A stretch of 64,000 bases of DNA from an uncultured Sulfitobacter sp. Lineage in GTDB: Bacteria; Pseudomonadota; Alphaproteobacteria; Rhodobacterales; Rhodobacteraceae. This document shows, in pieces, positions 1-64,000 of this stretch (within the stretch, counting starts at the first letter, position 1; every line of letters begins with the position of its first letter). Made by a program: the position numbers and the translations under genes. The stretch is from contig CANMZB010000012.1 in assembly GCA_947502265.1 (NCBI GenBank), positions 62,001 to 126,000 of the forward strand. Direction: 5' to 3'. The notes under the pieces are model-generated. The model had not been told where the DNA came from. It saw only the letters and a list, made by a program, of their open reading frames with translations, and made no database searches.

Positions 1-1
1 T

Positions 2-961
2 GAATTTGACATGGACGCCGAGGCCGAACAAACCGGCTGGATGCAGCCCGCCCATTCGCCCGGACGCGTGAAGCTGTCGCAAAAGCGGGTCGATGCGTGG
101 CAGCGCCACGGCTTTCCGGCGCAGATGAAAACGCAGGGCGAGACGGCGGATCTGCTGGGCTCGGATTTCTGGTACGGGGCGATGTATAATCCCACCGGCG
201 GGCATATCAATCCGCTGGCGTTTGCGCGCGGATTGGCCAAGGCCGCCGAAGGCTTGGGCGCGGTGGTCCATGAAAATGCCACCGTCACCAGCTATGCCCG
301 CGAGGGCGCCGGGTGGGTGATCAAGACGGCGACCGGTACGCTCAGGGCGCGGGCGCTGATCCTTGCGACGAACGCCTACACCGGCGAGCTGGCACCATCG
401 CTTGCGCCGCGGCTTGCGCGTTCGTTGATCCCTGTGCTGAGCTGGCAGATGGCGACAGAGCCGGTGGGCGACAACCTGCGCGCAAAGCTGTTGCCGGGGC
501 GGCAGGCGGTGTCGGACACACGCGGCGATCTGCGGTTTTTCCGTTATGATGCGCGCAACCGGTTGATTACTGGCGGGGCCGTGATTGGCAGCCATGATGT
601 GGCCAACCGCGTGCGCCGCAAAGCCGCCAAAAATCTGGCGCAGGCCTTTCCCGCGCTGGGCGTGCCGGAAATGACTCATGTGTGGTCGGGCTTTGTCGGG
701 ATGAACTGGGACCGGTTCCCGCGTGTGCATCGCATTGGCCCTGACGGCTATGCGTGGATGGCGTGCAACGGGCGGGGGGTGGCGTTGGGCACTGCGCTGG
801 GTCGGGATCTGGCCCGCGCTGTCACCGGCGTGAACGAAAACGAGCTGGCCCTGCCGCTAACCGAGCCGGAACCGTTTCCGGTACAGGGATTTTTGCGCAA
901 GGTTGCGCCGACCTATCTGGCGTGGCTCAAACGTCAGGACAACAAAGAACCGAAGCTGTGA
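2..961 (+). CDS. FAD-dependent oxidoreductase (DAO family), 5' partial
   Basis: C-terminal 319 residues or so of a DAO-fold FAD oxidoreductase of the type that oxidises amines, glycine derivatives or gamma-glutamyl-putrescine. The reading frame is open to the left edge (E-F-D precede the first visible Met at base 11), so the N-terminal FAD-binding GxGxxG lies outside the window. Visible family features are the substrate-domain stretch YNPTGGHINPLAFARGLA, an ATNAY segment after the second beta-sheet region, and the C-terminal GFVGMNWDRFPRVHRIGP and CNGRGVALGTALGRDLA, which close over the flavin. It is followed after 11 bases by an ATC-hydrolase-family gene with its own AAGGAG ribosome site, so the two are probably cotranscribed. 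The exact substrate cannot be told from this part. Confidence 0.85.
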   Translation, partial: EFDMDAEAEQTGWMQPAHSPGRVKLSQKRVDAWQRHGFPAQMKTQGETADLLGSDFWYGAMYNPTGGHINPLAFARGLAKAAEGLGAVVHENATVTSYAREGAGWVIKTATGTLRARALILATNAYTGELAPSLAPRLARSLIPVLSWQMATEPVGDNLRAKLLPGRQAVSDTRGDLRFFRYDARNRLITGGAVIGSHDVANRVRRKAAKNLAQAFPALGVPEMTHVWSGFVGMNWDRFPRVHRIGPDGYAWMACNGRGVALGTALGRDLARAVTGVNENELALPLTEPEPFPVQGFLRKVAPTYLAWLKRQDNKEPKL

Positions 962-972
962 AGGAGAGAGAG

Positions 973-1491
973 ATGACCGAGACCGCCAAAGTGGAATTCG
1001 CCGATGTGGACCTGCACAACATTCCGATCCTTCTGCGCCGCAAGATCGAAGCGATGGTGCTGGCGCATGTTCTGGAAGTCGTCACCGAGCGGTCAAGCCG
1101 CGAAGAGGCGGAAGCCGTGATTGGCGAGGCGTGTTCGCGCTCGGCCATTGAGCAGGGGAAAACCCTGCGCGAGAAGAACATCGAGGAGAAGGGCCGTATG
1201 CCCAATTTCCATGATTTCGAGGCGATCATGCCGCAATGGCGTGCCGGTGGCGCATTGGAGTTCGATCCGATCGAGACATCGGACGAGAAACTGGATTTCA
1301 ACATGACGCGCTGCAAATACGCCGAAATGTACCGTGAGATGGGACTTGGCGATATCGGGCATCTGTTGTCGTGCAACCGTGACGGGGATTTCTGCATCGG
1401 GTATAATCCGCAGATGGAATTGACCCGAACGCAAACCATCATGAAGGGCGCATCGCACTGCGACTTTCGCTACCGTATGAAGGAAGAATGA
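973..1491 (+). CDS. L-2-amino-thiazoline-4-carboxylate hydrolase family protein
   Basis: A 172-aa protein resembling the ATC-hydrolase family, whose namesake opens the thiazoline ring on the way to L-cysteine. The start at 973 is chosen because AAGGAG lies at 961-966; longer upstream reading runs inside the oxidoreductase gene. Visible features are a helical N-terminal half and a C-terminal half with three cysteines in family-like settings: MTRCKYAEMYREMG, HLLSCNRDGDFCIGYNP and KGASHCDFRYRMKEE. Family members commonly sit beside amidohydrolases, as here: an M20 amidohydrolase starts 3 bases after this stop. A role in opening a ring of a cyclic amide or thiazoline-like compound, with the M20 enzyme finishing the cleavage, is inference. 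The family assignment is fairly sure; the substrate is not. Confidence 0.75.
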   Translation: MTETAKVEFADVDLHNIPILLRRKIEAMVLAHVLEVVTERSSREEAEAVIGEACSRSAIEQGKTLREKNIEEKGRMPNFHDFEAIMPQWRAGGALEFDPIETSDEKLDFNMTRCKYAEMYREMGLGDIGHLLSCNRDGDFCIGYNPQMELTRTQTIMKGASHCDFRYRMKEE

Positions 1492-1494
1492 ACG

Positions 1495-2664
1495 ATGGCT
1501 GTTGAAAACTGGGTCGCCAAAGAGATCGACGCGCTGACCGAATTTCGCCGTGATCTGCACCGCAATCCCGAGCTGCTGTATGACGTCACGCGCACCGCCG
1601 CCAGCGTGGCCGAAAAGCTGCGCAGCTATGGCTGTGACGAAGTGGTTGAAGGGGTCGGGCGGTCCGGTGTTGTTGGGGTGATCATCGGGCAAAGCAATGC
1701 ATCGGGGCGCACGATTGGCCTGCGCGCCGACATGGACGCGCTGCCGATCGAGGAAGAAACGCAGGCCGAATGGGCCAGCACGGTGCCGGGAAAAATGCAT
1801 GCCTGCGGCCATGACGGGCATACCACGATGCTTTTGGGGGCTGCGAAACAACTGGCCGAAAGCCGCAGCTTTGACGGGCGGGTCCTGGTGATCTTTCAAC
1901 CCGCCGAGGAAGGCGGGGCGGGGGCCAAGGCGATGATTGATGACGGTATGTTCAGCCGCTGGCCCTGTGACGAGGTGTACGGGATGCACAACCGTCCGAA
2001 CCTGCCGGTGGGAGAGTTCACCATCAACGAGGGTCCGATTATGGGGTCGGTCGATGAAATCCGCATCACTGTGGAAGGGCGCGGCGGCCATGCGGCGATG
2101 CCGCATACAACCGTTGATCCGATGCCGATCACGGCCGCTTTGATTCAGTCGGTGCAGGGCATGACGGCGCGTACGCTTGACCCGATGGACAATGCGGTTG
2201 TGTCGATTTGTACGATCGAGGCGGGCAATGCGTTCAACGTGGTACCGCAGAAGGTTGCGATGACGGGCACCGTCCGCACCTTGCGCGAAGAGGTGCGCAC
2301 CCACATCGAGGAGCAGTTGACAAACCTTGTCGAGAGCATCTGCGCCGCGCATGGGGCCACCGGGCATCTGGAGTATATCCGCATGTATCCCGTCACCGTG
2401 AACGATGCGGAGGGCACCCGGCGCGCAGCGCGGGCCGCGCAGGAGGTTGCGGGCGAGGAAAAGGTGCATCTGGACATGCCTGCAAGCCTTGGCGGGGAGG
2501 ATTTCTCGTTTATGTTGAACGAGGTGCAGGGCGCGATGATCAATGTCGGCAACGGGCCTTCTGCCGGGCTGCACCATCCGCAATATGATTTTAACGATGA
2601 TGTGATCGCCTGGGGCTGTTCCTATTGGACGACGCTGGTACGCCAGCGGCTGCCGCTGGCCTGA
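1495..2664 (+). CDS. M20 family amidohydrolase (hippurate hydrolase/AbgB-like)
   Basis: A 389-aa cytoplasmic metallo-amidohydrolase of the M20D type, which cleaves N-acyl or N-carbamoyl amino acids and related amides. Metal-site motifs are present: RADMDALPI near residue 80, HACGHDGHT near 102-110 (the Cys/His ligands of this branch), PAEEGGAGA near 137, and a late GGEDFSF. The inserted dimerisation domain begins around GGHAAMPH. The length matches the family. It starts 3 bases after the ATC-hydrolase-like gene and its TGA overlaps by one base the ATG of a HAD phosphatase, so all four genes from the left edge are probably one operon. Substrate is unknown; no signal peptide is visible. Confidence 0.88.
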   Translation: MAVENWVAKEIDALTEFRRDLHRNPELLYDVTRTAASVAEKLRSYGCDEVVEGVGRSGVVGVIIGQSNASGRTIGLRADMDALPIEEETQAEWASTVPGKMHACGHDGHTTMLLGAAKQLAESRSFDGRVLVIFQPAEEGGAGAKAMIDDGMFSRWPCDEVYGMHNRPNLPVGEFTINEGPIMGSVDEIRITVEGRGGHAAMPHTTVDPMPITAALIQSVQGMTARTLDPMDNAVVSICTIEAGNAFNVVPQKVAMTGTVRTLREEVRTHIEEQLTNLVESICAAHGATGHLEYIRMYPVTVNDAEGTRRAARAAQEVAGEEKVHLDMPASLGGEDFSFMLNEVQGAMINVGNGPSAGLHHPQYDFNDDVIAWGCSYWTTLVRQRLPLA

Positions 2665-3317
2665 TGGCGCGGATTGTTTTTGATCTGGACGGCACGCTGA
2701 TCGACAGCGCGCCGGACATTCAGGGCGTGGCGAATGGTGTATTGGCCCCGCACGGGGCCGAAATTTCGCTGGCGCAGACGCATGAATTCATCGGCAACGG
2801 CGTCGATGTGTTTGTCACGCGGATGTGCGCGGCGACGGGTCTGCCGGACACGCAGCACGCGGCGTTTGTGGCGCAGTTCAAGCACGGCTACCTTACCGCG
2901 TTTTCGCTGACGCAGGTTTACGCCGGCGTTGTCGAGGTGCTTGAGGCGCTTGGCACCGCGGGTCACAGCCTTGGGATTTGCACCAATAAACCGCTGGCAC
3001 CGTGCCACGCGGTGCTGGATCATATGGATCTGACGCGATTTTTCCGCGTGATCGTCGGTGGCGATACATTGCGCGTAAATAAACCCGACCCTGCACCGCT
3101 TGACTCGGCGTTTGACGGTTTGGGCGACGGGCCGCGCATCTATGTCGGCGACAGCGAGGTGGATGCCGAGACGGCGCAGCGCGCGGGCGTGCCGTTTTTG
3201 CTGTTCAGTGAGGGCTACCGCAAAACGCCGGTAGCCCGAATTCCGCATGATATGGTCTTTTCATCCTATGCGGCGCTGCCCGCGCTGATTGACGGGCTTG
3301 TGACGCGCGCCGGTTAG
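2664..3317 (+). CDS. gph: HAD-superfamily phosphatase, phosphoglycolate phosphatase-like
   Basis: A 217-aa HAD hydrolase with motif I FDLDGTLIDSAPDIQ at residues 6-20 (nucleophile and acid/base aspartates), motif II CTNKP, and motif III/IV lysine plus GDSEVDAETA. This matches Gph, which removes the phosphate from 2-phosphoglycolate. The start at 2664 overlaps the preceding stop (TGATG), a coupling that supports it over longer starts within the upstream gene. Gph-like enzymes are hard to separate from related HAD phosphatases such as PpaX, so the symbol is tentative. The gene ends the four-gene plus-strand cluster and converges on a small ABM-domain gene 9 bases away. Confidence 0.82.
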   Translation: MARIVFDLDGTLIDSAPDIQGVANGVLAPHGAEISLAQTHEFIGNGVDVFVTRMCAATGLPDTQHAAFVAQFKHGYLTAFSLTQVYAGVVEVLEALGTAGHSLGICTNKPLAPCHAVLDHMDLTRFFRVIVGGDTLRVNKPDPAPLDSAFDGLGDGPRIYVGDSEVDAETAQRAGVPFLLFSEGYRKTPVARIPHDMVFSSYAALPALIDGLVTRAG

Positions 3318-3326
3318 GCGCGGGTT

Positions 3327-3638
3327 TCAGACGATGTGCTGGATCGCGCTGAAGCCTTCGAACACGGGTGTCCCTTCATGCAGCTTGGCGGTGTCCTTTG
3401 CGCCCTTGTGCGAGGCGCGGAAGGCATCGCTTTTGGTCCAGTTGCGAAAGGCGTCTTCGGATGTCCAGACCGTATGCGAGGCATAGAGGATTTTGCCATC
3501 CACCACCGGCCCCTTGAGCATGTGAAACTCGACAAATCCGTCAAGCTCTTTGAGGCGGCTGTCACGGCCCAGCCAAAGCGCTTCGAATGCCTCGGCGTTT
3601 TCGGTTGTGACGTCAAAACGGTTCATGGCGAGATACAT
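3327..3638 (-). CDS. Antibiotic biosynthesis monooxygenase (ABM) domain protein
   Basis: A 103-aa single-domain protein of the dimeric alpha-beta ABM fold. It begins MYLAMNRFDVTTENAEAFEALW, then GFVEFHMLKGP, ASHTVWTSEDAFRNWTKSDAF and SHKGAK, the usual order of strand-helix elements in HmoA/IsdG-like and YgiN-like proteins. The N7 residue and a later His would suit a haem-degrading type, but these small proteins cannot be assigned a reaction by eye. It lies upstream, on the same strand, of nothing obvious: the next minus-strand gene (fbpA) is transcribed toward it and is separated by a terminator hairpin at 3702-3727. Proximity to an iron-uptake gene makes a haem/iron link tempting but unproven. 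Confidence 0.75.
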   Translation of the reverse strand: MYLAMNRFDVTTENAEAFEALWLGRDSRLKELDGFVEFHMLKGPVVDGKILYASHTVWTSEDAFRNWTKSDAFRASHKGAKDTAKLHEGTPVFEGFSAIQHIV

Positions 3639-3701
3639 TTCCAGTGTCCTTTATTGAGTTTGGCCGCAAGATAGAGCGGCGCGCGGCCGGGGGATATGAA
3701 A

Positions 3702-3727
3702 AACGCCGACCTCGCAAGGCCGGCGTT
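3702..3727 (-). terminator. Rho-independent terminator after fbpA
   Basis: Ten-base inverted repeat AACGCCGACC/GGCCGGCGTT with one A-C mismatch and a 6-base loop, followed on the minus strand by GTTTTT. It lies about 40 bases past the fbpA stop and before the ABM gene, so it separates the two transcripts. Confidence 0.75.
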
Positions 3728-3768
3728 TGTGAAGGTCTGCGTCGAGGCCGGTTTTGGCCGGGTGACGC

Positions 3769-4797
3769 TTATTTCCAGCCGACATCATCAAAGATGCGCT
3801 GTGCGACCGGCAGGTTTTTGGCCACGGAAGACAGGTTCACATCATCCGCTTTGAACGTGCCGAGTTTGGCAACGCTTTCGCTGAGCGGAACGCCTTTGAC
3901 TGTGGGGAATTCGTCGTTCCCGTTCGAAAAATACTGCTGCGCCTGATCGGAGGCGAGGTATTCAAGGAAGGCGATCGCATTATCGCGGTTGGGTGCGTTG
4001 ACGGCCACACCGCCACCCGACAGGTTCATGTGCGCGCCTTCGGCGTCCTGTGAGGGGAAGATCCAGCCGATGCTGTCAATCCCGTCGGACAGACCTTTTA
4101 CATCGGTGCGCAGCGCGCGCGCGAAGTAATAGGAGTTCGCGATGGAGATTTCACATTCGCCGGAGATCAGCGCGCGCAACTGGTCGGTATCGCCGCCCTG
4201 CGGGTCACGGGCAAAGTTATCGACCACGCCCTGCGCCCAACCGCGCGCCGCTTCTTCGCCGTGGTTTTCGATCACGGAAGAGAGCAGCGTTTGTGAATAG
4301 GTGCTGGACGAGGAGCGGTGACAGACCAGCCCCTTGTATTTGGGATCGGCAAGCGAAAGGTAATCCATCGGGGGATCCTGCACGTCGGCCTTGTCGTAGA
4401 AGATGATCCGCGCGCGCTGGGAGAAACCGAACCACGTGTTGTCGTCGTCCTGAAGATTGGCGGGGATGCGCGCCTCAAGAACATCGCTGTCGATGGCTTG
4501 AAGGACGCCTGAGTCCTTTGCACGTGACAGGCGCGAGGTGTCCACAGTCAGCAGCACATCGGCGGGGGAGTTCGCGCCTTCGGCCTGCATCCGCGCGATC
4601 AATTCGTCGGCCTTGCCTTCGATGCGGTTGATCTTGATGCCCGTGGCGTCGGTGAAGTCGGAATACAGCCGCTCGTCGGTGTCATAGTGGCGCGAGGAAT
4701 ACAGGTTAACTTCCCCCTCGGCGAACGCGGCGGCAGTGCCGGTAACGAGGGTCGCTGCTGTGAGGGCGAGGGTGGTGAGGGTCGTGGAGCGTGCCAT
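3769..4797 (-). CDS. fbpA: Fe(3+) ABC transporter substrate-binding protein
   Basis: A 342-aa periplasmic ferric-ion binding protein of the FbpA/FutA type. It has a Sec signal peptide ending near TAAAFAEG, then the hallmark VNLYSSRHYDTDERLY, and the late tyrosine pair NSYYFAR that supplies iron ligands in this family. GGGVAVNAPNRDNAIAFLEYL near the C-terminus is also typical. No FbpB permease or FbpC ATPase gene is next to it, so it must work with a transporter encoded elsewhere or the operon has split. Two near-identical operator-like sequences precede the start (4822-4883), and iron-dependent control would fit. A terminator follows. Assignment to the family is strong. Confidence 0.9.
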   Translation of the reverse strand: MARSTTLTTLALTAATLVTGTAAAFAEGEVNLYSSRHYDTDERLYSDFTDATGIKINRIEGKADELIARMQAEGANSPADVLLTVDTSRLSRAKDSGVLQAIDSDVLEARIPANLQDDDNTWFGFSQRARIIFYDKADVQDPPMDYLSLADPKYKGLVCHRSSSSTYSQTLLSSVIENHGEEAARGWAQGVVDNFARDPQGGDTDQLRALISGECEISIANSYYFARALRTDVKGLSDGIDSIGWIFPSQDAEGAHMNLSGGGVAVNAPNRDNAIAFLEYLASDQAQQYFSNGNDEFPTVKGVPLSESVAKLGTFKADDVNLSSVAKNLPVAQRIFDDVGWK

Positions 4798-4821
4798 TAT
4801 GATTCCCTTTGGTTAATATCC

Positions 4822-4883
4822 GATTGTTTTAGTCAATTATCACGCTGAAAGCTGAAGGCAATATAGTTGATTGATTTAGTCGG
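4822..4883 (-). promoter_or_regulatory. Two-copy operator-like repeat upstream of fbpA
   Basis: GATTGTTTTAGTC at 4822-4834 and GATTGATTTAGTC at 4869-4881 (12 of 13 bases identical, 47 bases apart), i.e. GACTAAANCAATC on the minus strand, 25-85 bases before the fbpA ATG. The spacing and AT-rich setting fit binding sites of an iron regulator; rhodobacterial iron boxes (IscR/Irr/RirA types) are candidates, but I cannot assign one with certainty. Confidence 0.5.
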
Positions 4884-5039
4884 AAAAAAATTAGAAGCCA
4901 CGGATTGGCGTTACCGGTTGACGCCACCGCTCTGCTTGGCATCTTCTGGGCACGGGCTTTGACGGGATCGGGAGGATCCTTTCAGGTGCTGCGCCGCCCC
5001 TGGTGCGACGCGCAGCGCGATCTTTTGGGAGGAAGAGAC

Positions 5040-6104
5040 ATGAAGCAACTGCTGAAAAAGATGACATGTGGTGTGGCGCTGGCCGTGGTGATGACCACCG
5101 GCGCGCAGGCCGAAGAGATTGACGTGACTGTCGTTGCGGGCCATCCGCCGGTTTTCCGCTGGGTGAAACACACCAGCCAGACGTTCATTCCTGCCGTCAA
5201 CAAGGCGCTGGAAGGCACCGGCACCACCATCAGCTGGAGCGAGCAATACGGCGGATCGCTGGCCAAGGTCGGCGACGAGCTTGAAGCGGTGGAAGAGGGG
5301 CTGGCGGAGATCGGGCTGGTTTCGTCGCTGTTCGATCCTGCCAAGATGGGGCCGCAGAACATCACCTATTTTACGCCTTTCGTGTCGAGTGACGCAACGC
5401 TGGTCGGCACCTGGATGGATGATCTGCAATTTAGCAACGACATCATGAAGGCGCGTTGGGAAGAGAACAATCTTCAATATCTCGGCGCAGCCATCGGGAT
5501 TGATGATTATTTGTTGATGACCAATTTCCCGGTCACCTCCATCGCCGATCTGGAAGGGCGCAAGATTGGTGCGCCGGGGCCTGCGGTCAACTGGCTTAAA
5601 GGGACGGGGGCCGTGGGCGTTTCGGGGAACCTCACGACCTATTACAACGAGATCAAAACAGGCGTGTACGACGGCGTGATTGTGTTTGCCTCGGCCGCGT
5701 TGCCGGGCAAACTGCATGAGGTTGCCCCCCACATCACGCGCATCGGGTTTGGCGCGCAATACGCGGGCGGGCTGGCGGCCAACAAGGATTGGTATGACGG
5801 CCTTGATGCATCCGTGCAGCAGGTGCTGATTGACGCGGCAAAAGAGGCGCGGGTGGCCTATCATCAGGATCTGGATGCGTCTGTCACCAGCTTTCTCGAA
5901 ATGATGACATCCCAAGGCGCGACAGTGACGCAAGTGGATGATGCGTTCCGCAGCGAATGGGCGGCGGGCATGGATAATGTGGCGATGGCCTTTACCGCGC
6001 GGCTGGACGAGGCGGGCCTTGATGGCGCTGCGGTTCTGGGGGCTTACATGGACACCATGCGGGCGGCAGGGGCCACGCCGGTGCGCGATTGGGACAAAGA
6101 ATAA
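5040..6104 (+). CDS. dctP: TRAP transporter substrate-binding protein DctP
   Basis: A 354-aa periplasmic binding protein of the DctP family. The start at 5040 follows GGGAGGAAGAGAC and gives a clean Sec signal peptide (MKQLLKKMT... ending AQAEEI). Family features are AGHPPVFRWVKH at the mature N-terminus, YGGSLAKVGDELEAVEEGLAEIGLV, and the ligand-domain segment DLEGRKIGAPGPAVNWLKGTG. The usual conserved Arg before the ligand pocket is represented by GRKIGAPG, so the ligand may differ from simple C4-dicarboxylates. It is immediately followed by dctQ (9 bases) and dctM, then a cyclase and an FAH-family hydrolase, suggesting import of a compound that those enzymes open. Confidence 0.9.
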   Translation: MKQLLKKMTCGVALAVVMTTGAQAEEIDVTVVAGHPPVFRWVKHTSQTFIPAVNKALEGTGTTISWSEQYGGSLAKVGDELEAVEEGLAEIGLVSSLFDPAKMGPQNITYFTPFVSSDATLVGTWMDDLQFSNDIMKARWEENNLQYLGAAIGIDDYLLMTNFPVTSIADLEGRKIGAPGPAVNWLKGTGAVGVSGNLTTYYNEIKTGVYDGVIVFASAALPGKLHEVAPHITRIGFGAQYAGGLAANKDWYDGLDASVQQVLIDAAKEARVAYHQDLDASVTSFLEMMTSQGATVTQVDDAFRSEWAAGMDNVAMAFTARLDEAGLDGAAVLGAYMDTMRAAGATPVRDWDKE

Positions 6105-6113
6105 GCGCTGCCC

Positions 6114-6683
6114 GTGTCCGGTGCGATGCCTGAAAAGACGCGACCGCCTTTTGTGGTGCTGGCGCGTCTGCGGCGCGGTATTGATGCGCTGACGCTGGCG
6201 CTTAATGTCTGCGGCACGTTGCTGATCGTAGCAGTGATGCTGTTGGTCAACGCCGATGTAATCGGGCGGGCGGGGTTTTCCGCGCCGATTTCGGGTGTGC
6301 CTGAAATGGTGTCGATGTCCATCGTGGCCATCGTTTTCCTACAGGTCGCGCAAACGTTCCGCATGGGGCGGCTGACGCGCTCGGACGCTTTGTTGGCGAC
6401 GCTGGCGCGGCGGTTTCCGCGTGTCCGCTCGTTCGTCGAATTCATCTTTTGCGTGCTGGCGCTGTTCATCATGGGGGCGCTTTTGCACGCTTCCACCCCG
6501 TTGTTTGTCAAATCATGGACGCGCGGCACCTATGAGGGGACCATCGGTGATTTCACCGCGCCGATCTGGCCGGTCAAGCTGATCATCCTGATTGGCTGTG
6601 TGGCGCTGATTGTACAGTTGACCGTTTCGGCATTGATCGCGCTTTATCACAGCTTTTCCAAAGCGGGGCCTGCGCATGGATGA
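6114..6683 (+). CDS. dctQ: TRAP transporter small permease DctQ
   Basis: A 189-aa four-helix membrane protein, the small TRAP subunit. It has the typical N-terminal helix (LTLALNVCGTLLIVAVMLL) running into NADVIGRAGF, followed by VPEMVSMSIVAIVFLQVAQTFRMGRLTRSD, a classic DctQ signature. Start choice is between GTG at 6114 and ATG at 6126; neither has a strong ribosome site, and the shorter would begin MPEKTRPPF. The gene starts 9 bases after dctP and overlaps dctM by 8 bases, so translation is coupled. Confidence 0.88.
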   Translation: MSGAMPEKTRPPFVVLARLRRGIDALTLALNVCGTLLIVAVMLLVNADVIGRAGFSAPISGVPEMVSMSIVAIVFLQVAQTFRMGRLTRSDALLATLARRFPRVRSFVEFIFCVLALFIMGALLHASTPLFVKSWTRGTYEGTIGDFTAPIWPVKLIILIGCVALIVQLTVSALIALYHSFSKAGPAHG

Positions 6684-7983
6684 TTTCGGTGTCGGGCTTG
6701 CCTCGCTTGGGGTGATGATGGTGCTTGTGTATGGCGGGCTGTGGGTGCCTTTTGCGCTGATGCTGACGTCTTATGCGGGCGTGTGGATCATCAAAGGGTC
6801 GCCGGTTCTGGCGGGGAAGCTGTTGGCGCTGGCCGCGTCCGAGACGATTTCGAGCTATTTTTTCGGGGTCGTGCCGTTGTTTGTTCTGATGGGTTATGTG
6901 GTGTCCGTCACGGGGATGGGGCGCGATGCGTTTGATGTGGCGAACCATCTTTTCCGCCGGTTGCGCGGAGGGCTTGGCGTTGGCACCGTGGGAGCCAATG
7001 CGATTTTTGCCGCGATCACCGGCATTTCCATTGCGTCGGCGGCGGTGTTCACGCGCATTGCGGTGCCGGAAATGGTGCGCCACGGCTATACGGCGAAATT
7101 CTCGGTCGGAGTTGTCGCGGGATCGTCCGTTTTGGGAATGCTGATCCCGCCAAGCCTTTTGTTGATCCTTTACGGGCTGTTGACCGAGCAGTCGGTGGGT
7201 GATCTTTTTATCGCGGGCATCCTGCCGGGGCTGCTTTTGGCGGTGGTCTTTGCGGCGGGTGTGTTGGCGATGGCGCGGTTCTTTCCGCGCTTTGTGGGCG
7301 AGAACATCACCGATATGGAGGCGCCTACGCTCACGGGGCGCGATCTGGCGGCAAAGGGGCTGCCGATTGTGCTGCTGATCGGGTTGGTGCTGGGCGGGAT
7401 TTACGGCGGGCTGTTCACCCCGATCGAGGCGGGCGCGGTGGGGTGTCTTGGTGCGATTGTGATCGGTCTTGCGCGCCGCCAGCTTTCATTGCGCGATTTC
7501 TGGCAGGTGCTGACGGACACCGGTCTTGTCACCGCCTCGATCTGTTTTCTGATCATCGCGGCACAGATGTACAGCAGGATGCTGGCGTTGTCGGGCCTGC
7601 CCGCAGGGTTTGGCAGCTTTGTTGCCACTGCCGAGATCGGTTATTGGGGGGTGATATTCGCCTATCTGGGGCTGGTGATTGTCATGGGGACGATCCTTGA
7701 CAGCTCGTCGATCATGTTGATCCTTGTGCCGCTGATGCTGCCGGTTGTGAGCGCGATGAACGTCGACCTGATCTGGTTCGGTGTCATCACCGTGATTGCG
7801 GTGGAGATCGGGCTGCTGACGCCGCCGTTCGGCATTTCGGTGTTCGTGATCAAATCCGCGCTCGATGACGACAGCATCAGCCTTGGTGATATCTTTCGCG
7901 GGGCCGCTCCCTTTGCGCTGATGATGCTTTTCGTGCTGGGCCTTGTGCTCGCCTTTCCCTCCCTTGTGACTGCCCTTTTGTAG
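6676..7983 (+). CDS. dctM: TRAP transporter large permease DctM
   Basis: A 435-aa, roughly 12-helix integral membrane protein that carries out sodium-driven uptake with DctQ and DctP. Family signatures are FVLMGYVVSVTGMGRDAFDVANHLFRR split around residues 75-100, GISIASAAVFTRIAVPEMVRHGY, LGMLIPPSLLLILYG, GGIYGGLFTPIEAGAVG and the late EIGLLTPPFGISVFVIKS. The start overlaps dctQ by 8 bases. A cyclase-family gene begins 9 bases after its stop with GGAGACCCTT upstream, pointing to a transport-plus-catabolism operon. Confidence 0.93.
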   Translation: MDDFGVGLASLGVMMVLVYGGLWVPFALMLTSYAGVWIIKGSPVLAGKLLALAASETISSYFFGVVPLFVLMGYVVSVTGMGRDAFDVANHLFRRLRGGLGVGTVGANAIFAAITGISIASAAVFTRIAVPEMVRHGYTAKFSVGVVAGSSVLGMLIPPSLLLILYGLLTEQSVGDLFIAGILPGLLLAVVFAAGVLAMARFFPRFVGENITDMEAPTLTGRDLAAKGLPIVLLIGLVLGGIYGGLFTPIEAGAVGCLGAIVIGLARRQLSLRDFWQVLTDTGLVTASICFLIIAAQMYSRMLALSGLPAGFGSFVATAEIGYWGVIFAYLGLVIVMGTILDSSSIMLILVPLMLPVVSAMNVDLIWFGVITVIAVEIGLLTPPFGISVFVIKSALDDDSISLGDIFRGAAPFALMMLFVLGLVLAFPSLVTALL

Positions 7984-7992
7984 GAGACCCTT

Positions 7993-8787
7993 ATGACCAG
8001 ACGTTTTGTCGATATTTCCGTAGCCCTTGAGGCGGATATCCAGTCCGATCCCGAAATGATGCTGCCGCAGATCGAATACCTTGATCATTCGATGACCGCC
8101 GGACAGGTCGCGTCGTTCTTTCCGGGCTTGGAGAAAGAGCAATTGCCGGACGGCGAAGGCTGGGCGATCGAGCGCTTGCAGATTGCCACCCACAACGGCA
8201 CCCATCTGGACGCGCCGTATCACCATCATTCGACGATGAACCGCCGTTTCACCGAAGGGGGCGAGCCTGCGTATACCATCGACGAGGTGCCGCTGGAGTG
8301 GTGTATGAATCCGGGTGTGAAGCTGGATTTCAGGCATATGGAGGATGGTTATGTTGCGACGCCTGCCGATATCGAAGCGGAGCTGAAGCGGATCGGGCAT
8401 ACGCTGCGCCCGCTTGATATTGTGGTGGTGAACACCAGTGCGGGCGCGCATTACGGACAGCCCGATTATCTGGTCAAAGGCTGCGGCATCGGGCGCGATG
8501 CGACGCTTTGGATGCTGGAGCAAGGGGTGCGGGTGACCGGCACCGACGCGTGGTCGTGGGACGCGCCATTCCCGCTGACCGCAAAGCGCTGGATGGTGGA
8601 AAGAGACCCGTCGATCATCTGGGAAGGGCATCGCGCCTCGATGGAGATCGGCTATTGCCACATGGAGAAGCTTGCCAATCTTGATACGTTGCCGGATCAC
8701 GGGTTCGAAGTGTCGTGTTTTCCGTGGAAGATCAAAGGCGCAAGCGCCGGTTTCGTCCGCGCCGTTGCCATCATCGAGGAGGAGTGA
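7993..8787 (+). CDS. Metal-dependent cyclase-family hydrolase (kynurenine formamidase-like fold)
   Basis: A 264-aa member of the cyclase family (fold of KynB kynurenine formamidase and bacterial cyclic-amide hydrolases). The hallmark metal motif HNGTHLDAPYHHH lies near residues 67-79, with a further GCGIGRDATLWMLEQGVRVTGTDAWSWDAPF that lines the active site. The length is close to the family norm but longer than KynB, so an amidase or lactonase on another substrate is more likely than tryptophan catabolism. It sits directly downstream of the TRAP permease and 3 bases before an FAH-family gene. The three-step logic (import, ring or amide opening, C-C hydrolysis) is inferred from order. Confidence 0.85.
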   Translation: MTRRFVDISVALEADIQSDPEMMLPQIEYLDHSMTAGQVASFFPGLEKEQLPDGEGWAIERLQIATHNGTHLDAPYHHHSTMNRRFTEGGEPAYTIDEVPLEWCMNPGVKLDFRHMEDGYVATPADIEAELKRIGHTLRPLDIVVVNTSAGAHYGQPDYLVKGCGIGRDATLWMLEQGVRVTGTDAWSWDAPFPLTAKRWMVERDPSIIWEGHRASMEIGYCHMEKLANLDTLPDHGFEVSCFPWKIKGASAGFVRAVAIIEEE

Positions 8788-8790
8788 GCC

Positions 8791-9717
8791 ATGCGTCTGG
8801 GAACAGTAGAGAGCGGTGGCAAGGAGGTATTGGTTGCGGCGTTGGAGGGTGACCGGCTGCTTGATCTGTACGCCGCAAGTGGCGGAAGCGAGGCGGCGTT
8901 TACCTCGATGCAGGCGCTGATCGAGGCGGGAGCGCAGGGGCTGAGCCGTGCACGTGATCTGGTGGCAATCGCGCCTGTATCTGCGATCCTTGACGGTGCC
9001 GGTGTCCGCTTTTGCGCGCCGCTGCCGCGCCCCGAACAGATGCGCGATTGTCTGGTGTTCGAGACGCATTTGATCAATTCGTTTGCCCGCGCCACCGAGA
9101 TGACGGGTCGTGAATTTGCCATTCCGCCGGTGTGGTACGACCAGCCGATTTATTACAAATGCAACCGGTTTTCGGTGATTGGCCACGGGCAGGATGTGCA
9201 ATGGCCTGCCTATAGCGACAACATGGATTTCGAGCTGGAGCTGGGCATCGTGATCGGCAAGCGCGGCAAGGATATTTCGACCGCCGAAGCCCCCGATCAC
9301 ATATTCGGTTACACCATCTTTAACGACATGAGCGCGCGTGATGCGCAGATGAAGGAGATGCCCGGACAGCTTGGCCCCGCCAAAGGCAAGGATTTCGACA
9401 CCGGCAATATCCTTGGCCCGTTTATCCTGACCGCTGACGAGGTGCCGCATCCGGCGGCGTTGAATATGCGCGCCGAGGTGAATGGAGAGATCTGGGGCGA
9501 GGGCAATTCGCGCGACATGCACCACAGCTTTGCCGATATCATCGCGCATATCTCGGCGTCAGAAACGCTTTATCCCGGTGAGGTGATCGGGTCGGGCACT
9601 GTCGGGCTTGGCTGCGGGCTTGAGATCGGGCGGATGCTGTCGGACGGGGACGAGATCGCGTTGAGCATCCAGGGGATCGGCACCCTGCGCAACCGCCTCG
9701 TCAAAGGTGCTGTCTGA
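8791..9717 (+). CDS. Fumarylacetoacetate hydrolase (FAH) family protein
   Basis: A 308-aa FAH-fold enzyme; the family hydrolyses or decarboxylates 2-oxo or beta-diketone compounds using a divalent metal. Visible landmarks: PRPEQMRDCLVFETHL (N-terminal part of the pocket), MDFELELGIVIGKRGKDI with the Glu metal ligands, GYTIFNDMSARDAQ, a metal-binding DTGN segment, and the C-terminal GSGTVGLGCGLEIGRMLSDGDEI. It starts 3 bases after the cyclase gene with GGAGGAG as ribosome site. It is the last gene in the TRAP operon. Substrate is not identifiable; homologues act in aromatic or sugar-acid catabolism. Confidence 0.88.
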   Translation: MRLGTVESGGKEVLVAALEGDRLLDLYAASGGSEAAFTSMQALIEAGAQGLSRARDLVAIAPVSAILDGAGVRFCAPLPRPEQMRDCLVFETHLINSFARATEMTGREFAIPPVWYDQPIYYKCNRFSVIGHGQDVQWPAYSDNMDFELELGIVIGKRGKDISTAEAPDHIFGYTIFNDMSARDAQMKEMPGQLGPAKGKDFDTGNILGPFILTADEVPHPAALNMRAEVNGEIWGEGNSRDMHHSFADIIAHISASETLYPGEVIGSGTVGLGCGLEIGRMLSDGDEIALSIQGIGTLRNRLVKGAV

Positions 9718-9807
9718 CTGTTACGGGCCACAGGTCTGGAACGCCCCGCCCTCAACGCTCTTGCGGCATTGGCGACAAGAGATGCCTCAGATTAAAAGCG
9801 GGACGCT

Positions 9808-10656
9808 TTAGAACGTCGCGGTTGCCTGCATGGCAAGCCGCCCCTCGGGGGTGGCGGCGGCAAGCGTCACCGTGTCACCCGCGCGCCGCGCGTGTAGCGT
9901 GAAGGGGGCGGTGTCAAAAAGCGGGCTGTGCGCGCGAAAGTCGAACGCGCGGGCGGGCGCGCCATTCATCACGCGTCCGGCCAGATCAATCAACAGGGTC
10001 GCCAGCAACGGACCATGCACCACCAACCCGCCATGCCCTTCGATATCGCGCGCATAGGCGCGGTCATAATGGATGCGGTGGCCATTGAATGTCAGCGCGG
10101 AGTAGCGAAAGAGCAGCACTTCGGAGGGGGTGATTTCCTCGGTCATATCCCAATCGGTGCCGATCAGCGGCGTAGGGGCGGGCACGGCGTCCGGCTTGGG
10201 GTCTTCGCGGTACACGATGTCATGCTCTTCCCAGAACGCGGGCGCACCGCACACGCCAAGGTCATGACGCACGGTGACAAAACACAGCGCGCCCGAGCGG
10301 CCATGTTTAAGCGCGACATCCTTGATCGTGGAGGTTTTCGTTGCCGTGTCCCCCATCCGCAGCGGCGCGGCAAAACCGAACCTGCCGCCCGCCCACATCC
10401 GGCGGGGCAGGGCGACGGGGGGCAAAAAACCGCCCTTGGCCGGATGCCCGTCGCGCCCCAGTGCGCTGATCCGTGCGGATTGCAGGAAATAAAGCCAGTG
10501 CCACAGCGGCGGCAACGCATCGCCCGCACCCAGCACAGGATCACGGTCCAGCGTCATCTCCATCAGATTGGCGGGGCCGGTGTGCAGGGTGTCGGTCCGG
10601 GTTTCGTGCCGCCCGATCCATGTGCAAAGTGTGTCAGGGTCCAGAGTGGGCTGCAT
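9808..10656 (-). CDS. MaoC-like/FAS1-type dehydratase, mesaconyl-C4-CoA hydratase-like
   Basis: A double-hotdog acyl-CoA hydratase of about 282 aa (starting MQPTLDPDTLCTWIGRHE; an upstream start at 10704 would add 16 residues). The N-terminal hotdog contains LPPLWHWLYFL and HPAKGGFLPPVALPRRMWAGG; the C-terminal hotdog carries the family motif YSALTFNGHRIHYDRAYA and then GLVVHGPLLATLLIDL. This pattern matches enzymes annotated as mesaconyl-C4-CoA or itaconyl-CoA hydratases. It is upstream on the minus strand of nothing closely coupled; an AhpD-like gene lies 86 bases before it. CoA-bound substrate specificity is inference. Confidence 0.82.
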   Translation of the reverse strand: MQPTLDPDTLCTWIGRHETRTDTLHTGPANLMEMTLDRDPVLGAGDALPPLWHWLYFLQSARISALGRDGHPAKGGFLPPVALPRRMWAGGRFGFAAPLRMGDTATKTSTIKDVALKHGRSGALCFVTVRHDLGVCGAPAFWEEHDIVYREDPKPDAVPAPTPLIGTDWDMTEEITPSEVLLFRYSALTFNGHRIHYDRAYARDIEGHGGLVVHGPLLATLLIDLAGRVMNGAPARAFDFRAHSPLFDTAPFTLHARRAGDTVTLAAATPEGRLAMQATATF

Positions 10657-10742
10657 TCTATCCTCGATGTGGCGTGCCTGTGGCACAGTCGGTGCACGGA
10701 TCAAGACGCTTGCGTCGCTAAACCGGCCTCAGCGGGGGCGCA

Positions 10743-11081
10743 TTACGCCGCGTTGAATTCATCGAATGCCTCAAGCGCCTTTGCGCTGTACGCGATGGAG
10801 GGACCGCCGCCCATATAGCCGATCATGGCGAGCGCTTCGCAGAACTCTTCGCGCGTGGTGCCAAGGCGGACCAGCGATTTCACGTGAAACCCGATGCAAC
10901 TGTCGCAGCGCGTGGCGATGGAAATGCCAAGCGCGACCAGCTCTTTGGTTTTTTCATCCAGTGCGCCGGATTTCTTGGCGGCTTTTCCCATCGTGTTGAA
11001 GCCGTCGAAGGTGGCGGGCGTCTGCTCTTGCAAGGTCGCCATACGCGCCATCGTCTCGTCCAGAAAATTGCTCCAGCTCAT
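10743..11081 (-). CDS. Carboxymuconolactone decarboxylase/AhpD-like protein
   Basis: A 112-aa all-helical protein of the CMD family. The CxxC redox motif CDSCIGFH near residue 60-67, with the following His, is the AhpD-type active site that reduces peroxiredoxin-like partners; the pattern KELVALGISIATRCDSCIGFHVK is family-typical. The start MSWSNFLDE is preferred because AGGAG lies 8-12 bases upstream; the longer frame would overlap the transporter gene. It lies 16 bases after the amino-acid permease stop on the same strand, so may be the last gene of the ABC operon. Function is likely thiol-disulfide or peroxide related. Confidence 0.85.
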   Translation of the reverse strand: MSWSNFLDETMARMATLQEQTPATFDGFNTMGKAAKKSGALDEKTKELVALGISIATRCDSCIGFHVKSLVRLGTTREEFCEALAMIGYMGGGPSIAYSAKALEAFDEFNAA

Positions 11082-11097
11082 GTCTTTCTCTCCTGTT

Positions 11098-11862
11098 TTA
11101 GCGGCTCTCGTCCGCGCCCATTTTACGTTCAAGCCACCGTACGAAGAAGCTGATGATCAACACCAGTACAAGGTATTCAAGGATCAGCAGCGTGTAAATT
11201 TCAAGTGGCCGGTATTCCGTCACCACCAATTCATTGGCGCGGCGCGTCAACTCCTGCATCCCGATCACCGAGGCAAAGGCGGACATTTTCACGATATAGA
11301 TGAACTGGTTCGCCAACGGCGGCAGGATGCGACGGATTGCCTGTGGCAAGATCACATAGCGCATGGTTTGCGTATAGGTGAGACCGATGGTTCTGGCGGC
11401 TTCGGTTTGGCCTCTGGAGATTGACTGGATGCCGGAGCGGTAAATTTCTGCGGTAAAGGCGGAATCAGAGATCGCCAACGTGAGGATCGCGCCCCAGAAC
11501 GCATCAATGCTGACGGAAATGCCCATAGATTTCAGGACCACAGGCAACCCGTAGAACACCCAGAACAGCATCGGCAATAGCGGGATGGCGCGGATGAATT
11601 CGATGTAGATGCGGCTGGGCAGGCGCAGCCAGCGGTTGGTCGACATCCCTGGCAGGGCAACCAGCAGGCCGATCACCATCGACAGAACGGCGGCGATGAC
11701 CGACAGCAGGATCGTGGCCCAAAAACCGTCGAGCAGGAAGGTGATGTTTGACCAGCCCTTTGGTGTTGTCGGGTCGATCACATACCAGCCCCAGTTGCCA
11801 GCGGCCCCGCACCCCGAAAGCACCACCAGCGCGCCGAGGGCAACAAGCGTTGAACGTTTCAT
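11098..11862 (-). CDS. Polar amino-acid ABC transporter permease
   Basis: A 254-aa inner-membrane permease of the HisM/GltK type. The EAA loop is present (GQTEAARTIGLTYTQTMRYVILPQAI), as are FIRAIPLLPMLFWVFYGLP and DSAFTAEIYRSGIQSI. The start at 11862 gives MKRSTLVALGALVVLSGCG, which looks like a lipoprotein signal with an LSGC lipobox, odd for a permease. Only one permease gene is present, so the transporter would be a homodimer unless another subunit lies elsewhere. It follows the ATPase gene by 11 bases and the SBP gene is divergent. Substrate is an amino acid or similar polar compound, by family. Confidence 0.88.
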   Translation of the reverse strand: MKRSTLVALGALVVLSGCGAAGNWGWYVIDPTTPKGWSNITFLLDGFWATILLSVIAAVLSMVIGLLVALPGMSTNRWLRLPSRIYIEFIRAIPLLPMLFWVFYGLPVVLKSMGISVSIDAFWGAILTLAISDSAFTAEIYRSGIQSISRGQTEAARTIGLTYTQTMRYVILPQAIRRILPPLANQFIYIVKMSAFASVIGMQELTRRANELVVTEYRPLEIYTLLILEYLVLVLIISFFVRWLERKMGADESR

Positions 11863-11873
11863 AGTCCGGCCCT

Positions 11874-12632
11874 TCAATGCTTGAGGATCTGTTTGAGGAA
11901 AGTCTTGCAGCGTTTGGTTTTAGGTCGCTCAAAGAAGTCTTCGGGGGTGCCGGTTTCGACGATCTGGCCGCGGTCCATGAACACCATGCGATCAGCGGCG
12001 CGGCGGGCAAAGCCCATCTCGTGGGTGACCACGATCATCGTCATGCCGCTGTCTGCCAGATCGATGATCACGTCCAGCACCTCAGAGATCATTTCAGGGT
12101 CCAGCGCCGATGTCGGCTCGTCGAAAAGCATGATCTTGGGTTCCATGCACAAAGAGCGCGCAATCGCCACGCGCTGTTGCTGGCCGCCCGACAATGCGCC
12201 CGGTTTTTTATGCGCCTGTTCGGGGATCTGGACCCGTTCAAGGTATTTCATCGCGCGCGCTTGCGCGTCCTTGCGCGACAGCCCGCGCGCCTTCATCGGG
12301 CCGAGGGTCAGGTTTTGCATGATGGTCAGATGTGGAAACAGGTTGAATTGTTGGAACACCATGCCGACTTCGGAACGGATCGCCTCAATCGAGGCGGCGT
12401 CCTTCATCACTGTTCCGTCCACCACGATGCGGCCCTGATCATGCGCTTCGAGAGAATTGACGCAACGGATCAGGGTTGATTTGCCCGACCCCGAGGGGCC
12501 GCACACCACGATCCGTTCGCCGTGCGCCACCGTCAGGTCGATATCGCGCAGGGCGTGGTAGTCACCGTACCATTTATTCAGTCCCTTGATCTCGATGGCT
12601 TTTCCGGAACCGGCGTGCGATTTATCAGGCAT
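11874..12632 (-). CDS. Polar amino-acid ABC transporter ATP-binding protein
   Basis: A 252-aa ABC ATPase of the GlnQ/HisP type. Walker [10 protein letters not shown] at residues 45-53, Q-loop [10 protein letters not shown], signature LSGGQQQR, Walker [15 protein letters not shown] and the H-loop [14 protein letters not shown] are all intact. The start at 12632 follows AAGAGAGAGAG; longer starts run into the divergent promoter. The permease gene follows after 11 bases. The divergent gene encodes the matching binding protein, so the three together form a complete importer. Confidence 0.93.
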
Positions 12633-12758
12633 GACTCTCTCTCTTGTGAGGTGTATTGTGACGATGGCAGTTGCTCTGCACGGTGCGGGCATTAGGTTCG
12701 GTTGCATAATCAAAGAGTCGCATCCGCGACCCCTTATCAAATCCTCAGGGGAAGATAC

Positions 12759-13535
12759 ATGAAGCTACTGAAAAATCTGGGCCTCGCCGTGGGCTTTGCC
12801 GCCACTGTTCTGGCCGCTCCGGCGATGGCGCAATCCGCGCTGAATGACATTCTCTCCACGGGTGTGCTGAAGGTTGGCACCACCGGGGATTGGAATCCGA
12901 TGTCGGTGCGTGACCCTGCGACGAATTCCTATGTGGGCTATGATATCGACATCATGACAGAGCTTGCTACCGATATGGGTGTCGAGCTTGAGATGGTGCC
13001 GACCGATTGGAAAACGCTGGTGAACGGCGTGGTTGCGGGGAACTATCACATGACGGGCTCCGCCTCGATCAGCCCTGCACGGCTGAAGGCGGCGGGGTAC
13101 TCGCGCAGCTATATCGCGGTCGAGATGTTCCCTTTTACCACCGAGGAGAAGCTGGGCGATTTCACCGACTGGGACAGCATCAACCAAGCGGATGTAAAGG
13201 TCGCGACCACGCTTGGCACCTCGTTCGAGAAAATGGTCAAGGAATGGTTCCCCGATGCGGAAATCGTCGTGGTCGAAGCGCCCGCGCGCGGCTTTCAAGA
13301 GGTGCTTTCGGGGCGTGCGGATGTTTTCGTAACCTCCAACATCGAAGGCTCGCTTCTGCTTCAGAAATTCCCGAATGTGCGGCAGATCGAAGTGACACAG
13401 GCGCGGGCACCCACGCCTATTGCCATGCTGCTGCCGCAAACGGATCAGGTCTGGATCAACTACATCAACAGCTGGATCGAGCTGAAAAAGACCGAAGGTT
13501 TCTTTGAGGAAGTTGCCTATAAATGGGGGCTGTAA
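12759..13535 (+). CDS. Amino-acid ABC transporter substrate-binding protein
   Basis: A 258-aa periplasmic type-II binding protein (SBP family 3). The start at 12759 follows AGGGGAAGATAC and yields a clean signal peptide ([13 protein letters not shown]... ending APAMAQ). Then come [23 protein letters not shown] and [30 protein letters not shown] split across the fold, and [18 protein letters not shown]. The sequence resembles the branch that includes cyclohexadienyl-dehydratase-like proteins, so an enzymatic rather than transport role cannot be excluded, but divergence from an ABC permease/ATPase pair makes transport more likely. A strong terminator follows at 13563. Confidence 0.88.
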
Positions 13536-13562
13536 CGGCCGTACGGGTATAAACCGACAAAG

Positions 13563-13589
13563 GGCGTCCCGAGTGCGGGGCGCCTTTTT
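13563..13589 (+). terminator. Rho-independent terminator after amino-acid SBP gene
   Basis: Nine-base stem GGCGTCCCG/CGGGGCGCC (one T-G pair) with AGTG loop followed by five T, 28 bases past the SBP stop. A textbook intrinsic terminator; the MATE gene starts 31 bases beyond. Confidence 0.9.
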
Positions 13590-13619
13590 CATAACTTTTG
13601 GACCAAGAAAGCCAGTCTG

Positions 13620-14996
13620 ATGATCGACGAAGATTTGACCCGCGGCCCGATCACCGGCCATTTCCGCCGCCTCGCGATTCCGGCGGCGGTGGGGATGCTG
13701 TTCAGCACGCTTTATAATGTGGTCGATACCTTTTATGCGGGGTTCTTCGGGACGCAGGCGCAGGCGGGGCTGGCGATCGGGTTTCAGGCGTTCTTTATCC
13801 TTGTTGCCATCGGCTTTGGCACTGGCGCGGCGATGAGCGCGCTGGTCGGCAATGCCAAGGGTCGCAAGGACGTGGCCGATGCGCGATTCCTTGCGGCGCA
13901 GGGCATCGGGTTTGCCGTCATGGGGACTGTTGTGATGATGGTGGTGGCGTTTTTGGCGGGACCGTCGATTATCGCGCTGGTGTCAGAGCCGGGCGGCTAC
14001 CGTGATGCGGGGCTGGCGTATTTCAACTGGCTTGTTTTTGCGCTGCCTGCGTTCATCATCGGCTATGGTGGCAACGGCATCTTGCAGGCGCGCGGCGATA
14101 CCCGTTCGATGCAACGGGCGCTGACGGTGGCGTTTTTCGTTAATGTGGCGCTGAATCCGCTGTTCATGTACGGCATTCCGGGTGTTGTTCCGGGGCTTGG
14201 CTTTAACGGTATCGCGCTGGCCACAGTGATAAGCCAGTCCGGCGTGGCGGTGTTCATTCTTACGCGGATTTTCGGGCGCTCTGTCATGCAGGATTTGCGG
14301 CTGGCCGAATTCATCCCGTCGCCCGCAAAATACTATGAAATCGTCGCACAGGCCTTTCCGTCAAGCTTTGCCTTGCTGGTGACATTTTCGAGCGCGTTCA
14401 TCGTGCAATATGCATTGAAGGACTATGGTGAGGCCGCGCTTGCCGCATACGGAATCACCATGCGTGTTGAACAGCTTTTTCTGCTGCCGGCGCTTGGCAT
14501 CAGCATCGCAATGGTCCCGATTGCGGCGCAAAACTATGGCGCGGGGGAACATGACCGTGTGCGCGCGGCATTCCACCGCTGTTGGATCATGGGTGTCATC
14601 GGCACCACCTGCGCGTTCCCGTTCCTGTGGTTCGGGGGCAGTCTGGCGGCAAGCGTGTTCTCCGACGATCCCGAAGTGATCCGCATTTGCGCGCTGTTTC
14701 TCAAGGTCGAGGCGGTGATCCTGCCGGTCTATACGGTGCTGTTTTCCTTCAACTCGCTGCTGCAAGCGTTGAAAAAGGCGTATCTGACGATGTGGATCGG
14801 GATTTACCGCCAGTGGATCGGCATCGCCGCGTTTATCTGGCTTTTCACTGCGTTCATTGATTGGGGGCTGACCGGGGTGCGCATCGGAATCGCGATGGGG
14901 GTTGGTACGGGGATGCTGTTGGCGCTGGTGGTCGTGACCCGTGTGGCGCGCACCCGCATCGGGGGCTTGGGGCGTCCCCTTGCACAGCAGGCTTAG
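13620..14996 (+). CDS. MATE family efflux transporter
   Basis: A 458-aa inner-membrane protein of about 12 helices, of the multidrug and toxin extrusion family (NorM/DinF-like), exporting cationic or other small compounds against sodium or proton gradient. Typical features are the N-terminal ITGHFRRLAIPAAVGMLFSTLYNVVDTF-type segment, GFQAFFILVAIGFGTGAAMSALVGNA at residues 57-82, and the symmetric second half starting near FPSSFALLVTFSSAF with AAYGITMRVEQLFLLPALG. The length matches the family. It stands alone between a terminator and a convergent HD-domain gene one base away. Confidence 0.92.
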   Translation: MIDEDLTRGPITGHFRRLAIPAAVGMLFSTLYNVVDTFYAGFFGTQAQAGLAIGFQAFFILVAIGFGTGAAMSALVGNAKGRKDVADARFLAAQGIGFAVMGTVVMMVVAFLAGPSIIALVSEPGGYRDAGLAYFNWLVFALPAFIIGYGGNGILQARGDTRSMQRALTVAFFVNVALNPLFMYGIPGVVPGLGFNGIALATVISQSGVAVFILTRIFGRSVMQDLRLAEFIPSPAKYYEIVAQAFPSSFALLVTFSSAFIVQYALKDYGEAALAAYGITMRVEQLFLLPALGISIAMVPIAAQNYGAGEHDRVRAAFHRCWIMGVIGTTCAFPFLWFGGSLAASVFSDDPEVIRICALFLKVEAVILPVYTVLFSFNSLLQALKKAYLTMWIGIYRQWIGIAAFIWLFTAFIDWGLTGVRIGIAMGVGTGMLLALVVVTRVARTRIGGLGRPLAQQA

Positions 14997-14997
14997 G

Positions 14998-15615
14998 TCA
15001 CAGACCCAGGGCACAACCTTCGCGGATCACGGCCGGATCATAGGCCTTGCGCGCGAACACCTCGCGTAGCATCGGTTCGAAGTATGCGAGGGGTTTGGTG
15101 GGGTAGTCGGGATCGAATGACGCCTGATCCCAGCGTTCGCAAAAAGCGGCGCAGGTGTCAAAGCAGGGGTGATCGCGGAACCGGTCGCGTGCGTTGCGGT
15201 CCCAGCCGTAGTGATGGCCAAAATAGAGCATCTGGAAGATCCCGTGATGCTCGACCGTCCACGCGACTTCCCAGCGGACAAAGGGACGTATAACTTCGGC
15301 GGAAAAACGGTCATGGTTTTGCGGGGCCAGCCCGTCGCCCACATCATGCAGCAAAGCGCCCACGATCCAGTCGATATCGACGCCGTCTGCTTCGGCGCGG
15401 GTGGCCGATTGCAGGCCATGATCAAGGCGTGTGATGCGGTACCCTTCGAGGGTCGCTTCTCCCTGGCGGCGCAATTCGTCCAGAATGCGGTCAGCGGTAA
15501 GGGCGAGATAGGGTTTTTCGAGGTCGTGCAACAATGCGTAGTCGTCGCGCGTGCCGTCTTTCATTTGCGTGAAAGAGACGGTTTTTCCAGTGTTTGAATT
15601 TCCGGTATCTGACAT
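14998..15615 (-). CDS. HD-domain protein, possible diiron oxygenase (PhnZ/TmpB-like)
   Basis: A 205-aa protein with HD-domain ligands in order: ITRLDHGLQSATRA, ALLHDVGDGLAPQNHDRF and TVEHHGIFQ, plus a late D. The start at 15615 follows GAGGGCC; an earlier Met at 15648 lacks a site. The combination of His-Asp ligands with a downstream H-H and the absence of a signalling or nucleotide domain recall small mixed-valent diiron oxygenases such as PhnZ, TmpB and inositol oxygenase, which cleave C-P or C-C bonds. It lies 57 bases downstream of, and in line with, a TRAP dctM, so it may act on the imported compound. A plain phosphohydrolase is the alternative. Confidence 0.7.
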   Translation of the reverse strand: MSDTGNSNTGKTVSFTQMKDGTRDDYALLHDLEKPYLALTADRILDELRRQGEATLEGYRITRLDHGLQSATRAEADGVDIDWIVGALLHDVGDGLAPQNHDRFSAEVIRPFVRWEVAWTVEHHGIFQMLYFGHHYGWDRNARDRFRDHPCFDTCAAFCERWDQASFDPDYPTKPLAYFEPMLREVFARKAYDPAVIREGCALGL

Positions 15616-15672
15616 GTCGGCCCTCAGTTGGTTGTCTGTCTCGCGCAAGGTTTCGCGAGACAGACAGGTGGT

Positions 15673-16980
15673 TTAACTTGCCCATTCAGGCAGGAACAAA
15701 ACGATCTCTGGAAAGGCGATCAGAAGCGCGATGATCACCAGATCAATGACCACGAACCAGAACACGCCCCGGAAGATGGTTGACAGTGACGCAGTGTTCC
15801 CAACCACGCCTTTGATAACAAACACATTCATCCCCATTGGCGGGGTGATCATTCCGATCTCCAGCAGCTTGACCAGCACGACACCGAACCACAAAAGGCT
15901 ATAGCCGGTCTCGTCGACCAGCGGGAGGACGATAGGCAGGGTCAACAGCATCGCACCCACCGGCTCCAGCATCATGCCGAGGAGCAGATAGACCACGACA
16001 ATGCCGGTCATGATCAGGATGGGCGAGGCACCAAAGGACAGGATCGCATCCGACAGGGCATCGCCGATGCCCGACAACGCCAGAAAGCGTGTCAGCAGGC
16101 TGGCACCGACCGCAATGATCAGAAGCGCTGCGGTGGTTGTCAGCGTCTCGGTAACGGCCATACGCAGCGCTTTTAACGTCAGCGTGCGGTAAACCAGCGC
16201 GACGATTGTCGAGAGGAATGCGCCGATGGCACCCGCTTCGGTGGGGGTGAAGGCACCGCCAAAGAGGCCCGCGAACACGCCGATGACGATGAGCAGGACT
16301 GGCCATGTCTGGCCCAACGCGCGGATCTTTTCGGCGGTGGTTGCCTTGATTTGTACAGGGGGGGCGAGTTTCGGGTTTAGCCAGACGCGCACCATGATCA
16401 GCACGATATAGGCCAGAAGCGTGATGACCCCGACGACGAGACCGCCCAAAAACAGCTGGCTTACAGATTCGCGCGCGATGATCCCGTAGAGGATCATCAG
16501 GATCGACGGTGGAATAAGCGCGCCGATGGTGCCCGCAGCAGCGACCGTACCGGTGGCAAGCTCGGCGCTGTATTTATGGCGCATCATTTCCGGCACGGCG
16601 ATTTTTCCCATCGCGGCAGAGCAGGCCACCGACGAGCCGGTCACCGCGGCAAAGCCCGCACAGCCGAACACCGACGCAATGGCCAGTCCGCCCGGAAGCC
16701 CCGACAGCCAGACCTGCGCCGCGCTGAACAACCCTTGCGTGAGGCGCGTGTGATAGCAGATGAAGCCCATGAACAGGAACGCGGGGATCGAGCTTAGCAC
16801 CCATGAGTTTGCAAAGTTGTATGGTACGATCCCCAAGGACCCCCATGCGATGTTCCAGTTGAACATCGACCACAATCCGCCAAAAGACACGGCAATCAGC
16901 GAGACGCCGATCGGTATGCGCATCAGGATCAGAAAAAAGAGAACACCGACAAAGATCGCGGCGATTTGTAGTTCGGTCAT
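15673..16980 (-). CDS. dctM: TRAP transporter large permease DctM
   Basis: A 435-aa large TRAP subunit with about 12 helices. Signatures: IPAFLFMGFICYHTRLTQGLF, GSSVACSAAMGKIAVPEMMRHKY, GALIPPSILMILYGIIA, GLFGGAFTPTEAGAIGAF and MITPPMGMNVFVIKG. It overlaps dctQ by 4 bases (ATGA) and is last of the TRAP genes before the HD-domain gene. It serves a locus with three candidate binding proteins, so one membrane pair may accept several. Confidence 0.93.
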   Translation of the reverse strand: MTELQIAAIFVGVLFFLILMRIPIGVSLIAVSFGGLWSMFNWNIAWGSLGIVPYNFANSWVLSSIPAFLFMGFICYHTRLTQGLFSAAQVWLSGLPGGLAIASVFGCAGFAAVTGSSVACSAAMGKIAVPEMMRHKYSAELATGTVAAAGTIGALIPPSILMILYGIIARESVSQLFLGGLVVGVITLLAYIVLIMVRVWLNPKLAPPVQIKATTAEKIRALGQTWPVLLIVIGVFAGLFGGAFTPTEAGAIGAFLSTIVALVYRTLTLKALRMAVTETLTTTAALLIIAVGASLLTRFLALSGIGDALSDAILSFGASPILIMTGIVVVYLLLGMMLEPVGAMLLTLPIVLPLVDETGYSLLWFGVVLVKLLEIGMITPPMGMNVFVIKGVVGNTASLSTIFRGVFWFVVIDLVIIALLIAFPEIVLFLPEWAS

Positions 16981-17525
16981 ATTACTTCCTTGTCGCCGAG
17001 ATAGGGGTCTTCGATGATGAGACTGCTAAGTCCCGTCTCACGCCCTGTGATCAGTCCGTAAGCCTTCCAGAGAGCGACCAGCGCCATCAGGCCAAAGCCG
17101 AGCGGCAGCACAAAATAGGTGGGCCATGTGAGGATCTTGCCGCCCGCCTCGATCGAGTAGGCGCCGCTGGCGTATTTCACCATCGCTTCTTGTCCGGTGC
17201 GTACAGCGACCATTCCGGTGATGATGCAGGTGATCACCGTGGCGACAATGGCGATAAAGGACTGGATCCTCGCCGGAAAATTCTCGACGAGAAGTTCAAC
17301 CGCGATGTGGCTGTCTTTTTCCTCGACCGCAGCAAGCGGGAGGAAGGCGATGGCAACCATGTAGAAAGCGGAAACATAGAGGATGGTAGCGTTGAGCGGG
17401 CGCTCGAACACAAAGCGCATGGTGACGTCGAGTGTGACGTGACAGACCAGCAGCACCACCATGATGCCAGCGACCGAAGTGAGGCCGGTGATCATCCAGG
17501 AAATAGCCTTGCCGATAGGTTTCAT
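16977..17525 (-). CDS. dctQ: TRAP transporter small permease DctQ
   Basis: A 182-aa four-helix membrane protein starting MKPIGKAISWMITGLTS. The family landmark VTLDVTMRFVFERPLNATILYVSAFYMVAIAFLPLAAVEE is present in pieces around residues 30-70, followed by HIAVELLVENFPARIQSF. The start at 17525 is taken rather than 17594 because the longer form would begin inside the hairpin that follows dctP. The region between the dctP stop (17602) and this start holds that hairpin (17557-17584) and little else. Confidence 0.87.
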   Translation of the reverse strand: MKPIGKAISWMITGLTSVAGIMVVLLVCHVTLDVTMRFVFERPLNATILYVSAFYMVAIAFLPLAAVEEKDSHIAVELLVENFPARIQSFIAIVATVITCIITGMVAVRTGQEAMVKYASGAYSIEAGGKILTWPTYFVLPLGFGLMALVALWKAYGLITGRETGLSSLIIEDPYLGDKEVI

Positions 17526-17556
17526 GGGACAAATCCAGATATTTGAGAAGGGGGAA

Positions 17557-17584
17557 GGCGGGCGCCCCGATGGGAGCGCCCGCC
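17557..17584 (-). terminator. Intercistronic stem-loop between dctP (third in line) and dctQ
   Basis: Perfect nine-base stem GGCGGGCGC/GCGCCCGCC with a 10-base loop, 18-45 bases past the dctP stop. No T tract follows, so partial termination or 3'-end protection of the dctP message is more likely than full termination. The same stem occurs after the other two dctP genes of this locus. Confidence 0.7.
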
Positions 17585-17601
17585 GCGTCGTCACGGGAGG
17601 G

Positions 17602-18753
17602 TTACCGGGCGTAGGTTGAAGGATCTACTTTGGAAATAACCTCGTTCCAGTAAATCTTCTGGAGTGCGTCTGCACTGTCGACATCGGCAACAAGGTCTGT
17701 CCACTTTTCAAGCAGCACAGAAAACTCTGTGGCGATCTCTTCTGCGCGTGGAACGTTGTAGGTGTCCCTGAACAGCATCGCGACGTTCTGAAGGTCCTGA
17801 CGCGCGAATTCTTTTGTGGCGGCAACCAGCTCGGGGTCGGGCTGGTGAATTTCAGCACCGGCATCACGAGCTTTCTGGATCGCGACGGAGTCGTCGGTAT
17901 AGTAATTCCACGTGACGTCAGCAGTGATATGGCTGCCACCCCACAAAAGCGCCTCGCGTGATTTGTCGTCCATGCCCTTCCAACGGTCAAGATTGATGTT
18001 GGCACCTGCAGTAGCCGCATAGAGACCGCCGGGAATTCCCAGCGTGATGTCGGTGAGGACTTCATCCAGACTATAGTTGGTGATCTCCGGCGCGTTCAGC
18101 ATGGCGCAATCAATGATGCCCTGATCGAGCGCCTCATAGACTTCGTTTACCGGCAAGCGTACGCCTTGAGCGCCAAAATGCTCCGCAAAGCGGACGAATC
18201 CGGCACCCGCGGCGCGCAGGCGCTTGCCCTTGAGATCCTCGACCGAGGTGATTTTCGTGTCAGTGCACAGCAGGCTATAAAGCGGAGTCACCCCACCAGC
18301 GGTGTAAACCTGATTCTGCGTTTTGAACTCTTCCAGGCATTCGGGGCATTTCAGAAGCGTGTATTCAATCATTGCGCCAGTGAAGGCCAAAGGCTCTTTG
18401 CCTGTTGGGTTTTCCACGAGGTTGACCAGAAGATTCAACTCATGGAGATAGAGGTTCGTCGGATATTCTGCCGCGAAATACGCAGTGAGAACGTACCCGA
18501 TATCGGCCAGCCCGTCGCGCACACCGGCACTGGACTCGGATAGGCTGAGCAAGGTCATCGGAAAGCCGGTCGCGGTGACCTCTCCGTCCGAGCGTTCATC
18601 GATTGCTTCGACGTACTTGTCGACGGCGATCCCGATATTGGAATTGGCCGGATAGCCGTAAGCGAAATTCAATCGTTCCTTGGCAGAGGCCCCGCCGCCG
18701 ATGACGGTCGCCGCGACGGTCGCGGCCAATGTCAATTTGTGTGAAGTAATCAT
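17602..18753 (-). CDS. dctP: TRAP substrate-binding protein, tandem paralogue nearest permease
   Basis: A 383-aa periplasmic binding protein with signal peptide (cleavage near GGASAKERL). It shares with its two upstream neighbours the opening KERLNFAYGYP, an AGVRDGLADIGYVL segment, LHELN..VNLVENPTGKEPLAF, a CPEC pair, a further Cys in LLCTD, IDCAM, and KGKRLRAAGAGFVRFAEHFGAQ in the ligand domain. Four conserved cysteines could form two periplasmic disulfides. It is closer to the first paralogue (20298) than to the middle one. Ribosome site AGGGAGAAAATC precedes the ATG. Being followed directly by dctQ and dctM, it is the likeliest default partner of the permease. Confidence 0.9.
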   Translation of the reverse strand: MITSHKLTLAATVAATVIGGGASAKERLNFAYGYPANSNIGIAVDKYVEAIDERSDGEVTATGFPMTLLSLSESSAGVRDGLADIGYVLTAYFAAEYPTNLYLHELNLLVNLVENPTGKEPLAFTGAMIEYTLLKCPECLEEFKTQNQVYTAGGVTPLYSLLCTDTKITSVEDLKGKRLRAAGAGFVRFAEHFGAQGVRLPVNEVYEALDQGIIDCAMLNAPEITNYSLDEVLTDITLGIPGGLYAATAGANINLDRWKGMDDKSREALLWGGSHITADVTWNYYTDDSVAIQKARDAGAEIHQPDPELVAATKEFARQDLQNVAMLFRDTYNVPRAEEIATEFSVLLEKWTDLVADVDSADALQKIYWNEVISKVDPSTYAR

Positions 18754-18852
18754 GATTTTCTCCCTGTGATTTAACCGTTGAAAAGCGTTGCGGCGGCTCT
18801 TGCGTCAGCGTGACGGGCAATCAATGACCGCGGCATTTCTGTCGGCACTGTA

Positions 18853-18936
18853 ATTTTCACTGTGGTGAAAATAATATCGACGGGCAGTTTTATGTCGATA
18901 GGCCGAGTGGGGCGGGCACCCGTGGAAGCGCCCGCC
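18853..18936 (-). repeat. Array of three stem-loops between tandem dctP genes
   Basis: Read on the minus strand from the dctP stop at 18954: stem GGCGGGC/GCCCGCC (18911-18917 with 18930-18936), then TATCGAC/GTCGATA (18875-18881 with 18894-18900), then ATTTTCAC/GTGAAAAT (18853-18860 with 18865-18872, 4-base loop). The first matches hairpins after the other dctP genes; the second and third are found only here. Together they could end or slow transcription and serve as an operator before the next paralogue. Confidence 0.6.
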
Positions 18937-18953
18937 GTGTCGTTACGTCAAGG

Positions 18954-20105
18954 CTATTGCGCGTATGTCGCCGGATCAACCTTGGACAGCACTTCGTTCC
19001 AGTAGAGCGTTTTCAGGTCTTCATAGCTGTCGACATCTTCGACAAGACCGTACCACTTTTCCAGGAGAACCGGGAATTCTTTGGCAATCTCGTCTGCGCG
19101 GGTGACGTTGTAGTTTTCCTTGAACAGCTTTGCGACATTTTCAAGATCCTCTTTAACAAAGGCCTGTACCGCAGCAACCAGTTCGGGGTCTGCCTGGTGG
19201 ATGTTGATGCCTTGCTCGCGCGCTTTTGCGAGCGAGGTTTCATGATCTGCATACGAAATCCATGTGCCGCTTGCTGTCATCGCAGCACCTCCCCAGAGCA
19301 GCGCGTCGCGGGCTTCATCGTCCATCGCGCGCCAGCGGTCGAGGTTAATGTTCGCGATGGAGTTACCTGCAAACACACCGCCGGGCACACCCAATGTGAT
19401 GTCTGTGACCACTTCGTATAGGTTATAATTGGTCAGCTCAGGCAACGATAGCATTCCGCAATCCAAAATACCTTGGTCAAGTCCTTCATAGGCTTCTGCG
19501 GTCGGCAAACGCACACCCTGGGCGTCGAAATGCTCGGCAAAGCGGACAAAGCCGGCCCCACCCGCGCGCAGGCGCTTGCCTTTGAGATCATCGATCGAGG
19601 TGACTTTCACATCCTTGCACAGCAACCCGTACAATGGCGTCACCGTACCGGCGGTATAGACTTGATTCTGGGCTTTGTATTCGTCCAGACACTCGGGGCA
19701 ATTGAAGAGTGTATATTCCAGCATGGCACCGCCGTAAGCCAAAGGCTCTTTGCCGGTTGGGTTTTTGGCCAGATTGACCAGAGAATTCAACTCATGCAGG
19801 AAGAGATTCGTAGGATATTCTGACGGGTGATAGGGCGGCAGGACAAAAGCGGCGTCTGCCAATCCGTCGCGGACGCCAGCATTGGCTTCGGGTGAGCTGA
19901 GCAATGTCATCGGAAAGCCTGTGAGGATGACCTCGCCGTTGGACCGTTCTTCGACTGCGGCACTGTAATTTTCGAACGCCTTGCCGACATTCGATGTGAT
20001 TGGATAGCCGTAAGCGTAGTTTAGCTGCTCCTTGGCGGTGGCACTGCCGACGATGAAGGCGGCCGCGGCTGTCGCGGCCAGTGTCAGTTTCAATTCGCGT
20101 TTCAT
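18954..20105 (-). CDS. dctP: TRAP substrate-binding protein, middle tandem paralogue
   Basis: A 383-aa periplasmic binding protein with signal peptide (MKRELKLTLAATAAAAFIVG, cleavage near ATAKEQ). It has the same framework as its neighbours (KEQLNYAYGYP, AGVRDGLADAAFVL, NPTGKEPLAYGGAMLEYTL, CPEC, KGKRLRAGGAGFVRFAEHF) but differs at many pocket positions, for example PPYHPSEYPTNLF where the others have YFAAEYPTNLY, and FNCPECLDEYK. It is the most diverged of the three, suggesting a related but different ligand. A GGGAGGG ribosome site precedes the ATG. A GC-rich hairpin follows the stop. Confidence 0.9.
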   Translation of the reverse strand: MKRELKLTLAATAAAAFIVGSATAKEQLNYAYGYPITSNVGKAFENYSAAVEERSNGEVILTGFPMTLLSSPEANAGVRDGLADAAFVLPPYHPSEYPTNLFLHELNSLVNLAKNPTGKEPLAYGGAMLEYTLFNCPECLDEYKAQNQVYTAGTVTPLYGLLCKDVKVTSIDDLKGKRLRAGGAGFVRFAEHFDAQGVRLPTAEAYEGLDQGILDCGMLSLPELTNYNLYEVVTDITLGVPGGVFAGNSIANINLDRWRAMDDEARDALLWGGAAMTASGTWISYADHETSLAKAREQGINIHQADPELVAAVQAFVKEDLENVAKLFKENYNVTRADEIAKEFPVLLEKWYGLVEDVDSYEDLKTLYWNEVLSKVDPATYAQ

Positions 20106-20261
20106 AATTTCCCTCCCTGGGTGTTGCGTGATGGAAACGAAGGCAGCAGGGCTCCCTCCAGTCTGTCAGGTTTTACGTCGCACTGTGGGTCGTCTTTGCA
20201 GTGCGTAACAAGTCCGGATCAGTATCCGATAGGCAATCGTGGATTTCCGAGGTGTCATTGC

Positions 20262-20288
20262 GGCGGGCGCCTATACGAAGCGCCCGCC
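20262..20288 (-). terminator. Intercistronic stem-loop between first and middle dctP
   Basis: Perfect nine-base stem GGCGGGCGC/GCGCCCGCC with loop CTATACGAA, 10-36 bases past the first dctP stop. Stem sequence is identical to that at 17557-17584 while the loops differ, which suggests the structure is under selection or was copied with the gene. No T tract follows. Confidence 0.7.
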
Positions 20289-20297
20289 GCGTCGGGA

Positions 20298-21452
20298 TTA
20301 TTGCGCGTATGTCGCGGGATCAACTTTGGACAGCACTTCGTCCCACATAAGCTGTTGAAGCGCATCGCTGCTGTCGATGTCGGCGACAAGGCCGTTCCAC
20401 TTTTCCAGAAGCGCGGGGAAGGCAGCGGCGATTTCAGCCGCACGCGCAACATTGTAGGTGTCTTTGAACAGCGCCGAGACGGTTTCAAGGTCTTGCTTCA
20501 CGAATTCCTGCACCGCTGCAACCAGTTCTGGCTCGGGTTGATGGATGTTGATACCCTTGTCGCTGGCGTGCTGGATCGCTGCGTTGTCGTCCGTGTAGAA
20601 GTTCCATGTGGTGTCCGCTGTCATGTGGCTACCGCCCCACAGGAGCGCTTCGCGGGCTGCGTCGTCCATGCCCTTCCAGCGGTCGAGGTTGACGTTGGCC
20701 CCTGTCACTCCGGCAAAGGCACCGCCGGGTACGCCGAGCGTGATGTCGGTGACGACTTCGTGCAGGCTATAGTTTGTCAATTCGGGGGCGCTGAGCATGG
20801 CGCAGTCGATAATGCCCTGATCAAGCGCTTCATAGACTTCGCTTACCGGCAGACGCACGCCTTGGGCACCGAAATGTTCGGCAAAGCGGACGAAACCGGC
20901 ACCACCGGCGCGCAGGCGCTTGCCTTTCAGCTCTTCAATGGACGTTACCTTTACGTCCTTGCACAGCAGGTTGTAGAGCGGCGTCACACCGGCAGCGGTG
21001 TAGACCTGATTTTGCGCTTTGAATTCTTCAAGGCATTCGGGGCAATCGTTGAGCGTGTATTCCAGCATCGCACCGGTAAACGCCAGCGGCTCTTTGCCGG
21101 TGGGGTTCTCTACCAGATTGATGAACAGATTCATCTCGTGCAGGTACAGGTTGGTCGGATACTCGGCCGCAAAATAGGGCGTCAGCACAAACCCGACATC
21201 GGCCAGACCGTCGCGCACACCGGCGCTGGTTTCGGGCAGGCTTAGCAGCGACATCGGAAAGCCGGTGGATGTGACTTCGCCGCCGGAGCGTTCTTCGATT
21301 GCGGTTGCATAATCGTCGACGGCCTGACCGGTGGCCGAGTTGTTCGGATAGCCATAGGCGAAGTTCAGCCGCTCTTTGGCTGCGGCCTGACCGGCAATGG
21401 CCGTCGCGACAAGCGTAGCGGCCAGAGTCAGGTTGATTCTAGATGGTGTCAT
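20298..21452 (-). CDS. dctP: TRAP substrate-binding protein, promoter-proximal tandem paralogue
   Basis: A 384-aa periplasmic binding protein; start MTPSRINLTLAATLVATAIAG at 21452 follows GGAGGAACACC. Signal peptide cleaves near QAAAKERL. Key segments: RLNFAYGYPNNSATGQAVDDY, LPETSAGVRDGLADVGFVL, LHEMNLFINLVENPTGKEP, CPEC, LLCKD, IDCAM, and the Arg-rich ligand site KGKRLRAGGAGFVRFAEHFG. It heads the five-gene TRAP transcript and is divergent from a TetR-family regulator. The ligand is unknown; the three-way duplication implies a family of related compounds or a graded affinity range. Confidence 0.9.
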   Translation of the reverse strand: MTPSRINLTLAATLVATAIAGQAAAKERLNFAYGYPNNSATGQAVDDYATAIEERSGGEVTSTGFPMSLLSLPETSAGVRDGLADVGFVLTPYFAAEYPTNLYLHEMNLFINLVENPTGKEPLAFTGAMLEYTLNDCPECLEEFKAQNQVYTAAGVTPLYNLLCKDVKVTSIEELKGKRLRAGGAGFVRFAEHFGAQGVRLPVSEVYEALDQGIIDCAMLSAPELTNYSLHEVVTDITLGVPGGAFAGVTGANVNLDRWKGMDDAAREALLWGGSHMTADTTWNFYTDDNAAIQHASDKGINIHQPEPELVAAVQEFVKQDLETVSALFKDTYNVARAAEIAAAFPALLEKWNGLVADIDSSDALQQLMWDEVLSKVDPATYAQ

Positions 21453-21788
21453 GGTGTTCCTCCAAGCAATATTCAAACCCGCCGGGCGCGCATGCGTACC
21501 GAAAGCAGGCCTTTTTGTGATTTTTGCCGCGATCTACTCTCCCAGAGCCGCGGTTGGTGTTCTGCCAGTTTTAGATAGCGGAACAACATTCCCAGTAGTA
21601 TGTTATTACTTCTACATGCGGCGCGCACCTGTCAACATGAATAAATTGAACGGTGTCAGGTGACGCAGCGTAGGGGGGGGGAACAGCGACGGAATGTCGC
21701 TCCGGCGCTTGGGAAAGTGGTGGGGGCGGGCCGTTGTCCGGATGAGTTGCAAGTGCAACCCATATGGAAACGAAAAAGGGAGGTGACT
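21453..21788. promoter_or_regulatory. Divergent regulatory region between dctP locus and tetR, with dyad
   Basis: A 336-base gene-free stretch separating the divergent TRAP operon and TetR-family gene. It includes an imperfect dyad AACAT-N10-ATGTT at 21585-21604 in an AT-richer patch, a plausible site for the neighbouring TetR protein. A GGGGGGGG run lies near 21673. No convincing ORF is seen. Confidence 0.45.
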
Positions 21789-22418
21789 ATGAACGACCTG
21801 CAACCGCTCCCCGCGGGCAAGGTGGACAGTGTGCAGCAGATTATTGATGCAGCGGCGCAATGCTTTATGGCGAAAGGGCTGGAGAAAGCGACGATTGACG
21901 ATATCGCTGATGTGCTCGCGGCTACGAAAGGGCGGGTCTACCACCATTTCCGCTCCAAAAATGCGATCTTTTTTGCGGTGCACCGGCTGGCCATGCAATA
22001 TTGTTTCGATGCGGTTGCACCGATCATGGCGCTGGATATTCCGGCGGACGACAAGCTGTTTCAGATGGCTGTGGCCCACGCTCACGTCATGATGGACACC
22101 TTGCCGTATCAGCGCAGCATCCGGTTGGGTGTGGACATTTACTTGCGCGGCTCGACCACCGAAGCCGAGCGGGAGGTTCTGCGCGAGTTGATAGAGTTGC
22201 GAAATGATTACGAAGACCTGTTTCGCGACGTGCTGCGCGAGGGGCAGGAGGCCGGTACAGTGGATGTACCTGATGTCGGGTTGGCCGGTCGCGCCATTAT
22301 CGGCGCGCTCAACGGGTTGGTCGATTGGTACCGCATCCGCCCCGGACAAAGCGAGGCCGACCGCGCCGCAATCGCGGACGGGCTTGCACGCACGATCCTT
22401 TACGGGGTCAAGGCGTAG
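21789..22418 (+). CDS. TetR/AcrR family transcriptional regulator
   Basis: A 209-aa repressor-type protein. N-terminal helix-turn-helix: VQQIIDAAAQCFMAKGLEKATIDDIADVLAATKGRVYHHFRSKNAIFF spans residues 15-62, with the canonical KGRVYHHFRSK recognition end. The C-terminal all-helical ligand domain carries LDIPADDKLFQMAVAHAHVM and ALNGLVDWYRI, a pattern seen in regulators of acyl-CoA metabolism. The start at 21789 follows GGGAGGTGACT. It is divergent from the triple-dctP TRAP operon, which is its likely target. Confidence 0.9.
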   Translation: MNDLQPLPAGKVDSVQQIIDAAAQCFMAKGLEKATIDDIADVLAATKGRVYHHFRSKNAIFFAVHRLAMQYCFDAVAPIMALDIPADDKLFQMAVAHAHVMMDTLPYQRSIRLGVDIYLRGSTTEAEREVLRELIELRNDYEDLFRDVLREGQEAGTVDVPDVGLAGRAIIGALNGLVDWYRIRPGQSEADRAAIADGLARTILYGVKA

Positions 22419-22442
22419 ACGAACGTGGCGAGAGCTGGCGGG

Positions 22443-23171
22443 CTATTTAAAGCTGGTCTCGCCATCCTCGGACGCGCTCCAGCTTGCGCTGAGCAGGCTC
22501 GGAGACAGTGAGATTTGCGAAATGGTCCGCTCGATCTTTACGGCGGCGGCTTCCGATCCGCTTACCTGAGCAACAATTTCCACTATTTTGTTGTCAGAGC
22601 GGCTCGCGATCTGGAAAAGGTCCAGACCGTGTTCAGTAAGGCTGCCGAGCAGGATCGCGCGAATTTCCTTTTCGTTTTCCTGCCTGCATTCAAGCGTCAG
22701 GTCAAAAAACTGTTCGGCTCCCGGGGCCTTTGCCGCAAATTTCTTTAGCATCCGCACGACGGGCCGCAGACCCAAATTCGAAAATACAATTAACGAGGTC
22801 AGGGCGATTGCGTACGCCAGATGCCCGGTTCCCGCAATCAATCCGACGGCGGCAGAACACCAAAGCGTGGCGGCGGTATTTATGCCCTGAATGTTGAACC
22901 CGTCTCGGAAAATGATCCCGGCTCCGAGAAATCCGATGCCGGAAACCACCTGAGCCGCGACACGGGTCGGGTTGATGTCATCGGGAAAGAGGGCCGCGAA
23001 GGTGACAAAGCCAGCGGCCCCGAGCGAAACCAGCGCATTGGTGCGTAATCCGGCCATTCGGCCACGAAACTGCCGCTCTGATCCGATAACCGCGCCTAAT
23101 ATCAATGCAAAGGCCATGTTTATGGTCGCAAACAGCAACGAGAGATTTAGATCAGAAAAAACTTGAACCAT
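22443..23171 (-). CDS. MgtC/SapB family membrane protein
   Basis: A 242-aa protein with four to five N-terminal helices and a soluble C-terminal domain. The MgtC core is clear: INMAFALILGAVIGSERQFRGRMAGLRTNALVSLGAAGF around residues 17-55, then VVSGIGFLGAGIIFRDGFNIQGINTAATLWCSAAVGL. The C-terminal 80 residues have an ACT-like pattern, as in longer MgtC proteins. The family is linked to growth at low magnesium and to ATP synthase control in pathogens; in free-living marine bacteria the role is uncertain. Start at 23171 gives MVQVFSDLNLS; the longer frame adds a non-membrane extension without a ribosome site. It converges on tetR. Confidence 0.88.
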   Translation of the reverse strand: MVQVFSDLNLSLLFATINMAFALILGAVIGSERQFRGRMAGLRTNALVSLGAAGFVTFAALFPDDINPTRVAAQVVSGIGFLGAGIIFRDGFNIQGINTAATLWCSAAVGLIAGTGHLAYAIALTSLIVFSNLGLRPVVRMLKKFAAKAPGAEQFFDLTLECRQENEKEIRAILLGSLTEHGLDLFQIASRSDNKIVEIVAQVSGSEAAAVKIERTISQISLSPSLLSASWSASEDGETSFK

Positions 23172-23302
23172 AGGCCGGATTTCCACTGTGACGCTCGACG
23201 AGCATATCATTGAGCGGGTGCGAAGCAGCAGCTTCAGCACCCGGTTGTGTTACGTCCACGACACTTTTGACTTTATGCGTCAACGGGTGCGCGCTTGCGG
23301 TC

Positions 23303-24904
23303 CTAGTCGTTCAGCTTGGCGCGCAAGATGCTCTTGACGATTTTGCCATTGGCGTTGCGCGGCAGCGGCTCCGGCTCGAAGGTCACGAAATCGGGAGATT
23401 TATAGTCGGCCAGCTTTGTTTTGACGAACGCTCTGATGGTGTCTGTATCCAGTGACGTATCGGTGGTGTGGATGAACACATGCATCTTTTCGCCCAAAAC
23501 GGGATCGGGGCGCCCGATGGCGGCGCATTCGATCACGCCGGGATGTGCTGTCAGGGCGTTCTCGACCTCGACGCTATAGATGTTATAGCCGCCGCGGATG
23601 ATCATGTCCTTGCGCCGGTCGTGCAGGCAAATAAAGCCCTCGGCATCGCGCGACCCCATGTCGCCGCTTTTCCAATAACCGTCGTGAAACTCGCTTTGCG
23701 TCCGGTCGGGGTTGTTCCAGTACCCCGGCACGGTCATCGGCCCTTTGATCCAAAGTTCTCCATGGGTGCCGTCAGGGACATCCTGACCCTTTTCGTCAAC
23801 CAGACGGATGTCGGCGCAAGGCACGGCAATGCCGATGCTGTCAGAGCGTTCGACCCCGTAACCGATGGGCAGGATCGTGACCGCCGACGTCAGTTCCGTC
23901 GCGCCATAGGCATTGATCAGGCACAGGTTCGGCAGCTTTTCCGAAAGCTCGTTTATCGTCGATTGGGGCATTGGCGCGCCGCCGTAGCCGCCGATCCGCC
24001 AGTGCGACAGATCATAATCCGCAACATTGCAGCGCAGCAAAAAGAGGTTGTACATCGCAGGCACCATCAGCGTCTGCGTCACCTTTTCTGCTGCCGTCAG
24101 GGCCAGAAACTCGTGCGCGCCGAAGGTCTCCATCATCACGGTGCAGCCGGCGGTTTGCATCATGGTAAAGATCGTGGCGACCAGACCCGTCACATGGCTC
24201 GCCGGGACACACAGCAACGAACGCTCGCTAGCGCCCAACTCCATGCACATCTCGAAGTGCATCGAGGAATGCACGATATTCAGATGGGACAGCGTCGCAC
24301 CCTTGGGTTTGCCTGTTGTCCCGGAGGTGTACAGAATCACCGCGATATCGTCTTCGTCGACCTTTTCCGTCCCGGTCAGCGGCGCTTCTGCGGCGAGCGC
24401 TTCGAATGGCTCTGATCCTGGCGTGTCTGCACCCACGCAAAAGAGGTGTTCAAGAGCGGGCAGGGCGCTGCGGTCGGGCAGGCGGTCGACCACTGACAGG
24501 CCATGCACGACAATGCGCGCCCCGCATTGAGCGAGAATAAATTCAAGCTCCTCCGCGCCCTCGCGAATGTTGACCGGCACCGCAATCGCGCCAAGCCGCA
24601 GGCACGCCATCATAACGGTGATAAATTCCACGCGGTTGCCAAGCAGCAGCGCCACGCGATCCCCTTTGGTGATGCCGCGCGCCTTCAAGCCACCGGCAAG
24701 CAAACCGATTTCGCGGTCAAAAGCGGTGTAGGTCAGGCGGGTATCGCCGCTGACAAGCGCCTCGTCATCGGGGGAACGGGCGATGGCCGCAGCCAGCATC
24801 GCATTCAAATTCGCAGGCCGGTTTTTGAAGCAGTTTATCTCCCGCCCGTCGAAATGTGTTTCCGTCTGGATGCGATCCATAATCGCTTTTGACCATTCTG
24901 GCAT
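23303..24904 (-). CDS. Class I adenylate-forming acyl-CoA ligase
   Basis: A 533-aa AMP-dependent synthetase that activates a carboxylic acid through an acyl-adenylate to its CoA thioester. The P-loop ILYTSGTTGKPKGATLSHLN lies near residue 178, the A5 motif NAYGATEL near 320, the A7/A8 region YWKSGDMGSRDAEGFICLHDRRKDMIIRGGYNIY near 405-440, and the catalytic lysine in PRNANGKIVKSIL near the C-terminus. Ribosome site AAGGAGG is ideal. No acyl-CoA dehydrogenase is adjacent; the divergent gene is a sensor kinase. Chain-length preference cannot be judged. Confidence 0.92.
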   Translation of the reverse strand: MPEWSKAIMDRIQTETHFDGREINCFKNRPANLNAMLAAAIARSPDDEALVSGDTRLTYTAFDREIGLLAGGLKARGITKGDRVALLLGNRVEFITVMMACLRLGAIAVPVNIREGAEELEFILAQCGARIVVHGLSVVDRLPDRSALPALEHLFCVGADTPGSEPFEALAAEAPLTGTEKVDEDDIAVILYTSGTTGKPKGATLSHLNIVHSSMHFEMCMELGASERSLLCVPASHVTGLVATIFTMMQTAGCTVMMETFGAHEFLALTAAEKVTQTLMVPAMYNLFLLRCNVADYDLSHWRIGGYGGAPMPQSTINELSEKLPNLCLINAYGATELTSAVTILPIGYGVERSDSIGIAVPCADIRLVDEKGQDVPDGTHGELWIKGPMTVPGYWNNPDRTQSEFHDGYWKSGDMGSRDAEGFICLHDRRKDMIIRGGYNIYSVEVENALTAHPGVIECAAIGRPDPVLGEKMHVFIHTTDTSLDTDTIRAFVKTKLADYKSPDFVTFEPEPLPRNANGKIVKSILRAKLND

Positions 24905-24967
24905 TATATTCCTCCTTCGGAATTTTTTTTGCAGACATTACGCAAACTTCGACTGACTGCAACTGCT

Positions 24968-24992
24968 CTGTGCGCTGATCCGGGGCGCACAG
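24968..24992. repeat. Eight-base perfect dyad between divergent genes
   Basis: CTGTGCGC-TGATCCGGG-GCGCACAG lies 64 bases upstream of the acyl-CoA ligase start and 84 bases upstream of the sensor kinase. It could be an operator or an RNA hairpin in one leader; there is no T tract. Confidence 0.45.
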
Positions 24993-25075
24993 TATCGATT
25001 GCGTCAATTAACTCGGGCTTCATCCGTTGGGCGTAATTGTGGCGTGGTGACAGTTAGCCAGTAACGGGGTTTAAG

Positions 25076-27097
25076 ATGTTTGTGACCGGACGCATCCGCT
25101 TTTTCTGCATATTACTCGGTGTGTGTTGTATGGCCAGCCAAATGGCGCCTGCGCAAAATACGATCCGGCCTGTGTTGCGCTCGACCTATGCGGATTTCTT
25201 CCCGTACAGCTTTACCGGAACGGGCGGGCACGCAGAGGGGTATATCATTGATGTTATCAGCAATCTGACCAACAGCGCAGGCTACGATGTCACATTTATA
25301 GAATCACAAAATCCACGACAGTTTCTTGATATGCTCGCTGCGGACGAGATTGATATCACGCCGTTTCTCGGGCTGACGCCCGAGCGCAAAAGCGCGGGCC
25401 TTGCTACAAAACCGCTGGGCAAATACGAGATGAATGTTTTCATGCGGCGCGACCGGATGTTCGGCCATCCCGAACAACTGTCGGGTAAACGGATCGGCGC
25501 GGTCACCGGCGCTGCGACCCGAACTGCCGCAGAGATGATTCCCTTTGCACATATCACAGAGTTTGAAACGACCGAGGCAATGCTGCTGCCCTTGCTGAGC
25601 GGCAATCTGGACGCGGTTATCGCTGTCTCCGAGAGCTTTCAGGAGCGGCTCAGAACCAATTTCATCGAGGATAAAGTGCATTCACTGAAACCTGCGCTTT
25701 TGACGATTCCCTATGGCATAATAGTGAACGAAAACCTGCCCGATGTGCATCTGGAACTGAATACCGTGATCCGTGAAACGATTTCGCCAACCGCACTCGC
25801 CGCTTTGCACGAGAACTGGTTTGGCCGTGATCGCAGCATTGTCGAGCATCCATGGTTCAATAATGTCGCCCTGATTGTGGGGGGGATCGGGATGTCTCTT
25901 GTGGCGCTCGTGATCTACGCAGTGCGGCTTTATCGCCGGTCGGGCAGGCTTTTGGCGGAACACGGGGCGAACCAGTTACTGGTGGATGCGCTTAACGGGG
26001 TGCGCGCCGGGATCACGATCTTTGACCGCGATATGAAGGCCGTTCATTGGAATCGCGGCTTCGAGCGGAGCTTTCCCGAGCTGGCGCAGGGGCTGTTGGC
26101 GGGGGCGTCGCTGCGCGAAAGCTGGGTGCGGGCCTATTCCAATGGCTTGCTGCACACCGATATGGATAAATCAGGGGTCGCCGTATTTGCCGCCACGATC
26201 GAGAAAAGCCTGAGGGCCGGAGAGAGCCTGCACCGCTCGGTCCAGACCAGGGATGGCGACACCTATGAAGTCAGGGAATTCAAGCTGGGCAAGCGGCATT
26301 TTGCGTCGATCTGGGTGGATGTCAGCGCGCTGCACCGCCAGCAGGCGTGTATTAGCAACCAAAGCGAGGAGCTGAAAGAAAAGAACCGGCAGTTGATGGC
26401 GTTTTCGACAATCGCGGCACATGACCTGCGCGCGCCATTGATGCAGCAGAACACGCTGATCGACTTTATCTTTGAGGATTTTGCCGACGCGCAGATCGAC
26501 TTGACGCCGGAAATTCGAAGCCACTTTAAGCTGTTGAAAGATCTATCGCAGCGGATGGCCGATCTGGTGGGGGATCTTCTGGAGTACGCCAGAGCGGATG
26601 AAGGCGATGCTCCGTCAGAGTGTTTTTGCCCCAACGACCGCTTTGAACAGACGCTGAAGCTGGTTGTCACGCGGGCGGGGTTTACTGTTGATGTCGCGCC
26701 GGACATGCCGGATGTGTGTGTGAACCCGATGGCGTTCGACATGGTTATGCGCAATCTTGTTGGCAACGCGGTCAAACATCATGACCGCTGCGAAGGCCAC
26801 ATCAGTGTGCGCGCACGGCGCACGCCGACTGAAGTGATTTTTGAAGTGGAAGATGACGGCCCCGGTATTCCAAAATCCGGACATGCCAAGATATTCGAAC
26901 CTTTTTCGCGGCTGACCAAAGTGGCGGGAACCGGGCTGGGCCTTGCCTTTATCCACAAGACGGTATCGGGCTGGGGGGGCAGTGTGACTGTATCCGATGC
27001 GCCCGTGCGGGGAAGTGTGTTTAGCGTTTCCATCCCACAATCCACCGATAACGTTGTGGCGTGGACCCCTCCGGTCCTTCTTTCTGCCTTGGCGTGA
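25076..27097 (+). CDS. Sensor histidine kinase with periplasmic SBP-type sensor domain
   Basis: A 673-aa membrane kinase. Order: signal peptide/anchor (1-26), a periplasmic SBP family-3 domain (about 30-255; STYADFFPYSFTG, GYIIDVISNLTNSAGYDVTF, DEIDITPFLGLTPER), one helix NVALIVGGIGMSLVALVIYAV (about 262-283), a PAS-like domain (about 300-420; NGVRAGITIFDRDMKAVHWN), dimerisation/phosphoacceptor STIAAHDLRAPLMQ (His near 448), and an HATPase domain with NLVGNAVKHHD (N box), EDDGPGIPKSG (G1) and GTGLGLAFIHK (G2). This is a BvgS/EvgS-like layout sensing a small solute. No response-regulator gene is adjacent, so it is an orphan kinase here. Confidence 0.92.
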   Translation: MFVTGRIRFFCILLGVCCMASQMAPAQNTIRPVLRSTYADFFPYSFTGTGGHAEGYIIDVISNLTNSAGYDVTFIESQNPRQFLDMLAADEIDITPFLGLTPERKSAGLATKPLGKYEMNVFMRRDRMFGHPEQLSGKRIGAVTGAATRTAAEMIPFAHITEFETTEAMLLPLLSGNLDAVIAVSESFQERLRTNFIEDKVHSLKPALLTIPYGIIVNENLPDVHLELNTVIRETISPTALAALHENWFGRDRSIVEHPWFNNVALIVGGIGMSLVALVIYAVRLYRRSGRLLAEHGANQLLVDALNGVRAGITIFDRDMKAVHWNRGFERSFPELAQGLLAGASLRESWVRAYSNGLLHTDMDKSGVAVFAATIEKSLRAGESLHRSVQTRDGDTYEVREFKLGKRHFASIWVDVSALHRQQACISNQSEELKEKNRQLMAFSTIAAHDLRAPLMQQNTLIDFIFEDFADAQIDLTPEIRSHFKLLKDLSQRMADLVGDLLEYARADEGDAPSECFCPNDRFEQTLKLVVTRAGFTVDVAPDMPDVCVNPMAFDMVMRNLVGNAVKHHDRCEGHISVRARRTPTEVIFEVEDDGPGIPKSGHAKIFEPFSRLTKVAGTGLGLAFIHKTVSGWGGSVTVSDAPVRGSVFSVSIPQSTDNVVAWTPPVLLSALA

Positions 27098-27198
27098 TCC
27101 CGAATGTAGCTTCTTTGGCGCGTCCTGTAGTTGGCGGTTGCAGTGTTCATCGCCTTCCCCCAGATTGCGGGCATGCCCCAAATGCGTTGCACCAGATC

Positions 27199-27933
27199 AT
27201 GACACAGAATTGGCCCCGGATCAGAACCGCAGGATTCGACGGGTTTCTGGTGAGCTTTGGCGACAACCTGAGCGAGCCTGCAAACCGCGCGGCGCTTGCC
27301 TTTCGTGCGGCGGTGATGCGGGCAGGGTGGGACGGTGTTCTGGACAGTTCGACGTCGCTTGTTTCGACCTATCTGCAATTCAATCCGCATTGGCGCGATC
27401 ATGCACAGATGCGCACGGCGCTGGAAGCCTTGCTGTCCGAACGCGATTGGTACGGAGCCGATCTGCCCGAAGGGCGCAGCCTGTGGCGGGTGCCAACCGT
27501 TTATGGCACAGATTTGGCCCCGCAACTGGAAGAGGCGGCCGCAGCGGCGGGGATGAGTGCCGCCGAGGCGGTGACCTCCATCAGCCAAAGCCGCGTGCGT
27601 GTGCAAACCATCGGCTTTGCCCCCGGCCAGCCGTATCTGGGCGAATTGCCTGAAGCATGGAACATCCCCCGCCAGACGGCGCTGACAGAGAAGGTGCCCG
27701 AAGGGGCGTTGACCATTGCGATCCGGCAGTTGGTGCTGTTCTCTGTTTCCACGCCGACCGGATGGCGGCATGTCGGGCAGACAGGTTTCAAGCTGTTTCG
27801 CCCCGATGCGGAGGTGCCGTTTGTGTTGCGCCCCGGTGACGAGGTGCTGTTCGTACCAACAGACGCACAAACGCTGCATAAGATGAAGGCCGCAGGCCCC
27901 GACGGCGGTGCCACGCGGGAGCCGATCACATGA
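27199..27933 (+). CDS. pxpB: 5-oxoprolinase subunit PxpB (KipI/allophanate hydrolase subunit 1 family)
   Basis: A 244-aa KipI-family protein, start MTQNWPRIRTAGFDGFLV. Typical segments: VSFGDNLSEPANRAALAFRAAV, YLQFNPHWRDHA and the conserved IGFAPGQPYLGELPEAW, ending with TGWRHVGQTGFKLF and LRPGDEVLFVP. PxpB and PxpC with PxpA form an ATP-dependent 5-oxoprolinase; related proteins act in urea carboxylation. It overlaps pxpC by 4 bases (ATGA). No pxpA is present in the window. It starts about 100 bases after the sensor kinase stop, with no clear promoter between. Confidence 0.88.
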   Translation: MTQNWPRIRTAGFDGFLVSFGDNLSEPANRAALAFRAAVMRAGWDGVLDSSTSLVSTYLQFNPHWRDHAQMRTALEALLSERDWYGADLPEGRSLWRVPTVYGTDLAPQLEEAAAAAGMSAAEAVTSISQSRVRVQTIGFAPGQPYLGELPEAWNIPRQTALTEKVPEGALTIAIRQLVLFSVSTPTGWRHVGQTGFKLFRPDAEVPFVLRPGDEVLFVPTDAQTLHKMKAAGPDGGATREPIT

Positions 27934-28952
27934 GCCGCACATTAAACATCCGCCGCGCAGGGCCAAGCATGACCGTGCAGGACATGGGGCGCGCGGGCTA
28001 TATGTCATTCGGTCTGTCCCAAGGCGGGGCTGCGGACAAACATGCGTTGTACGAAGGGGCGGCGTTACTGGCGCAAGATCCCGCGCTGGCGGCAATCGAG
28101 ATGGCAGGCATGGGCGGTGAATTCGAGGCGGACGCGGATCTGCACATCGCGCTCACGGGTGCGCCGATGCGGGCCAAGATCGACGGCGTGGCGGTCGCGT
28201 GGAATGCCAGCCACCCTCTGCCCAAGGGGGCGCGGCTGTCTATCGAGGCGGCGGATGCCGGGGTTTACGGCTATCTGCATGTGGGGGGCGGGATCGACAC
28301 GCCGGAACGGTTGGGCGCGCGCAGCGTGCATCTGGCTGCGGGGCTGGGGGCCGCAATTACCACGGGGGATACGCTTGCGATCGGGGCGGAGGACGGCGCA
28401 CTGGCAAGCAATATGTGCCTGCCGTGCGATGCGCGTTTTGACGGTGGACTTGTGCGGCTTGTTCCCAGCCTTCAAACCTCGTTTTTTGCCAAAGATGATC
28501 TGGATCGTTTTGAGGCGATGACGTTCCAGCGCGACGCGCGCGGCAACCGCATGGGCGTGCGCATTTTGCCTGAAGGTGCGGGATTTCACTCTGACGCAGG
28601 TCTTAGCGTGCTGTCCGAGGTCATTGTGCCGGGAGACGTGCAAATCACCGGAGACGGCACGCCTTTTGTGCTGCTGAGCGAGTGTCAGACCACCGGCGGT
28701 TATCCCCGCATCGGTTCCGTGCTTCCGGCCGATTTACCGCGCGTGGCACAGGCGCGTCCGGGTGCGGCGCTGCGGTTCTGCTTTGTGACGCTGGAGGATG
28801 CCGTGGCCATCGACGCGCGGATGCGTGCGCATCTCGAAGGGTTGCGGGGCGCGGTGCGACCTTTGGTCCGCGACCCCGCCGATATCCGCGATCTGCTGTC
28901 CTATCAGTTGATCAGCGGCGTCACGGCGGGGCGCGATCCCGAGCGTCACTGA
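27930..28952 (+). CDS. pxpC: 5-oxoprolinase subunit PxpC (biotin-dependent carboxyltransferase family)
   Basis: A 340-aa partner of PxpB (KipA, allophanate hydrolase subunit 2 fold). It opens with RAGPSMTVQDMGRAGYMSFGLSQGGAADKHAL, the strong N-terminal family signature, then GGEFEADADLHIALTGAP, VYGYLHVGGGIDTPE, and the C-terminal LSECQTTGGYPRIGSVLPADLPRVAQ. Length and order match the family. The ATGA overlap with pxpB supports a coupled heteromeric complex. With no pxpA nearby the complex may draw its ring-opening subunit from another locus or act on a different amide. Confidence 0.9.
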   Translation: MSRTLNIRRAGPSMTVQDMGRAGYMSFGLSQGGAADKHALYEGAALLAQDPALAAIEMAGMGGEFEADADLHIALTGAPMRAKIDGVAVAWNASHPLPKGARLSIEAADAGVYGYLHVGGGIDTPERLGARSVHLAAGLGAAITTGDTLAIGAEDGALASNMCLPCDARFDGGLVRLVPSLQTSFFAKDDLDRFEAMTFQRDARGNRMGVRILPEGAGFHSDAGLSVLSEVIVPGDVQITGDGTPFVLLSECQTTGGYPRIGSVLPADLPRVAQARPGAALRFCFVTLEDAVAIDARMRAHLEGLRGAVRPLVRDPADIRDLLSYQLISGVTAGRDPERH

Positions 28953-29066
28953 GGCGTGTTTGTCTTGCGCGGGGCGTTTGGTGCTGTATCACCAACGAAG
29001 CAGAAAAATCGCATCGCAGGGATGCCTGCACCGGTACGCATTCGAGTTTAGCAAAGGGATAGCACC

Positions 29067-29882
29067 ATGACGATCCAGATCGACCTCGCCCGTTACACCA
29101 ACCTTGCCCTTGAGGCGCATGACGACGGGGTGTGGGTTGTCACGCTGAACCGGCCAAACAAACGCAATGCGCTGGACATTGCGACCATTGACGAGCTGGT
29201 GGATTTCTTTTCGGCGGCACCGCGCGCGGGTGTGCGGGCTGTTGTGCTGGCGGGGGCGGGGGATCACTTTTGCGCCGGTCTGGATCTGATCGAACATCAC
29301 GATGAAGATCGCAGCCCCGCAGATTTCATGCATGTTTGCCTGCGCTGGCATGAAGCGTTCAACAAGATGGAATATGGCGGCGTTCCGATCATCGCGGCGT
29401 TGCAGGGGGCCGTTGTCGGTGGCGGGCTTGAGCTGGCCAGTTCGGCGCACATCAGGGTGATGGATCACAGCGCCTATTTTGCCCTTCCCGAAGGGCAGCG
29501 GGGGCTTTTCACCGGCGGCGGGGCTACGATCCGTGTGACCGATCTGGTGGGGAAATCCCGGATGATCGACATGATGCTGACGGGCCGTGTGTATCAGGGC
29601 CAGCAGGCCGTCGATCTGGGTCTTGCGCAATACATCACCGAGGGGTCCAGCTTTGACGCTGCACTTGAGCTGGCCCGTAAGACGGCGCAAAACCTGCCGC
29701 TGTCGAATTTCGCCATCTGCTCGGCGGTAAGCCACATGCAGAACATGTCGGCGATGGACGCCGCCTATGCCGAGGCTGTTGTGGCGGGGGTGGTCAACAC
29801 GCAACCGGACGCGCGCGCGCGCCTTGCCGCCTTTGCCGATAAAAGCGCGGCGCGCGTGCGTCCCAATACGTCCAAGGGATGA
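29067..29882 (+). CDS. Crotonase/enoyl-CoA hydratase family protein
   Basis: A 271-aa crotonase-fold enzyme. [15 protein letters not shown] at the N-terminus, the oxyanion-hole segment [16 protein letters not shown] near 70-85, and [36 protein letters not shown] around 113-147 are standard. The Glu in ALPEGQRG occupies one catalytic position of hydratases while the first Glu position (GGLELA) is also acidic, so hydratase activity is plausible. It stands alone after pxpC (114 bases away). The specific acyl-CoA substrate is unknown. Confidence 0.9.
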
Positions 29883-30158
29883 TTGTGACACCCTACAGCG
29901 GTTATAGTGAAGATGAGTTCACGTAATGCAGGGTTTCTGCCCTGGGCAACTCTATATCCACGCCTTACATGCACGAAATCCGTGAAGCGATGCTGAAATT
30001 ACTTCCCGAAACGGTCATCCGGAACCGGAATTGAATGGACGCAAGCCCCGCGTGGGCCAAGGCGTATCTGGGTAATTTGGGGTGGGTCGGTTTTGACGTA
30101 AGGTCGAATGCCTCCGGCGGGAATTTAGCGGGCCAAATGAAGCCGGGGTATCGCCAGT
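29883..30158. other. Intergenic region with no supported gene
   Basis: 276 bases between the crotonase gene and the convergent DUF1045 gene. A 21-codon ATG frame at 29969-30034 (begins MHEIREAML) has no clear ribosome site and is not called. No terminator with a T tract is seen. Confidence 0.4.
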
Positions 30159-30833
30159 TTAGCCCGTGAGGGCATGGCGTTCGATCTGGTGGAACATGCC
30201 TGCGCTATCTTCTCCCATCAGGGTGATTGCATCAATCGGGTAGGGGGCAGGGAGGGGTGGCATAAGCCGCTCCAGGGCGGCGATCACGTTTGCGCCCTCC
30301 TGTGGTGACATTGCGCCGCTTAGCGTCAGGTGGAAGTTGAAATCGTCAAAGATAAACGGATACCCCCAGTCAAGCATTTGCTGGTCCTGACGCGGGTTCA
30401 GCCGTGCGGCGCGGCGGCGCGCAATGTCATCAGGGCTTAGCGGCGCGCGAAAACAGTCCAAATCACGCACGATATCAGCGGCAAGTGCTGCGAGGGCGGG
30501 TGTCTCTCCGACAGGGCGCAGCCCGATGAAACGATACTGATGGCGCAGCGCGAGCGCTTCGAGGGTGAGTGTCGCATGCGTGGCGGCGAAGCGCGCGACG
30601 GCTTCGTACAAGGCGCTCTGCTCCACCCCGACGGCCAGACGGAACGGCGCTTTTAACGTGCCGTGCAGCCCGTATTTGCGCGGCTTTGCCGTGATGCGGG
30701 CCACGTCAAGGCCGCAGATCTGCGGGTGCGCGACAGCTTTGCCGTGCGCAGCATCCCAGCCGAGCCAGCGCGCGCCGAGCTCTGCCAGCGGGCCGTCCGG
30801 CGGGGTGTAAAATATGGCGTAGCGTTTGAACAT
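30159..30833 (-). CDS. DUF1045 family, 2H phosphoesterase-like protein
   Basis: A 224-aa protein of DUF1045. Two H-x-T motifs at the expected spacing, YGLHGTLKAPF near residue 55 and FNFHLTLSG near 170, place it in the 2H phosphoesterase superfamily, and the opening YAIFYTPPDGPLAELGARWLGWD is characteristic. In many proteobacteria DUF1045 genes lie in phosphonate C-P lyase clusters, where they are thought to process a cyclic phosphate; no phn genes are near this copy. Start could be Met 30839 or 30833; the latter begins MFKRYAIFY. It converges on the gap after the crotonase and follows the TPP-enzyme gene on the same strand. Confidence 0.85.
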   Translation of the reverse strand: MFKRYAIFYTPPDGPLAELGARWLGWDAAHGKAVAHPQICGLDVARITAKPRKYGLHGTLKAPFRLAVGVEQSALYEAVARFAATHATLTLEALALRHQYRFIGLRPVGETPALAALAADIVRDLDCFRAPLSPDDIARRRAARLNPRQDQQMLDWGYPFIFDDFNFHLTLSGAMSPQEGANVIAALERLMPPLPAPYPIDAITLMGEDSAGMFHQIERHALTG

Positions 30834-30880
30834 CTGCACATTTTCGCGCGTCGCTCACAGGCGACGCGCGATACCGGCTT

Positions 30881-32440
30881 TTACAGCATAACTTCGATCA
30901 GGCGCGGACCCGTCCCCGACAGACCTTCCTCCATTGCCGCCTCAAGCGCTTCGCATTCTTTGACCTGCTGCGCTTCGACGCCCATCGAGCGGGCCATCTG
31001 CACCCAGTCAATTGCTGGGCGGTCGAGAGTGAGCATGTCCATCGCGCGGGGGCCGGGATTGCGGACACCGACCTTGGTAAGCTCTCCGCGCAGGATTTTA
31101 TAGCTGCGGTTGGCAAAGATCAGCACCGTAATGTCGAGGTTTTCACGCGCCATCGTCCAGAGCGCCTGCACCGTGTACATGGCGGAACCGTCCCCGATCA
31201 TGGCCAGCACCTTGCGGTCGGGACAGGCGACGGCAGCGCCGATGGCCACGGGCATGCCATAGCCGATAGAACCGCCGCAATTGTTGAGCCAATCGTGTTT
31301 GGGTGCCCCTTTTGTCACCGGAAAGAACGCGCGCCCGGTGGTGATGGATTCGTCGACAACAATGGCGTTCTCGGGGATCGCGCGGGCGATGACCGCGGCG
31401 AGAGTGTCAAGGTCGATTGCCCCTTCGGGACGGTCGGGCAGTTCGGCCTTGGCAACATGCGCAGGGGGCGTTTCAACAGCGCCCGTGGCGGCGCACAAAG
31501 CCTCAAGCGCACCGGTAAGGTCCGCACCCGCATCCGCGAGCTTGAGGATTTCCGCATCGTCGCGCGTAAGAACGGCGGGCATACCGGGGTAGGCGAAAAA
31601 TCCGATGGGCGCGCGCGCGCCCAACAGGACGATACGCTTGTACGGTTCAAGAGCCTTTAGCGCGATATCAATCGGGTAAGGAACGCGCCCGACAGCAACC
31701 CGTCCGGCACCGCGTTCAAGCCGCGCGTTCGACCATTCCGACAGCAGCTTACAACCTGTTTTCGCCGCAATGCGGCCCGCAGTTTCCAGATTCCCTTCGG
31801 TGAGGGCATCGCCGCCCAAAAGCAGCAATGTTTCGGGGCCGTCCAGCGCGCTGGCGGCCTGTTGCAAAACAGTGTCGTCAAACGGTGTCGGCGCGGGGGC
31901 GGCAAGAGCGTCGTGCGCCACGCCGCCGGGCGTCCATGCGGTATCGCTGGGCAGGATCAGCGAGGCGATCTGGCCCGGCGCTGTCATTGCGGCTTGCACG
32001 GCTTCGGCGGCGTCGCGGCCCACGGTGGCCGACGTGGGCGAGGTGCGCACCCAATGCGACACAGGGCGCGCGATGCCTTCGATATCCGAGGTCAGCGGCG
32101 CGTCGAGTTCGATGTGGCTGGGCGCATGTTCACCGATGATGTTGACCACGCCGGAGCCTGCCTTTTTGGCGTTGTGCAGGTTTGACAGCCCGTTGGCGAG
32201 GCCGGGGCCGAGGTGCAGCAGCGTCGATGCAGGCTTGCCCGCCATGCGGTAATACCCATCGGCGGCCCCCGTCGCGACGCCCTCTTGCAGCGCCAGAACC
32301 GAACGCATTCCGGCGATGTGATCCAGCGCGGCAACAAAATGCATCTCCGAGGTGCCGGGGTTGGAGAAGCAAACCTCCACCCCGTTCGCCAGCAGGGTTT
32401 TTACAAGGCTTTCGGCGCCATTCATAGTGTCGTTTGTCAC
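30881..32440 (-). CDS. Thiamine pyrophosphate enzyme, acetolactate synthase large-subunit-like
   Basis: A 519-aa TPP-dependent enzyme with three domains: PYR domain (EVCFSNPGTSEMHFVAALD; catalytic Glu in LALQEGVATGAADGYYRMAG near residue 50), a central domain, and PP domain with GDGSAMYTVQALWTMARENLDITVLIFANRSY, the GDG...N TPP/Mg motif around 405-440. This branch is often labelled acetolactate synthase but resembles benzoylformate decarboxylase-like catabolic enzymes, and no small subunit is present. It starts with GTG at 32440 in a GTGA overlap with the ligase stop, preceded by AAAGGAAACACA. In the TAXI-TRAP operon it may decarboxylate a 2-oxo acid. Confidence 0.87.
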   Translation of the reverse strand: MTNDTMNGAESLVKTLLANGVEVCFSNPGTSEMHFVAALDHIAGMRSVLALQEGVATGAADGYYRMAGKPASTLLHLGPGLANGLSNLHNAKKAGSGVVNIIGEHAPSHIELDAPLTSDIEGIARPVSHWVRTSPTSATVGRDAAEAVQAAMTAPGQIASLILPSDTAWTPGGVAHDALAAPAPTPFDDTVLQQAASALDGPETLLLLGGDALTEGNLETAGRIAAKTGCKLLSEWSNARLERGAGRVAVGRVPYPIDIALKALEPYKRIVLLGARAPIGFFAYPGMPAVLTRDDAEILKLADAGADLTGALEALCAATGAVETPPAHVAKAELPDRPEGAIDLDTLAAVIARAIPENAIVVDESITTGRAFFPVTKGAPKHDWLNNCGGSIGYGMPVAIGAAVACPDRKVLAMIGDGSAMYTVQALWTMARENLDITVLIFANRSYKILRGELTKVGVRNPGPRAMDMLTLDRPAIDWVQMARSMGVEAQQVKECEALEAAMEEGLSGTGPRLIEVML

Positions 32441-34011
32441 TGTGTTTCCTTTTGATTTTCCCAGTAGGGAGCGCGCAGATCCTTTTTCAGGATCTTGCCG
32501 ATGGTGCTGCGGGGCAGTGTTTCGCGGATCTCGATACCCGAAAGGCGTTGGCTTTTGCCAAGGATGTTATTGGCGCGGGTGCGGATGTCGTCCGCTGTGC
32601 TGGTGGCGCCCGCGCGCAGGACCACAAGGCCCAGCGGCGTCTCGCCCCACTGCTCGGAGGGCACCCCGATTGCGGCGGCGTCTGTCACGTCCGGATCAGA
32701 CAGCAGTACGAGTTCGAGATCATTGGCGTAGATGTTCAGCCCGCCGGAGATGATCATATCCTTTTTGCGATCCGACAGTGTCAAAAAGCCGTCCTTGTCG
32801 AACGATCCCATATCGCCCGAGCGGAAATAGGCCTCGCCCTCGGGGTTGCGCCAGATGTATTCGGCGGTCAGATCATCGCGGCCATAGTAGCCTGCCATCA
32901 TTGTGGGGCCGCGCCCGCAAACCTCGCCCACTTCGCCGGTCGGCACTTCGCGGCCTTGCGCGTCGATCAGGCGGATGTCGTTACCGGGGGCCAGCTGGCC
33001 CACGGTGTGCAGCTTGGTCGGGTTTTCGTCGGCCACAAGAACCGTCACGCCGCCACCTTCGGTCAGGCCATAATATTCGAGCAGTTTGCCGGGGAAACGC
33101 GCCAGCACGTCTTCCTTCACGTCGCGCCGGAGTGGTGCGGAGGTCGAGAACTTGATCCGCATCGACGACAGGTCGAACGTGTCGAAATCGGGTATGTCCA
33201 TGATGCGCTTGTACTGCACGGGAACCAGCATTGTGTGGGTGATTTTTTCGCGCTCGGCGATTTGGAGATATTCCAGCGCATCGAATTTCGCCATCAAGTA
33301 CACGGTGGAGCCGCCAAAGAGGGTCGGAAGGAACGAGACGATTGTGGTGTTGGAATAAAGCGGCGTGGAAAGCAGCGTGCGGGCATTATCGTCATAACCG
33401 TTTGGCGTGACCCGGTCCATCTGCACCGCGCGCATTGCATGATTGTGCAGGATGCCTTTGGGGGTGCCGGTGGTGCCGGACGAATAGATCAGGTTGAACG
33501 CGTCTTCCATATCGATTTCGATCATCGGATCAGAGGCGTCTGCGCCGGCAAGCGCGTCTTCATAGCTTTGGAAATCGGGGTGGGTAAAGTCTATGGCAAA
33601 GCGTTCAATGGGGAGGGAGGGCAGGAACTCTTCCACCAGATCACGGTATTGACCGGCGACGAAAATGGCGCGCGCGCCGCAATCGGTCAGCATCTTGTGC
33701 AGCGCAACGGACGACGCCATAGACGACAGCGGCGTGACACAGCCGCCTGCGCGCAGGATGCCCATGAAAAGCTCTGCATAGGGGATCGAGTTGGGAGAGA
33801 TCACCGCGATGGTGTCGCCCTTTTGCAACCCCATGCCCAACAGCAGATTGGCAACTTTGTTGATGCGGGCGTCAAATTCACCCCAGCTCAGGCGGTCATC
33901 GCCGCACACAATGGCCGGATTTTCGGGATGTGTCCGGGCATTGGTGCGGATGGTTTCGACGATGGTTTCGACCGGAGGTGTCTCCGATACGGGTGGGTCG
34001 ATCTTTATCAT
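32437..34011 (-). CDS. Class I adenylate-forming acyl-CoA ligase
   Basis: A 524-aa AMP-dependent synthetase. The start MIKIDPPVSE at 34011 lies 5 bases after the TRAP permease stop; the longer frame would run back into that gene. Motifs: NLIYSSGTTGTPKGILHNH near residue 160, a YGLTEGGG A5 motif, FRSGDMGSFDKDGFLTLSDRKKDMIISGGLNIY, and PRSTIGKILKKDLR with the catalytic lysine. It overlaps the downstream TPP-enzyme gene by 4 bases. It is distinct in sequence from the ligase at 23303. Within a carboxylate importer operon it probably activates the imported acid or a product of it. Confidence 0.92.
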   Translation of the reverse strand: MIKIDPPVSETPPVETIVETIRTNARTHPENPAIVCGDDRLSWGEFDARINKVANLLLGMGLQKGDTIAVISPNSIPYAELFMGILRAGGCVTPLSSMASSVALHKMLTDCGARAIFVAGQYRDLVEEFLPSLPIERFAIDFTHPDFQSYEDALAGADASDPMIEIDMEDAFNLIYSSGTTGTPKGILHNHAMRAVQMDRVTPNGYDDNARTLLSTPLYSNTTIVSFLPTLFGGSTVYLMAKFDALEYLQIAEREKITHTMLVPVQYKRIMDIPDFDTFDLSSMRIKFSTSAPLRRDVKEDVLARFPGKLLEYYGLTEGGGVTVLVADENPTKLHTVGQLAPGNDIRLIDAQGREVPTGEVGEVCGRGPTMMAGYYGRDDLTAEYIWRNPEGEAYFRSGDMGSFDKDGFLTLSDRKKDMIISGGLNIYANDLELVLLSDPDVTDAAAIGVPSEQWGETPLGLVVLRAGATSTADDIRTRANNILGKSQRLSGIEIRETLPRSTIGKILKKDLRAPYWENQKETQ

Positions 34012-34016
34012 GTTTA

Positions 34017-36017
34017 TCAAGCAACTTTCGGTTCTGTATTGTTGGCCCGCCATGCAACCAGCAGCGGGAGCGCGCATAGGGCCGCACCTATCAGGAAGGA
34101 GACGGTGTAGCCCATTTCAAGGATCTCGGTTTTCGGCTTGGCAATCATCACACCCCCGAAGAACAACAGCACCCGCAGCGGCAGACCGGCGGCACCGGTG
34201 AGGGGACCGACAAGGCTGACGTAGCCTTGCAGCGCGGCTGCGATCATCGCCACACCGATCAGCGCACAGGTGAGGGCGACGATGACTTCCCACGCGGGCG
34301 CCTGTCCGACCAATGCGGGATTGAGCACAAAGAAGAATGGCGCGATGTAGATCACACCGCCCAGACGCATCGCCTCGAAGCCGGTTGCGATCGGATTGGA
34401 GCCTGCCATGGTGGAGGCCGTGAAGGCACCAAGAGCGACGGGCGGGGTGATATAGCTGACCATACCCCAGTAAAGGATGAACAGGTGCACAGCGAGCTGG
34501 TTCAGTCCGCCCGCTTCGAGCGCGGGCGCTAGAACCACAGCAAGGAAGATATAACAGGCCGTGACCGTCATTCCCATGCCGAAGATAAACGCGGTCAGCG
34601 CGCCCATGAGCACCAGCACCAGTGTGTTGTCACCCGCAAGAAAGACCAGTTCGTTAACCAATGTGCCGGCAAGTCCCGTGGCAGAAAACGACCCGACGAT
34701 CAGGCCGACGCCCAGCAGGATGGCGGTCAGCTCTGCCAGACCCATGCCAACGCCGACGATCATATTGCCCAGTCGCTCCAGATTAAGACGGTGAGACGTG
34801 CGGAACTGGTTCACCACCAGCAAAAGAGCCGTGGCATAGAAGGGCGCGGATGTCTCGCGGCGCATGACGATCATCATGAACAACAGCAGCGCAAAGACGA
34901 AGATATAGGGCCAGCCCTCTTTCATCACCTGCCGAAGCACAGGCAGATCGGGCTTGGGCAAACCACGCAGGCCGCGCCGTGCGGAATAGCCGTCGATCTG
35001 CACGAAAAGGCTGAAATAATAGAGGATGCTGGGGATCGCCGCCGCCAGCGCAATTTCGACATAGGGGCGCGACAGGAACGATGCCATAATGAACGCCGTG
35101 GCCCCCATGATTGGCGGCATCAAAACGCCGCCGGTTGAGGCGCAGGCCTCTGTTGCGGCGGCGGTTTTGGCGGAGAATCCAGTCTTGCGCATGGCAGGAA
35201 TAGAGACGGCACCGGTCGTTAATACGTTGGAGATTACCGAGCCGGACATCGAGCCCATGAAACCGGAGGCAAAGATCGACACCTTTGCCGCGCCGCCCCG
35301 ATACCCCCCGACCAAGCCCAGAGCCAGATCATTGAAAAACTGCCCGCCGCCAGTGCGTTGCAGCACCGCGCCGAACAGGATGAAGCCGATGACAACGCCG
35401 CCGAAAGCTTTCATCGGGATGCCGAAAGAGCTTTCGGCGGAATAGATGTGATAGGGGACTGTCTGCATGAACGTGCTTTGGAAGCCCGAGAACGGGTCCG
35501 GCACATGTCCTGCAAAGGTCGGGTAGAACGCAAACAGCGTGACAATACAGAAAAGCACCAGCCCGCCCGCACGGCGCGTCGCCTCTAGGATCAGCAGGAA
35601 AAAGACGAGCGAAACATATTGCGCGGTCTGGGGTGCCGCATACTCCCAGCCCTGCGAAAGGTTGGCCTGTGCGGTCTGGCTTAGATAAACGGTGCTGGCG
35701 AGGGCCAGCGCAAAGAGAAACCAATCGAGCAGGGAGGGCGTGCCGCCCCTGCCGCCGCGAATCTGGAAGATGAGAAAAGCCAGAGCGAGATATAGTCCGC
35801 CCAATACATAAAGGTAGCGGCCATCAATCAGGACGATGCCCAGAATTTGTAGGTTAAAGAGCTGGTTGACCACCAGCAGCAACGAGAACAATGTTCCGGC
35901 AACAACCACCCAACGTGCCGGTCCGGCAATCCGCTCTGACGGGGTGCCACCGTCAATGGCGACTTCCTCAAGGCCCTTTGCGGACAAGGATCCGTCGGGG
36001 GTATTCTCGTTGGTCAT
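34017..36017 (-). CDS. TRAP transporter fused DctQM permease (TAXI type)
   Basis: A 666-aa integral membrane protein in which a DctQ-like four-helix N-terminal part (to about residue 180) is fused to a DctM-like part. DctM landmarks: FASGFMGSMSGSVISNVLTTGAVSIPAMRKTGF, TEACASTGGVLMPPIMGATAFIMASF, and the late YWGMVSYITPPVALGAFTASTMAGSNPIATGFEAMR. Such 4TM/12TM fusions go with TAXI-family binding proteins, one of which lies upstream. An intrinsic terminator at 36051-36077 lies between the two genes. Ligase and TPP-enzyme genes follow closely. Confidence 0.93.
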   Translation of the reverse strand: MTNENTPDGSLSAKGLEEVAIDGGTPSERIAGPARWVVVAGTLFSLLLVVNQLFNLQILGIVLIDGRYLYVLGGLYLALAFLIFQIRGGRGGTPSLLDWFLFALALASTVYLSQTAQANLSQGWEYAAPQTAQYVSLVFFLLILEATRRAGGLVLFCIVTLFAFYPTFAGHVPDPFSGFQSTFMQTVPYHIYSAESSFGIPMKAFGGVVIGFILFGAVLQRTGGGQFFNDLALGLVGGYRGGAAKVSIFASGFMGSMSGSVISNVLTTGAVSIPAMRKTGFSAKTAAATEACASTGGVLMPPIMGATAFIMASFLSRPYVEIALAAAIPSILYYFSLFVQIDGYSARRGLRGLPKPDLPVLRQVMKEGWPYIFVFALLLFMMIVMRRETSAPFYATALLLVVNQFRTSHRLNLERLGNMIVGVGMGLAELTAILLGVGLIVGSFSATGLAGTLVNELVFLAGDNTLVLVLMGALTAFIFGMGMTVTACYIFLAVVLAPALEAGGLNQLAVHLFILYWGMVSYITPPVALGAFTASTMAGSNPIATGFEAMRLGGVIYIAPFFFVLNPALVGQAPAWEVIVALTCALIGVAMIAAALQGYVSLVGPLTGAAGLPLRVLLFFGGVMIAKPKTEILEMGYTVSFLIGAALCALPLLVAWRANNTEPKVA

Positions 36018-36050
36018 GATTTGGCTCTCAACTGGGTCAGCGTGAAAAAA

Positions 36051-36077
36051 ACCGGCCGGCGTTGTCCGCCGACCGGT
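36051..36077 (-). terminator. Intrinsic terminator between TAXI binding protein and fused permease
   Basis: Eleven-base stem ACCGGCCGGCG/CGCCGACCGGT (one G-T pair) with a 5-base loop, followed on the minus strand by seven T, 19-45 bases past the binding-protein stop. Probably stops most transcripts after the SBP gene while some read through into the permease. Confidence 0.85.
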
Positions 36078-36095
36078 CGTATCAAGAGGCTCGGA

Positions 36096-37232
36096 TCAGA
36101 ATGTGACCTCGAAGCCGCCGTCTTTCAACGCCTGGCGGCGTGCGTCGGCCCATGCGGCTTCCCAATCGTCAGGGTTGATGGCATCCAGAGCGTTCCATGC
36201 CTCGGAAAGTGCTGTCTGCCGCGCGATCAGCTTGTCATTGTGGGCTTGCGCCGCATCCGTCCAGATACCCTGTTCTGTGTAATAACGGATAGCCCCGTCG
36301 TGGTAGGGAACAACCCATTCCAGATTCTGCTTGTCCATCGCCCAGCCGTCGATGCCGGGGGCTTTGCCCGCATAGCCGGGGAACAGTTCGACCATTGCTT
36401 TGGTCATGTTGTAAACAAGGCTCTCGTCGGTTTCTACAATCGCGGTCAGCACCGGATAGGCATAGCCCGCACCCTGATAACCGTCTGTGCCATCAATGTT
36501 CGCACCGACCGAGGCTTTGTTCGCGACAAAGAATGGAGCAATGGCGCTCATCGCCTTCAGACCTTCGGCATTGTCAGGATCAATCGGTGGCCAGAACAGG
36601 CCACGCGGACCTGCGGCAGCCTCATAGGCCCTGCCGGAGTTGGTGGAGGCGAACACCGCATCGACCTGATTTTCGATCAGACCTGTCCAGCTTGCGCCAA
36701 AGCCGCCGAAATCAACACGCTCGACATCATCCCAAGTCAGCCCGCCATAGGCGAGGTACGCTTGGGTATTCACGTTCAACGCAGGCGCGCCGACAATAAA
36801 GGCCACGCGCTTGCCCTTGAGATCCGAGTAGTTCTTGATGCCAAGATCGTCCGGCACGCCCACGGACAGGTTGATTTCGCCACCGTTGTTGGCCAACAGC
36901 ACGCGGATCGGCTGTGGCCCCCAGTTTTTGGCACCGAAGTCAAACACACCCTCTTGCGCCATATAGCTGCCGCCAACACCGGTGGCAGAAAATTGCACAC
37001 GCCCCTGACGCAGTGGTTCTGTGCGCGAGACGTCGTTTTTGCCGGGCAGCACCCGCAGGTTTACGCCCGTTGCGTCCTGCAAGGCGGCGCCAATGGCGAC
37101 CGCTTGGTTATAGCCTGCCGATCCGGTGTCGTAGGCTGTCCAGCTGAGTTGTTTTGGTAAATCAAATTCTTGCGCTGTGACCATCGTTGCCGACAGCCCC
37201 AGAACGGCGATTGCCGATGTAAGGTACTTCAT
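36096..37232 (-). CDS. TAXI family TRAP transporter solute-binding protein
   Basis: A 378-aa periplasmic protein: signal peptide (MKYLTSAIAVLGLSATMVTAQ), then LSWTAYDTGSAGYNQAVAIGAAL, LRVLPGKNDVSRTEPLRQGRVQFSATG and IKNYSDLKGKRVAFIVGAPALN, the standard TAXI order. The late FPGYAGKAPGIDGWAMD and VVPYHDGAIRYYTEQGIW are typical of this subfamily. The gene heads the operon for the fused permease, acyl-CoA ligase and TPP enzyme. Ligand unknown; a carboxylate later activated by CoA is plausible. A palindromic operator-like site lies about 77 bases upstream. Confidence 0.92.
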   Translation of the reverse strand: MKYLTSAIAVLGLSATMVTAQEFDLPKQLSWTAYDTGSAGYNQAVAIGAALQDATGVNLRVLPGKNDVSRTEPLRQGRVQFSATGVGGSYMAQEGVFDFGAKNWGPQPIRVLLANNGGEINLSVGVPDDLGIKNYSDLKGKRVAFIVGAPALNVNTQAYLAYGGLTWDDVERVDFGGFGASWTGLIENQVDAVFASTNSGRAYEAAAGPRGLFWPPIDPDNAEGLKAMSAIAPFFVANKASVGANIDGTDGYQGAGYAYPVLTAIVETDESLVYNMTKAMVELFPGYAGKAPGIDGWAMDKQNLEWVVPYHDGAIRYYTEQGIWTDAAQAHNDKLIARQTALSEAWNALDAINPDDWEAAWADARRQALKDGGFEVTF

Positions 37233-37554
37233 AGTGTCCTCCCTTTTATGGTTCTCCGAACCTGCCGAAACGACAGATGGTCCGGACCGGCGATAATCAT
37301 CGCTTTTTGAAACGACGTTTCGCTCTTCGGAATAGCGTAGGAGTTTTGCGTTTCAGTTGTCAACTGACGTTAAGTCAAAATAACCGATGATCGCGCGCAA
37401 GAAACGGCACCCTATCAGGCAGGCATTTGCGCGGGTGGGTGGCGCAGGCGTGGCGGAGATCAGCGCTTTGTCCGTCGTCCGCTACACTGCTTTGCACTAG
37501 ACCCTGCCTGTGCAAGGAATAGAACGGGGTATTCCCGCCGCCTGGAGGCCGCCG
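37233..37554. promoter_or_regulatory. Divergent promoter region with GAAACG-A-CGTTTC palindrome
   Basis: A 322-base gap between the TAXI operon (-) and selU (+). It contains the 13-base palindrome GAAACGACGTTTC at 37309-37321, with a half-site GAAACGAC at 37267-37274, resembling LacI/GntR/IclR-type operators. No matching regulator gene is adjacent. The remaining sequence shows no ORF I can support. Confidence 0.45.
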
Positions 37555-38601
37555 ATGATTCCGCACACCCTCACGTCACTATCCTCTATCGCCGAAATCG
37601 GTGCGGATATGATTATCGACGTGCGCGCACCGTCCGAGTTTGCCGTGGACCATGTGCCGGGCGCGGTCAACCTGCCGGTTTTGACGGACGCGGAGCGCGC
37701 CGAAGTCGGCACGATTTTCACCCGTAAAAGCGCGTTTCTGGCGCGCAAGGTCGGTGCCGCGCTGGTTGCCGCGAATGCCGCGCGCCATCTGCAAGGACCG
37801 CTTGCGCAGATGCAGGGTGATTGGCAGCCGTTGCTGTATTGCTGGCGCGGGGGCCAGCGTTCAGGTGCCTTTGCCACGATCCTCGATCAGGTCGGATGGC
37901 GGGTGCATTTGATCGAAGGGGGCTATCGCAGCTATCGCAAACAGGTGAGTACGATGCTGTATGATGCACCGCTGCCGCACCGGATCATGCTGCTTGATGG
38001 CGGGACCGGCACGGCCAAGACCGCATTGCTGCATTACCTGCGCGAGGCCGGTGCGCAGATACTTGATCTTGAAGGGTTGGCGGGGCATCGCGGATCGCTT
38101 TTTGGCGCGCTGGATGCCGCGCAACCGTCGCAAAAGATGTTCGAATCCCGTTTGGCGACGGCCCTAGGCGCGCTCGATCCGGCGCGGCTGACGTGGGTAG
38201 AGGGCGAAAGCAGCAAGATAGGCGCACGGATAATCCCGCCCGCGTTGTGGTCCGTGATGGGCGCGGCACCGCGGATCGAGGTCAGCGCACCGCTGCGCGC
38301 GCGCGCCGCGTTCCTCAGCAGCGCCTACGTCGACCTGACGCAAAACGCGGCGATGCTTGCCCGCCGGATTGACCAATTGCGCCCCTATCATGCGGCGGAC
38401 ACGATTGCGCTGTGGCAGGCGTTGGCCGGAGCAGCGGAGTGGGAGGTCCTTGCGCGCCACCTTATGGCCGAGCACTACGATCCGCGCTATGCCAAATCGC
38501 AGGCCCGCGCCGAACAAGCGCCAGAGCGTCTGGCGCTGGAGGCTCTGGACCCGCAGACGCTGAAGGGTGCGGCGCGCGATCTGATGGCGCGGTTCAGCTG
38601 A
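37555..38601 (+). CDS. mnmH: tRNA 2-selenouridine synthase SelU/MnmH
   Basis: A 348-aa enzyme that converts 2-thiouridine at the wobble position of some tRNAs to 2-selenouridine using selenophosphate. N-terminal rhodanese domain: MIIDVRAPSEFAVDHVPGAVNLP, with the catalytic cysteine in LLYCWRGGQRSGAFA near residue 90. C-terminal P-loop domain: MLLDGGTGTAKTALLHYL near 145-160, a relaxed Walker A in which the usual G-K-T is A-K-T, and GSLFGALDAAQPSQKMFES. The start follows TGGAGG. It uses the product of SelD, whose gene converges on it with an 8-base overlap of stops. Confidence 0.93.
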   Translation: MIPHTLTSLSSIAEIGADMIIDVRAPSEFAVDHVPGAVNLPVLTDAERAEVGTIFTRKSAFLARKVGAALVAANAARHLQGPLAQMQGDWQPLLYCWRGGQRSGAFATILDQVGWRVHLIEGGYRSYRKQVSTMLYDAPLPHRIMLLDGGTGTAKTALLHYLREAGAQILDLEGLAGHRGSLFGALDAAQPSQKMFESRLATALGALDPARLTWVEGESSKIGARIIPPALWSVMGAAPRIEVSAPLRARAAFLSSAYVDLTQNAAMLARRIDQLRPYHAADTIALWQALAGAAEWEVLARHLMAEHYDPRYAKSQARAEQAPERLALEALDPQTLKGAARDLMARFS

Positions 38602-40759
38602 CGTGAACCGGCCCCGTCCCGTCGAACAGTTCTCCGATGATCCAACCGGCGCCCCCCTTTGCATGCAATAGGGCGCGCGCGGTTTCGGCCGCGTCCCGTG
38701 GCAGCGCGGCAAGCAGACCACCTGCGGTTTGCGGGTCATGCAAGAGCGGATCGGCGACGCCTGTTGCCGGTGCGTCCGCGAGGTTGGCCGCCAGCAGCGA
38801 CGATTGCACGCCGCGATCCGACAGATCCCGCGCGCCGTCATAAAGCGGCACCTTGTTGCGCCAGATGTCGGCGCGCAGGCCCGAAGCCGTACAGATCGCC
38901 TGCACATGTCCGGCAAGGCCAAAGCCCGTGGTATCTGTCATCGCATGCGCGCCACTCAAAACCCGCGCCGCGATGTGCTGTGGTTGTTCCATGATCGCCA
39001 GCATGTCTGCAACCACATGGGCAGGCGCGCAGCCCGCCATGTGGGCGGCAAGGATTACGCCCGAACCAATGGGCCGCGTCAGCAGCAAAACATCCCCCGC
39101 GCGCGCGCCTGCAACCGTGATTGGCATCTGTTGCCGCACCCCCGTCACGGTAAATCCGATGGTCATTTCCGCGCCCATGGTGGTATGCCCGCCAACCACC
39201 GCTGCCCCTGCTCGGGCAAAGACCGCTTGGGCGGTGTCGTTGATTTCACGCAAGGTCCGCTCCTGAAGCGCGGGCGACATGCGCGGCAAAACGATGCTGG
39301 ACAAGGCGGCTTGGGGCGTGGCGCCCATCGCCCAGATGTCGCCAAGCGCGTGGATCGCGGCAATGCGCGTCATCTGCACCGGATCTTCGATGAACGCGCG
39401 CAGATGATCCGTGCTGAGCACCTGAAAACCGCCACCGGGCTGGCGCAGGATTGCGGCATCGTCGCCCGGCCCCGTGACAGTATCGGGCTGCATGCGGTCA
39501 GGTGCAGGCCCAAGGCCGCTTTTCAGGACTGTGCTGCCGACCTTGGCACCGCAGCCACCGCACAGCGGTATGGTCTGCGTGCCATCGCGCACCCCCAAGG
39601 CGACGGTCGAGGGCAGGGCAGGTGCGGGCATTGCGGGAAGGGTGTCCATCTTGTCCATAAACGCGTGGTCGATCCGGTTTTTCCAGCGCCACAACAGCGG
39701 CGCGGCAAGGGCGACTCCGAATTTTTCCGCCAGTGCCGATTTACCGCCAAGCGAGATCAGTTTGAGATAGGATTTTTGCGGATGGAACGGCTTGAGCGGA
39801 CCACCCGACAGGGCGGCGCGCAAATTGTGATAAAGTACCGGTGCCGCGCGCACGGCGAACACACCGGCCTTGGGGCGCGGCGCGAACGGCATGTGCGCGC
39901 AATCGCCCACGGCGAAAACCTGTGCATCGCCTTTGACGCGCAGATCAGGGTCAACCACGATAAACCCGTCGTCCTGCGGCAGGTCTGTCTGTGCGATCCA
40001 CGCGTGCGCAAACGCGCCAGCAGCCCCCACGCACAGCGCCGCCGGAACTGGCGGCTGACCGGCGAGGGTGATTTCATCTGCGTGGATATGCTCGATCTGC
40101 GCATCTGGCACGAAGGTGACGCCGAGACCCGTCATTGCGGCGTGTAGCTTTGCCCGCGCAGACGGGCCGACACCGGATATGTCCGCGCCGGCTTCGATCA
40201 CGGTGATTTGCGGCGTGACCGCGCGTTGGCGCAGGGCAAACGCCATCGCCATCGCCAATTCACATCCTGCCACACCGCCGCCGATCACGGCGATGGTTGG
40301 CGGCTTTGCTCCGCTTTCCACCGCATCCAGAAACCCGCGCCATGCGCGCGCATAAATATCCAGCGGCTTGGCCCCGACGCCATGTTCCGCAAATCCGGGG
40401 ATACCCATCCGTGCGGTGATGCCAATGTCGATAGAGGCCACGTCATAGGCGACCGGCCCGCGCCCTTCGACGTGGATCAGCCGCGCGTCACGGTCGATAC
40501 CGGTTGCGTGTGCAAGGATCAGCCGCGCACCGGCAAAACGGGCGAGGCGCATCAAGTCAATTTCAAGCGTGTCGCGGCTGTAATGACCTGCGACATGGCC
40601 GGGCAACATGCCGGTGTAGGGCGCAGTGGGGCCGGGATTGATCAACGTCAGCCGCGCACCGGGCAGCGGGTTCATCCCCCATTTTCGCAGCACCAGCGCG
40701 TGGGCGTGGCCACCACCGACAAACACCAGATCGCGGGTGAAGGGCGTGGCGTTCAGCAT
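38594..40759 (-). CDS. selD: Selenide, water dikinase SelD fused to FAD/NAD(P) oxidoreductase
   Basis: A 721-aa two-part protein. Residues about 1-360 form an NDH-2-like pyridine-nucleotide disulfide oxidoreductase domain: DLVFVGGGHAHALVLRKWG, AVIGGGVAGCELAMAMAFA, FAVGDCAHM. Residues about 390-721 are SelD, which makes selenophosphate from selenide and ATP: LCGGCGAKVGSTVL carries the catalytic Cys and Lys (Cys, not Sec), then GPGDDAAILRQPGGGFQVLSTDHL, AIHALGDIWAMGATPQAAL and VVGGHTTMGAEMTIGFTVTG. The N-terminal domain may supply reduced selenium. Start MLNATPFTRD chosen by alignment to the domain edge; the ribosome site is weak. It serves both SelA and SelU. Confidence 0.93.
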   Translation of the reverse strand: MLNATPFTRDLVFVGGGHAHALVLRKWGMNPLPGARLTLINPGPTAPYTGMLPGHVAGHYSRDTLEIDLMRLARFAGARLILAHATGIDRDARLIHVEGRGPVAYDVASIDIGITARMGIPGFAEHGVGAKPLDIYARAWRGFLDAVESGAKPPTIAVIGGGVAGCELAMAMAFALRQRAVTPQITVIEAGADISGVGPSARAKLHAAMTGLGVTFVPDAQIEHIHADEITLAGQPPVPAALCVGAAGAFAHAWIAQTDLPQDDGFIVVDPDLRVKGDAQVFAVGDCAHMPFAPRPKAGVFAVRAAPVLYHNLRAALSGGPLKPFHPQKSYLKLISLGGKSALAEKFGVALAAPLLWRWKNRIDHAFMDKMDTLPAMPAPALPSTVALGVRDGTQTIPLCGGCGAKVGSTVLKSGLGPAPDRMQPDTVTGPGDDAAILRQPGGGFQVLSTDHLRAFIEDPVQMTRIAAIHALGDIWAMGATPQAALSSIVLPRMSPALQERTLREINDTAQAVFARAGAAVVGGHTTMGAEMTIGFTVTGVRQQMPITVAGARAGDVLLLTRPIGSGVILAAHMAGCAPAHVVADMLAIMEQPQHIAARVLSGAHAMTDTTGFGLAGHVQAICTASGLRADIWRNKVPLYDGARDLSDRGVQSSLLAANLADAPATGVADPLLHDPQTAGGLLAALPRDAAETARALLHAKGGAGWIIGELFDGTGPVHVS

Positions 40760-40923
40760 CTGGGGGAAGCGGGGTTGGCAAGGGCTGTTGTCATGGCAAT
40801 GTTTTGCCCGCTTGGCGCGGGAATGTCCAAGGCCGATACTGCACTTCTTTGCGAGGTGGAGATGTGTTGCTCTCACCGGGTCGCCCCGCGCGCGTGGCGC
40901 AGGGCGATGTTTTTTGGACGGCT

Positions 40924-41445
40924 TCAGTTTTCCGTCAGCGCCGCGATGATCTGCTCAAACGCTTGCGCGGCTTTGATCCGCATCTCATCGTCTGACGCAT
41001 CCTGTATCGGATGCGGAACCAGCACATAACGCGCGTTATTCATGCCAAGCGCACGTCGCTGGTGTTCGGCGGCTTCGCCGAATTCGCTGGACGCGATGGC
41101 CACTGCCGGGATCCCCTGGATTTCAAACCAGACATTGTCGTGCATACTGCACGTTGTGCAGGATCCTCAGTCGGCCAGCGCTTCGATCACAAGATCGCAG
41201 TTATCGCGGATCTCGTGCCTAAGCGCATCTGGACACGGCTTGGTAAACGTCGGCTTGGTATAGCGGCGCACCGAGACATCGGGGGCCTTTTTCGCCAGCA
41301 GTTTTTCCAGCTCGTCCAGCATGATGTTGCCGCGCGGCTTGCTGATATCCAGCAGGCCGATCACGCCGGACAAGCCGCCGGTCCTTTCGGTGATTTGTCG
41401 CTCGACCGGTGATCGCTCGTCGGTCGGGTCGAGAATTGTTGTCAT
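40924..41445 (-). CDS. UGSC-family selenoprotein (in-frame UGA = selenocysteine)
   Basis: A 173-aa selenoprotein read through an in-frame TGA at 41169-41167 (residue 93). The two halves are in the same frame: MTTILDPTDERSPVERQITE... to CDLVIEALAD, then U-G-S-C-T-T-C and SMHDNVWFEIQGIPAVAIASS. Ribosome site AAAGGAGGA precedes the ATG. The motif names the UGSC selenoprotein family, first reported from marine metagenomes. The U-x-x-C-x-x-C arrangement also matches glycine reductase protein B, where Sec forms the catalytic centre. A bacterial SECIS hairpin lies at 41139-41153. The final stop is also TGA. It is 24 bases after a thioredoxin-fused partner gene and sits among selD, tRNA-Sec, selB and selA. 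Substrate unknown; a redox or reductase role is inferred. Confidence 0.92.
41139..41169 (-). promoter_or_regulatory. Bacterial SECIS element in the UGSC selenoprotein mRNA
   Basis: From the UGA (41169-41167) the minus-strand message has CGTGCA-GTA-TGCACG (41153-41139): six base pairs and a 3-base apical loop GUA starting 20 bases after the UGA. A small loop beginning with GU at 16-37 bases from UGA is the described bSECIS pattern recognised by SelB. An overlapping alternative stem CTGCAC-AAC-GTGCAG is possible but its loop lies too close to the UGA. Confidence 0.82.
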
Positions 41446-41469
41446 AAACTGTCTCCTCCTTTGGTCAAT

Positions 41470-43059
41470 TTACCCCAGATCTATCTTTTTGGAAACCGAC
41501 ACCGATCCGACCTCGCCCGTGGCCCATCCATGGAACGCGGACGAAAATTTGCCCGCGTCCGATCCTGCCACGACGATGTGGATATAATCGGTGCTGGCGA
41601 ATTTCGGAACGGATTGCGCAAGCGCCTCCGGCCCCATCTCTTCGGCAGTTGCTTGCGGAATACCTGCGCCGGATGTTTCGTCCGCGACCATCTCGGACAG
41701 CGGGCGGGAGGTGACTTCCTGTATCCGTTCGCGCAGCCGGTCCTTGGAATAATCGCCCTTCCGCGTCAGCGTGTCGATGTGTTCGGGGCAGACCACCAGC
41801 AGGGCGTCCACCGGAAGGTTTCTGAGTTTTGGCAGAAACACCCCTTCGAGACCAAGGCCAAGAGAGCCTGCGATCTGGTCCGGTGCGCGCGATGTCTGAT
41901 CAACGATGTGAACCGGTCCGCCGGTCATCGCAAACACCGTCACGACAGAATCTTGTGGATCAAACCCGCGTTCGACATGTAGCGCGGGCCAGGGAGAGCG
42001 TTCTTCCCATTCCGCAAAACACATGGTGAATTTCATCGGGTTGCCAAGCGTCGAGCGTTCGACCCCGCCGGTTGATGCACCGCCAACGTTGCGTACAACC
42101 AACCGGACGGCCCGCCCGATGGTGGCATTGGCGCGGTTGCCCGCCCCCAAGGCCCCCAATTTCATGTTCATCCCGATTTTTTCACGAATCGGGCCGTTGA
42201 TTACCATGACAGGGGCGGCGCCCATTGTGGTTGCAGTTACGCCGTGGATGTTGAATTCATCGGTACAGACGGCTTCGACGGCGGCAATGATGACGGGCAG
42301 GTATTCCGGCTTGCATCCTGCCATCACCGCGTTGATCGCGATTTTTTCAACTGTCGCCTCGCCCATGTTGGGCGGCACGGTGGCGATCACGTCTTGCGGA
42401 GCACGGTGGGTGCCGCCCAGCATCCGCATCACCCGCTCGGGTGTGGGCGCGACAAGCGGCAGGCCGTCGGAAAACCCCTGATCAAACATGAACTCGGCCA
42501 CGTCGTCGCTGCTGGCGACATCAATCCGGCGCGCGTGGATCGGGCTGCCGTCAGCCTCGGCGCGTAACTTGTCGTAGATCGCGGGATCAAGGTGTTTCGA
42601 GCCGCAACCGGGGCGCCATGCGGGCAGGCTGGCCCAGTCGATCTGCGCGGCGGGCAGGGCCGTTTGCGCGCTTATATCGGCAGCGAGCGTTTCCCAGTCT
42701 GTGCGGATGAACCCTTCGAACTGTGACAGGACGGTTCCTGTCGCGTCGATCCAGAAGACGGAAGGGACGCTTTCGATGTCCCACGCAAAGGCGGTTTTGC
42801 ACGGAGTATCGTCAAGGACCGGCATCGACAGCGCGTGGCGCGCGGCGAATGTTGCATTGTCGTCGCCTGATTGCGCGATCAACAGGACGTCCACTGCGCT
42901 GCCGAAGGCTTTGTGCAACGCCTCCAACACGGGGGCGGCGGTGTTGCAAGTGGCGCAATCTTCTTTGACGAAACAAATCAGGCCGGGCCGGTTTTTGGGC
43001 AGGCTGTGGGGGTTCCCGCCCAGATCGTTCAGTTGAAAATGCGGCTGTTGGTTGCTCAT
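41470..43059 (-). CDS. Thioredoxin-like domain fused to UGSC-partner domain
   Basis: A 529-aa protein starting MSNQQPHFQLNDLGG after GGGAGGGCCGAC. Residues 1-150 form a thioredoxin/peroxiredoxin-like domain with the redox pair CATC (C35, C38) in ICFVKEDCATCNTAAP and the cis-Pro loop IESVPSVFWID. The remaining 350 residues are a conserved uncharacterised domain: FSDGLPLVAPTPERVMRMLGG, NMGEATVEKIAINAVMAGCKPEYLPVI, NIHGVTATTMGAAPVMVINGP and GALGAGNRANATIGRAVRLVVRNVGG. It is translated just before the selenoprotein on the same transcript, so it probably binds it; the Trx domain is well placed to reduce the Sec centre. Larger-domain chemistry is unknown. Confidence 0.8.
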   Translation of the reverse strand: MSNQQPHFQLNDLGGNPHSLPKNRPGLICFVKEDCATCNTAAPVLEALHKAFGSAVDVLLIAQSGDDNATFAARHALSMPVLDDTPCKTAFAWDIESVPSVFWIDATGTVLSQFEGFIRTDWETLAADISAQTALPAAQIDWASLPAWRPGCGSKHLDPAIYDKLRAEADGSPIHARRIDVASSDDVAEFMFDQGFSDGLPLVAPTPERVMRMLGGTHRAPQDVIATVPPNMGEATVEKIAINAVMAGCKPEYLPVIIAAVEAVCTDEFNIHGVTATTMGAAPVMVINGPIREKIGMNMKLGALGAGNRANATIGRAVRLVVRNVGGASTGGVERSTLGNPMKFTMCFAEWEERSPWPALHVERGFDPQDSVVTVFAMTGGPVHIVDQTSRAPDQIAGSLGLGLEGVFLPKLRNLPVDALLVVCPEHIDTLTRKGDYSKDRLRERIQEVTSRPLSEMVADETSGAGIPQATAEEMGPEALAQSVPKFASTDYIHIVVAGSDAGKFSSAFHGWATGEVGSVSVSKKIDLG

Positions 43060-43125
43060 GTCGGCCCTCCCGTATGACAGAACCATATTGAAGGTGATAT
43101 TAGAGTAATGTCCAGCCCGTGCAGA

Positions 43126-43220
43126 TGGCGGAGGTGGATGGGAATCGAACCCACCACACGCCGTAAAGGCGCGTCCGTGGTTTTGAAGACCAGGGAAGCC
43201 ACCAGACTCCAGTCACCTCC
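43126..43220 (-). tRNA. selC: tRNA-Sec (anticodon UCA)
   Basis: A 95-base tRNA including an encoded CCA end (43128-43126). Acceptor GGAGGTG pairs with CACCTCC; the anticodon stem-loop TGGTC-TTCAAAA-CCA contains UCA, complementary to UGA; there is a long variable arm (ACGGACGCGCC-TTTA-GGCGTGTGG region), a TTCGATT T-loop, and discriminator G. The eighth acceptor pair is an A-C mismatch. Length and long variable arm are those of tRNA-Sec. It lies between selB and the selenoprotein partner gene in the same orientation, an unusual intra-operon position. Confidence 0.95.
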
Positions 43221-43271
43221 GCATCTCGTGACCCTAGCAAGTCGCGCGAGACGTGGAAACCGAATAAGCGG

Positions 43272-45161
43272 CTAGAAATCTTTGGCGACAGCCATCCGGC
43301 GCGCGTCACCATTGCGGATTGTCACACCGCAACTGTCGAAATGTTCCAGCACCGGCACGATGATTCGGCGGGTGGTGGCAAGCGCGCTGCGGGCCTGCGA
43401 GGTTGTGAACGTTTGTGGCGGGGCAAATGCAGCAGACAGAACGCTGGCGGCCTGGGCCAGGGTGTTGGTGTGAAGGATCAGCGTTTGCTTTAGCGCGACG
43501 TTACGCAGGGGTACCAGAGCGTCGAGGTCGATCAGAAGATCGAACAGGTCTTGATCAAGGCGGTCTTGCACCACGCTTTCGGTTGCGGGCGGCGACAATC
43601 CCGCTTCGCGAAACGCGTTTTCGATATCTGTTAGTCTTGCGCGTTGCACCGTGTTCAACACGGCCACGGGGTTGTGGCTGCTCGCGGCGAGGCGGTTGTC
43701 GTGTTGGCGGATTTGCCCGCTGGCACAAAGCGCGTCTGTGATGTGGCGCAGGAGGGCAGGAGACAGGGCGGGAAACGTGATCGCCGCTTTCGGGGCCATT
43801 GAGCGAAGCGGGAATCTGGTGTGATAGGCGGCGAGCGCCTTCATAACGTCTGTCTTGCCCGCCTTGACCGCTTCGTCCGGTGCGATCAGGTCCGCATCGA
43901 GGTTCTGAAATCCGTCACCGAGCGTAACGCGCGCCGATTGCGCCGTCACGCGGCCAAGGCGGGCAACATCCGCAAGGCGTGCAACGCCGCCGTTTGCATC
44001 GCTCAGCGCCGTTGCGATGCCTGCAACGGCGTGCAGATGCGCGGCCTGTAGAGCGCACAGGCGACCCTTGTCACCGGACCGTGAAGGCATTGCCTGTGGA
44101 TCAAGAATGACAGCCCCGCCTATCGTTTCGGCGGGCGACAGCCGCCGCAAGACTGCCCGCTGACCGGCAAAAGCCGTCACCGGTTTTTTAAACCGCAACT
44201 GGACGAAACCGGCATCCGCAGGCGCGATCCGGCCACCGCCAAACAGGCGGACACTCGCGACGGCGCTGGTCGTGCCGAACGATACGCGCACCTCTTCCAT
44301 GTGCTTCAACGCCCGTGTCACCGAAGGCTGCAATGTCACGCGCGCGTCGATACATGCGGATGGCGCGCCCGCGCCGCCCGTGCAGAGCACCGCACCGCGG
44401 GCGATGTCACTCACGCCAACGCCGCGCAGATTAACAGCAACGCGTTCGCCGGCATGAACCGTGTCGCGTGCTGTGCCGCGGCTGTGCAGGCCGCGGATCG
44501 TGGCGGCCTGACCGGCAGGCTGCACCATCACCGCGTCTTCGACAGATAACGCATGGCCAAGCAGGGTGCCGGTGACGATTGTGCCGCGTCCGGGCAGGGA
44601 GAACGCGCGGTCAACGGCCAAAAAGCCATGAAGAGGAGCCCAAGGCGCATCAGCATCCAGTAGCACCGCCTGTAACGCCGCATGCAGATCGTCGATCCCG
44701 TCGCCCGTAATCGCGGAGCATGTGACAAGCGGAGCGTCTGCAAGCGGCGTTCGGGCAAATGCGGCGCGGATTTCGATCAGGCGGGAAGCCAGTTGCGCAG
44801 GGGGGAGCAGGTCGGATTTGGTGACGGCGATGACGCCGCGTGTGATGCCGAGCAGCTTTGCGATGCTCACATGCTCCAGTGTCTGTGCGCCAATGCCTTC
44901 AGCCGCCGAGATCACGACCAGCGCCGCGCGTGCACCGGTTGCACCCGAGATCATCGCTGGAATAAAATCCTCGTGCCCGGGCGCGTCTATAAAATCAATG
45001 ATGCCGTCCGGATAAGCATAATGCGCAAAGCCGGGGGTGATGGACAGGCCGCGCGCTTTTTCTTCAGGCAGGCGGTCGGTGTGGATTCCGGTGAGGGCGT
45101 GCACAAGCGATGTTTTCCCGTGATCGACGTGCCCGATCACAACGATACAACAGGTTTTCAT
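43272..45161 (-). CDS. selB: Selenocysteine-specific translation elongation factor SelB
   Basis: A 629-aa GTPase that delivers Sec-tRNA to UGA codons bearing a SECIS. G1 IGHVDHGKTSLVHALTG at residues 9-25, G2 region RLPEEKARGLSITPGFAHY, G3 IDFIDAPGHEDFI, G4 VTKSDLL, then EF-Tu-like domains 2-3 and a C-terminal set of winged-helix domains (from about residue 440) that bind the SECIS RNA. The C-terminal winged-helix part, ending RRIIVPVLEHFDSCGVTIRNGDARRMAVAKDF, is complete. Its ATG overlaps the selA stop by 4 bases, so the two are coupled. tRNA-Sec lies 51 bases downstream. Confidence 0.96.
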   Translation of the reverse strand: MKTCCIVVIGHVDHGKTSLVHALTGIHTDRLPEEKARGLSITPGFAHYAYPDGIIDFIDAPGHEDFIPAMISGATGARAALVVISAAEGIGAQTLEHVSIAKLLGITRGVIAVTKSDLLPPAQLASRLIEIRAAFARTPLADAPLVTCSAITGDGIDDLHAALQAVLLDADAPWAPLHGFLAVDRAFSLPGRGTIVTGTLLGHALSVEDAVMVQPAGQAATIRGLHSRGTARDTVHAGERVAVNLRGVGVSDIARGAVLCTGGAGAPSACIDARVTLQPSVTRALKHMEEVRVSFGTTSAVASVRLFGGGRIAPADAGFVQLRFKKPVTAFAGQRAVLRRLSPAETIGGAVILDPQAMPSRSGDKGRLCALQAAHLHAVAGIATALSDANGGVARLADVARLGRVTAQSARVTLGDGFQNLDADLIAPDEAVKAGKTDVMKALAAYHTRFPLRSMAPKAAITFPALSPALLRHITDALCASGQIRQHDNRLAASSHNPVAVLNTVQRARLTDIENAFREAGLSPPATESVVQDRLDQDLFDLLIDLDALVPLRNVALKQTLILHTNTLAQAASVLSAAFAPPQTFTTSQARSALATTRRIIVPVLEHFDSCGVTIRNGDARRMAVAKDF

Positions 45162-46549
45162 GAGCCTGAAATACGCTCCAGAGCTGTGACAATCAACGGT
45201 AGTTCGCCGTCGGACACGGTGCGCATATCCAGCATGACATGCGCGCGTTCGATCCGCCCGATCACCGGCATATCACTGTGCCGCAGCGCTGCCATCAATT
45301 GGTCGGGCGACAAGGCCGGCAACCGGACTGCCACTGCGAAGCTTGGCAAATCCTGTTCCGGCAGACTGCCACCGCCAACGAGAGCGGCGCTTTTTTCTAC
45401 GGCAACGCCCTTGATCCCGATGCCTGACAGCGCGTCCGCCAGCAGCGTCGCACGGTGGTGAACGTCTGCCACTGGTTCGGCAAGCATCCGCAGCACGGGA
45501 ATTTCCGAAACCGGATCAAAGGGCGCGCTGTAAAGGCGCAGCGTTGCTTCAAGAGCGGCCAGCGACAGCTTGTCGATGCGCAGCGCGCGCATCAGTGGAT
45601 GTGATTTCAGGCTGGCGATGATGTCGCGCCGCCCTGCGATGATCCCCGCCTGAGGGCCGCCCAGCAGCTTGTCGCCCGAAAACATCACCAGATCGACACC
45701 GGCCTTCAGAATGTCGGCGACGACGGGTTCGTCCGTCAGCCCGTAAGGCGACAGATCAATCAACACGCCGCTGCCGAGGTCTTCGATCAGGATGACATTC
45801 CGGTCTGCCGCCAGCCGCGCAAGGTCGCTGCGCGCTGGAGAAGAGGTGAAGCCGACGATCCTGAAATTGCTGGTATGACTTTTCAAAAGGACGGCGGTGT
45901 TATCATCAATGGCATCCTCGTAATCGCCAAGCCGCGTCTTGTTTGTCGTGCCGACCTCGCGCAGGGTGGCCCCGCTTTGCGCAATCACGTCCGGCAGACG
46001 GAACGAGCCGCCGATCTCGATCAGCTCGCCGCGCGATGCGACAACACTGCGCCCGCCCGCCGTCGCCATCAGGCTAAGGAGGACAGCGGCGGCACAATTG
46101 TTGACCACAACAGCGGCATCGGCACCGGTAAGATCACAGATCAGTTTTTCGACATGTGCGTGACGCGACCCGCGTTTTCCAGTCGCCAGATCGAGTTCGA
46201 GATTGGAAGGCGCAGCACCCGCCGCCTGCATCGCGCGGACGGCTTGCGGGGCCATCCGCGCCCGCCCCAGATTGGTGTGGATGATAATGCCGGTCGCGTT
46301 GATTACGGGCCTCAAAGACGGTGCGCGCGCCGCTTCGATTTTGTCGGCAACCTTTGCTGCAAAGGCGGGGCTGGCAAAATCGGGAAGTTCGATCGGGCCT
46401 TGCGCGAGAAGGGCTGTACGCAGAGTGCCGGTAATTTTTCTCAGCGCGCTGACGGTTTCGGCGTGACTGTAACGCTCCGCCAGGGCAGCGATGGAAGGGT
46501 GGTTCAGCACAGCCTGTATCTGCGGCAGATCTTTGAGGTTCCCGGCCAT
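45158..46549 (-). CDS. selA: L-seryl-tRNA(Sec) selenium transferase SelA
   Basis: A 463-aa PLP enzyme converting Ser-tRNA(Sec) to Sec-tRNA(Sec) with selenophosphate. N-terminal tRNA-binding part DLPQIQAVLNHPSIAALAERYSH, then INATGIIIHTNLGRARM, TGADAAVVVNNCAAAVLLSL, the Schiff-base lysine in MFSGDKLLGGPQAGII (residue near 294, as in E. coli K295) and C-terminal LVGGGSLPEQDLPSFAVAVRL. Length matches E. coli SelA. It is first of the minus-strand selA-selB-tRNA-Sec-partner-selenoprotein-selD series, starting about 80 bases after the RTX gene. Confidence 0.96.
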   Translation of the reverse strand: MAGNLKDLPQIQAVLNHPSIAALAERYSHAETVSALRKITGTLRTALLAQGPIELPDFASPAFAAKVADKIEAARAPSLRPVINATGIIIHTNLGRARMAPQAVRAMQAAGAAPSNLELDLATGKRGSRHAHVEKLICDLTGADAAVVVNNCAAAVLLSLMATAGGRSVVASRGELIEIGGSFRLPDVIAQSGATLREVGTTNKTRLGDYEDAIDDNTAVLLKSHTSNFRIVGFTSSPARSDLARLAADRNVILIEDLGSGVLIDLSPYGLTDEPVVADILKAGVDLVMFSGDKLLGGPQAGIIAGRRDIIASLKSHPLMRALRIDKLSLAALEATLRLYSAPFDPVSEIPVLRMLAEPVADVHHRATLLADALSGIGIKGVAVEKSAALVGGGSLPEQDLPSFAVAVRLPALSPDQLMAALRHSDMPVIGRIERAHVMLDMRTVSDGELPLIVTALERISGS

Positions 46550-46630
46550 TTCTACTCCGTTATCGAAAGTTCATGAGTGTGCCCGCCGGGTTTCTACGCC
46601 GCGCCAGCGCCCATGGGACGCGAGCGGCGC

Positions 46631-49600
46631 TTAATAACTGAAAATATCATCGAACAACTGCTCGTCGTCGTCGGTGGGAACATCTGTCTCCTCGGGGTCT
46701 TCAGGAAGAAACAGGGCGCTCATGATGTCTTCGGCTACTGTGGTGCTTTCGGGGGGCAAATCGGTGCTTTCCTCAACCGGAGCCGCACTTTGCCAGTCAG
46801 AGCCGGTTTCCGACACAACCAGTTGAAAGGCGTCATTGCTGATTTCGCTGCCGTCTTCGTCGATGCCCAGAACCGACACTTCATAGATGTGGTCGCCGTT
46901 CACATCCCAGATCTGGTCATAAGCAGGGTTGAACCAACTCTTGTTGCTGATTGCGCCGGTCTCGGCGTCCATGTCGAAATGGCCCGCATCCGGCCCCTCC
47001 AAAGCGTAAGTGGACCCGATGCCGCCCGCACCATCAAACGGGTCGAAAGCGCCTGCCGGTTCTACGGGATCAGAGTCATCTTCGTCGGCGGGTTCCGCAT
47101 CACGCCAGAAGGTATCGGTTTGCGTGACCACCAGTTCCAGATCGCTGCTGCTGACCTCGGCTCCGGTCGGGTCGCTGCCAAGCAGTGACACTTCATAGAT
47201 ATGGTCGCCGTTCACATCCCAGACCTGATTGTAGTCGGGTGTGAACCAATCCTTGTTGCTGATTTCACCGGATTCGGAGTCTACGTCGAAATGACCTGCG
47301 TCCGGTCCTTCCAGTGTGTAGGTGACGCCGGTCCCGTCGCCGGGGTCAATCGGATCGACAGGATCGACTGGATCAATAGGGTCCACCGGATCAACGGGGT
47401 CAATCGGATCGACAGGATCAACGGGGTCGACCGGATCAACTGTGTCGTCGCCTGCGTCACGCCAGAAGGTATCGGTTTGCGTGACCACCAGTTCCAGATC
47501 TTCGCTGCTGACCTCGGCTCCGGCCGGGTCGGTGCCAAGCACGGAGACTTCATAAATATGGTCGCCGTTCACATCCCAGACCTGATTGTAATCAGGGGTG
47601 AACCAGTCCTTGTTGCTGATTTCACCGGTTTCGGAGTTTACGTCGAAGTGGCCCGCATCCGGCCCGTCCAAGGTGTAGGTGACGCCGGTGCCATCGCCAG
47701 GGTCGATAGGATCAACCGGGTCGATAGGGTCCACTGGATCGACGGGCACAGTCAGATCCCCTGTCAGCGAAAAATCATCCGCCTGCAACGGTGCGCCAGA
47801 TTGGATCGCAACGACCAGATTGCCGTCCGTGACGTTCAAGGTCAGGGTCGTGATGTCGCCGTTAACGCTCATCGCAGCCGAGAGCGCCTCGGCGGTGTCA
47901 TAACCGGCAAGCTGTGACAGGTCGATCAGGTCAGCCGCGCCATTGGCCCCGAAATCGGTGATCTGCACGCTGCCCGGTACGTCTTGGAGCACAAAGACAT
48001 CATCGCCGTCGCCGCCGGTCAGGATATCGTCGCCCGCACCGCCATCAAGAATGTCGTTACCAGCCCCGCCATTCAGCTGGTCATTGCCGTCGCCGCCAAA
48101 CAGCGTGTCGTCGCCATTGCCCGAATTCATTATGTCATTGCCGGCACCGCCCTCGGCATAAAAAGACGACCCCGCACTGGCCCCGTCAAGGAAGTCATTG
48201 CCTGCGTCGAGGAAAATCCTGTCAGAGTCTTCGTGAACGCCGATAAACACCAGATCATTGCCGTTGCCGCCGTGTATTTCATCATTGCCCTGACTGCCCG
48301 CCAGAGTGTCGTTGCCGTCACCGCCATAGACCGTGTCGGTGCCGATGCTGCCGATGAGCGTGTCGTCACCGTCTTCACCGTAGATCAGATCATCCCCGTC
48401 ACGTCCAAATACGTGGTCATCACCGGCACCCGCGTTGATATGGTCATTGCCATACAGGCCTTCTATCTCGTCGTTGCCGTTGCCGCCCAGCAACGTATCA
48501 TCGCCGTATCCGCCGCGTAGGGTGTCTGCGCCATCGCCCCCTTCAAGGGAATCGTTGCCCGCATCACCGATCAGCGAGTCGTTACCGCCAAGCCCCAGAA
48601 TGACATCCGCACCCTCGCCACCGGTCAGGACATCATCGCCTTCGGTGCCGGTCTGTGTCGTTACGTCAACCGGATCAGGGACAATGGCCAAAGTCTCAAA
48701 GTCCTGCGCGCCATCGGTCGGCGTGAAGCTGGTGCCGGTTGACAGCGCAACCTGCACGCCCTGATCGTGAAAGCCGACGAGATCCGCCATGCCGTCACCG
48801 TTCACATCGGCCACGCTGCGGGTGTCTTGCGACTGGGTCCAGCCGCTGGTGTTTGTCCAAAGCGCCGCCTCATCGAACCCCGCGCCATTCGAGGTGGCGA
48901 CATAAACGCCGTCCGCGCCGAAGGAGACGATATCGGCCATGCCGTCGCCGTTCACGTCCGCCGCATCACGCGCATATTGCGCGCCGTTCCAGTTGCTGCC
49001 TGCGTCGGGTTCTGAAAGCCATGTTTCACCTGACGCAAAGCTTGCGCCGGTGGAAAGGGCGACCGTTACGCCGGTGCTGTCGAAACCGATGATGTCGTCC
49101 CGCCCGTCGTCGTTTACATCCGCCAATAGCCGCGCGTCGGCGGCCATGTGCCATCCATCGTCAGAGCCGAATTCATCCGACCAGATTTGCCCAGTTTCGA
49201 ACCCTGATCCGGTCGAAAGCGCGACAGTCACACCTTGATCGGTGAAGGCCACGACATCGGCCATTCCGTCCCCGTTGACATCAGCGGATTCACGTTCGCC
49301 GTCTTCGTGGGGGCCAAATTCACTGGACCAGCTTTCAACGGGGGCAAAGCCCGCGCCATCAGAGAGAGCGACGGTGACACCACCATCCCCGAAGCCCACG
49401 ACATCGGCCATGCCATCGCCGTTCACATCGGCCAGTTCACGGTCATCTGCACCCGCAGTTCCGGAGAAATCGCCGCTTCCGGCCGTGCTGCCCACAAAAC
49501 GGGTGCCGTCCGACAGGGCCGTGATAACGGAACTTTCTGCGAAACCGACAACATCCGCCTGACCGTCACCGTCGATATCCGCCAGATCGCGGTTGTGGTG

Positions 49601-50485
49601 TGTGTTGTCCCATCCGCCCGTCAGGGTGCCAAACGCGCTGCTCCACGCTGCGGGTGTTTCGCTTGGGTCCGCAAGGTTGTCGACTTCATAGCTGACCTGT
49701 GTCCATGCCTCGTAAACATCGGGGATGACCGGATTGCCATCCGAATCCGTGCTGTTGGACACATTGGGGTCATGCGCGGCGTAGGCTTGGAGTGTTTCGA
49801 GATTTTGCGCGCTGTCGTCGGATGACAGGTTCGGGGCAAAGTCGGCTGTGGCGTATTCTACATACGAGATAAGCTGGTGATCTGTGGTGTAAAATTGTTG
49901 CGCGTCATAGGCGAATTGCGAAGAGTGGACGTGGTCGGAGTGGTTGTCGCCTGCGTAATCCGAGCTGTGATCCTGTATGAGAACCGCGTCCGGCTGGTGA
50001 TGCTCCATCAGGCCAAGCAGGAGACCGGAAACCTGATCCGCGTCATAGCTGTTTGCGCCATCGACGCTGGTTATGCTGTCGATCCCGCCGGTCCAAAGCT
50101 GTTCAAGGCTTTGCATGTTGGTGCTGGAATAGCCCGCGCCGTCGGGGTTCCCGTCAGGAAGTCGCAGGAAATAAAGCCGCACCTCGGGGGTGCTTTCGAG
50201 GTAGGAGGTGCGCACATCAAAGCTGTCGTCGCCATTGCTGAAGGTGGCAACCGTATCGACCCAATCATCCGCGCCTGCCATGTTGCCATAGGCGGCCTTG
50301 GCTCCGGCTTCTCGCGCGTCGACGTAATCCGCATCCTGACCGGCGTCCCCCGCCGTCAGATAAACGGTTGTGTGGCCGCCGCCCGCGTCGATGCTGTGCT
50401 GGATATCCGGGTTCTGAAACAGCAGATCGTCGTCAATATGAGCGACAATTGAAAGTGTCGATCCAGACGCATCCAAAATGGGCAT
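46631..50485 (-). CDS. RTX-type secreted protein with PIG-L, VCBS, RTX and cadherin-like domains
   Basis: A 1284-aa acidic protein, likely secreted by a type I system (no signal peptide; glycine/aspartate-rich RTX). Order: PIG-L/LmbE deacetylase-like domain, residues 1-270, with AHIDDDLLF near 15-23 and DNHSDHVHSSQFA near 180-192 as zinc motifs; seven FG-GAP/VCBS-like repeats (DVNGDGMADVVGF type) about 295-595; RTX calcium repeats (GGxGxDxLxGG) about 612-833; then three cadherin-like repeats sharing GPDAGHFD and WDVNGDHIYEVS, joined by Val/Ile-Asp-Pro linkers, about 925-1235. The start MPILDASG follows GAAGAGG; upstream Mets lack support. No ABC/MFP secretion genes are adjacent. Use as a glycan-modifying surface enzyme or adhesin is inference. 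Confidence 0.88.
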   Translation of the reverse strand: MPILDASGSTLSIVAHIDDDLLFQNPDIQHSIDAGGGHTTVYLTAGDAGQDADYVDAREAGAKAAYGNMAGADDWVDTVATFSNGDDSFDVRTSYLESTPEVRLYFLRLPDGNPDGAGYSSTNMQSLEQLWTGGIDSITSVDGANSYDADQVSGLLLGLMEHHQPDAVLIQDHSSDYAGDNHSDHVHSSQFAYDAQQFYTTDHQLISYVEYATADFAPNLSSDDSAQNLETLQAYAAHDPNVSNSTDSDGNPVIPDVYEAWTQVSYEVDNLADPSETPAAWSSAFGTLTGGWDNTHHNRDLADIDGDGQADVVGFAESSVITALSDGTRFVGSTAGSGDFSGTAGADDRELADVNGDGMADVVGFGDGGVTVALSDGAGFAPVESWSSEFGPHEDGERESADVNGDGMADVVAFTDQGVTVALSTGSGFETGQIWSDEFGSDDGWHMAADARLLADVNDDGRDDIIGFDSTGVTVALSTGASFASGETWLSEPDAGSNWNGAQYARDAADVNGDGMADIVSFGADGVYVATSNGAGFDEAALWTNTSGWTQSQDTRSVADVNGDGMADLVGFHDQGVQVALSTGTSFTPTDGAQDFETLAIVPDPVDVTTQTGTEGDDVLTGGEGADVILGLGGNDSLIGDAGNDSLEGGDGADTLRGGYGDDTLLGGNGNDEIEGLYGNDHINAGAGDDHVFGRDGDDLIYGEDGDDTLIGSIGTDTVYGGDGNDTLAGSQGNDEIHGGNGNDLVFIGVHEDSDRIFLDAGNDFLDGASAGSSFYAEGGAGNDIMNSGNGDDTLFGGDGNDQLNGGAGNDILDGGAGDDILTGGDGDDVFVLQDVPGSVQITDFGANGAADLIDLSQLAGYDTAEALSAAMSVNGDITTLTLNVTDGNLVVAIQSGAPLQADDFSLTGDLTVPVDPVDPIDPVDPIDPGDGTGVTYTLDGPDAGHFDVNSETGEISNKDWFTPDYNQVWDVNGDHIYEVSVLGTDPAGAEVSSEDLELVVTQTDTFWRDAGDDTVDPVDPVDPVDPIDPVDPVDPIDPVDPVDPIDPGDGTGVTYTLEGPDAGHFDVDSESGEISNKDWFTPDYNQVWDVNGDHIYEVSLLGSDPTGAEVSSSDLELVVTQTDTFWRDAEPADEDDSDPVEPAGAFDPFDGAGGIGSTYALEGPDAGHFDMDAETGAISNKSWFNPAYDQIWDVNGDHIYEVSVLGIDEDGSEISNDAFQLVVSETGSDWQSAAPVEESTDLPPESTTVAEDIMSALFLPEDPEETDVPTDDDEQLFDDIFSY
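46790..47760 (-). repeat. Three tandem cadherin-like coding repeats with Pro-Asp linkers
   Basis: Within the RTX gene, the first and second repeat units (about 47450-47700 and 47090-47340) are almost identical in DNA, with a period of 357 bases (119 codons): the segment beginning GCCAGAAGGTATCGG recurs at 47104 and 47461. A third, more diverged unit lies at about 46790-47030. Linkers at about 47340-47455 and 47695-47755 encode runs of Val/Ile-Asp-Pro. Recent duplication and possible unit-number change by recombination are likely. Confidence 0.8.
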
Positions 50486-50806
50486 CTCAATTACCTCTTC
50501 AGCATGATTTGTACTATAATTAGCGACTGTTAGAACGATCAAATTGCCCGCATGCAAGGGCCAAGAATCTGAGGGAATTGTTAAAATACTGTAAAAACAG
50601 ATTGTTAGGTGTGATTTAAGAAAGGTGAGTAAAGGCTTGGCTCTCAATTGAGGCGAGAAAACGGCAAGTGCGGGAAACGATCCCAGGTGTGGCGCGGGAT
50701 TGTGCCGCACTTATCTTCCGAAAACCGAACCCGAACAGCGAATCAATCCGGTCGGGGCGGGCGGTTTCGGAGAGTGTCACAGCATGAAGCCTTGCGAGGG
50801 GCGGGA
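50486..50806 (-). promoter_or_regulatory. Promoter region of the RTX gene
   Basis: A 321-base AT-richer gap between dadA and the RTX gene. On the minus strand TTGATC (50542-50537) and TATAGT (50518-50513) are 18 bases apart and resemble a sigma-70 promoter, about 30 bases before the RTX start. A short CTGTTTTTACAG dyad lies near 50593-50604. No ORF is supported here. Confidence 0.5.
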
Positions 50807-52066
50807 TCAACGTGCGTAGCGCGCCGCCGTGAGGCCGTCGAAGGAAATCTCTGGCGTCTTTCCCAGCACCACATCGGCCACAGCGCGGCCTGAACCGCAG
50901 GCCATCGTCCAGCCCAGCGTCCCGTGACCCATATTTACAAATAGGTTGTCGTATTGCGTCGGCCCCAGAACCGGGGTTCCATCGGGGGTCATGGGGCGCA
51001 AACCGGTCCAGCCTTCGGCGCGCGAGATGTCACCGCCTTTGGGGAACAGATCGCTGATCACATGTTTCACCGTGTCGGTGGCATGGGGACCAAGGCGGTC
51101 GGAATAACCGGCGATTTCCGCCTGACCCGCTACGCGGATGCGGTCGCCCAGACGGGTGATGGCAACCTTGTGGGTTTCGTCCATGATTGTGGATTGCGGG
51201 GCAAATGCGTCGTCGGTGACGGGCAACGTGACCGAGTACCCCTTGACCGGATAGACGGGCAATTTGATGCCAATGGGGTTCAGCACGTTCACAGCATAGC
51301 TGCCCATGGCACAGACATAGGCATCACCCGTAATGCGGCCGGCGATTTCGGTATCGAGGCCAGCGATTTTGCCGTTTTCGACGGCGATGGATTTGACCGT
51401 CTGGCCGTATTGGAACTCCACCCCCATTTCGACGCATTTTTCGGTCAATGCGATGGTGAACAGGCGGCAATCTCCGGTGCGGTCGGCAGTCAGACGTAAC
51501 CCGCCGACGAATTTGTCACGGACCTCTGCCAATGCCGGTTCGGCCGCGATACAGGCGTCGCGGTCAAGGACTTCATAGGGGGAATCGTATTCGGCCAGAA
51601 TGTCCTGATCGGCTTTTGACGCCTTTACCTGCTTTTCAGTGCGGAAAAGTTGCAGGGTGCCTTGCGCGCGGCCATCGTATTCGATGCCGGTTTCACTGAC
51701 CAGATCGGGCATCACGTCGCGCGAATAGCTTGAAACACGCACCATGCGGCCTTTGTTGATGCGATAGCTTTCTTCGTTGCAATTTCGCACCATCGACGCG
51801 CACCATTTCCACATGGTCGGGCTGACCAGTGGCCAGATGAACAACGGACGGCGTTTCATGAACATCCATTTGACGGCCTTCATCGGGATGCCGGGGGCGG
51901 CCCAAGGTGATGTCATGCCATAGCTCAACTGCCCCGCGTTGGCATAGCTGGTTTCCAGCCCCGGACCTGTCTGGCGGTCGACAACCACGACCTCTGCACC
52001 CTGCTTGGCGAGATAGTAAGCGGTGGTGACGCCGATGACGCCCGCACCCATAACGACAACTTTCAT
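50807..52066 (-). CDS. dadA: D-amino acid dehydrogenase
   Basis: A 419-aa FAD enzyme that oxidises D-amino acids to 2-oxo acids, passing electrons to quinone. FAD motif VVVMGAGVIGVTTAYYLAKQGAEVVVVD at the N-terminus; the DadA signatures ETSYANAGQLSYGMTSPWAAPG near 40-60 and LLFIWPL-like RRPLFIWPLVSPTMWKW near 72-90; and C-terminal GWTGLRPMTPDGTPVLGPT and NMGHGTLGWTMACGSGRAVADV. Length matches the family (about 415-435 aa). No alanine racemase or Lrp regulator is adjacent. The next upstream gene in this orientation is a GMC oxidoreductase 409 bases away. Confidence 0.93.
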   Translation of the reverse strand: MKVVVMGAGVIGVTTAYYLAKQGAEVVVVDRQTGPGLETSYANAGQLSYGMTSPWAAPGIPMKAVKWMFMKRRPLFIWPLVSPTMWKWCASMVRNCNEESYRINKGRMVRVSSYSRDVMPDLVSETGIEYDGRAQGTLQLFRTEKQVKASKADQDILAEYDSPYEVLDRDACIAAEPALAEVRDKFVGGLRLTADRTGDCRLFTIALTEKCVEMGVEFQYGQTVKSIAVENGKIAGLDTEIAGRITGDAYVCAMGSYAVNVLNPIGIKLPVYPVKGYSVTLPVTDDAFAPQSTIMDETHKVAITRLGDRIRVAGQAEIAGYSDRLGPHATDTVKHVISDLFPKGGDISRAEGWTGLRPMTPDGTPVLGPTQYDNLFVNMGHGTLGWTMACGSGRAVADVVLGKTPEISFDGLTAARYAR

Positions 52067-52475
52067 GGGAGATGCCTTTCAATCCTGTTCGGGCGAGGAT
52101 GCGACGGCGATTGCAAGGGTGCAAGGACTGTGTTTGGGAATGACGGGTGATTTTCCGAAAAAGGCTTTGGTGCGTGGTGTTTGCCGGCTGGCCCGTCCTG
52201 TCGCGCCCGTCCTGTCGCGCCCGTCCTAAAGCGCCCGGCGCTGCGGCTGTCGGTAACGAACGCCCGCTCTCGCCGGTGAAACTGTAGCGGAAGGTGTCCG
52301 TGTGCGCTGCGGGCATCTACTCCATCGTAGAGATCGCCAGCCCCCCGCTGGAAGGCTGTATCCGTCAAAGGTGTAAATTGGCATCTTGGGTTCCAGTCCT
52401 TGTGATCTTGCATAACCCAAGCGGGGAGACCCCTTGTTTCAGGGTGCCAATGTCTTGTTGGTTTGCCAGAGACCG
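52067..52475. other. Gene-poor stretch with 14-base tandem repeat and possible degenerate ORF
   Basis: 409 bases between dadA and the GMC gene. It holds 2.6 copies of GCCCGTCCTGTCGC at 52191-52227. On the minus strand a short reading frame starting MPIYTFDGYSLPAGGW at 52384 follows an AAGGA and resembles the start of a real protein, but soon loses a plausible sequence, so it may be a frameshifted remnant. No intact gene is supported. Confidence 0.45.
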
Positions 52476-54086
52476 TCAGCGCGCCGCCAAAATCATGTCT
52501 GCCGCTTTTTCCGCAATCATCACCACGGGGGACGCGGTATTGCCCGACGGGATGCTGGGCATGATGGACGCATCGACAATCCGCAGACCTTGCAAGCCGT
52601 GAACCCGCAGATCAGTGCCAACCACCGCCATCGGGTCGGACCCCATTTTGCAGGTGCCTACAGGATGAAAGATCGTCGTTGCGATGTTGCCTGCCTGCTC
52701 CAGCAGCGCGCCGTCGCTTTGGTGTAGCGGGCCGGGCAGGATTTCTTCGGGTGTATGGGGGCGCAGGGCCTTGGCCGTCATGATTTGCCGTGCCTGTTTG
52801 ATCGAGGTGACGGCGATGCGTTTGTCGCTTTCGGCGGACAGGTAATTCAGGCGGATGTCGGGCTGTGCGGTGCTGTCGGGGGTCACGACATGGGAACTGC
52901 CAACGCTGTCGGGCCGCAGATTGCAGACGGACACGGTGATGGCCGGAAAAGGATGCAAGGGATCGCCAAGCTTGTCCGTGGACAGCGGTTGTACATGATA
53001 TTCCAGATCGGGGGTCGCCATCGCCGGATCGGATTTGGTGAACATGCCGAACTGGCTGGGTGCCATGGACAACGGTCCGCTTTGCCGAAACAGGTATTCC
53101 ATCCCCATGCGCGCCTTGCCGGCGATCGAATTGGCCATGGTGTTCAACGTCTTGGTGTTGCTGACCTTAAAGACGGTCCGGATTTGTAGATGGTCCTGAA
53201 GGTTTTCGCCCACGCCGGCACTTTCGTGGCGCGGTGTCAGTCCGATATCTGCGATCAGGTCGGGCTGGCCGATGCCCGAATATTCGAGAATTCTGGGCGA
53301 GTTGATGGCACCGGCGCACAGCAGCACCTCGCCCTCGCACAGCGCCTGCATCTGTTTGCCATTGTGGCTGAAACACACGCCGGTAACCCGCTTTTCCTCA
53401 AGGATCACGTGGAGGGTTTCGGCATGTGTCAAAACCCGCAGATTGGGCCGGTTGAGGGCAGGGCGCAGAAAGCCACGCGCGGTGCTCCAGCGCACGCCAT
53501 CTTTCTGATTGACCTCGAAAAACCCCGATCCTTCATTGTCGCCGTCGTTGAAGTCGGCGCGTGGAGTGATGCCGAATTCCGCAGCACCTTCCTGAACCGC
53601 TTTCAGGATGTCCCATTCCAGCCGCTGCTTTGAAACTTTCCATTCGCCCCCGCCGTGATGCAGGGGGGATTTCGGATCGTGGTGATCTTCGGATTTAAGG
53701 AAATAGGGCAGCACATCGTCCCACCCCCAGCCGGTATTGCCCAACTGCCGCCAGTGGTCATAATCGGCGGCTTGCCCGCGCATATAGATCATGCCGTTGA
53801 CCGACGAACACCCGCCAAGGATCTTGCCACGGGGATACACAAGGCTGCGCCCGTTCAGGCCCGGTTCGGCGGCGGTTTTCATCATCCAGTCGGTGCGCGG
53901 ATTCCCGATGCAATACAGGTAGCCTATGGGGATTTTCACCCAATGATAATTGTCCTTGCCCCCCGCCTCCAAAAGCAGAACCTTGTTGGCAGGGTTCGCT
54001 GACAGCCGGTTTGCAAGAACACAGCCGGCCGTGCCTGCGCCCACGATGATATAATCGTATCGACCGTCCAGAGTTTCAGTTTCCAT
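52476..54086 (-). CDS. GMC family oxidoreductase (choline dehydrogenase-like)
   Basis: A 536-aa FAD alcohol oxidoreductase. N-terminal ADP-binding motif YDYIIVGAGTAGCVLANRLS at residues 10-29 and LLLEAGG; GMC signature 1 PRGKILGGCSSVNGMIYMRG near 85-105; signature 2 AGAINSPRILEYSGIG near 260-275; catalytic-site TIFHPVGTCKMG near 465 and SGNTASPVVMIAEKAAD at the end. Close relatives oxidise choline, glycol ethers or other primary alcohols; without betB or betI alongside, choline is not favoured. It is divergent from a GlcD-like dehydrogenase. Confidence 0.92.
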   Translation of the reverse strand: METETLDGRYDYIIVGAGTAGCVLANRLSANPANKVLLLEAGGKDNYHWVKIPIGYLYCIGNPRTDWMMKTAAEPGLNGRSLVYPRGKILGGCSSVNGMIYMRGQAADYDHWRQLGNTGWGWDDVLPYFLKSEDHHDPKSPLHHGGGEWKVSKQRLEWDILKAVQEGAAEFGITPRADFNDGDNEGSGFFEVNQKDGVRWSTARGFLRPALNRPNLRVLTHAETLHVILEEKRVTGVCFSHNGKQMQALCEGEVLLCAGAINSPRILEYSGIGQPDLIADIGLTPRHESAGVGENLQDHLQIRTVFKVSNTKTLNTMANSIAGKARMGMEYLFRQSGPLSMAPSQFGMFTKSDPAMATPDLEYHVQPLSTDKLGDPLHPFPAITVSVCNLRPDSVGSSHVVTPDSTAQPDIRLNYLSAESDKRIAVTSIKQARQIMTAKALRPHTPEEILPGPLHQSDGALLEQAGNIATTIFHPVGTCKMGSDPMAVVGTDLRVHGLQGLRIVDASIMPSIPSGNTASPVVMIAEKAADMILAAR

Positions 54087-54365
54087 GGCTCATATCCTTT
54101 CCGAAACCGCTCCATGCGGGCGTCAAATCCTGCCTGTCCGCATCGCGATCTACATCGCAAACCGGCCCGTTCAAGATTTGGGAGACAGTCTTGCCGTGAT
54201 CGGGTCATTGCCGCAATGCCAAGTTCGCAGATCGTCACCCGTTTTGCTGGCGAGATGGCCCCTGCGGGGGACCGCGCGGATAATCACTGCGCGACAAGCC
54301 CTTGCCAAGTTGAATGCAGAAGGTGAAAGTGAGAACAGATACTAACCGGGAGTAGACAATCCAAT

Positions 54366-55775
54366 ATGCAGATAGAAGTTCTTGACGCCCTGCACCGTAT
54401 TCTTGGTGACAAGGGGCTGGTGACGGGCGGGGATGTCCACGCCGGCTACCATACGGATTCGCGCGGTGCCGGAGAGGTGCGTCCAGAAGTGGTGCTGCGT
54501 CCGGCCTCTACCGAAGAGATGTCGCAGATCATGGCGGTCTGCCACGCTGCCTCACAGCCGGTTGTCGTGCAGGGGGGGTTGACCGGTCTGGTCGTCGGCG
54601 CCCGGCCGCAGCACGGTGAAGTTGTCATCAATCTGGAGCGTATGAGCCGGATCGAGAACATTGATCCAAAGGCGGGAACGATCACGGTGCAGGCGGGCAC
54701 ACCGTTACAAGTGGTGCAGGAAGCCGCAGATGCGATGGACATGGTGTACCCTCTGGATCTGGGCGCGCGCGGGTCGTGTACCATCGGCGGAAACCTGTCC
54801 ACCAACGCGGGGGGCAACAGGGTGATCCGCTATGGCATGACGCGTGATCTGACGCTGGGAGTCGAAGCGGTTCTGGCCGACGGGACAATCATCAACAGCC
54901 TGAACGGGTATATCAAGAACAACACCGGCTATGATCTCAAGCAGGTGTTCATCGGCAGCGAGGGGACGCTTGGCCTGATTACCCGCGCGACTTTGCGGCT
55001 TTATCCCAAACCCAAGACACAGGTGGTGGGATTCTGCGCGGTTGACAGCTTTGACGCTGTGTCGGATTTGATGATGCACATGCGATCGGGCCTTGGGGCG
55101 GATCTCAGCGCGTTTGAAGTGATCTGGTCCAGAACCTATGACGCGATTCTGGCGGATGTCGCAGGCATCAAGGCACCCGTGCCCGCAGGCCATGCGTTTT
55201 ATGTGCTGATCGAAATGATGGGCTCTGATCCGGTCAATGACACCGAGAAATTCGAAACCTGTCTGGGCGAGGCGCTTGAGCGGGAGATGATTGCAGATGC
55301 TGTTTTGTCGCGCTCCAACGCCGAGATTGACGCGTTCTGGAATATCCGCGACGGGATGGCGGAAGCGATGGGCAAACAGCAGCCCGCCGTGGGCTTCGAC
55401 ATAAGTCTGTCCATCCCTGATATGAAAACCATTGAAGAGAAGCTGCTCGACCGGCTGCAGTCTGCCTTGGGCGATGTTCGTCTGTTTGTCGGCGGACATC
55501 TGGCCGACGGAAATCTTCATCTGGTCGCAAAATCCGTTGTCGAGGGGGCGCAACCCAGAGAGCGGATACAGCAGATCGTCTATGATTATGTGGGCGAGGT
55601 CGGAGGCTCGATCTCTGCCGAGCACGGGATCGGAACGCTGAAACGTGACTATCTCGGGCGCAGTCGCAGCGCCGCCGAACTTGCGATGATGCGCACGCTT
55701 AAACAGGCGATGGACCCTAAAAACCTGCTTAATCCCGGACGTGTCTTCAGTATGCACGCCGACTTTAACGAATAG
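54366..55775 (+). CDS. FAD-linked D-2-hydroxyacid dehydrogenase (GlcD/D-lactate type)
   Basis: A 469-aa VAO-type flavoprotein. FAD-binding domain: VVVQGGLTGLVVGARP, GSCTIGGNLSTNAGGNRVIRYG around residues 140-160, NNTGYDLKQVFIGSEGTLGLITRATLRL around 185-210. C-terminal cap: VGGHLADGNLHLVAKS and the family end GSISAEHGIGTLKRDYL with the His of the substrate site, then LKQAMDPKNLLNPGRVF. This fits D-lactate, D-2-hydroxyglutarate or glycolate dehydrogenase subunits. No GlcE/F genes follow; instead an aminotransferase begins 22 bases on, so a 2-hydroxy acid to 2-oxo acid to amino acid path is conceivable. Confidence 0.9.
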   Translation: MQIEVLDALHRILGDKGLVTGGDVHAGYHTDSRGAGEVRPEVVLRPASTEEMSQIMAVCHAASQPVVVQGGLTGLVVGARPQHGEVVINLERMSRIENIDPKAGTITVQAGTPLQVVQEAADAMDMVYPLDLGARGSCTIGGNLSTNAGGNRVIRYGMTRDLTLGVEAVLADGTIINSLNGYIKNNTGYDLKQVFIGSEGTLGLITRATLRLYPKPKTQVVGFCAVDSFDAVSDLMMHMRSGLGADLSAFEVIWSRTYDAILADVAGIKAPVPAGHAFYVLIEMMGSDPVNDTEKFETCLGEALEREMIADAVLSRSNAEIDAFWNIRDGMAEAMGKQQPAVGFDISLSIPDMKTIEEKLLDRLQSALGDVRLFVGGHLADGNLHLVAKSVVEGAQPRERIQQIVYDYVGEVGGSISAEHGIGTLKRDYLGRSRSAAELAMMRTLKQAMDPKNLLNPGRVFSMHADFNE

Positions 55776-55796
55776 AATCCAAAGGAATTGACCCCC

Positions 55797-57047
55797 ATGA
55801 CGTTTGATGTCTCCGCATTGTTTCGCAGTGATTTGCCGGCACCTGCGCCAGCGAAGTTCAAAGCATTCCCGCCCTACAATTTTGTCGGCGGTCATAATGA
55901 TGCTGCCAGTGTTCCTGTTGAGGCTTTGACTGCCGCCGCGGCGCGCATAATCGCACAGGAAGGCGCGTCGCTGGCGACTTACGGGTTGAACAGCGGGCCG
56001 CAAGGATACCGGCCTCTGCGCGAATTCATCGCCGGATGGATGAAGGACTGCGCAGGTATGCAGGACACCGCGGACGAGGTATTGATCACCTCCGGCTCGC
56101 TTCAGGCGATGGATCTGGTGAACCAGTTGTTGCTGGGACCGGGCGACATGGTGGTTGCCGAAGAGGCCACTTACGGCGGCGCGCTGACGCGGCTTTCGCG
56201 GCTTGGCATGCCCTATCTGGGTGTGCGTCTGGATGATGACGGAATTGACATGACGCATCTGGCCGAGTTGCTGGAGGCCCAGAAGCAAGCCGGAAAGCCG
56301 GTCAAATTCATCTACACCATCCCGACGGTTCAAAACCCGACCGGCGGTGTGATGCCATTGGAACGCCGTCATCAAATGCTGGATCTTGCCGCGCGCTACG
56401 ATTGTCTGATTTTCGAGGACGATTGCTATGCCGATCTTTTGTGGACCGGCACCCGTCCGCCTTCAATACGGGCGCTGGACGCCGAGGCTGCCAAGGCCGA
56501 GGGGCGGGCCAATCGGGTCATTTACTGCGGCTCGTTCTCCAAGTCGCTGGCGCCCGCCTTGCGCATCGGGTTCATCATGGCCGACTGGCCGGTTCTGGCG
56601 CAGATGATGCCCCTTAAGACCGATGGCGGCACCGGCGCGCTGGATCAGATGGTTCTGGCCGAATTCTGCAAGGATCACTTTGCAGGCCACGTCAGGCAGT
56701 TGCGCGGGCAACTCAAGGCCAAGTGCGACGCAACGATACAGGCGCTTGAGGAGAATTTTGGCACAGTGGCGGAGTACACGGTGCCGCTGGGCGGGATTTT
56801 CATATGGATCACATTGCCCGATAGCGTGGACACTACAAAGCTCGCTATGGAAGCCCTCAAAGAAGGCGTTGCGATCAATCCGGGTGCGGAGTGGGCAGTA
56901 AACGGCCCCGATAACCGCAACCGGATGCGGTTGTGCTTTGGCCACCCTGACGAGGCTGAAATCCGCGACGGGATCGCACGGCTTGCGGTGATCTGCCATC
57001 GCGAATTTGGTGTGCCGGAGCGTATCTCGAATACCGCACAACCGTGA
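55797..57047 (+). CDS. PLP-dependent aminotransferase, class I/II (2-aminoadipate AT-like)
   Basis: A 416-aa fold-type I aminotransferase. GHNDAASVPVEAL and YGLNSGPQGYRPLREFIAGW near 60-80 match the LysN/MocR-type catalytic domain, followed by TSGSLQAMDLVNQLL, PTVQNPTGG (Asn ligand), IFEDDCYADL (Asp ligand) and the Schiff-base lysine in GSFSKSLAPALRIGFI near 245-260; RMRLCFGHP carries the carboxylate-binding Arg. ATG at 55797 is preferred over TTG at 55788; AAAGGA lies upstream. It is cotranscribed with the flavoprotein before it and the SDR 49 bases after it. Confidence 0.9.
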   Translation: MTFDVSALFRSDLPAPAPAKFKAFPPYNFVGGHNDAASVPVEALTAAAARIIAQEGASLATYGLNSGPQGYRPLREFIAGWMKDCAGMQDTADEVLITSGSLQAMDLVNQLLLGPGDMVVAEEATYGGALTRLSRLGMPYLGVRLDDDGIDMTHLAELLEAQKQAGKPVKFIYTIPTVQNPTGGVMPLERRHQMLDLAARYDCLIFEDDCYADLLWTGTRPPSIRALDAEAAKAEGRANRVIYCGSFSKSLAPALRIGFIMADWPVLAQMMPLKTDGGTGALDQMVLAEFCKDHFAGHVRQLRGQLKAKCDATIQALEENFGTVAEYTVPLGGIFIWITLPDSVDTTKLAMEALKEGVAINPGAEWAVNGPDNRNRMRLCFGHPDEAEIRDGIARLAVICHREFGVPERISNTAQP

Positions 57048-57096
57048 AACCGGCTCAAACCGCAGAACGGCGAAGCAACAACTAAAGGTACGAAAC

Positions 57097-57885
57097 ATGA
57101 GTGATCTTGATGGGCGCATTGCGCTGGTAACAGGTTCTGCCACTGGGTTAGGACGTTCGATTGCAGTGAAGCTGGCAGAGCGCGGGGCGGATGTTATCAT
57201 CAACTACTCACGCTCTGCCGCAGAAGCGGAAGAAGCCGCTGATCTTTGTCGTGCAGCAGGATCACAGGTGGAAGTGGTGAAGGCGAATGTGGCCGATCCC
57301 GCCGGCTGTAAATCGTTGGCTGAAGCGGCACAGCGTCGGGGGCGGCTGGATATTCTGGTCAACAATGCTGGCATTACACGACATGCGCGCGACCACTCCG
57401 ATCTCGATGCGCTTTCGAAAGACGACTTTATGGATATTTACGAGGTCAATGTGGTTGGGCCTTATCTGATGATGCAGGCGACCAAAGCGCTCCTTGTGGG
57501 GGCACATAAGACAACAGGAAGATCCAGCGCGGTTCTTAACACATCGTCAATCGCGGGAATTAAGGGGCTTGGGTCGTCTGTTGCCTATGCCGCCTCGAAG
57601 GGGGCGCTTAACACGATGACGGTTTCTTTGGCGCGCGCGCTGGCACCCGCCATCCGCGTAAATGCGATTTGCCCAGGTTTCATCGGGACGCGCTGGTTCA
57701 AGGACACGATGGATGAGGAAGCCTTTGAAAGCAGGCTTCGCAAGGTCGAAGCCGCGACACCTCTCGGGGTTGCATCCGGCCCCGACGACATCGCCGATAC
57801 CGCATTGTTTTTCCTGTCTGATGCATCCAGACATGTGACCGGCGAATTGCTGTTGGTAGATGCCGGATTACACCTCGGCACATGA
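57097..57885 (+). CDS. Short-chain dehydrogenase/reductase (FabG-like)
   Basis: A 262-aa SDR. Coenzyme motif ALVTGSATGLGRSIAVKLAERG at residues 8-29, NNAG at about 88, catalytic Ser in NTSSIAGIKGLGSS, YAASKGA with Tyr and Lys near 166-170, and NAICPGFIGTRWF. An Arg-free acidic-poor beta-2 (IINYSRSAAEAE) suggests NADP preference. Length is normal. It ends the three-gene flavoprotein-aminotransferase-SDR cluster; a 410-base stretch follows before the acyl-CoA dehydrogenase. Confidence 0.9.
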   Translation: MSDLDGRIALVTGSATGLGRSIAVKLAERGADVIINYSRSAAEAEEAADLCRAAGSQVEVVKANVADPAGCKSLAEAAQRRGRLDILVNNAGITRHARDHSDLDALSKDDFMDIYEVNVVGPYLMMQATKALLVGAHKTTGRSSAVLNTSSIAGIKGLGSSVAYAASKGALNTMTVSLARALAPAIRVNAICPGFIGTRWFKDTMDEEAFESRLRKVEAATPLGVASGPDDIADTALFFLSDASRHVTGELLLVDAGLHLGT

Positions 57886-58295
57886 TCTGAAGCTTTCACA
57901 GCCAAACCCTGTTTGCGCAGTCAAATAAGATAGCGACCCGATCGCATGCAGCCTTGGGCCGGGGGCGTGCCCGTTTGCTTGGCATGGGAATAGGCGCGCC
58001 ACCGATGGCCCATATTGCTCCCCGACGTTTTTGTGCGGTGTTTGATCTAGCGCAAGGTGTGCTTGTCAGGCTGGAGTATCGTCCGCATGGCAGGCCTGTG
58101 CGCCTGCGCCGAGATACACGATCTGTCCGGCCCTGACGCGGGCGGACTGGACCCGAAAGCGACCCGATTGCATGTTAGAAGACCGTTAGATTGATCATTC
58201 GAAACCCGTGGGCCTGACGGCCCTTTTTCTGTGGTGATAAAGCTTTTGCCGCAATGCTGTGAAGGGGTTCGAGCCAAACAAACAGGAGAAGTCCA
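57886..58295 (+). other. Gene-free stretch with 17-base direct repeat and terminator
   Basis: 410 bases without a supportable ORF. AGCGACCCGATCGCATG at 57932-57948 recurs at 58158-58174 with one change (C to T), 226 bases apart. An intrinsic terminator sits at 58210-58228, too far from the SDR stop (325 bases) to be its obvious end, so a small untranslated RNA or a decayed element between them is possible. Confidence 0.45.
58210..58228 (+). terminator. Rho-independent terminator
   Basis: GGGCC-TGAC-GGCCC followed by five T. It lies 68 bases before the likely start of the acyl-CoA dehydrogenase gene and ends whatever transcript crosses the preceding gap. Confidence 0.75.
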
Positions 58296-59546
58296 ATCGA
58301 ATTTTCACATTCCGCACGAAGCGAAGAGTATCGTCAACGCGTTACAGATTTCATGGATAGCTATATCGTTCCGCGAAACATGCAGTGGCGTAAAGATGTG
58401 GAATCGGGGATATTTCCGGTTTCATTCATGACTGACATCAAGGCACTGGCAAAGTCGGAGGGGCTGTGGAATCTGTTCTTGCCGGGGTTGAAGGACGATG
58501 AACCGGGTACGGGCCTCAGCAATCTGGATTACGCTCCTCTTGCAGAAGTAATGGGGCGGATTTCGTGGGCTTCGGAAGTTTTTAATTGTAGCGCACCCGA
58601 CACGGGCAACATGGAACTGTTGCACATGTTCGCATCCGCAAAGCAACGCGAGGATTGGTTGGTGCCGCTTCTCGACGGCGACATAAGATCTGCCTTTGCG
58701 ATGTCCGAGCCAGACGTGCCGTCCTCGGATGCCACCAACATTCAGACGTCGATAAGCAAAGATGGCAACGGCTACAGGATAAGCGGGCGAAAATGGTTCA
58801 TCACCAACGCGGCCCATCCTGATTGCAAGTTTCTGATCGTCATGGGCAAAACCGATCCGGACGCCCCGCGCCATCGTCAGCAAAGCATGGTGCTTGTCCC
58901 TATCGACACACCCGGAGTGGAGATCAAGCGCAACATCCCCATTCTCAACCATCACATCCCCGAGGGGCATTGCGAGATTCTGTTCCGCAATGTGAAAGTG
59001 CCGGCAGACAATCTTTTGGGCGGGGAGGGGGACGGCTTTATGATGGCGCAGGCCCGCTTGGGGCCGGGCCGTATTCATCATTGCATGCGCTCTATCGGTC
59101 AGGCCGAACTTGCCCTTGAACTGATGTGTGACCGCGCGCACGAGCGCAAGACATTCGGCACGTACCTGAATGATCGTGCCAATGTTGCCGATTGGGTTGC
59201 ACAGTCGCGTATCGAAATAGAACAGGCGCGGCTGCTGGTGCTGAAAGCCGCATGGATGATTGATAACGTCGGTGCCAAAGCCGCCCAAAAAGAAATCGCC
59301 ATGATCAAGGCGCTGGTCCCGTCGATGCTGTGTCGTGTGACGGACCGCGCGATGCAAACGTTCGGCGCGATGGGGATGAGCCCTGACACACCGCTGGGCG
59401 ATATCTACACATGGGGGCGGGCATTACGCTTTGCGGATGGCCCCGATGAGGTGCATCTGAGGGCCATTTCCAATATGGAGTTCAAGGCAAGTAAGGAACG
59501 CTTTGGCGAATCCGCAAAATATTTGACGCCATCGACGAGCGGCTAA
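58296..59546 (+). CDS. Acyl-CoA dehydrogenase (ACAD11-like), likely non-ATG start
   Basis: An FAD acyl-CoA dehydrogenase, 416 aa if begun at ATC 58296 or 397 aa from ATG 58353. The frame upstream of the ATG reads E-F-S-H-S-A-R-S-E-E-Y-R-Q-R-V-T-D-F, the normal N-terminal helix of the family, and AGGAG at 58284-58288 is 7 bases before ATC 58296, where relatives would have their Met. Other marks: SAFAMSEPDVPSSDATNIQTS, RKWFITNAAHPDCKFLIVMGK, ARLGPGRIHHCMR with the conserved RIHHC, HERKTFGTYLNDR, and QTFGAMGMSPDTPLGDIY. The last genes before it are unrelated; a TRAP dctM converges on it. Confidence 0.88.
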   Translation: MEFSHSARSEEYRQRVTDFMDSYIVPRNMQWRKDVESGIFPVSFMTDIKALAKSEGLWNLFLPGLKDDEPGTGLSNLDYAPLAEVMGRISWASEVFNCSAPDTGNMELLHMFASAKQREDWLVPLLDGDIRSAFAMSEPDVPSSDATNIQTSISKDGNGYRISGRKWFITNAAHPDCKFLIVMGKTDPDAPRHRQQSMVLVPIDTPGVEIKRNIPILNHHIPEGHCEILFRNVKVPADNLLGGEGDGFMMAQARLGPGRIHHCMRSIGQAELALELMCDRAHERKTFGTYLNDRANVADWVAQSRIEIEQARLLVLKAAWMIDNVGAKAAQKEIAMIKALVPSMLCRVTDRAMQTFGAMGMSPDTPLGDIYTWGRALRFADGPDEVHLRAISNMEFKASKERFGESAKYLTPSTSG

Positions 59547-59592
59547 GCCGCTGTCCGGCGGGGTATCGGGGCGCAATAACCCGAACCCCGCG

Positions 59593-60876
59593 TCAGTACC
59601 CGCTTATCCTTGGCAACCATGTGCTGAGCGATGGCACGAAGGTGAGCATCATAAGCACGAACAGGTTCGCCAGAAAGAACGGCGGCATCTCGCGCACCAA
59701 CGCGGCAGGGCGCAGGTTTGCTGCGGACGAAACAACGAAGATCAGGCTGCCGACCGGTGGTGTTGTCAGCCCCAGCGTCAAATTCACGATGACAACGATT
59801 GCAAAGTGATCCGGCGCAATGCCAAGCGCATGGCTGATCGGTGCAAGGATCGGTACAAGGATCATGACGCCGGGAAGCGGATCCATGAAAAGACCGAAGA
59901 TCAGCATCAGCACGTTGACCGCCAACAGGAAAATGACCGGCGACAGATCCCATGAGATGATCGTTGCGGCAAGAAACTGTGGCAAGCCTTCGATCACCAG
60001 CACCCAGGCAAAGGCACGCGCAGCCCCCAGAATAAGCAGCACAGCGGCGCTGATCAGGGCCGCGCGCAGGATGATGCCCGGCAAATCCCGCAGCCGCAGC
60101 GCACGGTAAACGAACATCCCGCAGAACAGCGCGTAAAAGACCGCGATCACCGATGCTTCGGTAGGTGTGAAAATACCGCCGCGGATGCCGCCGACGATCA
60201 GCACAATCAGCCCGAGCGCAGGCAAGGCCAAAGCCGTGTTGCGCAACATTTCTGCCCGACCGGGGCGGGGCGCATCGCTGCGATAGTCGCGTTTCCAACT
60301 GACAAAGCCGTTCGCAGCGAGATTGCCGATGCCCAGCAAAAGCCCCGGCACGACCCCTGCCATGAATAGCGAGCCGACTGATACCGCTTCGTCCTGTAGG
60401 GCGTAGATGATCATCACGATCGAGGGGGGGATGATCGGCCCGATCACCGCGCTCGAAATCGTCAGCGCCCCGGCATAAGAACGGTCATAACCGCCCTTTT
60501 CCATCATCCGGATCATCATCGCGCCCGGTCCCGCAGCGTCTGCAAGGGCCGATCCCGAAATGCCTGCAAACATGGTCGACGAGATCACGTTGGCATAGCC
60601 CAGACCGCCGCGCAGATGGCCGACGAACTGTGACGCAAAGCGCAGCAGAGTATGGGTGATCGCGCCGCCTGTCATGATCTCTGCTGCCAGAATAAAGAAC
60701 GGCACCGCAAGCAGCGGAAAACTGTCGAGGCCTGCGAACATTTCCTTGACGACGACGATCTGTGGATAAGAACTGCCCAGCCCAATCGCGATAAAGACCG
60801 AAATGGCCATGGCAAAAGCCACCGGAAGCCCAAGCACCATCAAGACGAAAAGGGAAGCGAAGAGGATTTCAACCAT
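59593..60876 (-). CDS. dctM: TRAP transporter large permease DctM
   Basis: A 427-aa large TRAP subunit beginning MVEILFASLFVLMVLGLPVAF (the ORF can be extended upstream but that would run far into dctQ). Landmarks: FPLLAVPFFILAAEIMTGG, GISGSALADAAGPGAMMIRMMEKGGYDRSYAGAL, GPIIPPSIVMIIYALQ, GGIRGGIFTPTEASVIAVFYAL and NLTLGLTTPPVGSLIFVVSS. About 12 helices. It overlaps dctQ by 8 bases and is last in the operon. Confidence 0.93.
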   Translation of the reverse strand: MVEILFASLFVLMVLGLPVAFAMAISVFIAIGLGSSYPQIVVVKEMFAGLDSFPLLAVPFFILAAEIMTGGAITHTLLRFASQFVGHLRGGLGYANVISSTMFAGISGSALADAAGPGAMMIRMMEKGGYDRSYAGALTISSAVIGPIIPPSIVMIIYALQDEAVSVGSLFMAGVVPGLLLGIGNLAANGFVSWKRDYRSDAPRPGRAEMLRNTALALPALGLIVLIVGGIRGGIFTPTEASVIAVFYALFCGMFVYRALRLRDLPGIILRAALISAAVLLILGAARAFAWVLVIEGLPQFLAATIISWDLSPVIFLLAVNVLMLIFGLFMDPLPGVMILVPILAPISHALGIAPDHFAIVVIVNLTLGLTTPPVGSLIFVVSSAANLRPAALVREMPPFFLANLFVLMMLTFVPSLSTWLPRISGY

Positions 60877-61387
60877 TTGCGGCCCCCGGCATTGCGTCCG
60901 TTTCGCCATTCGTCTCTTTGTAATGGCCCGCCGTAATGTACGGTTTGGCAACCAGAAGCAGGTGAACGATTAACAGGCTGAATCCGACAGGCATCGCGGC
61001 ATAGACATACAGGAACGACAACCGCAGCGCCGGGGTCTTCTGGAACCGGGCGCGGTCCATATACTGCAAGCCAACGTAGACCATGAAGGCGAAGAAGATC
61101 AGCAAAACCAGCACAATAGCGGTGCGCAAGATACGTTGTTTGCGGGTGCTCAGGACATCATGCAGGTTGGTGATTGCGACATGCCCGCCCTGACGCAGCG
61201 CCAGCCCCGCGCCCAGAAACGTCATCCAGATCATCAGATACCGCGCCGCTTCGTCTGCCCAGGGCAGCGAATGGTTGGTCGTATAGCGCAGCGCGACATT
61301 GGCACCGACAATCAGTGCCATCGACGAGAGCATGGCGATGACGACCGCCCCGTTCACCGATACGAATATGCGTTCGAGCCTGCGCAT
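60869..61387 (-). CDS. dctQ: TRAP transporter small permease DctQ
   Basis: A 172-aa four-helix membrane protein: MRRLERIFVSVNGAVVIAMLSSMALIVGANVALRY, then the signature LPWADEAARYLMIWMTFLGAGLALRQGGHVAI near 40-72, and RLSFLYVYAAMPVGFSLLIVHLLL. It follows the binding-protein gene across a strong hairpin (61412-61443) and overlaps dctM by 8 bases. Confidence 0.9.
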   Translation of the reverse strand: MRRLERIFVSVNGAVVIAMLSSMALIVGANVALRYTTNHSLPWADEAARYLMIWMTFLGAGLALRQGGHVAITNLHDVLSTRKQRILRTAIVLVLLIFFAFMVYVGLQYMDRARFQKTPALRLSFLYVYAAMPVGFSLLIVHLLLVAKPYITAGHYKETNGETDAMPGAANG

Positions 61388-61411
61388 GTATATTTCCCCG
61401 GAAAAAAGAAT

Positions 61412-61443
61412 GACCGGCCGGAGGTTTGCGCCTCCAGCCGGTC
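61412..61443 (-). terminator. Intercistronic stem-loop between dctP and dctQ
   Basis: Thirteen-base stem GACCGGCCGGAGG/CCTCCAGCCGGTC with one mismatch and a 6-base loop, about 18 bases past the dctP stop, followed on the minus strand by ATTCTTTTTT. Probably a leaky terminator that lowers permease expression relative to the binding protein. Confidence 0.75.
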
Positions 61444-61460
61444 AATTTTCACGTTACAAG

Positions 61461-62447
61461 TTATTCTGTCGCCGAAATCCGGTCGATCAGATCCTTGCCA
61501 TAGGTTTCGTAATAGCCCTCATAGGCACTTTCAACCGATGCGCGCAGGGCTGCTTTTTGCTCGACCGAAAGCGTGTTCACTTCCATGCCGCGCTCCTTCA
61601 GCGTCTCGACGCCGCTTGTCTCGACGTTGTCGACAAAACCGCGCATGGCGACCGAAGCTTCTGACGCACCCTTCGTGAATGCGGCCTTGTCCTCATCCGA
61701 AAGGCCTTCCCAGAAAGGCTTAGAGATCAGCAGCATGGCGGGAGAATAGACGTGCCCCGACAGCGTCAGATATTTCTGCACTTCGTTCAGCTTGACCGAC
61801 ACGATAACCGAAAGCGGGTTTTCCTGCCCGTCGATTGTACCTTGCTGCAATGCACCGATCACTTCCGGCCACGCCATCGGCGTTGGCGCGGAACCAAGCG
61901 CGTTAAAGGCGCTCAGGTGGACGGGGTTTTCCATTGTGCGCAGCTTCATACCGGCAAGGTCTTCGGGTGTTTCGATGGCGTTGCGGTTGTTGGTGATGTG
62001 GCGAAAACCCTGCTCGCCCCAAGCGATTGCAACCATTCCGGCGTCATCAAACTTGGCCAGAATTTCCTGCCCGATTGGTCCGTCCAACACGCGACGCGCG
62101 TGATCGAGGCTGCGAAACAGGAACGGAATGTCGGTTACGCCGGTTTCGGGGACGAAGTTGCTGAGCGTGCCGGTCGAGACGATGGTCGCCTCGATGGTTC
62201 CAAGCTGAAGTCCTTCGATGACTTCACGCTCGCCGCCCAACGCGGACGATGGAAAGTGGCGGAACGTGAATTTGCCGTTTGTTTCGGCTTCCACCACGTC
62301 CTGCCACTTTTGGGCCGCAACCCCGTAGTGCGAGTCAGGTGCCAGAGCATAGCCGATTTTTACTTCGGTCTGGGCAATTGCAGCGCCACCGGCAACGGCG
62401 GCCAGACTTGCGATCAACGCGGTCTCACGAATTCTCTTAAAAAACAT
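61461..62447 (-). CDS. dctP: TRAP transporter substrate-binding protein DctP
   Basis: A 328-aa periplasmic protein: signal peptide MFFKRIRETALIASLAAVAG to about AIAQ, then KIGYALAPDSHYGVAAQKWQDVV, FHFPSSALGGEREVIEGLQLGTIEATIVSTG (in pieces near 60-90), the ligand Arg in LAGMKLRTMENPVH near 170, and GTIDGQENPLSVIVS near 210. This is a classic DctP of the dicarboxylate/sugar-acid branch with the conserved Arg and Asn positions. It heads a dctPQM operon and is divergent from a MarR-family regulator. Confidence 0.93.
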   Translation of the reverse strand: MFFKRIRETALIASLAAVAGGAAIAQTEVKIGYALAPDSHYGVAAQKWQDVVEAETNGKFTFRHFPSSALGGEREVIEGLQLGTIEATIVSTGTLSNFVPETGVTDIPFLFRSLDHARRVLDGPIGQEILAKFDDAGMVAIAWGEQGFRHITNNRNAIETPEDLAGMKLRTMENPVHLSAFNALGSAPTPMAWPEVIGALQQGTIDGQENPLSVIVSVKLNEVQKYLTLSGHVYSPAMLLISKPFWEGLSDEDKAAFTKGASEASVAMRGFVDNVETSGVETLKERGMEVNTLSVEQKAALRASVESAYEGYYETYGKDLIDRISATE

Positions 62448-62640
62448 CTAATGCTCTCTCCCATTGACATGTTGTTTCTGCGCAACTGCTAACTCGGGGT
62501 CCGGTTAATGGCAATGCCAATGGCAGATGGGAAATTGCCGCACCCGTACCGCGCGGGTCGGGATTGACGCTGGCAGCATACAACTCCCGTGCCACAGAAC
62601 AGCAAGAATTTGGACATCCCGACATTTCGCCACTTGTATG

Positions 62641-62655
62641 TTTCATTTATTGAAA
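62641..62655. promoter_or_regulatory. Palindromic operator candidate upstream of marR
   Basis: TTTCA-TTTAT-TGAAA, an AT-rich dyad 39 bases before the MarR start and about 190 bases before dctP. MarR proteins commonly bind such AT-rich dyads at their own promoter. Confidence 0.5.
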
Positions 62656-62693
62656 TATATCCGCTGTGAATATTGTAAGAAGCGGGTGATGCC

Positions 62694-63149
62694 ATGACGG
62701 GTGCAGATAAAAGGGACTCCGCGCCTGGCGAGATGATGTTGAGCATCGCTTTGCTGTACTGGTCGCTGCATGATCGCCTTGATTGCTCCGGTCCCGATCT
62801 GTCCAAGCGGGAGCGTCTGGTTTTGATGCGGCTGCCGACGCCGCGCCGGATGGGAGACCTTGCCCGGACCATGCAGTTGCTGCCGTCCACGTTGACGGTG
62901 TTGGCCGACGGGTTGGAGAAGAGAGGGCTGGTGGAGCGACAGCGCGACCCCGATGATCGCCGTGCGTGGCTGCTTGAACTGACAAAGGAGGGTCACGCCG
63001 CGCGCTGCGAGCTGAACGAGGTGGTCGAGATTGCCCTGAGAGAGGCAACCGGCCTGCCGGAAGATGATCTTGAAGTTTTTGGGGCGCTGTTGCTCCGTAT
63101 CCGTGACCACATCATGGCCGATGGCCTGCCGAAAGGACTACCGTTTTGA
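62694..63149 (+). CDS. MarR family transcriptional regulator
   Basis: A 151-aa winged-helix regulator. LSKRERLVLMRLPTPRRMGDLARTMQLLPSTLTVLADGLEKRGLVERQRDPDDRRAWLLELTKEG, residues about 36-100, contains the MarR HTH and the D-x-R-D-x-R wing loop (RQRDPDDRRAW). Flanking helices form the dimer. Its TGA overlaps the TTG start of an efflux adaptor gene, so it is translationally coupled to it and most likely controls that pump; it is also divergent from a TRAP operon. Confidence 0.9.
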   Translation: MTGADKRDSAPGEMMLSIALLYWSLHDRLDCSGPDLSKRERLVLMRLPTPRRMGDLARTMQLLPSTLTVLADGLEKRGLVERQRDPDDRRAWLLELTKEGHAARCELNEVVEIALREATGLPEDDLEVFGALLLRIRDHIMADGLPKGLPF

Positions 63150-64000
63150 CCCGCCTTGCTACAATTGTGCTATGTCTTGCGATATCGGTTTCTCCGCTTG
63201 TTGCGGGCGCGCAGGAGCCAACCGTCCGGCCCGTAAAACTGATGACCGTGGGGCATTCTCAAGAGGGCCTGTCGCGTGAATTTTACGGTAAGGTGGTGGC
63301 CCGTCAAACCGTCGATCTGGCGTTTCAGACCGGTGGCCAGTTGATCGAATTCCCCCTGCTGGAGGGGCAGACTGTTCCGGCGGGAGAGTTGATCGCCCGT
63401 CTTGATCCGGAACCTTTCCAGCTTGCGCTTGAACAGGCGCGGTTGCGCCAAACGCAGGCAGCACGCGATCTTGACCGCTTGATGCGGTTAAGCCGGGCGA
63501 CGGTCAGCGAGGCCGCACAAGACAATGCGCGCACTGCCGAGGGGTTGGCCGCCATTGCCCTGCGCGATGCGGAGCGGGCATTGGCACAGGCCACGTTAAC
63601 CGCCCCCTTCGAGGCGCTGGTGGCAGAACGTCTGGTTGCCAATTTCAACACTGTCGCTTCCGGCACGCCGGTTGCGCGACTGCACGATATGTCAGAGTTG
63701 CGTGTCGAGGTCGAAGTGCCCGAAATCCTGTTCCAGCGCGCGGGCCGTAACCCCGATGTCCTGCTTCATGCGCGGTTTCCCGGCAGCCCCGAGACCTATC
63801 CGCTTGAAATTCGGGAATTTACATCTGATGCAACCCAGGTTGGTCAGAGCTTCAAGTTTACACTGGCTTTCGATGCCAGGACGGCTCCGGATGCGCTGCC
63901 TGGTTCCTCTGTTACGGTCACCGCACAAAGCAAGCAGGAAGGCCGCGGGATTGCTGTGCCGACCGCAGCGTTGGTGCCCGCGCCAGATGGTTCTGTTTCG
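63146..64000 (+). CDS. RND efflux periplasmic adaptor (membrane fusion protein), 3' partial
   Basis: The first 285 codons of an HlyD/AcrA-type membrane fusion protein running off the right edge. Start TTG at 63146 overlaps the MarR stop and follows GAAAGGA. Signal peptide ends near VAGAQEP. Then LSREFYGKVVARQTVDLAFQTGGQLIEFPLLEGQTV (first lipoyl half), a coiled hairpin LALEQARLRQTQAARDLDRLMRL to ALAQATLTAPFEALVAERL (second lipoyl half), and a beta-barrel from residue about 185 (ELRVEVEVPEILF). Typically partnered with an RND pump, expected just beyond the window. Confidence 0.9.
   Translation, partial: MTRLATIVLCLAISVSPLVAGAQEPTVRPVKLMTVGHSQEGLSREFYGKVVARQTVDLAFQTGGQLIEFPLLEGQTVPAGELIARLDPEPFQLALEQARLRQTQAARDLDRLMRLSRATVSEAAQDNARTAEGLAAIALRDAERALAQATLTAPFEALVAERLVANFNTVASGTPVARLHDMSELRVEVEVPEILFQRAGRNPDVLLHARFPGSPETYPLEIREFTSDATQVGQSFKFTLAFDARTAPDALPGSSVTVTAQSKQEGRGIAVPTAALVPAPDGSVS

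Follow-up and report, generated by a model that had tools for sequence, protein, structure and literature searches.

The gene at 40924-41445 on the minus strand of the window (the whole 64,000-nucleotide stretch of uncultured Sulfitobacter DNA that was analysed) appears split by an in-frame UGA, but is most probably a single gene whose product is a selenium-containing protein of the UGSC family. This product is likely the selenocysteine (Sec) subunit of a thioredoxin-driven enzyme that reduces a small metabolite, a role that we infer. Taking the parts together, we lean slightly towards the joint reading that the gene is a genuine selenoprotein gene and that UGSC and its neighbour, a thioredoxin (Trx)-UNK1 protein, form one thioredoxin-driven reductase with Sec chemistry like that of GrdB and PrdB. 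The family was reported from marine metagenomes, as the original prediction stated; the 2008 survey that catalogued it found it relatively more frequent in non-marine samples and suggested a Trx-like fold (PMC2398784). UGSC is among the most frequent selenoprotein families of ocean metagenomes, with 8.2% of selenoprotein genes (PMC9402790), and a 2026 review lists it among selenoproteins with largely uncharacterised functions (PMC13188914). The window holds a compact set in about 8 kb, made up of selA, selB, tRNA-Sec, selD, Trx-UNK1 and UGSC. The features are as follows.

40924-41445, minus strand: UGSC-family selenoprotein gene (predicted), 173 aa, Sec at residue 93, stop TGA at 40924-40926
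41167-41169, minus strand: UGA predicted to be read as Sec (U93 of the U-G-S-C-T-T-C motif)
41139-41153, minus strand: core hairpin of the bacterial SECIS, nt 17-31 (U of the UGA = 1); stem CGUGC/GCACG plus an A-U pair, loop GUA
41453-41460, minus strand: ribosome-binding site aggaggag, read from the sequence, ahead of the ATG at 41445
41470-43086, minus strand: partner gene, 538-aa ORF, thioredoxin/AhpC-like N-terminus and C-terminal domain UNK1
about 42622-43086, minus strand: thioredoxin/AhpC-like domain with a C-A-T-C motif (AhpC-TSA, 2e-9, residues 12-119)
41473-42621, minus strand: UNK1 domain (name coined here), the C-terminal part, no family matched
43126-43220, minus strand: tRNA-Sec (ARAGORN; Rfam RF01852, 72.9 bits)
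43272-45161, minus strand: selB (TIGR00475, 270.5 bits, cut-off 242.25)
45158-46549, minus strand: selA (TIGR00474, 576 bits)
38594-40876, minus strand: Ndh-like/SelD fusion (selenophosphate synthetase; TIGR03169, 496.5 bits, and TIGR00476, 284.6 bits)
37510-38601, plus strand: mnmH, tRNA 2-selenouridine synthase (NF008752, 432.7 bits)

Read from 41445 to 40924, the gene consists of 92 codons opening with ATG, the TGA at 41167-41169, 80 further codons and a TGA stop, and starts 24 nt behind the end of the upstream partner gene. The read-through product is MTTILDPT...EALADUGSCTTCSMHDNVWFE...ALTEN; without recoding, the gene falls into two mechanical ORFs of 92 aa (41167-41445) and 73 aa (40924-41145). 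The original prediction gave the correct coordinates, without the strand, and the sequence agrees with its description of two same-frame halves joined by a single TGA into 173 aa with Sec at residue 93, behind a strong ribosome site. The read-through matches PF24696 with an E-value of 9.8e-49 and 166.2 bits, against a Pfam gathering score of 25 bits, and NF041046 with 179.7 bits, above the NCBIfam equivalog cut-off of 125; the UGSC-family identity first proposed is thus borne out above both curated cut-offs. The PF24696 match runs over residues 3-171 (profile positions 1-171 of 172), across both halves. The Sec/Cys-G-S-C signature, invariant in an alignment of 43 UGSC sequences when C is read for U, is present as UGSCTTC. 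Comparison with relatives (the recurring UGA, the hairpin behind it, purifying selection on both halves and SelB in genomes with UGA forms) strongly supports the reading as a genuine UGSC-family selenoprotein gene, with a real read-through of a kind already known.

Among 211 pattern matches of a genome scan, 141 places encode relatives, and the best 80 were taken as named loci. These best 80 are 61-87% identical and come from Sulfitobacter, Planktotalea, Phenylobacterium/Caulobacteraceae, Hyphomonas, Gammaproteobacteria and others. Together with the window's own place (L001), L002-L005 and L007, they make up 86 loci hit by tblastn. The codon for residue 93 is TGA in 83 of the 86, L001 included, and TGC in three rows (L003, L005 and L007, the last two being one place counted twice). 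The Cys-type copy of L005/L007, in genome G205, has its halves in different frames and a further in-frame stop, as a pseudogene or an assembly error would. Sec aligns to Cys in homologues (L003, L005, L114, L115 and the plasmid loci L172, L173 and L175-L179), which is the check that had been proposed for this gene. All 83 close genes, L001 again included, have ATG at position 1. Their terminal stop is TGA in 41, TAG in 24 and TAA in 17, with one gene running off its contig; many close genes therefore use UGA both for Sec and as stop. At this place TAG and TAA together are as common in relatives as TGA, which makes the final UGA of the window gene an ordinary stop. Compared with close relatives, dN/dS is 0.06-0.23 upstream of the Sec (8 of 9 pairs; dS was saturated in one) and 0.07-0.26 downstream (9 of 9 pairs). 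Purifying selection acts on both halves in the nine comparisons, and the impression of conserved sequence on both sides of the TGA holds.

The hairpin behind the UGA pairs C17-G31, G18-C30, U19-A29, G20-C28, C21-G27 and A22-U26 around a GU(A/C/U) loop. The set in which it was analysed consists of the window and 102 of the 103 sequences extracted by pattern from L001-L116, with GSCTTC after the UGA in 80 of the 103; its counts omit, among others, L031 (UGSCMTC), L088, L107, L108 and L113, although UGA is present in them. All six pairs are kept in 80 of 80 close sequences (the window and 79 loci). A single pair varies (G-C in 56, G-U in 18, A-U in 6), and CAT accompanies the ACA codon in 6 of 6. 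The Ser codon over the loop is AGT in all 80, compared with 27 of the 503 Ser codons at other positions of 79 of these genes. Every one of the 61 distinct sequences, which are related by descent and hence not 61 independent events, has all pairs and the GU loop, whereas synonymous shuffles gave six pairs in 10.9% and six pairs with the GU loop in 1.7%. Each pair is present in 17 to 20 of 20 more distant UGA forms, and in the Cys forms L003, L114 and L115 the stem as a whole is not conserved, with single pairs remaining. The bacterial SECIS model describes a loop of 3-9 nt with G in the first two positions, a stem of 4-16 bp, a distance of 16-37 nt from the UGA and an MFE <= -7.5 (PMC13188914). 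The window hairpin lies within all of these limits, with loop AGUAU or GUA, a stem of 5-6 bp, 18-19 nt from the UGA, and -10.1 kcal/mol for 51 nt.

Truncation of such genes by standard annotation had also been foreseen, and this holds for at least one record: on plasmid p2-T1 of Acidovorax sp. T1 (L174; NZ_CP021650.1, 70245-70535) the annotation reduces a UGA-type copy (UGSCTSW) to a hypothetical protein of 97 aa that stops at the Sec UGA. On the other hand, a curated model for the family now exists at NCBI. The remainder of that gene, in frame with UNK1, has no feature in the annotation table examined, a table incomplete by design.

The UGSC gene of the window lies between selA-selB-tRNA-Sec and selD-mnmH, and the Sec machinery said to flank it is indeed there: selA, selB, tRNA-Sec, the Ndh-SelD fusion and mnmH. 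Beside this island, a 1359-aa ORF (46631-50710, minus strand) has many GGxGxD-like repeats and, read by eye, resembles calcium-binding repeat proteins. Beyond mnmH (32437-37232, minus strand) are a DctM-type TRAP permease, an NMT1-like binding protein and an AMP-binding enzyme, which could be, but need not be, connected with the UGSC substrate. Among the 80 close loci, tRNA-Sec is present in 51 and relatives of the window SelA, SelB or SelD in 52; with full flanks, 40 of 55 loci have such relatives, and the other 15 carry UNK1-UGSC (14 with the Trx domain) without SelA, SelB or SelD within flanks of about 5 kb. SelB scored above cut-off in 9 of 295 genomes of the window's family (Rhodobacteraceae), and three of the 295 (G000, G113 and G212) carry UGA-type UGSC; the TGA in the copy of G205 stands at a position other than that of Sec. 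Two of the three are among the nine SelB-positive genomes; in G113, the remaining one, a SelB-like frame of 738 aa scores below cut-off and a SelB wing domain is present. Among the 35 UGSC-matching genomes, the SelB wing was found in 28 of 30 with UGA-form UGSC, a count that includes G320 without a check of its UGA position; the two genomes without it are assemblies of 77% and 86% completeness. The wing was found in one of four genomes with only Cys forms seen, with no detection in G014, G205 and G617, and was not found in one genome with a weak partial UGSC match. As for another selenoprotein family, the window's own genome has 11 Fdh-alpha matches, none with an in-frame stop.

The usual genetic neighbour of UGSC is UNK1, fused here behind a thioredoxin-like domain with a CxTC motif. 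UNK1 adjoins UGSC in 79 of 80 close loci, the sole exception beginning at a contig edge; the Trx domain is present in 74 of the 80, and the CxTC motif in 80 of 88 partner N-termini examined. Searches of UNK1 against PDB, Pfam and NCBIfam gave chance-level matches only. In an alignment of 38 UNK1 sequences, 13 columns do not vary, including those of DG.P, N.V.AG and GP. The UNK1 profile found the domain in 20 of 21 distant-paralogue or Cys-form loci, taken from 28 fetched (L153, L155, L156, L157, L161, L163 and L169 were left out), including 8 of 8 plasmid loci outside the profile build; no UNK1 was seen in L160, which is the same place as L102. In L116 and L174 a single frame, interrupted by the Sec UGA alone, carries both UGSC and UNK1. 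Long open frames in L106 and L110 were considered as UGSC-UNK1 fusions, which we do not claim; the UNK1 of L106 has its own stop and lies in another frame. A UGSC/'Unknown_1' fusion was reported in the 2008 survey (PMC2398784), and our name UNK1 does not imply identity with it. In many distant paralogues the Trx domain was not seen within the roughly 3.5 kb examined. Of 7 annotated plasmid loci, 3 have trxB in or near the UNK1-UGSC cluster, all of Cys type: those of Roseovarius sp. THAF8, Arthrobacter sp. ERGS1:01 (which also has trxA) and Variovorax sp. SRS16. It was not found in the other four, among them the 3 haloarchaeal loci. The nearby trxB/trxA in those three loci is the unfused counterpart of the fused Trx domain.

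The closest likeness of the Sec region was found by profile comparison. In hhalign, 111 UGSC sequences against 15 PrdB/GrdB-like sequences gave P 8.3e-6 (1.4e-5 earlier, with fewer members), in an alignment of 93 columns that places Sec on Sec and brings the E..GIP and HP/P motifs into register. The best P among 16 valid control families was 0.018 for UGSC and 0.0068 for the PrdB/GrdB-like profile, some control families being antisense frames; the value of 0.0068 came from the SelD-fusion family, which gave 0.034 with UGSC, and reversed profiles gave 0.17-0.60. At the level of single sequences, GrdB-type NCBIfam models hit 4 of 10 distant UGSC members (GrdF 0.0043, gly_red_sel_B 0.0054-0.041, various_sel_PB 0.026, PrdB 0.11) in similar register, at about 12-16 bits and far below the curated cut-offs; in one, L106, residues 79-129 (Sec 93) fall on GrdF 337-386. 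A scan of 43 close members had GrdB-type models as 4 of 11 non-self models. Unrelated models score alike in the same scans (allantoicase 0.043, CheD 0.022, thiE 0.026), so these single-sequence hits prove little by themselves. UGSC does not reach the curated cut-offs of the GrdB/PrdB models (PF07355, TIGR01917, TIGR01918, TIGR04483), with best single hits at E 0.0043-0.11 and no PF07355 hit among the 43 members. The 173-aa protein aligns with the C-terminal part of GrdB only, and the N-terminal part (TIGR01917 before about 320) is absent. UNK1 was considered as that missing N-terminal half and rejected, with P 0.28 against the PrdB/GrdB-like profile. A GRDB search found no match in the window's own genome or in any control genome. 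The profile comparison, at a match probability of 80-84%, is good evidence that the Sec region of UGSC shares ancestry with the catalytic C-terminal end of GrdB/PrdB, though no evidence of family membership.

PrdB/GrdB-like proteins are present in 21 of 29 UGSC-bearing genomes at E up to 0.1. Twelve copies were extracted by pattern from 33 loci, 11 with UGA in a UPVCH motif and one (L146) with TGC; the 11, in genomes that also carry UGSC, are L120, L127, L129, L130, L135, L137, L138, L142, L144, L147 and L149. Three Cys forms of the set are secure PrdB relatives (7e-24 to 3.7e-23), one of them also matching GrdF at 7.6e-14. Against PDB, neither UGSC nor one PrdB-like protein matched anything at E up to 10. 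No thioredoxin model is among the Pfam and NCBIfam hits of the 43 UGSC members at E up to 10, scans in which the HMMER filters remove most hits above 0.1. The UGSC profile gave P 0.092 against the Trx domain, and with no profile match a thioredoxin fold for UGSC is unsupported.

The gene is found in 31 of 337 genomes of the window's class, with up to 8 copies per genome. Its copies lie near TRAP, TTT and ABC importers, CoA transferases, hydantoinases and TauD/PhyH dioxygenases, and near phosphosulfolactate synthase in two. A survey of neighbour genes for a substrate gave varied genes, none naming one; one ORF set in it was crude, with antisense frames in high-GC DNA, and missed several UGSC genes. 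These neighbourhoods and the multiple copies fit substrate-specific catabolism. The two phosphosulfolactate synthase genes stand near UNK1-UGSC on plasmids of unrelated organisms (L173, Arthrobacter; L176, Natrinema zhouii), a possible hint of C-S chemistry. DUF6282 genes lie near Cys-type UGSC on three haloarchaeal plasmids (L176, L177 and L178), and hydantoinase/oxoprolinase genes near UGSC in L151 (HyuA and HyuB), with the same ORF cluster in L154 and L160. Among Cys-type motifs, CGSCTSW, CGSCSSW, CGSCTGW, CGSCTAA and CGSSASF lack the third Cys, which CGSCCSC and CGSCSSC keep; as several Cys versions do without it, C99 is possibly dispensable.

How might such a protein work? SelB and tRNA-Sec very probably decode the UGA at 41167-41169 as Sec, with the hairpin that follows it as the directing signal, and UGSC and Trx-UNK1 would act as one enzyme. 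Sec93, with Cys96 and perhaps Cys99, could then attack a small substrate held by UGSC/UNK1 and cleave it reductively, with UNK1 building the substrate site. By analogy with the GrdB/PrdB systems, C96 and C99 may resolve the intermediate, and the fused Trx domain may reduce the Se-S bond, a step for which some Cys-type versions may use a TrxA/TrxB pair from neighbouring genes. Because the Sec region is apparently homologous to the C-terminal end of GrdB/PrdB, the chemistry should resemble that of glycine, sarcosine, betaine or D-proline reductase. Copies in other genomes, up to eight in one genome, occur with importers and CoA-metabolism genes, which is what one would expect of catabolic enzymes with specific substrates.

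Other explanations start from the same observations. Mechanical ORF calling splits the gene, as it would if the TGA were a true stop, leaving a pseudogene or a functional 92-aa protein with the second half as a separate gene. We rejected this as extremely improbable on the conservation of the UGA across Alpha- and Gammaproteobacteria, with Cys in its place elsewhere, on the hairpin with its codon constraint, and on purifying selection on both halves. If the gene does encode a selenoprotein, its position inside the sel island, and the frequency of SelA/SelB/SelD relatives and tRNA-Sec at the close loci (52 and 51 of 80), would suit a factor that supplies or assimilates selenium for SelD/MnmH, for instance by reduction of a selenium compound to selenide. 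That role seems quite unlikely given the 15 full-flank loci that lack SelA/SelB/SelD nearby, the Cys forms in genomes without a detected SelB wing (G014, G205 and G617) and on haloarchaeal plasmids, and the paralogues in catabolic neighbourhoods.

In 2008 the family was proposed to act as a general thiol-disulfide (thioredoxin-fold) oxidoreductase or in peroxide handling, a reading that draws on the UxxC motif and on the fused Trx/AhpC domain next door. No Trx-family model appears among the hits of the 43 members, however, and the profile P of 0.092 for the Trx domain stands against 8.3e-6 for GrdB/PrdB-like sequences. UNK1 beside nearly every copy and the numerous paralogues also suggest substrate-specific enzymes, and we hold the general oxidoreductase to be unlikely. 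For the thioredoxin-driven substrate reductase, a wider proposal can be made, to which we give somewhat less than an even chance: UGSC and UNK1, with fused or nearby thioredoxin, may be a class of selenium-dependent substrate reductases not recognised so far, which would form a branch of the glycine/proline reductase superfamily outside anaerobic fermenters. Its hosts would be Proteobacteria of marine and fresh waters, while actinobacteria and haloarchaea would carry Cys versions, and it would have expanded to up to eight paralogues per genome, each for its own imported substrate.

What is added beyond the known family is the conserved two-part UGSC-UNK1 unit, the thioredoxin link and the GrdB/PrdB relation, by which the function of a common orphan selenoprotein becomes testable. 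In the portions of the published sources available to us there is no statement of a UGSC-GrdB/PrdB link, of a Trx link or of the constancy of the partner, and such a statement may stand elsewhere. Should the Sec region prove GrdB/PrdB-like and act together with UNK1 and thioredoxin, the family would move from an orphan 'redox protein' to a testable reductase with named parts.

Compared with the UGSC family as described (PF24696/NF041046; PMC2398784), the window protein would be a full member, with the UGSC motif, Sec and SECIS, and no difference was found. With Trx-fold selenoproteins (Trx-like, and Prx-like with UxxC) UGSC has the UxxC motif and the redox context in common, but no sequence relation was detected. 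The comparison with GrdB/PrdB goes further. GrdB is a substrate-binding subunit with a UxxCxxC motif, thioredoxin is the reductant in glycine reductase, and D-proline reductase (PrdB) carries out a reductive ring cleavage (PMC13188914). The UxxCxxC spacing of GrdB is that of UGSCTTC. GrdB/PrdB systems have a pyruvoyl partner of the GrdE/PrdA type. Like GrdB, GrdF and GrdH (selenoprotein B of glycine, sarcosine and betaine reductase) and PrdB, UGSC has Sec in register in a UxxCxxC-type motif, which comes after E..GIP and HP/P motifs, and a thioredoxin context. Unlike them, it scores below the curated cut-offs, has no N-terminal GrdB part and has UNK1 as its partner, and its hosts are marine Rhodobacterales and other Proteobacteria, not clostridia.
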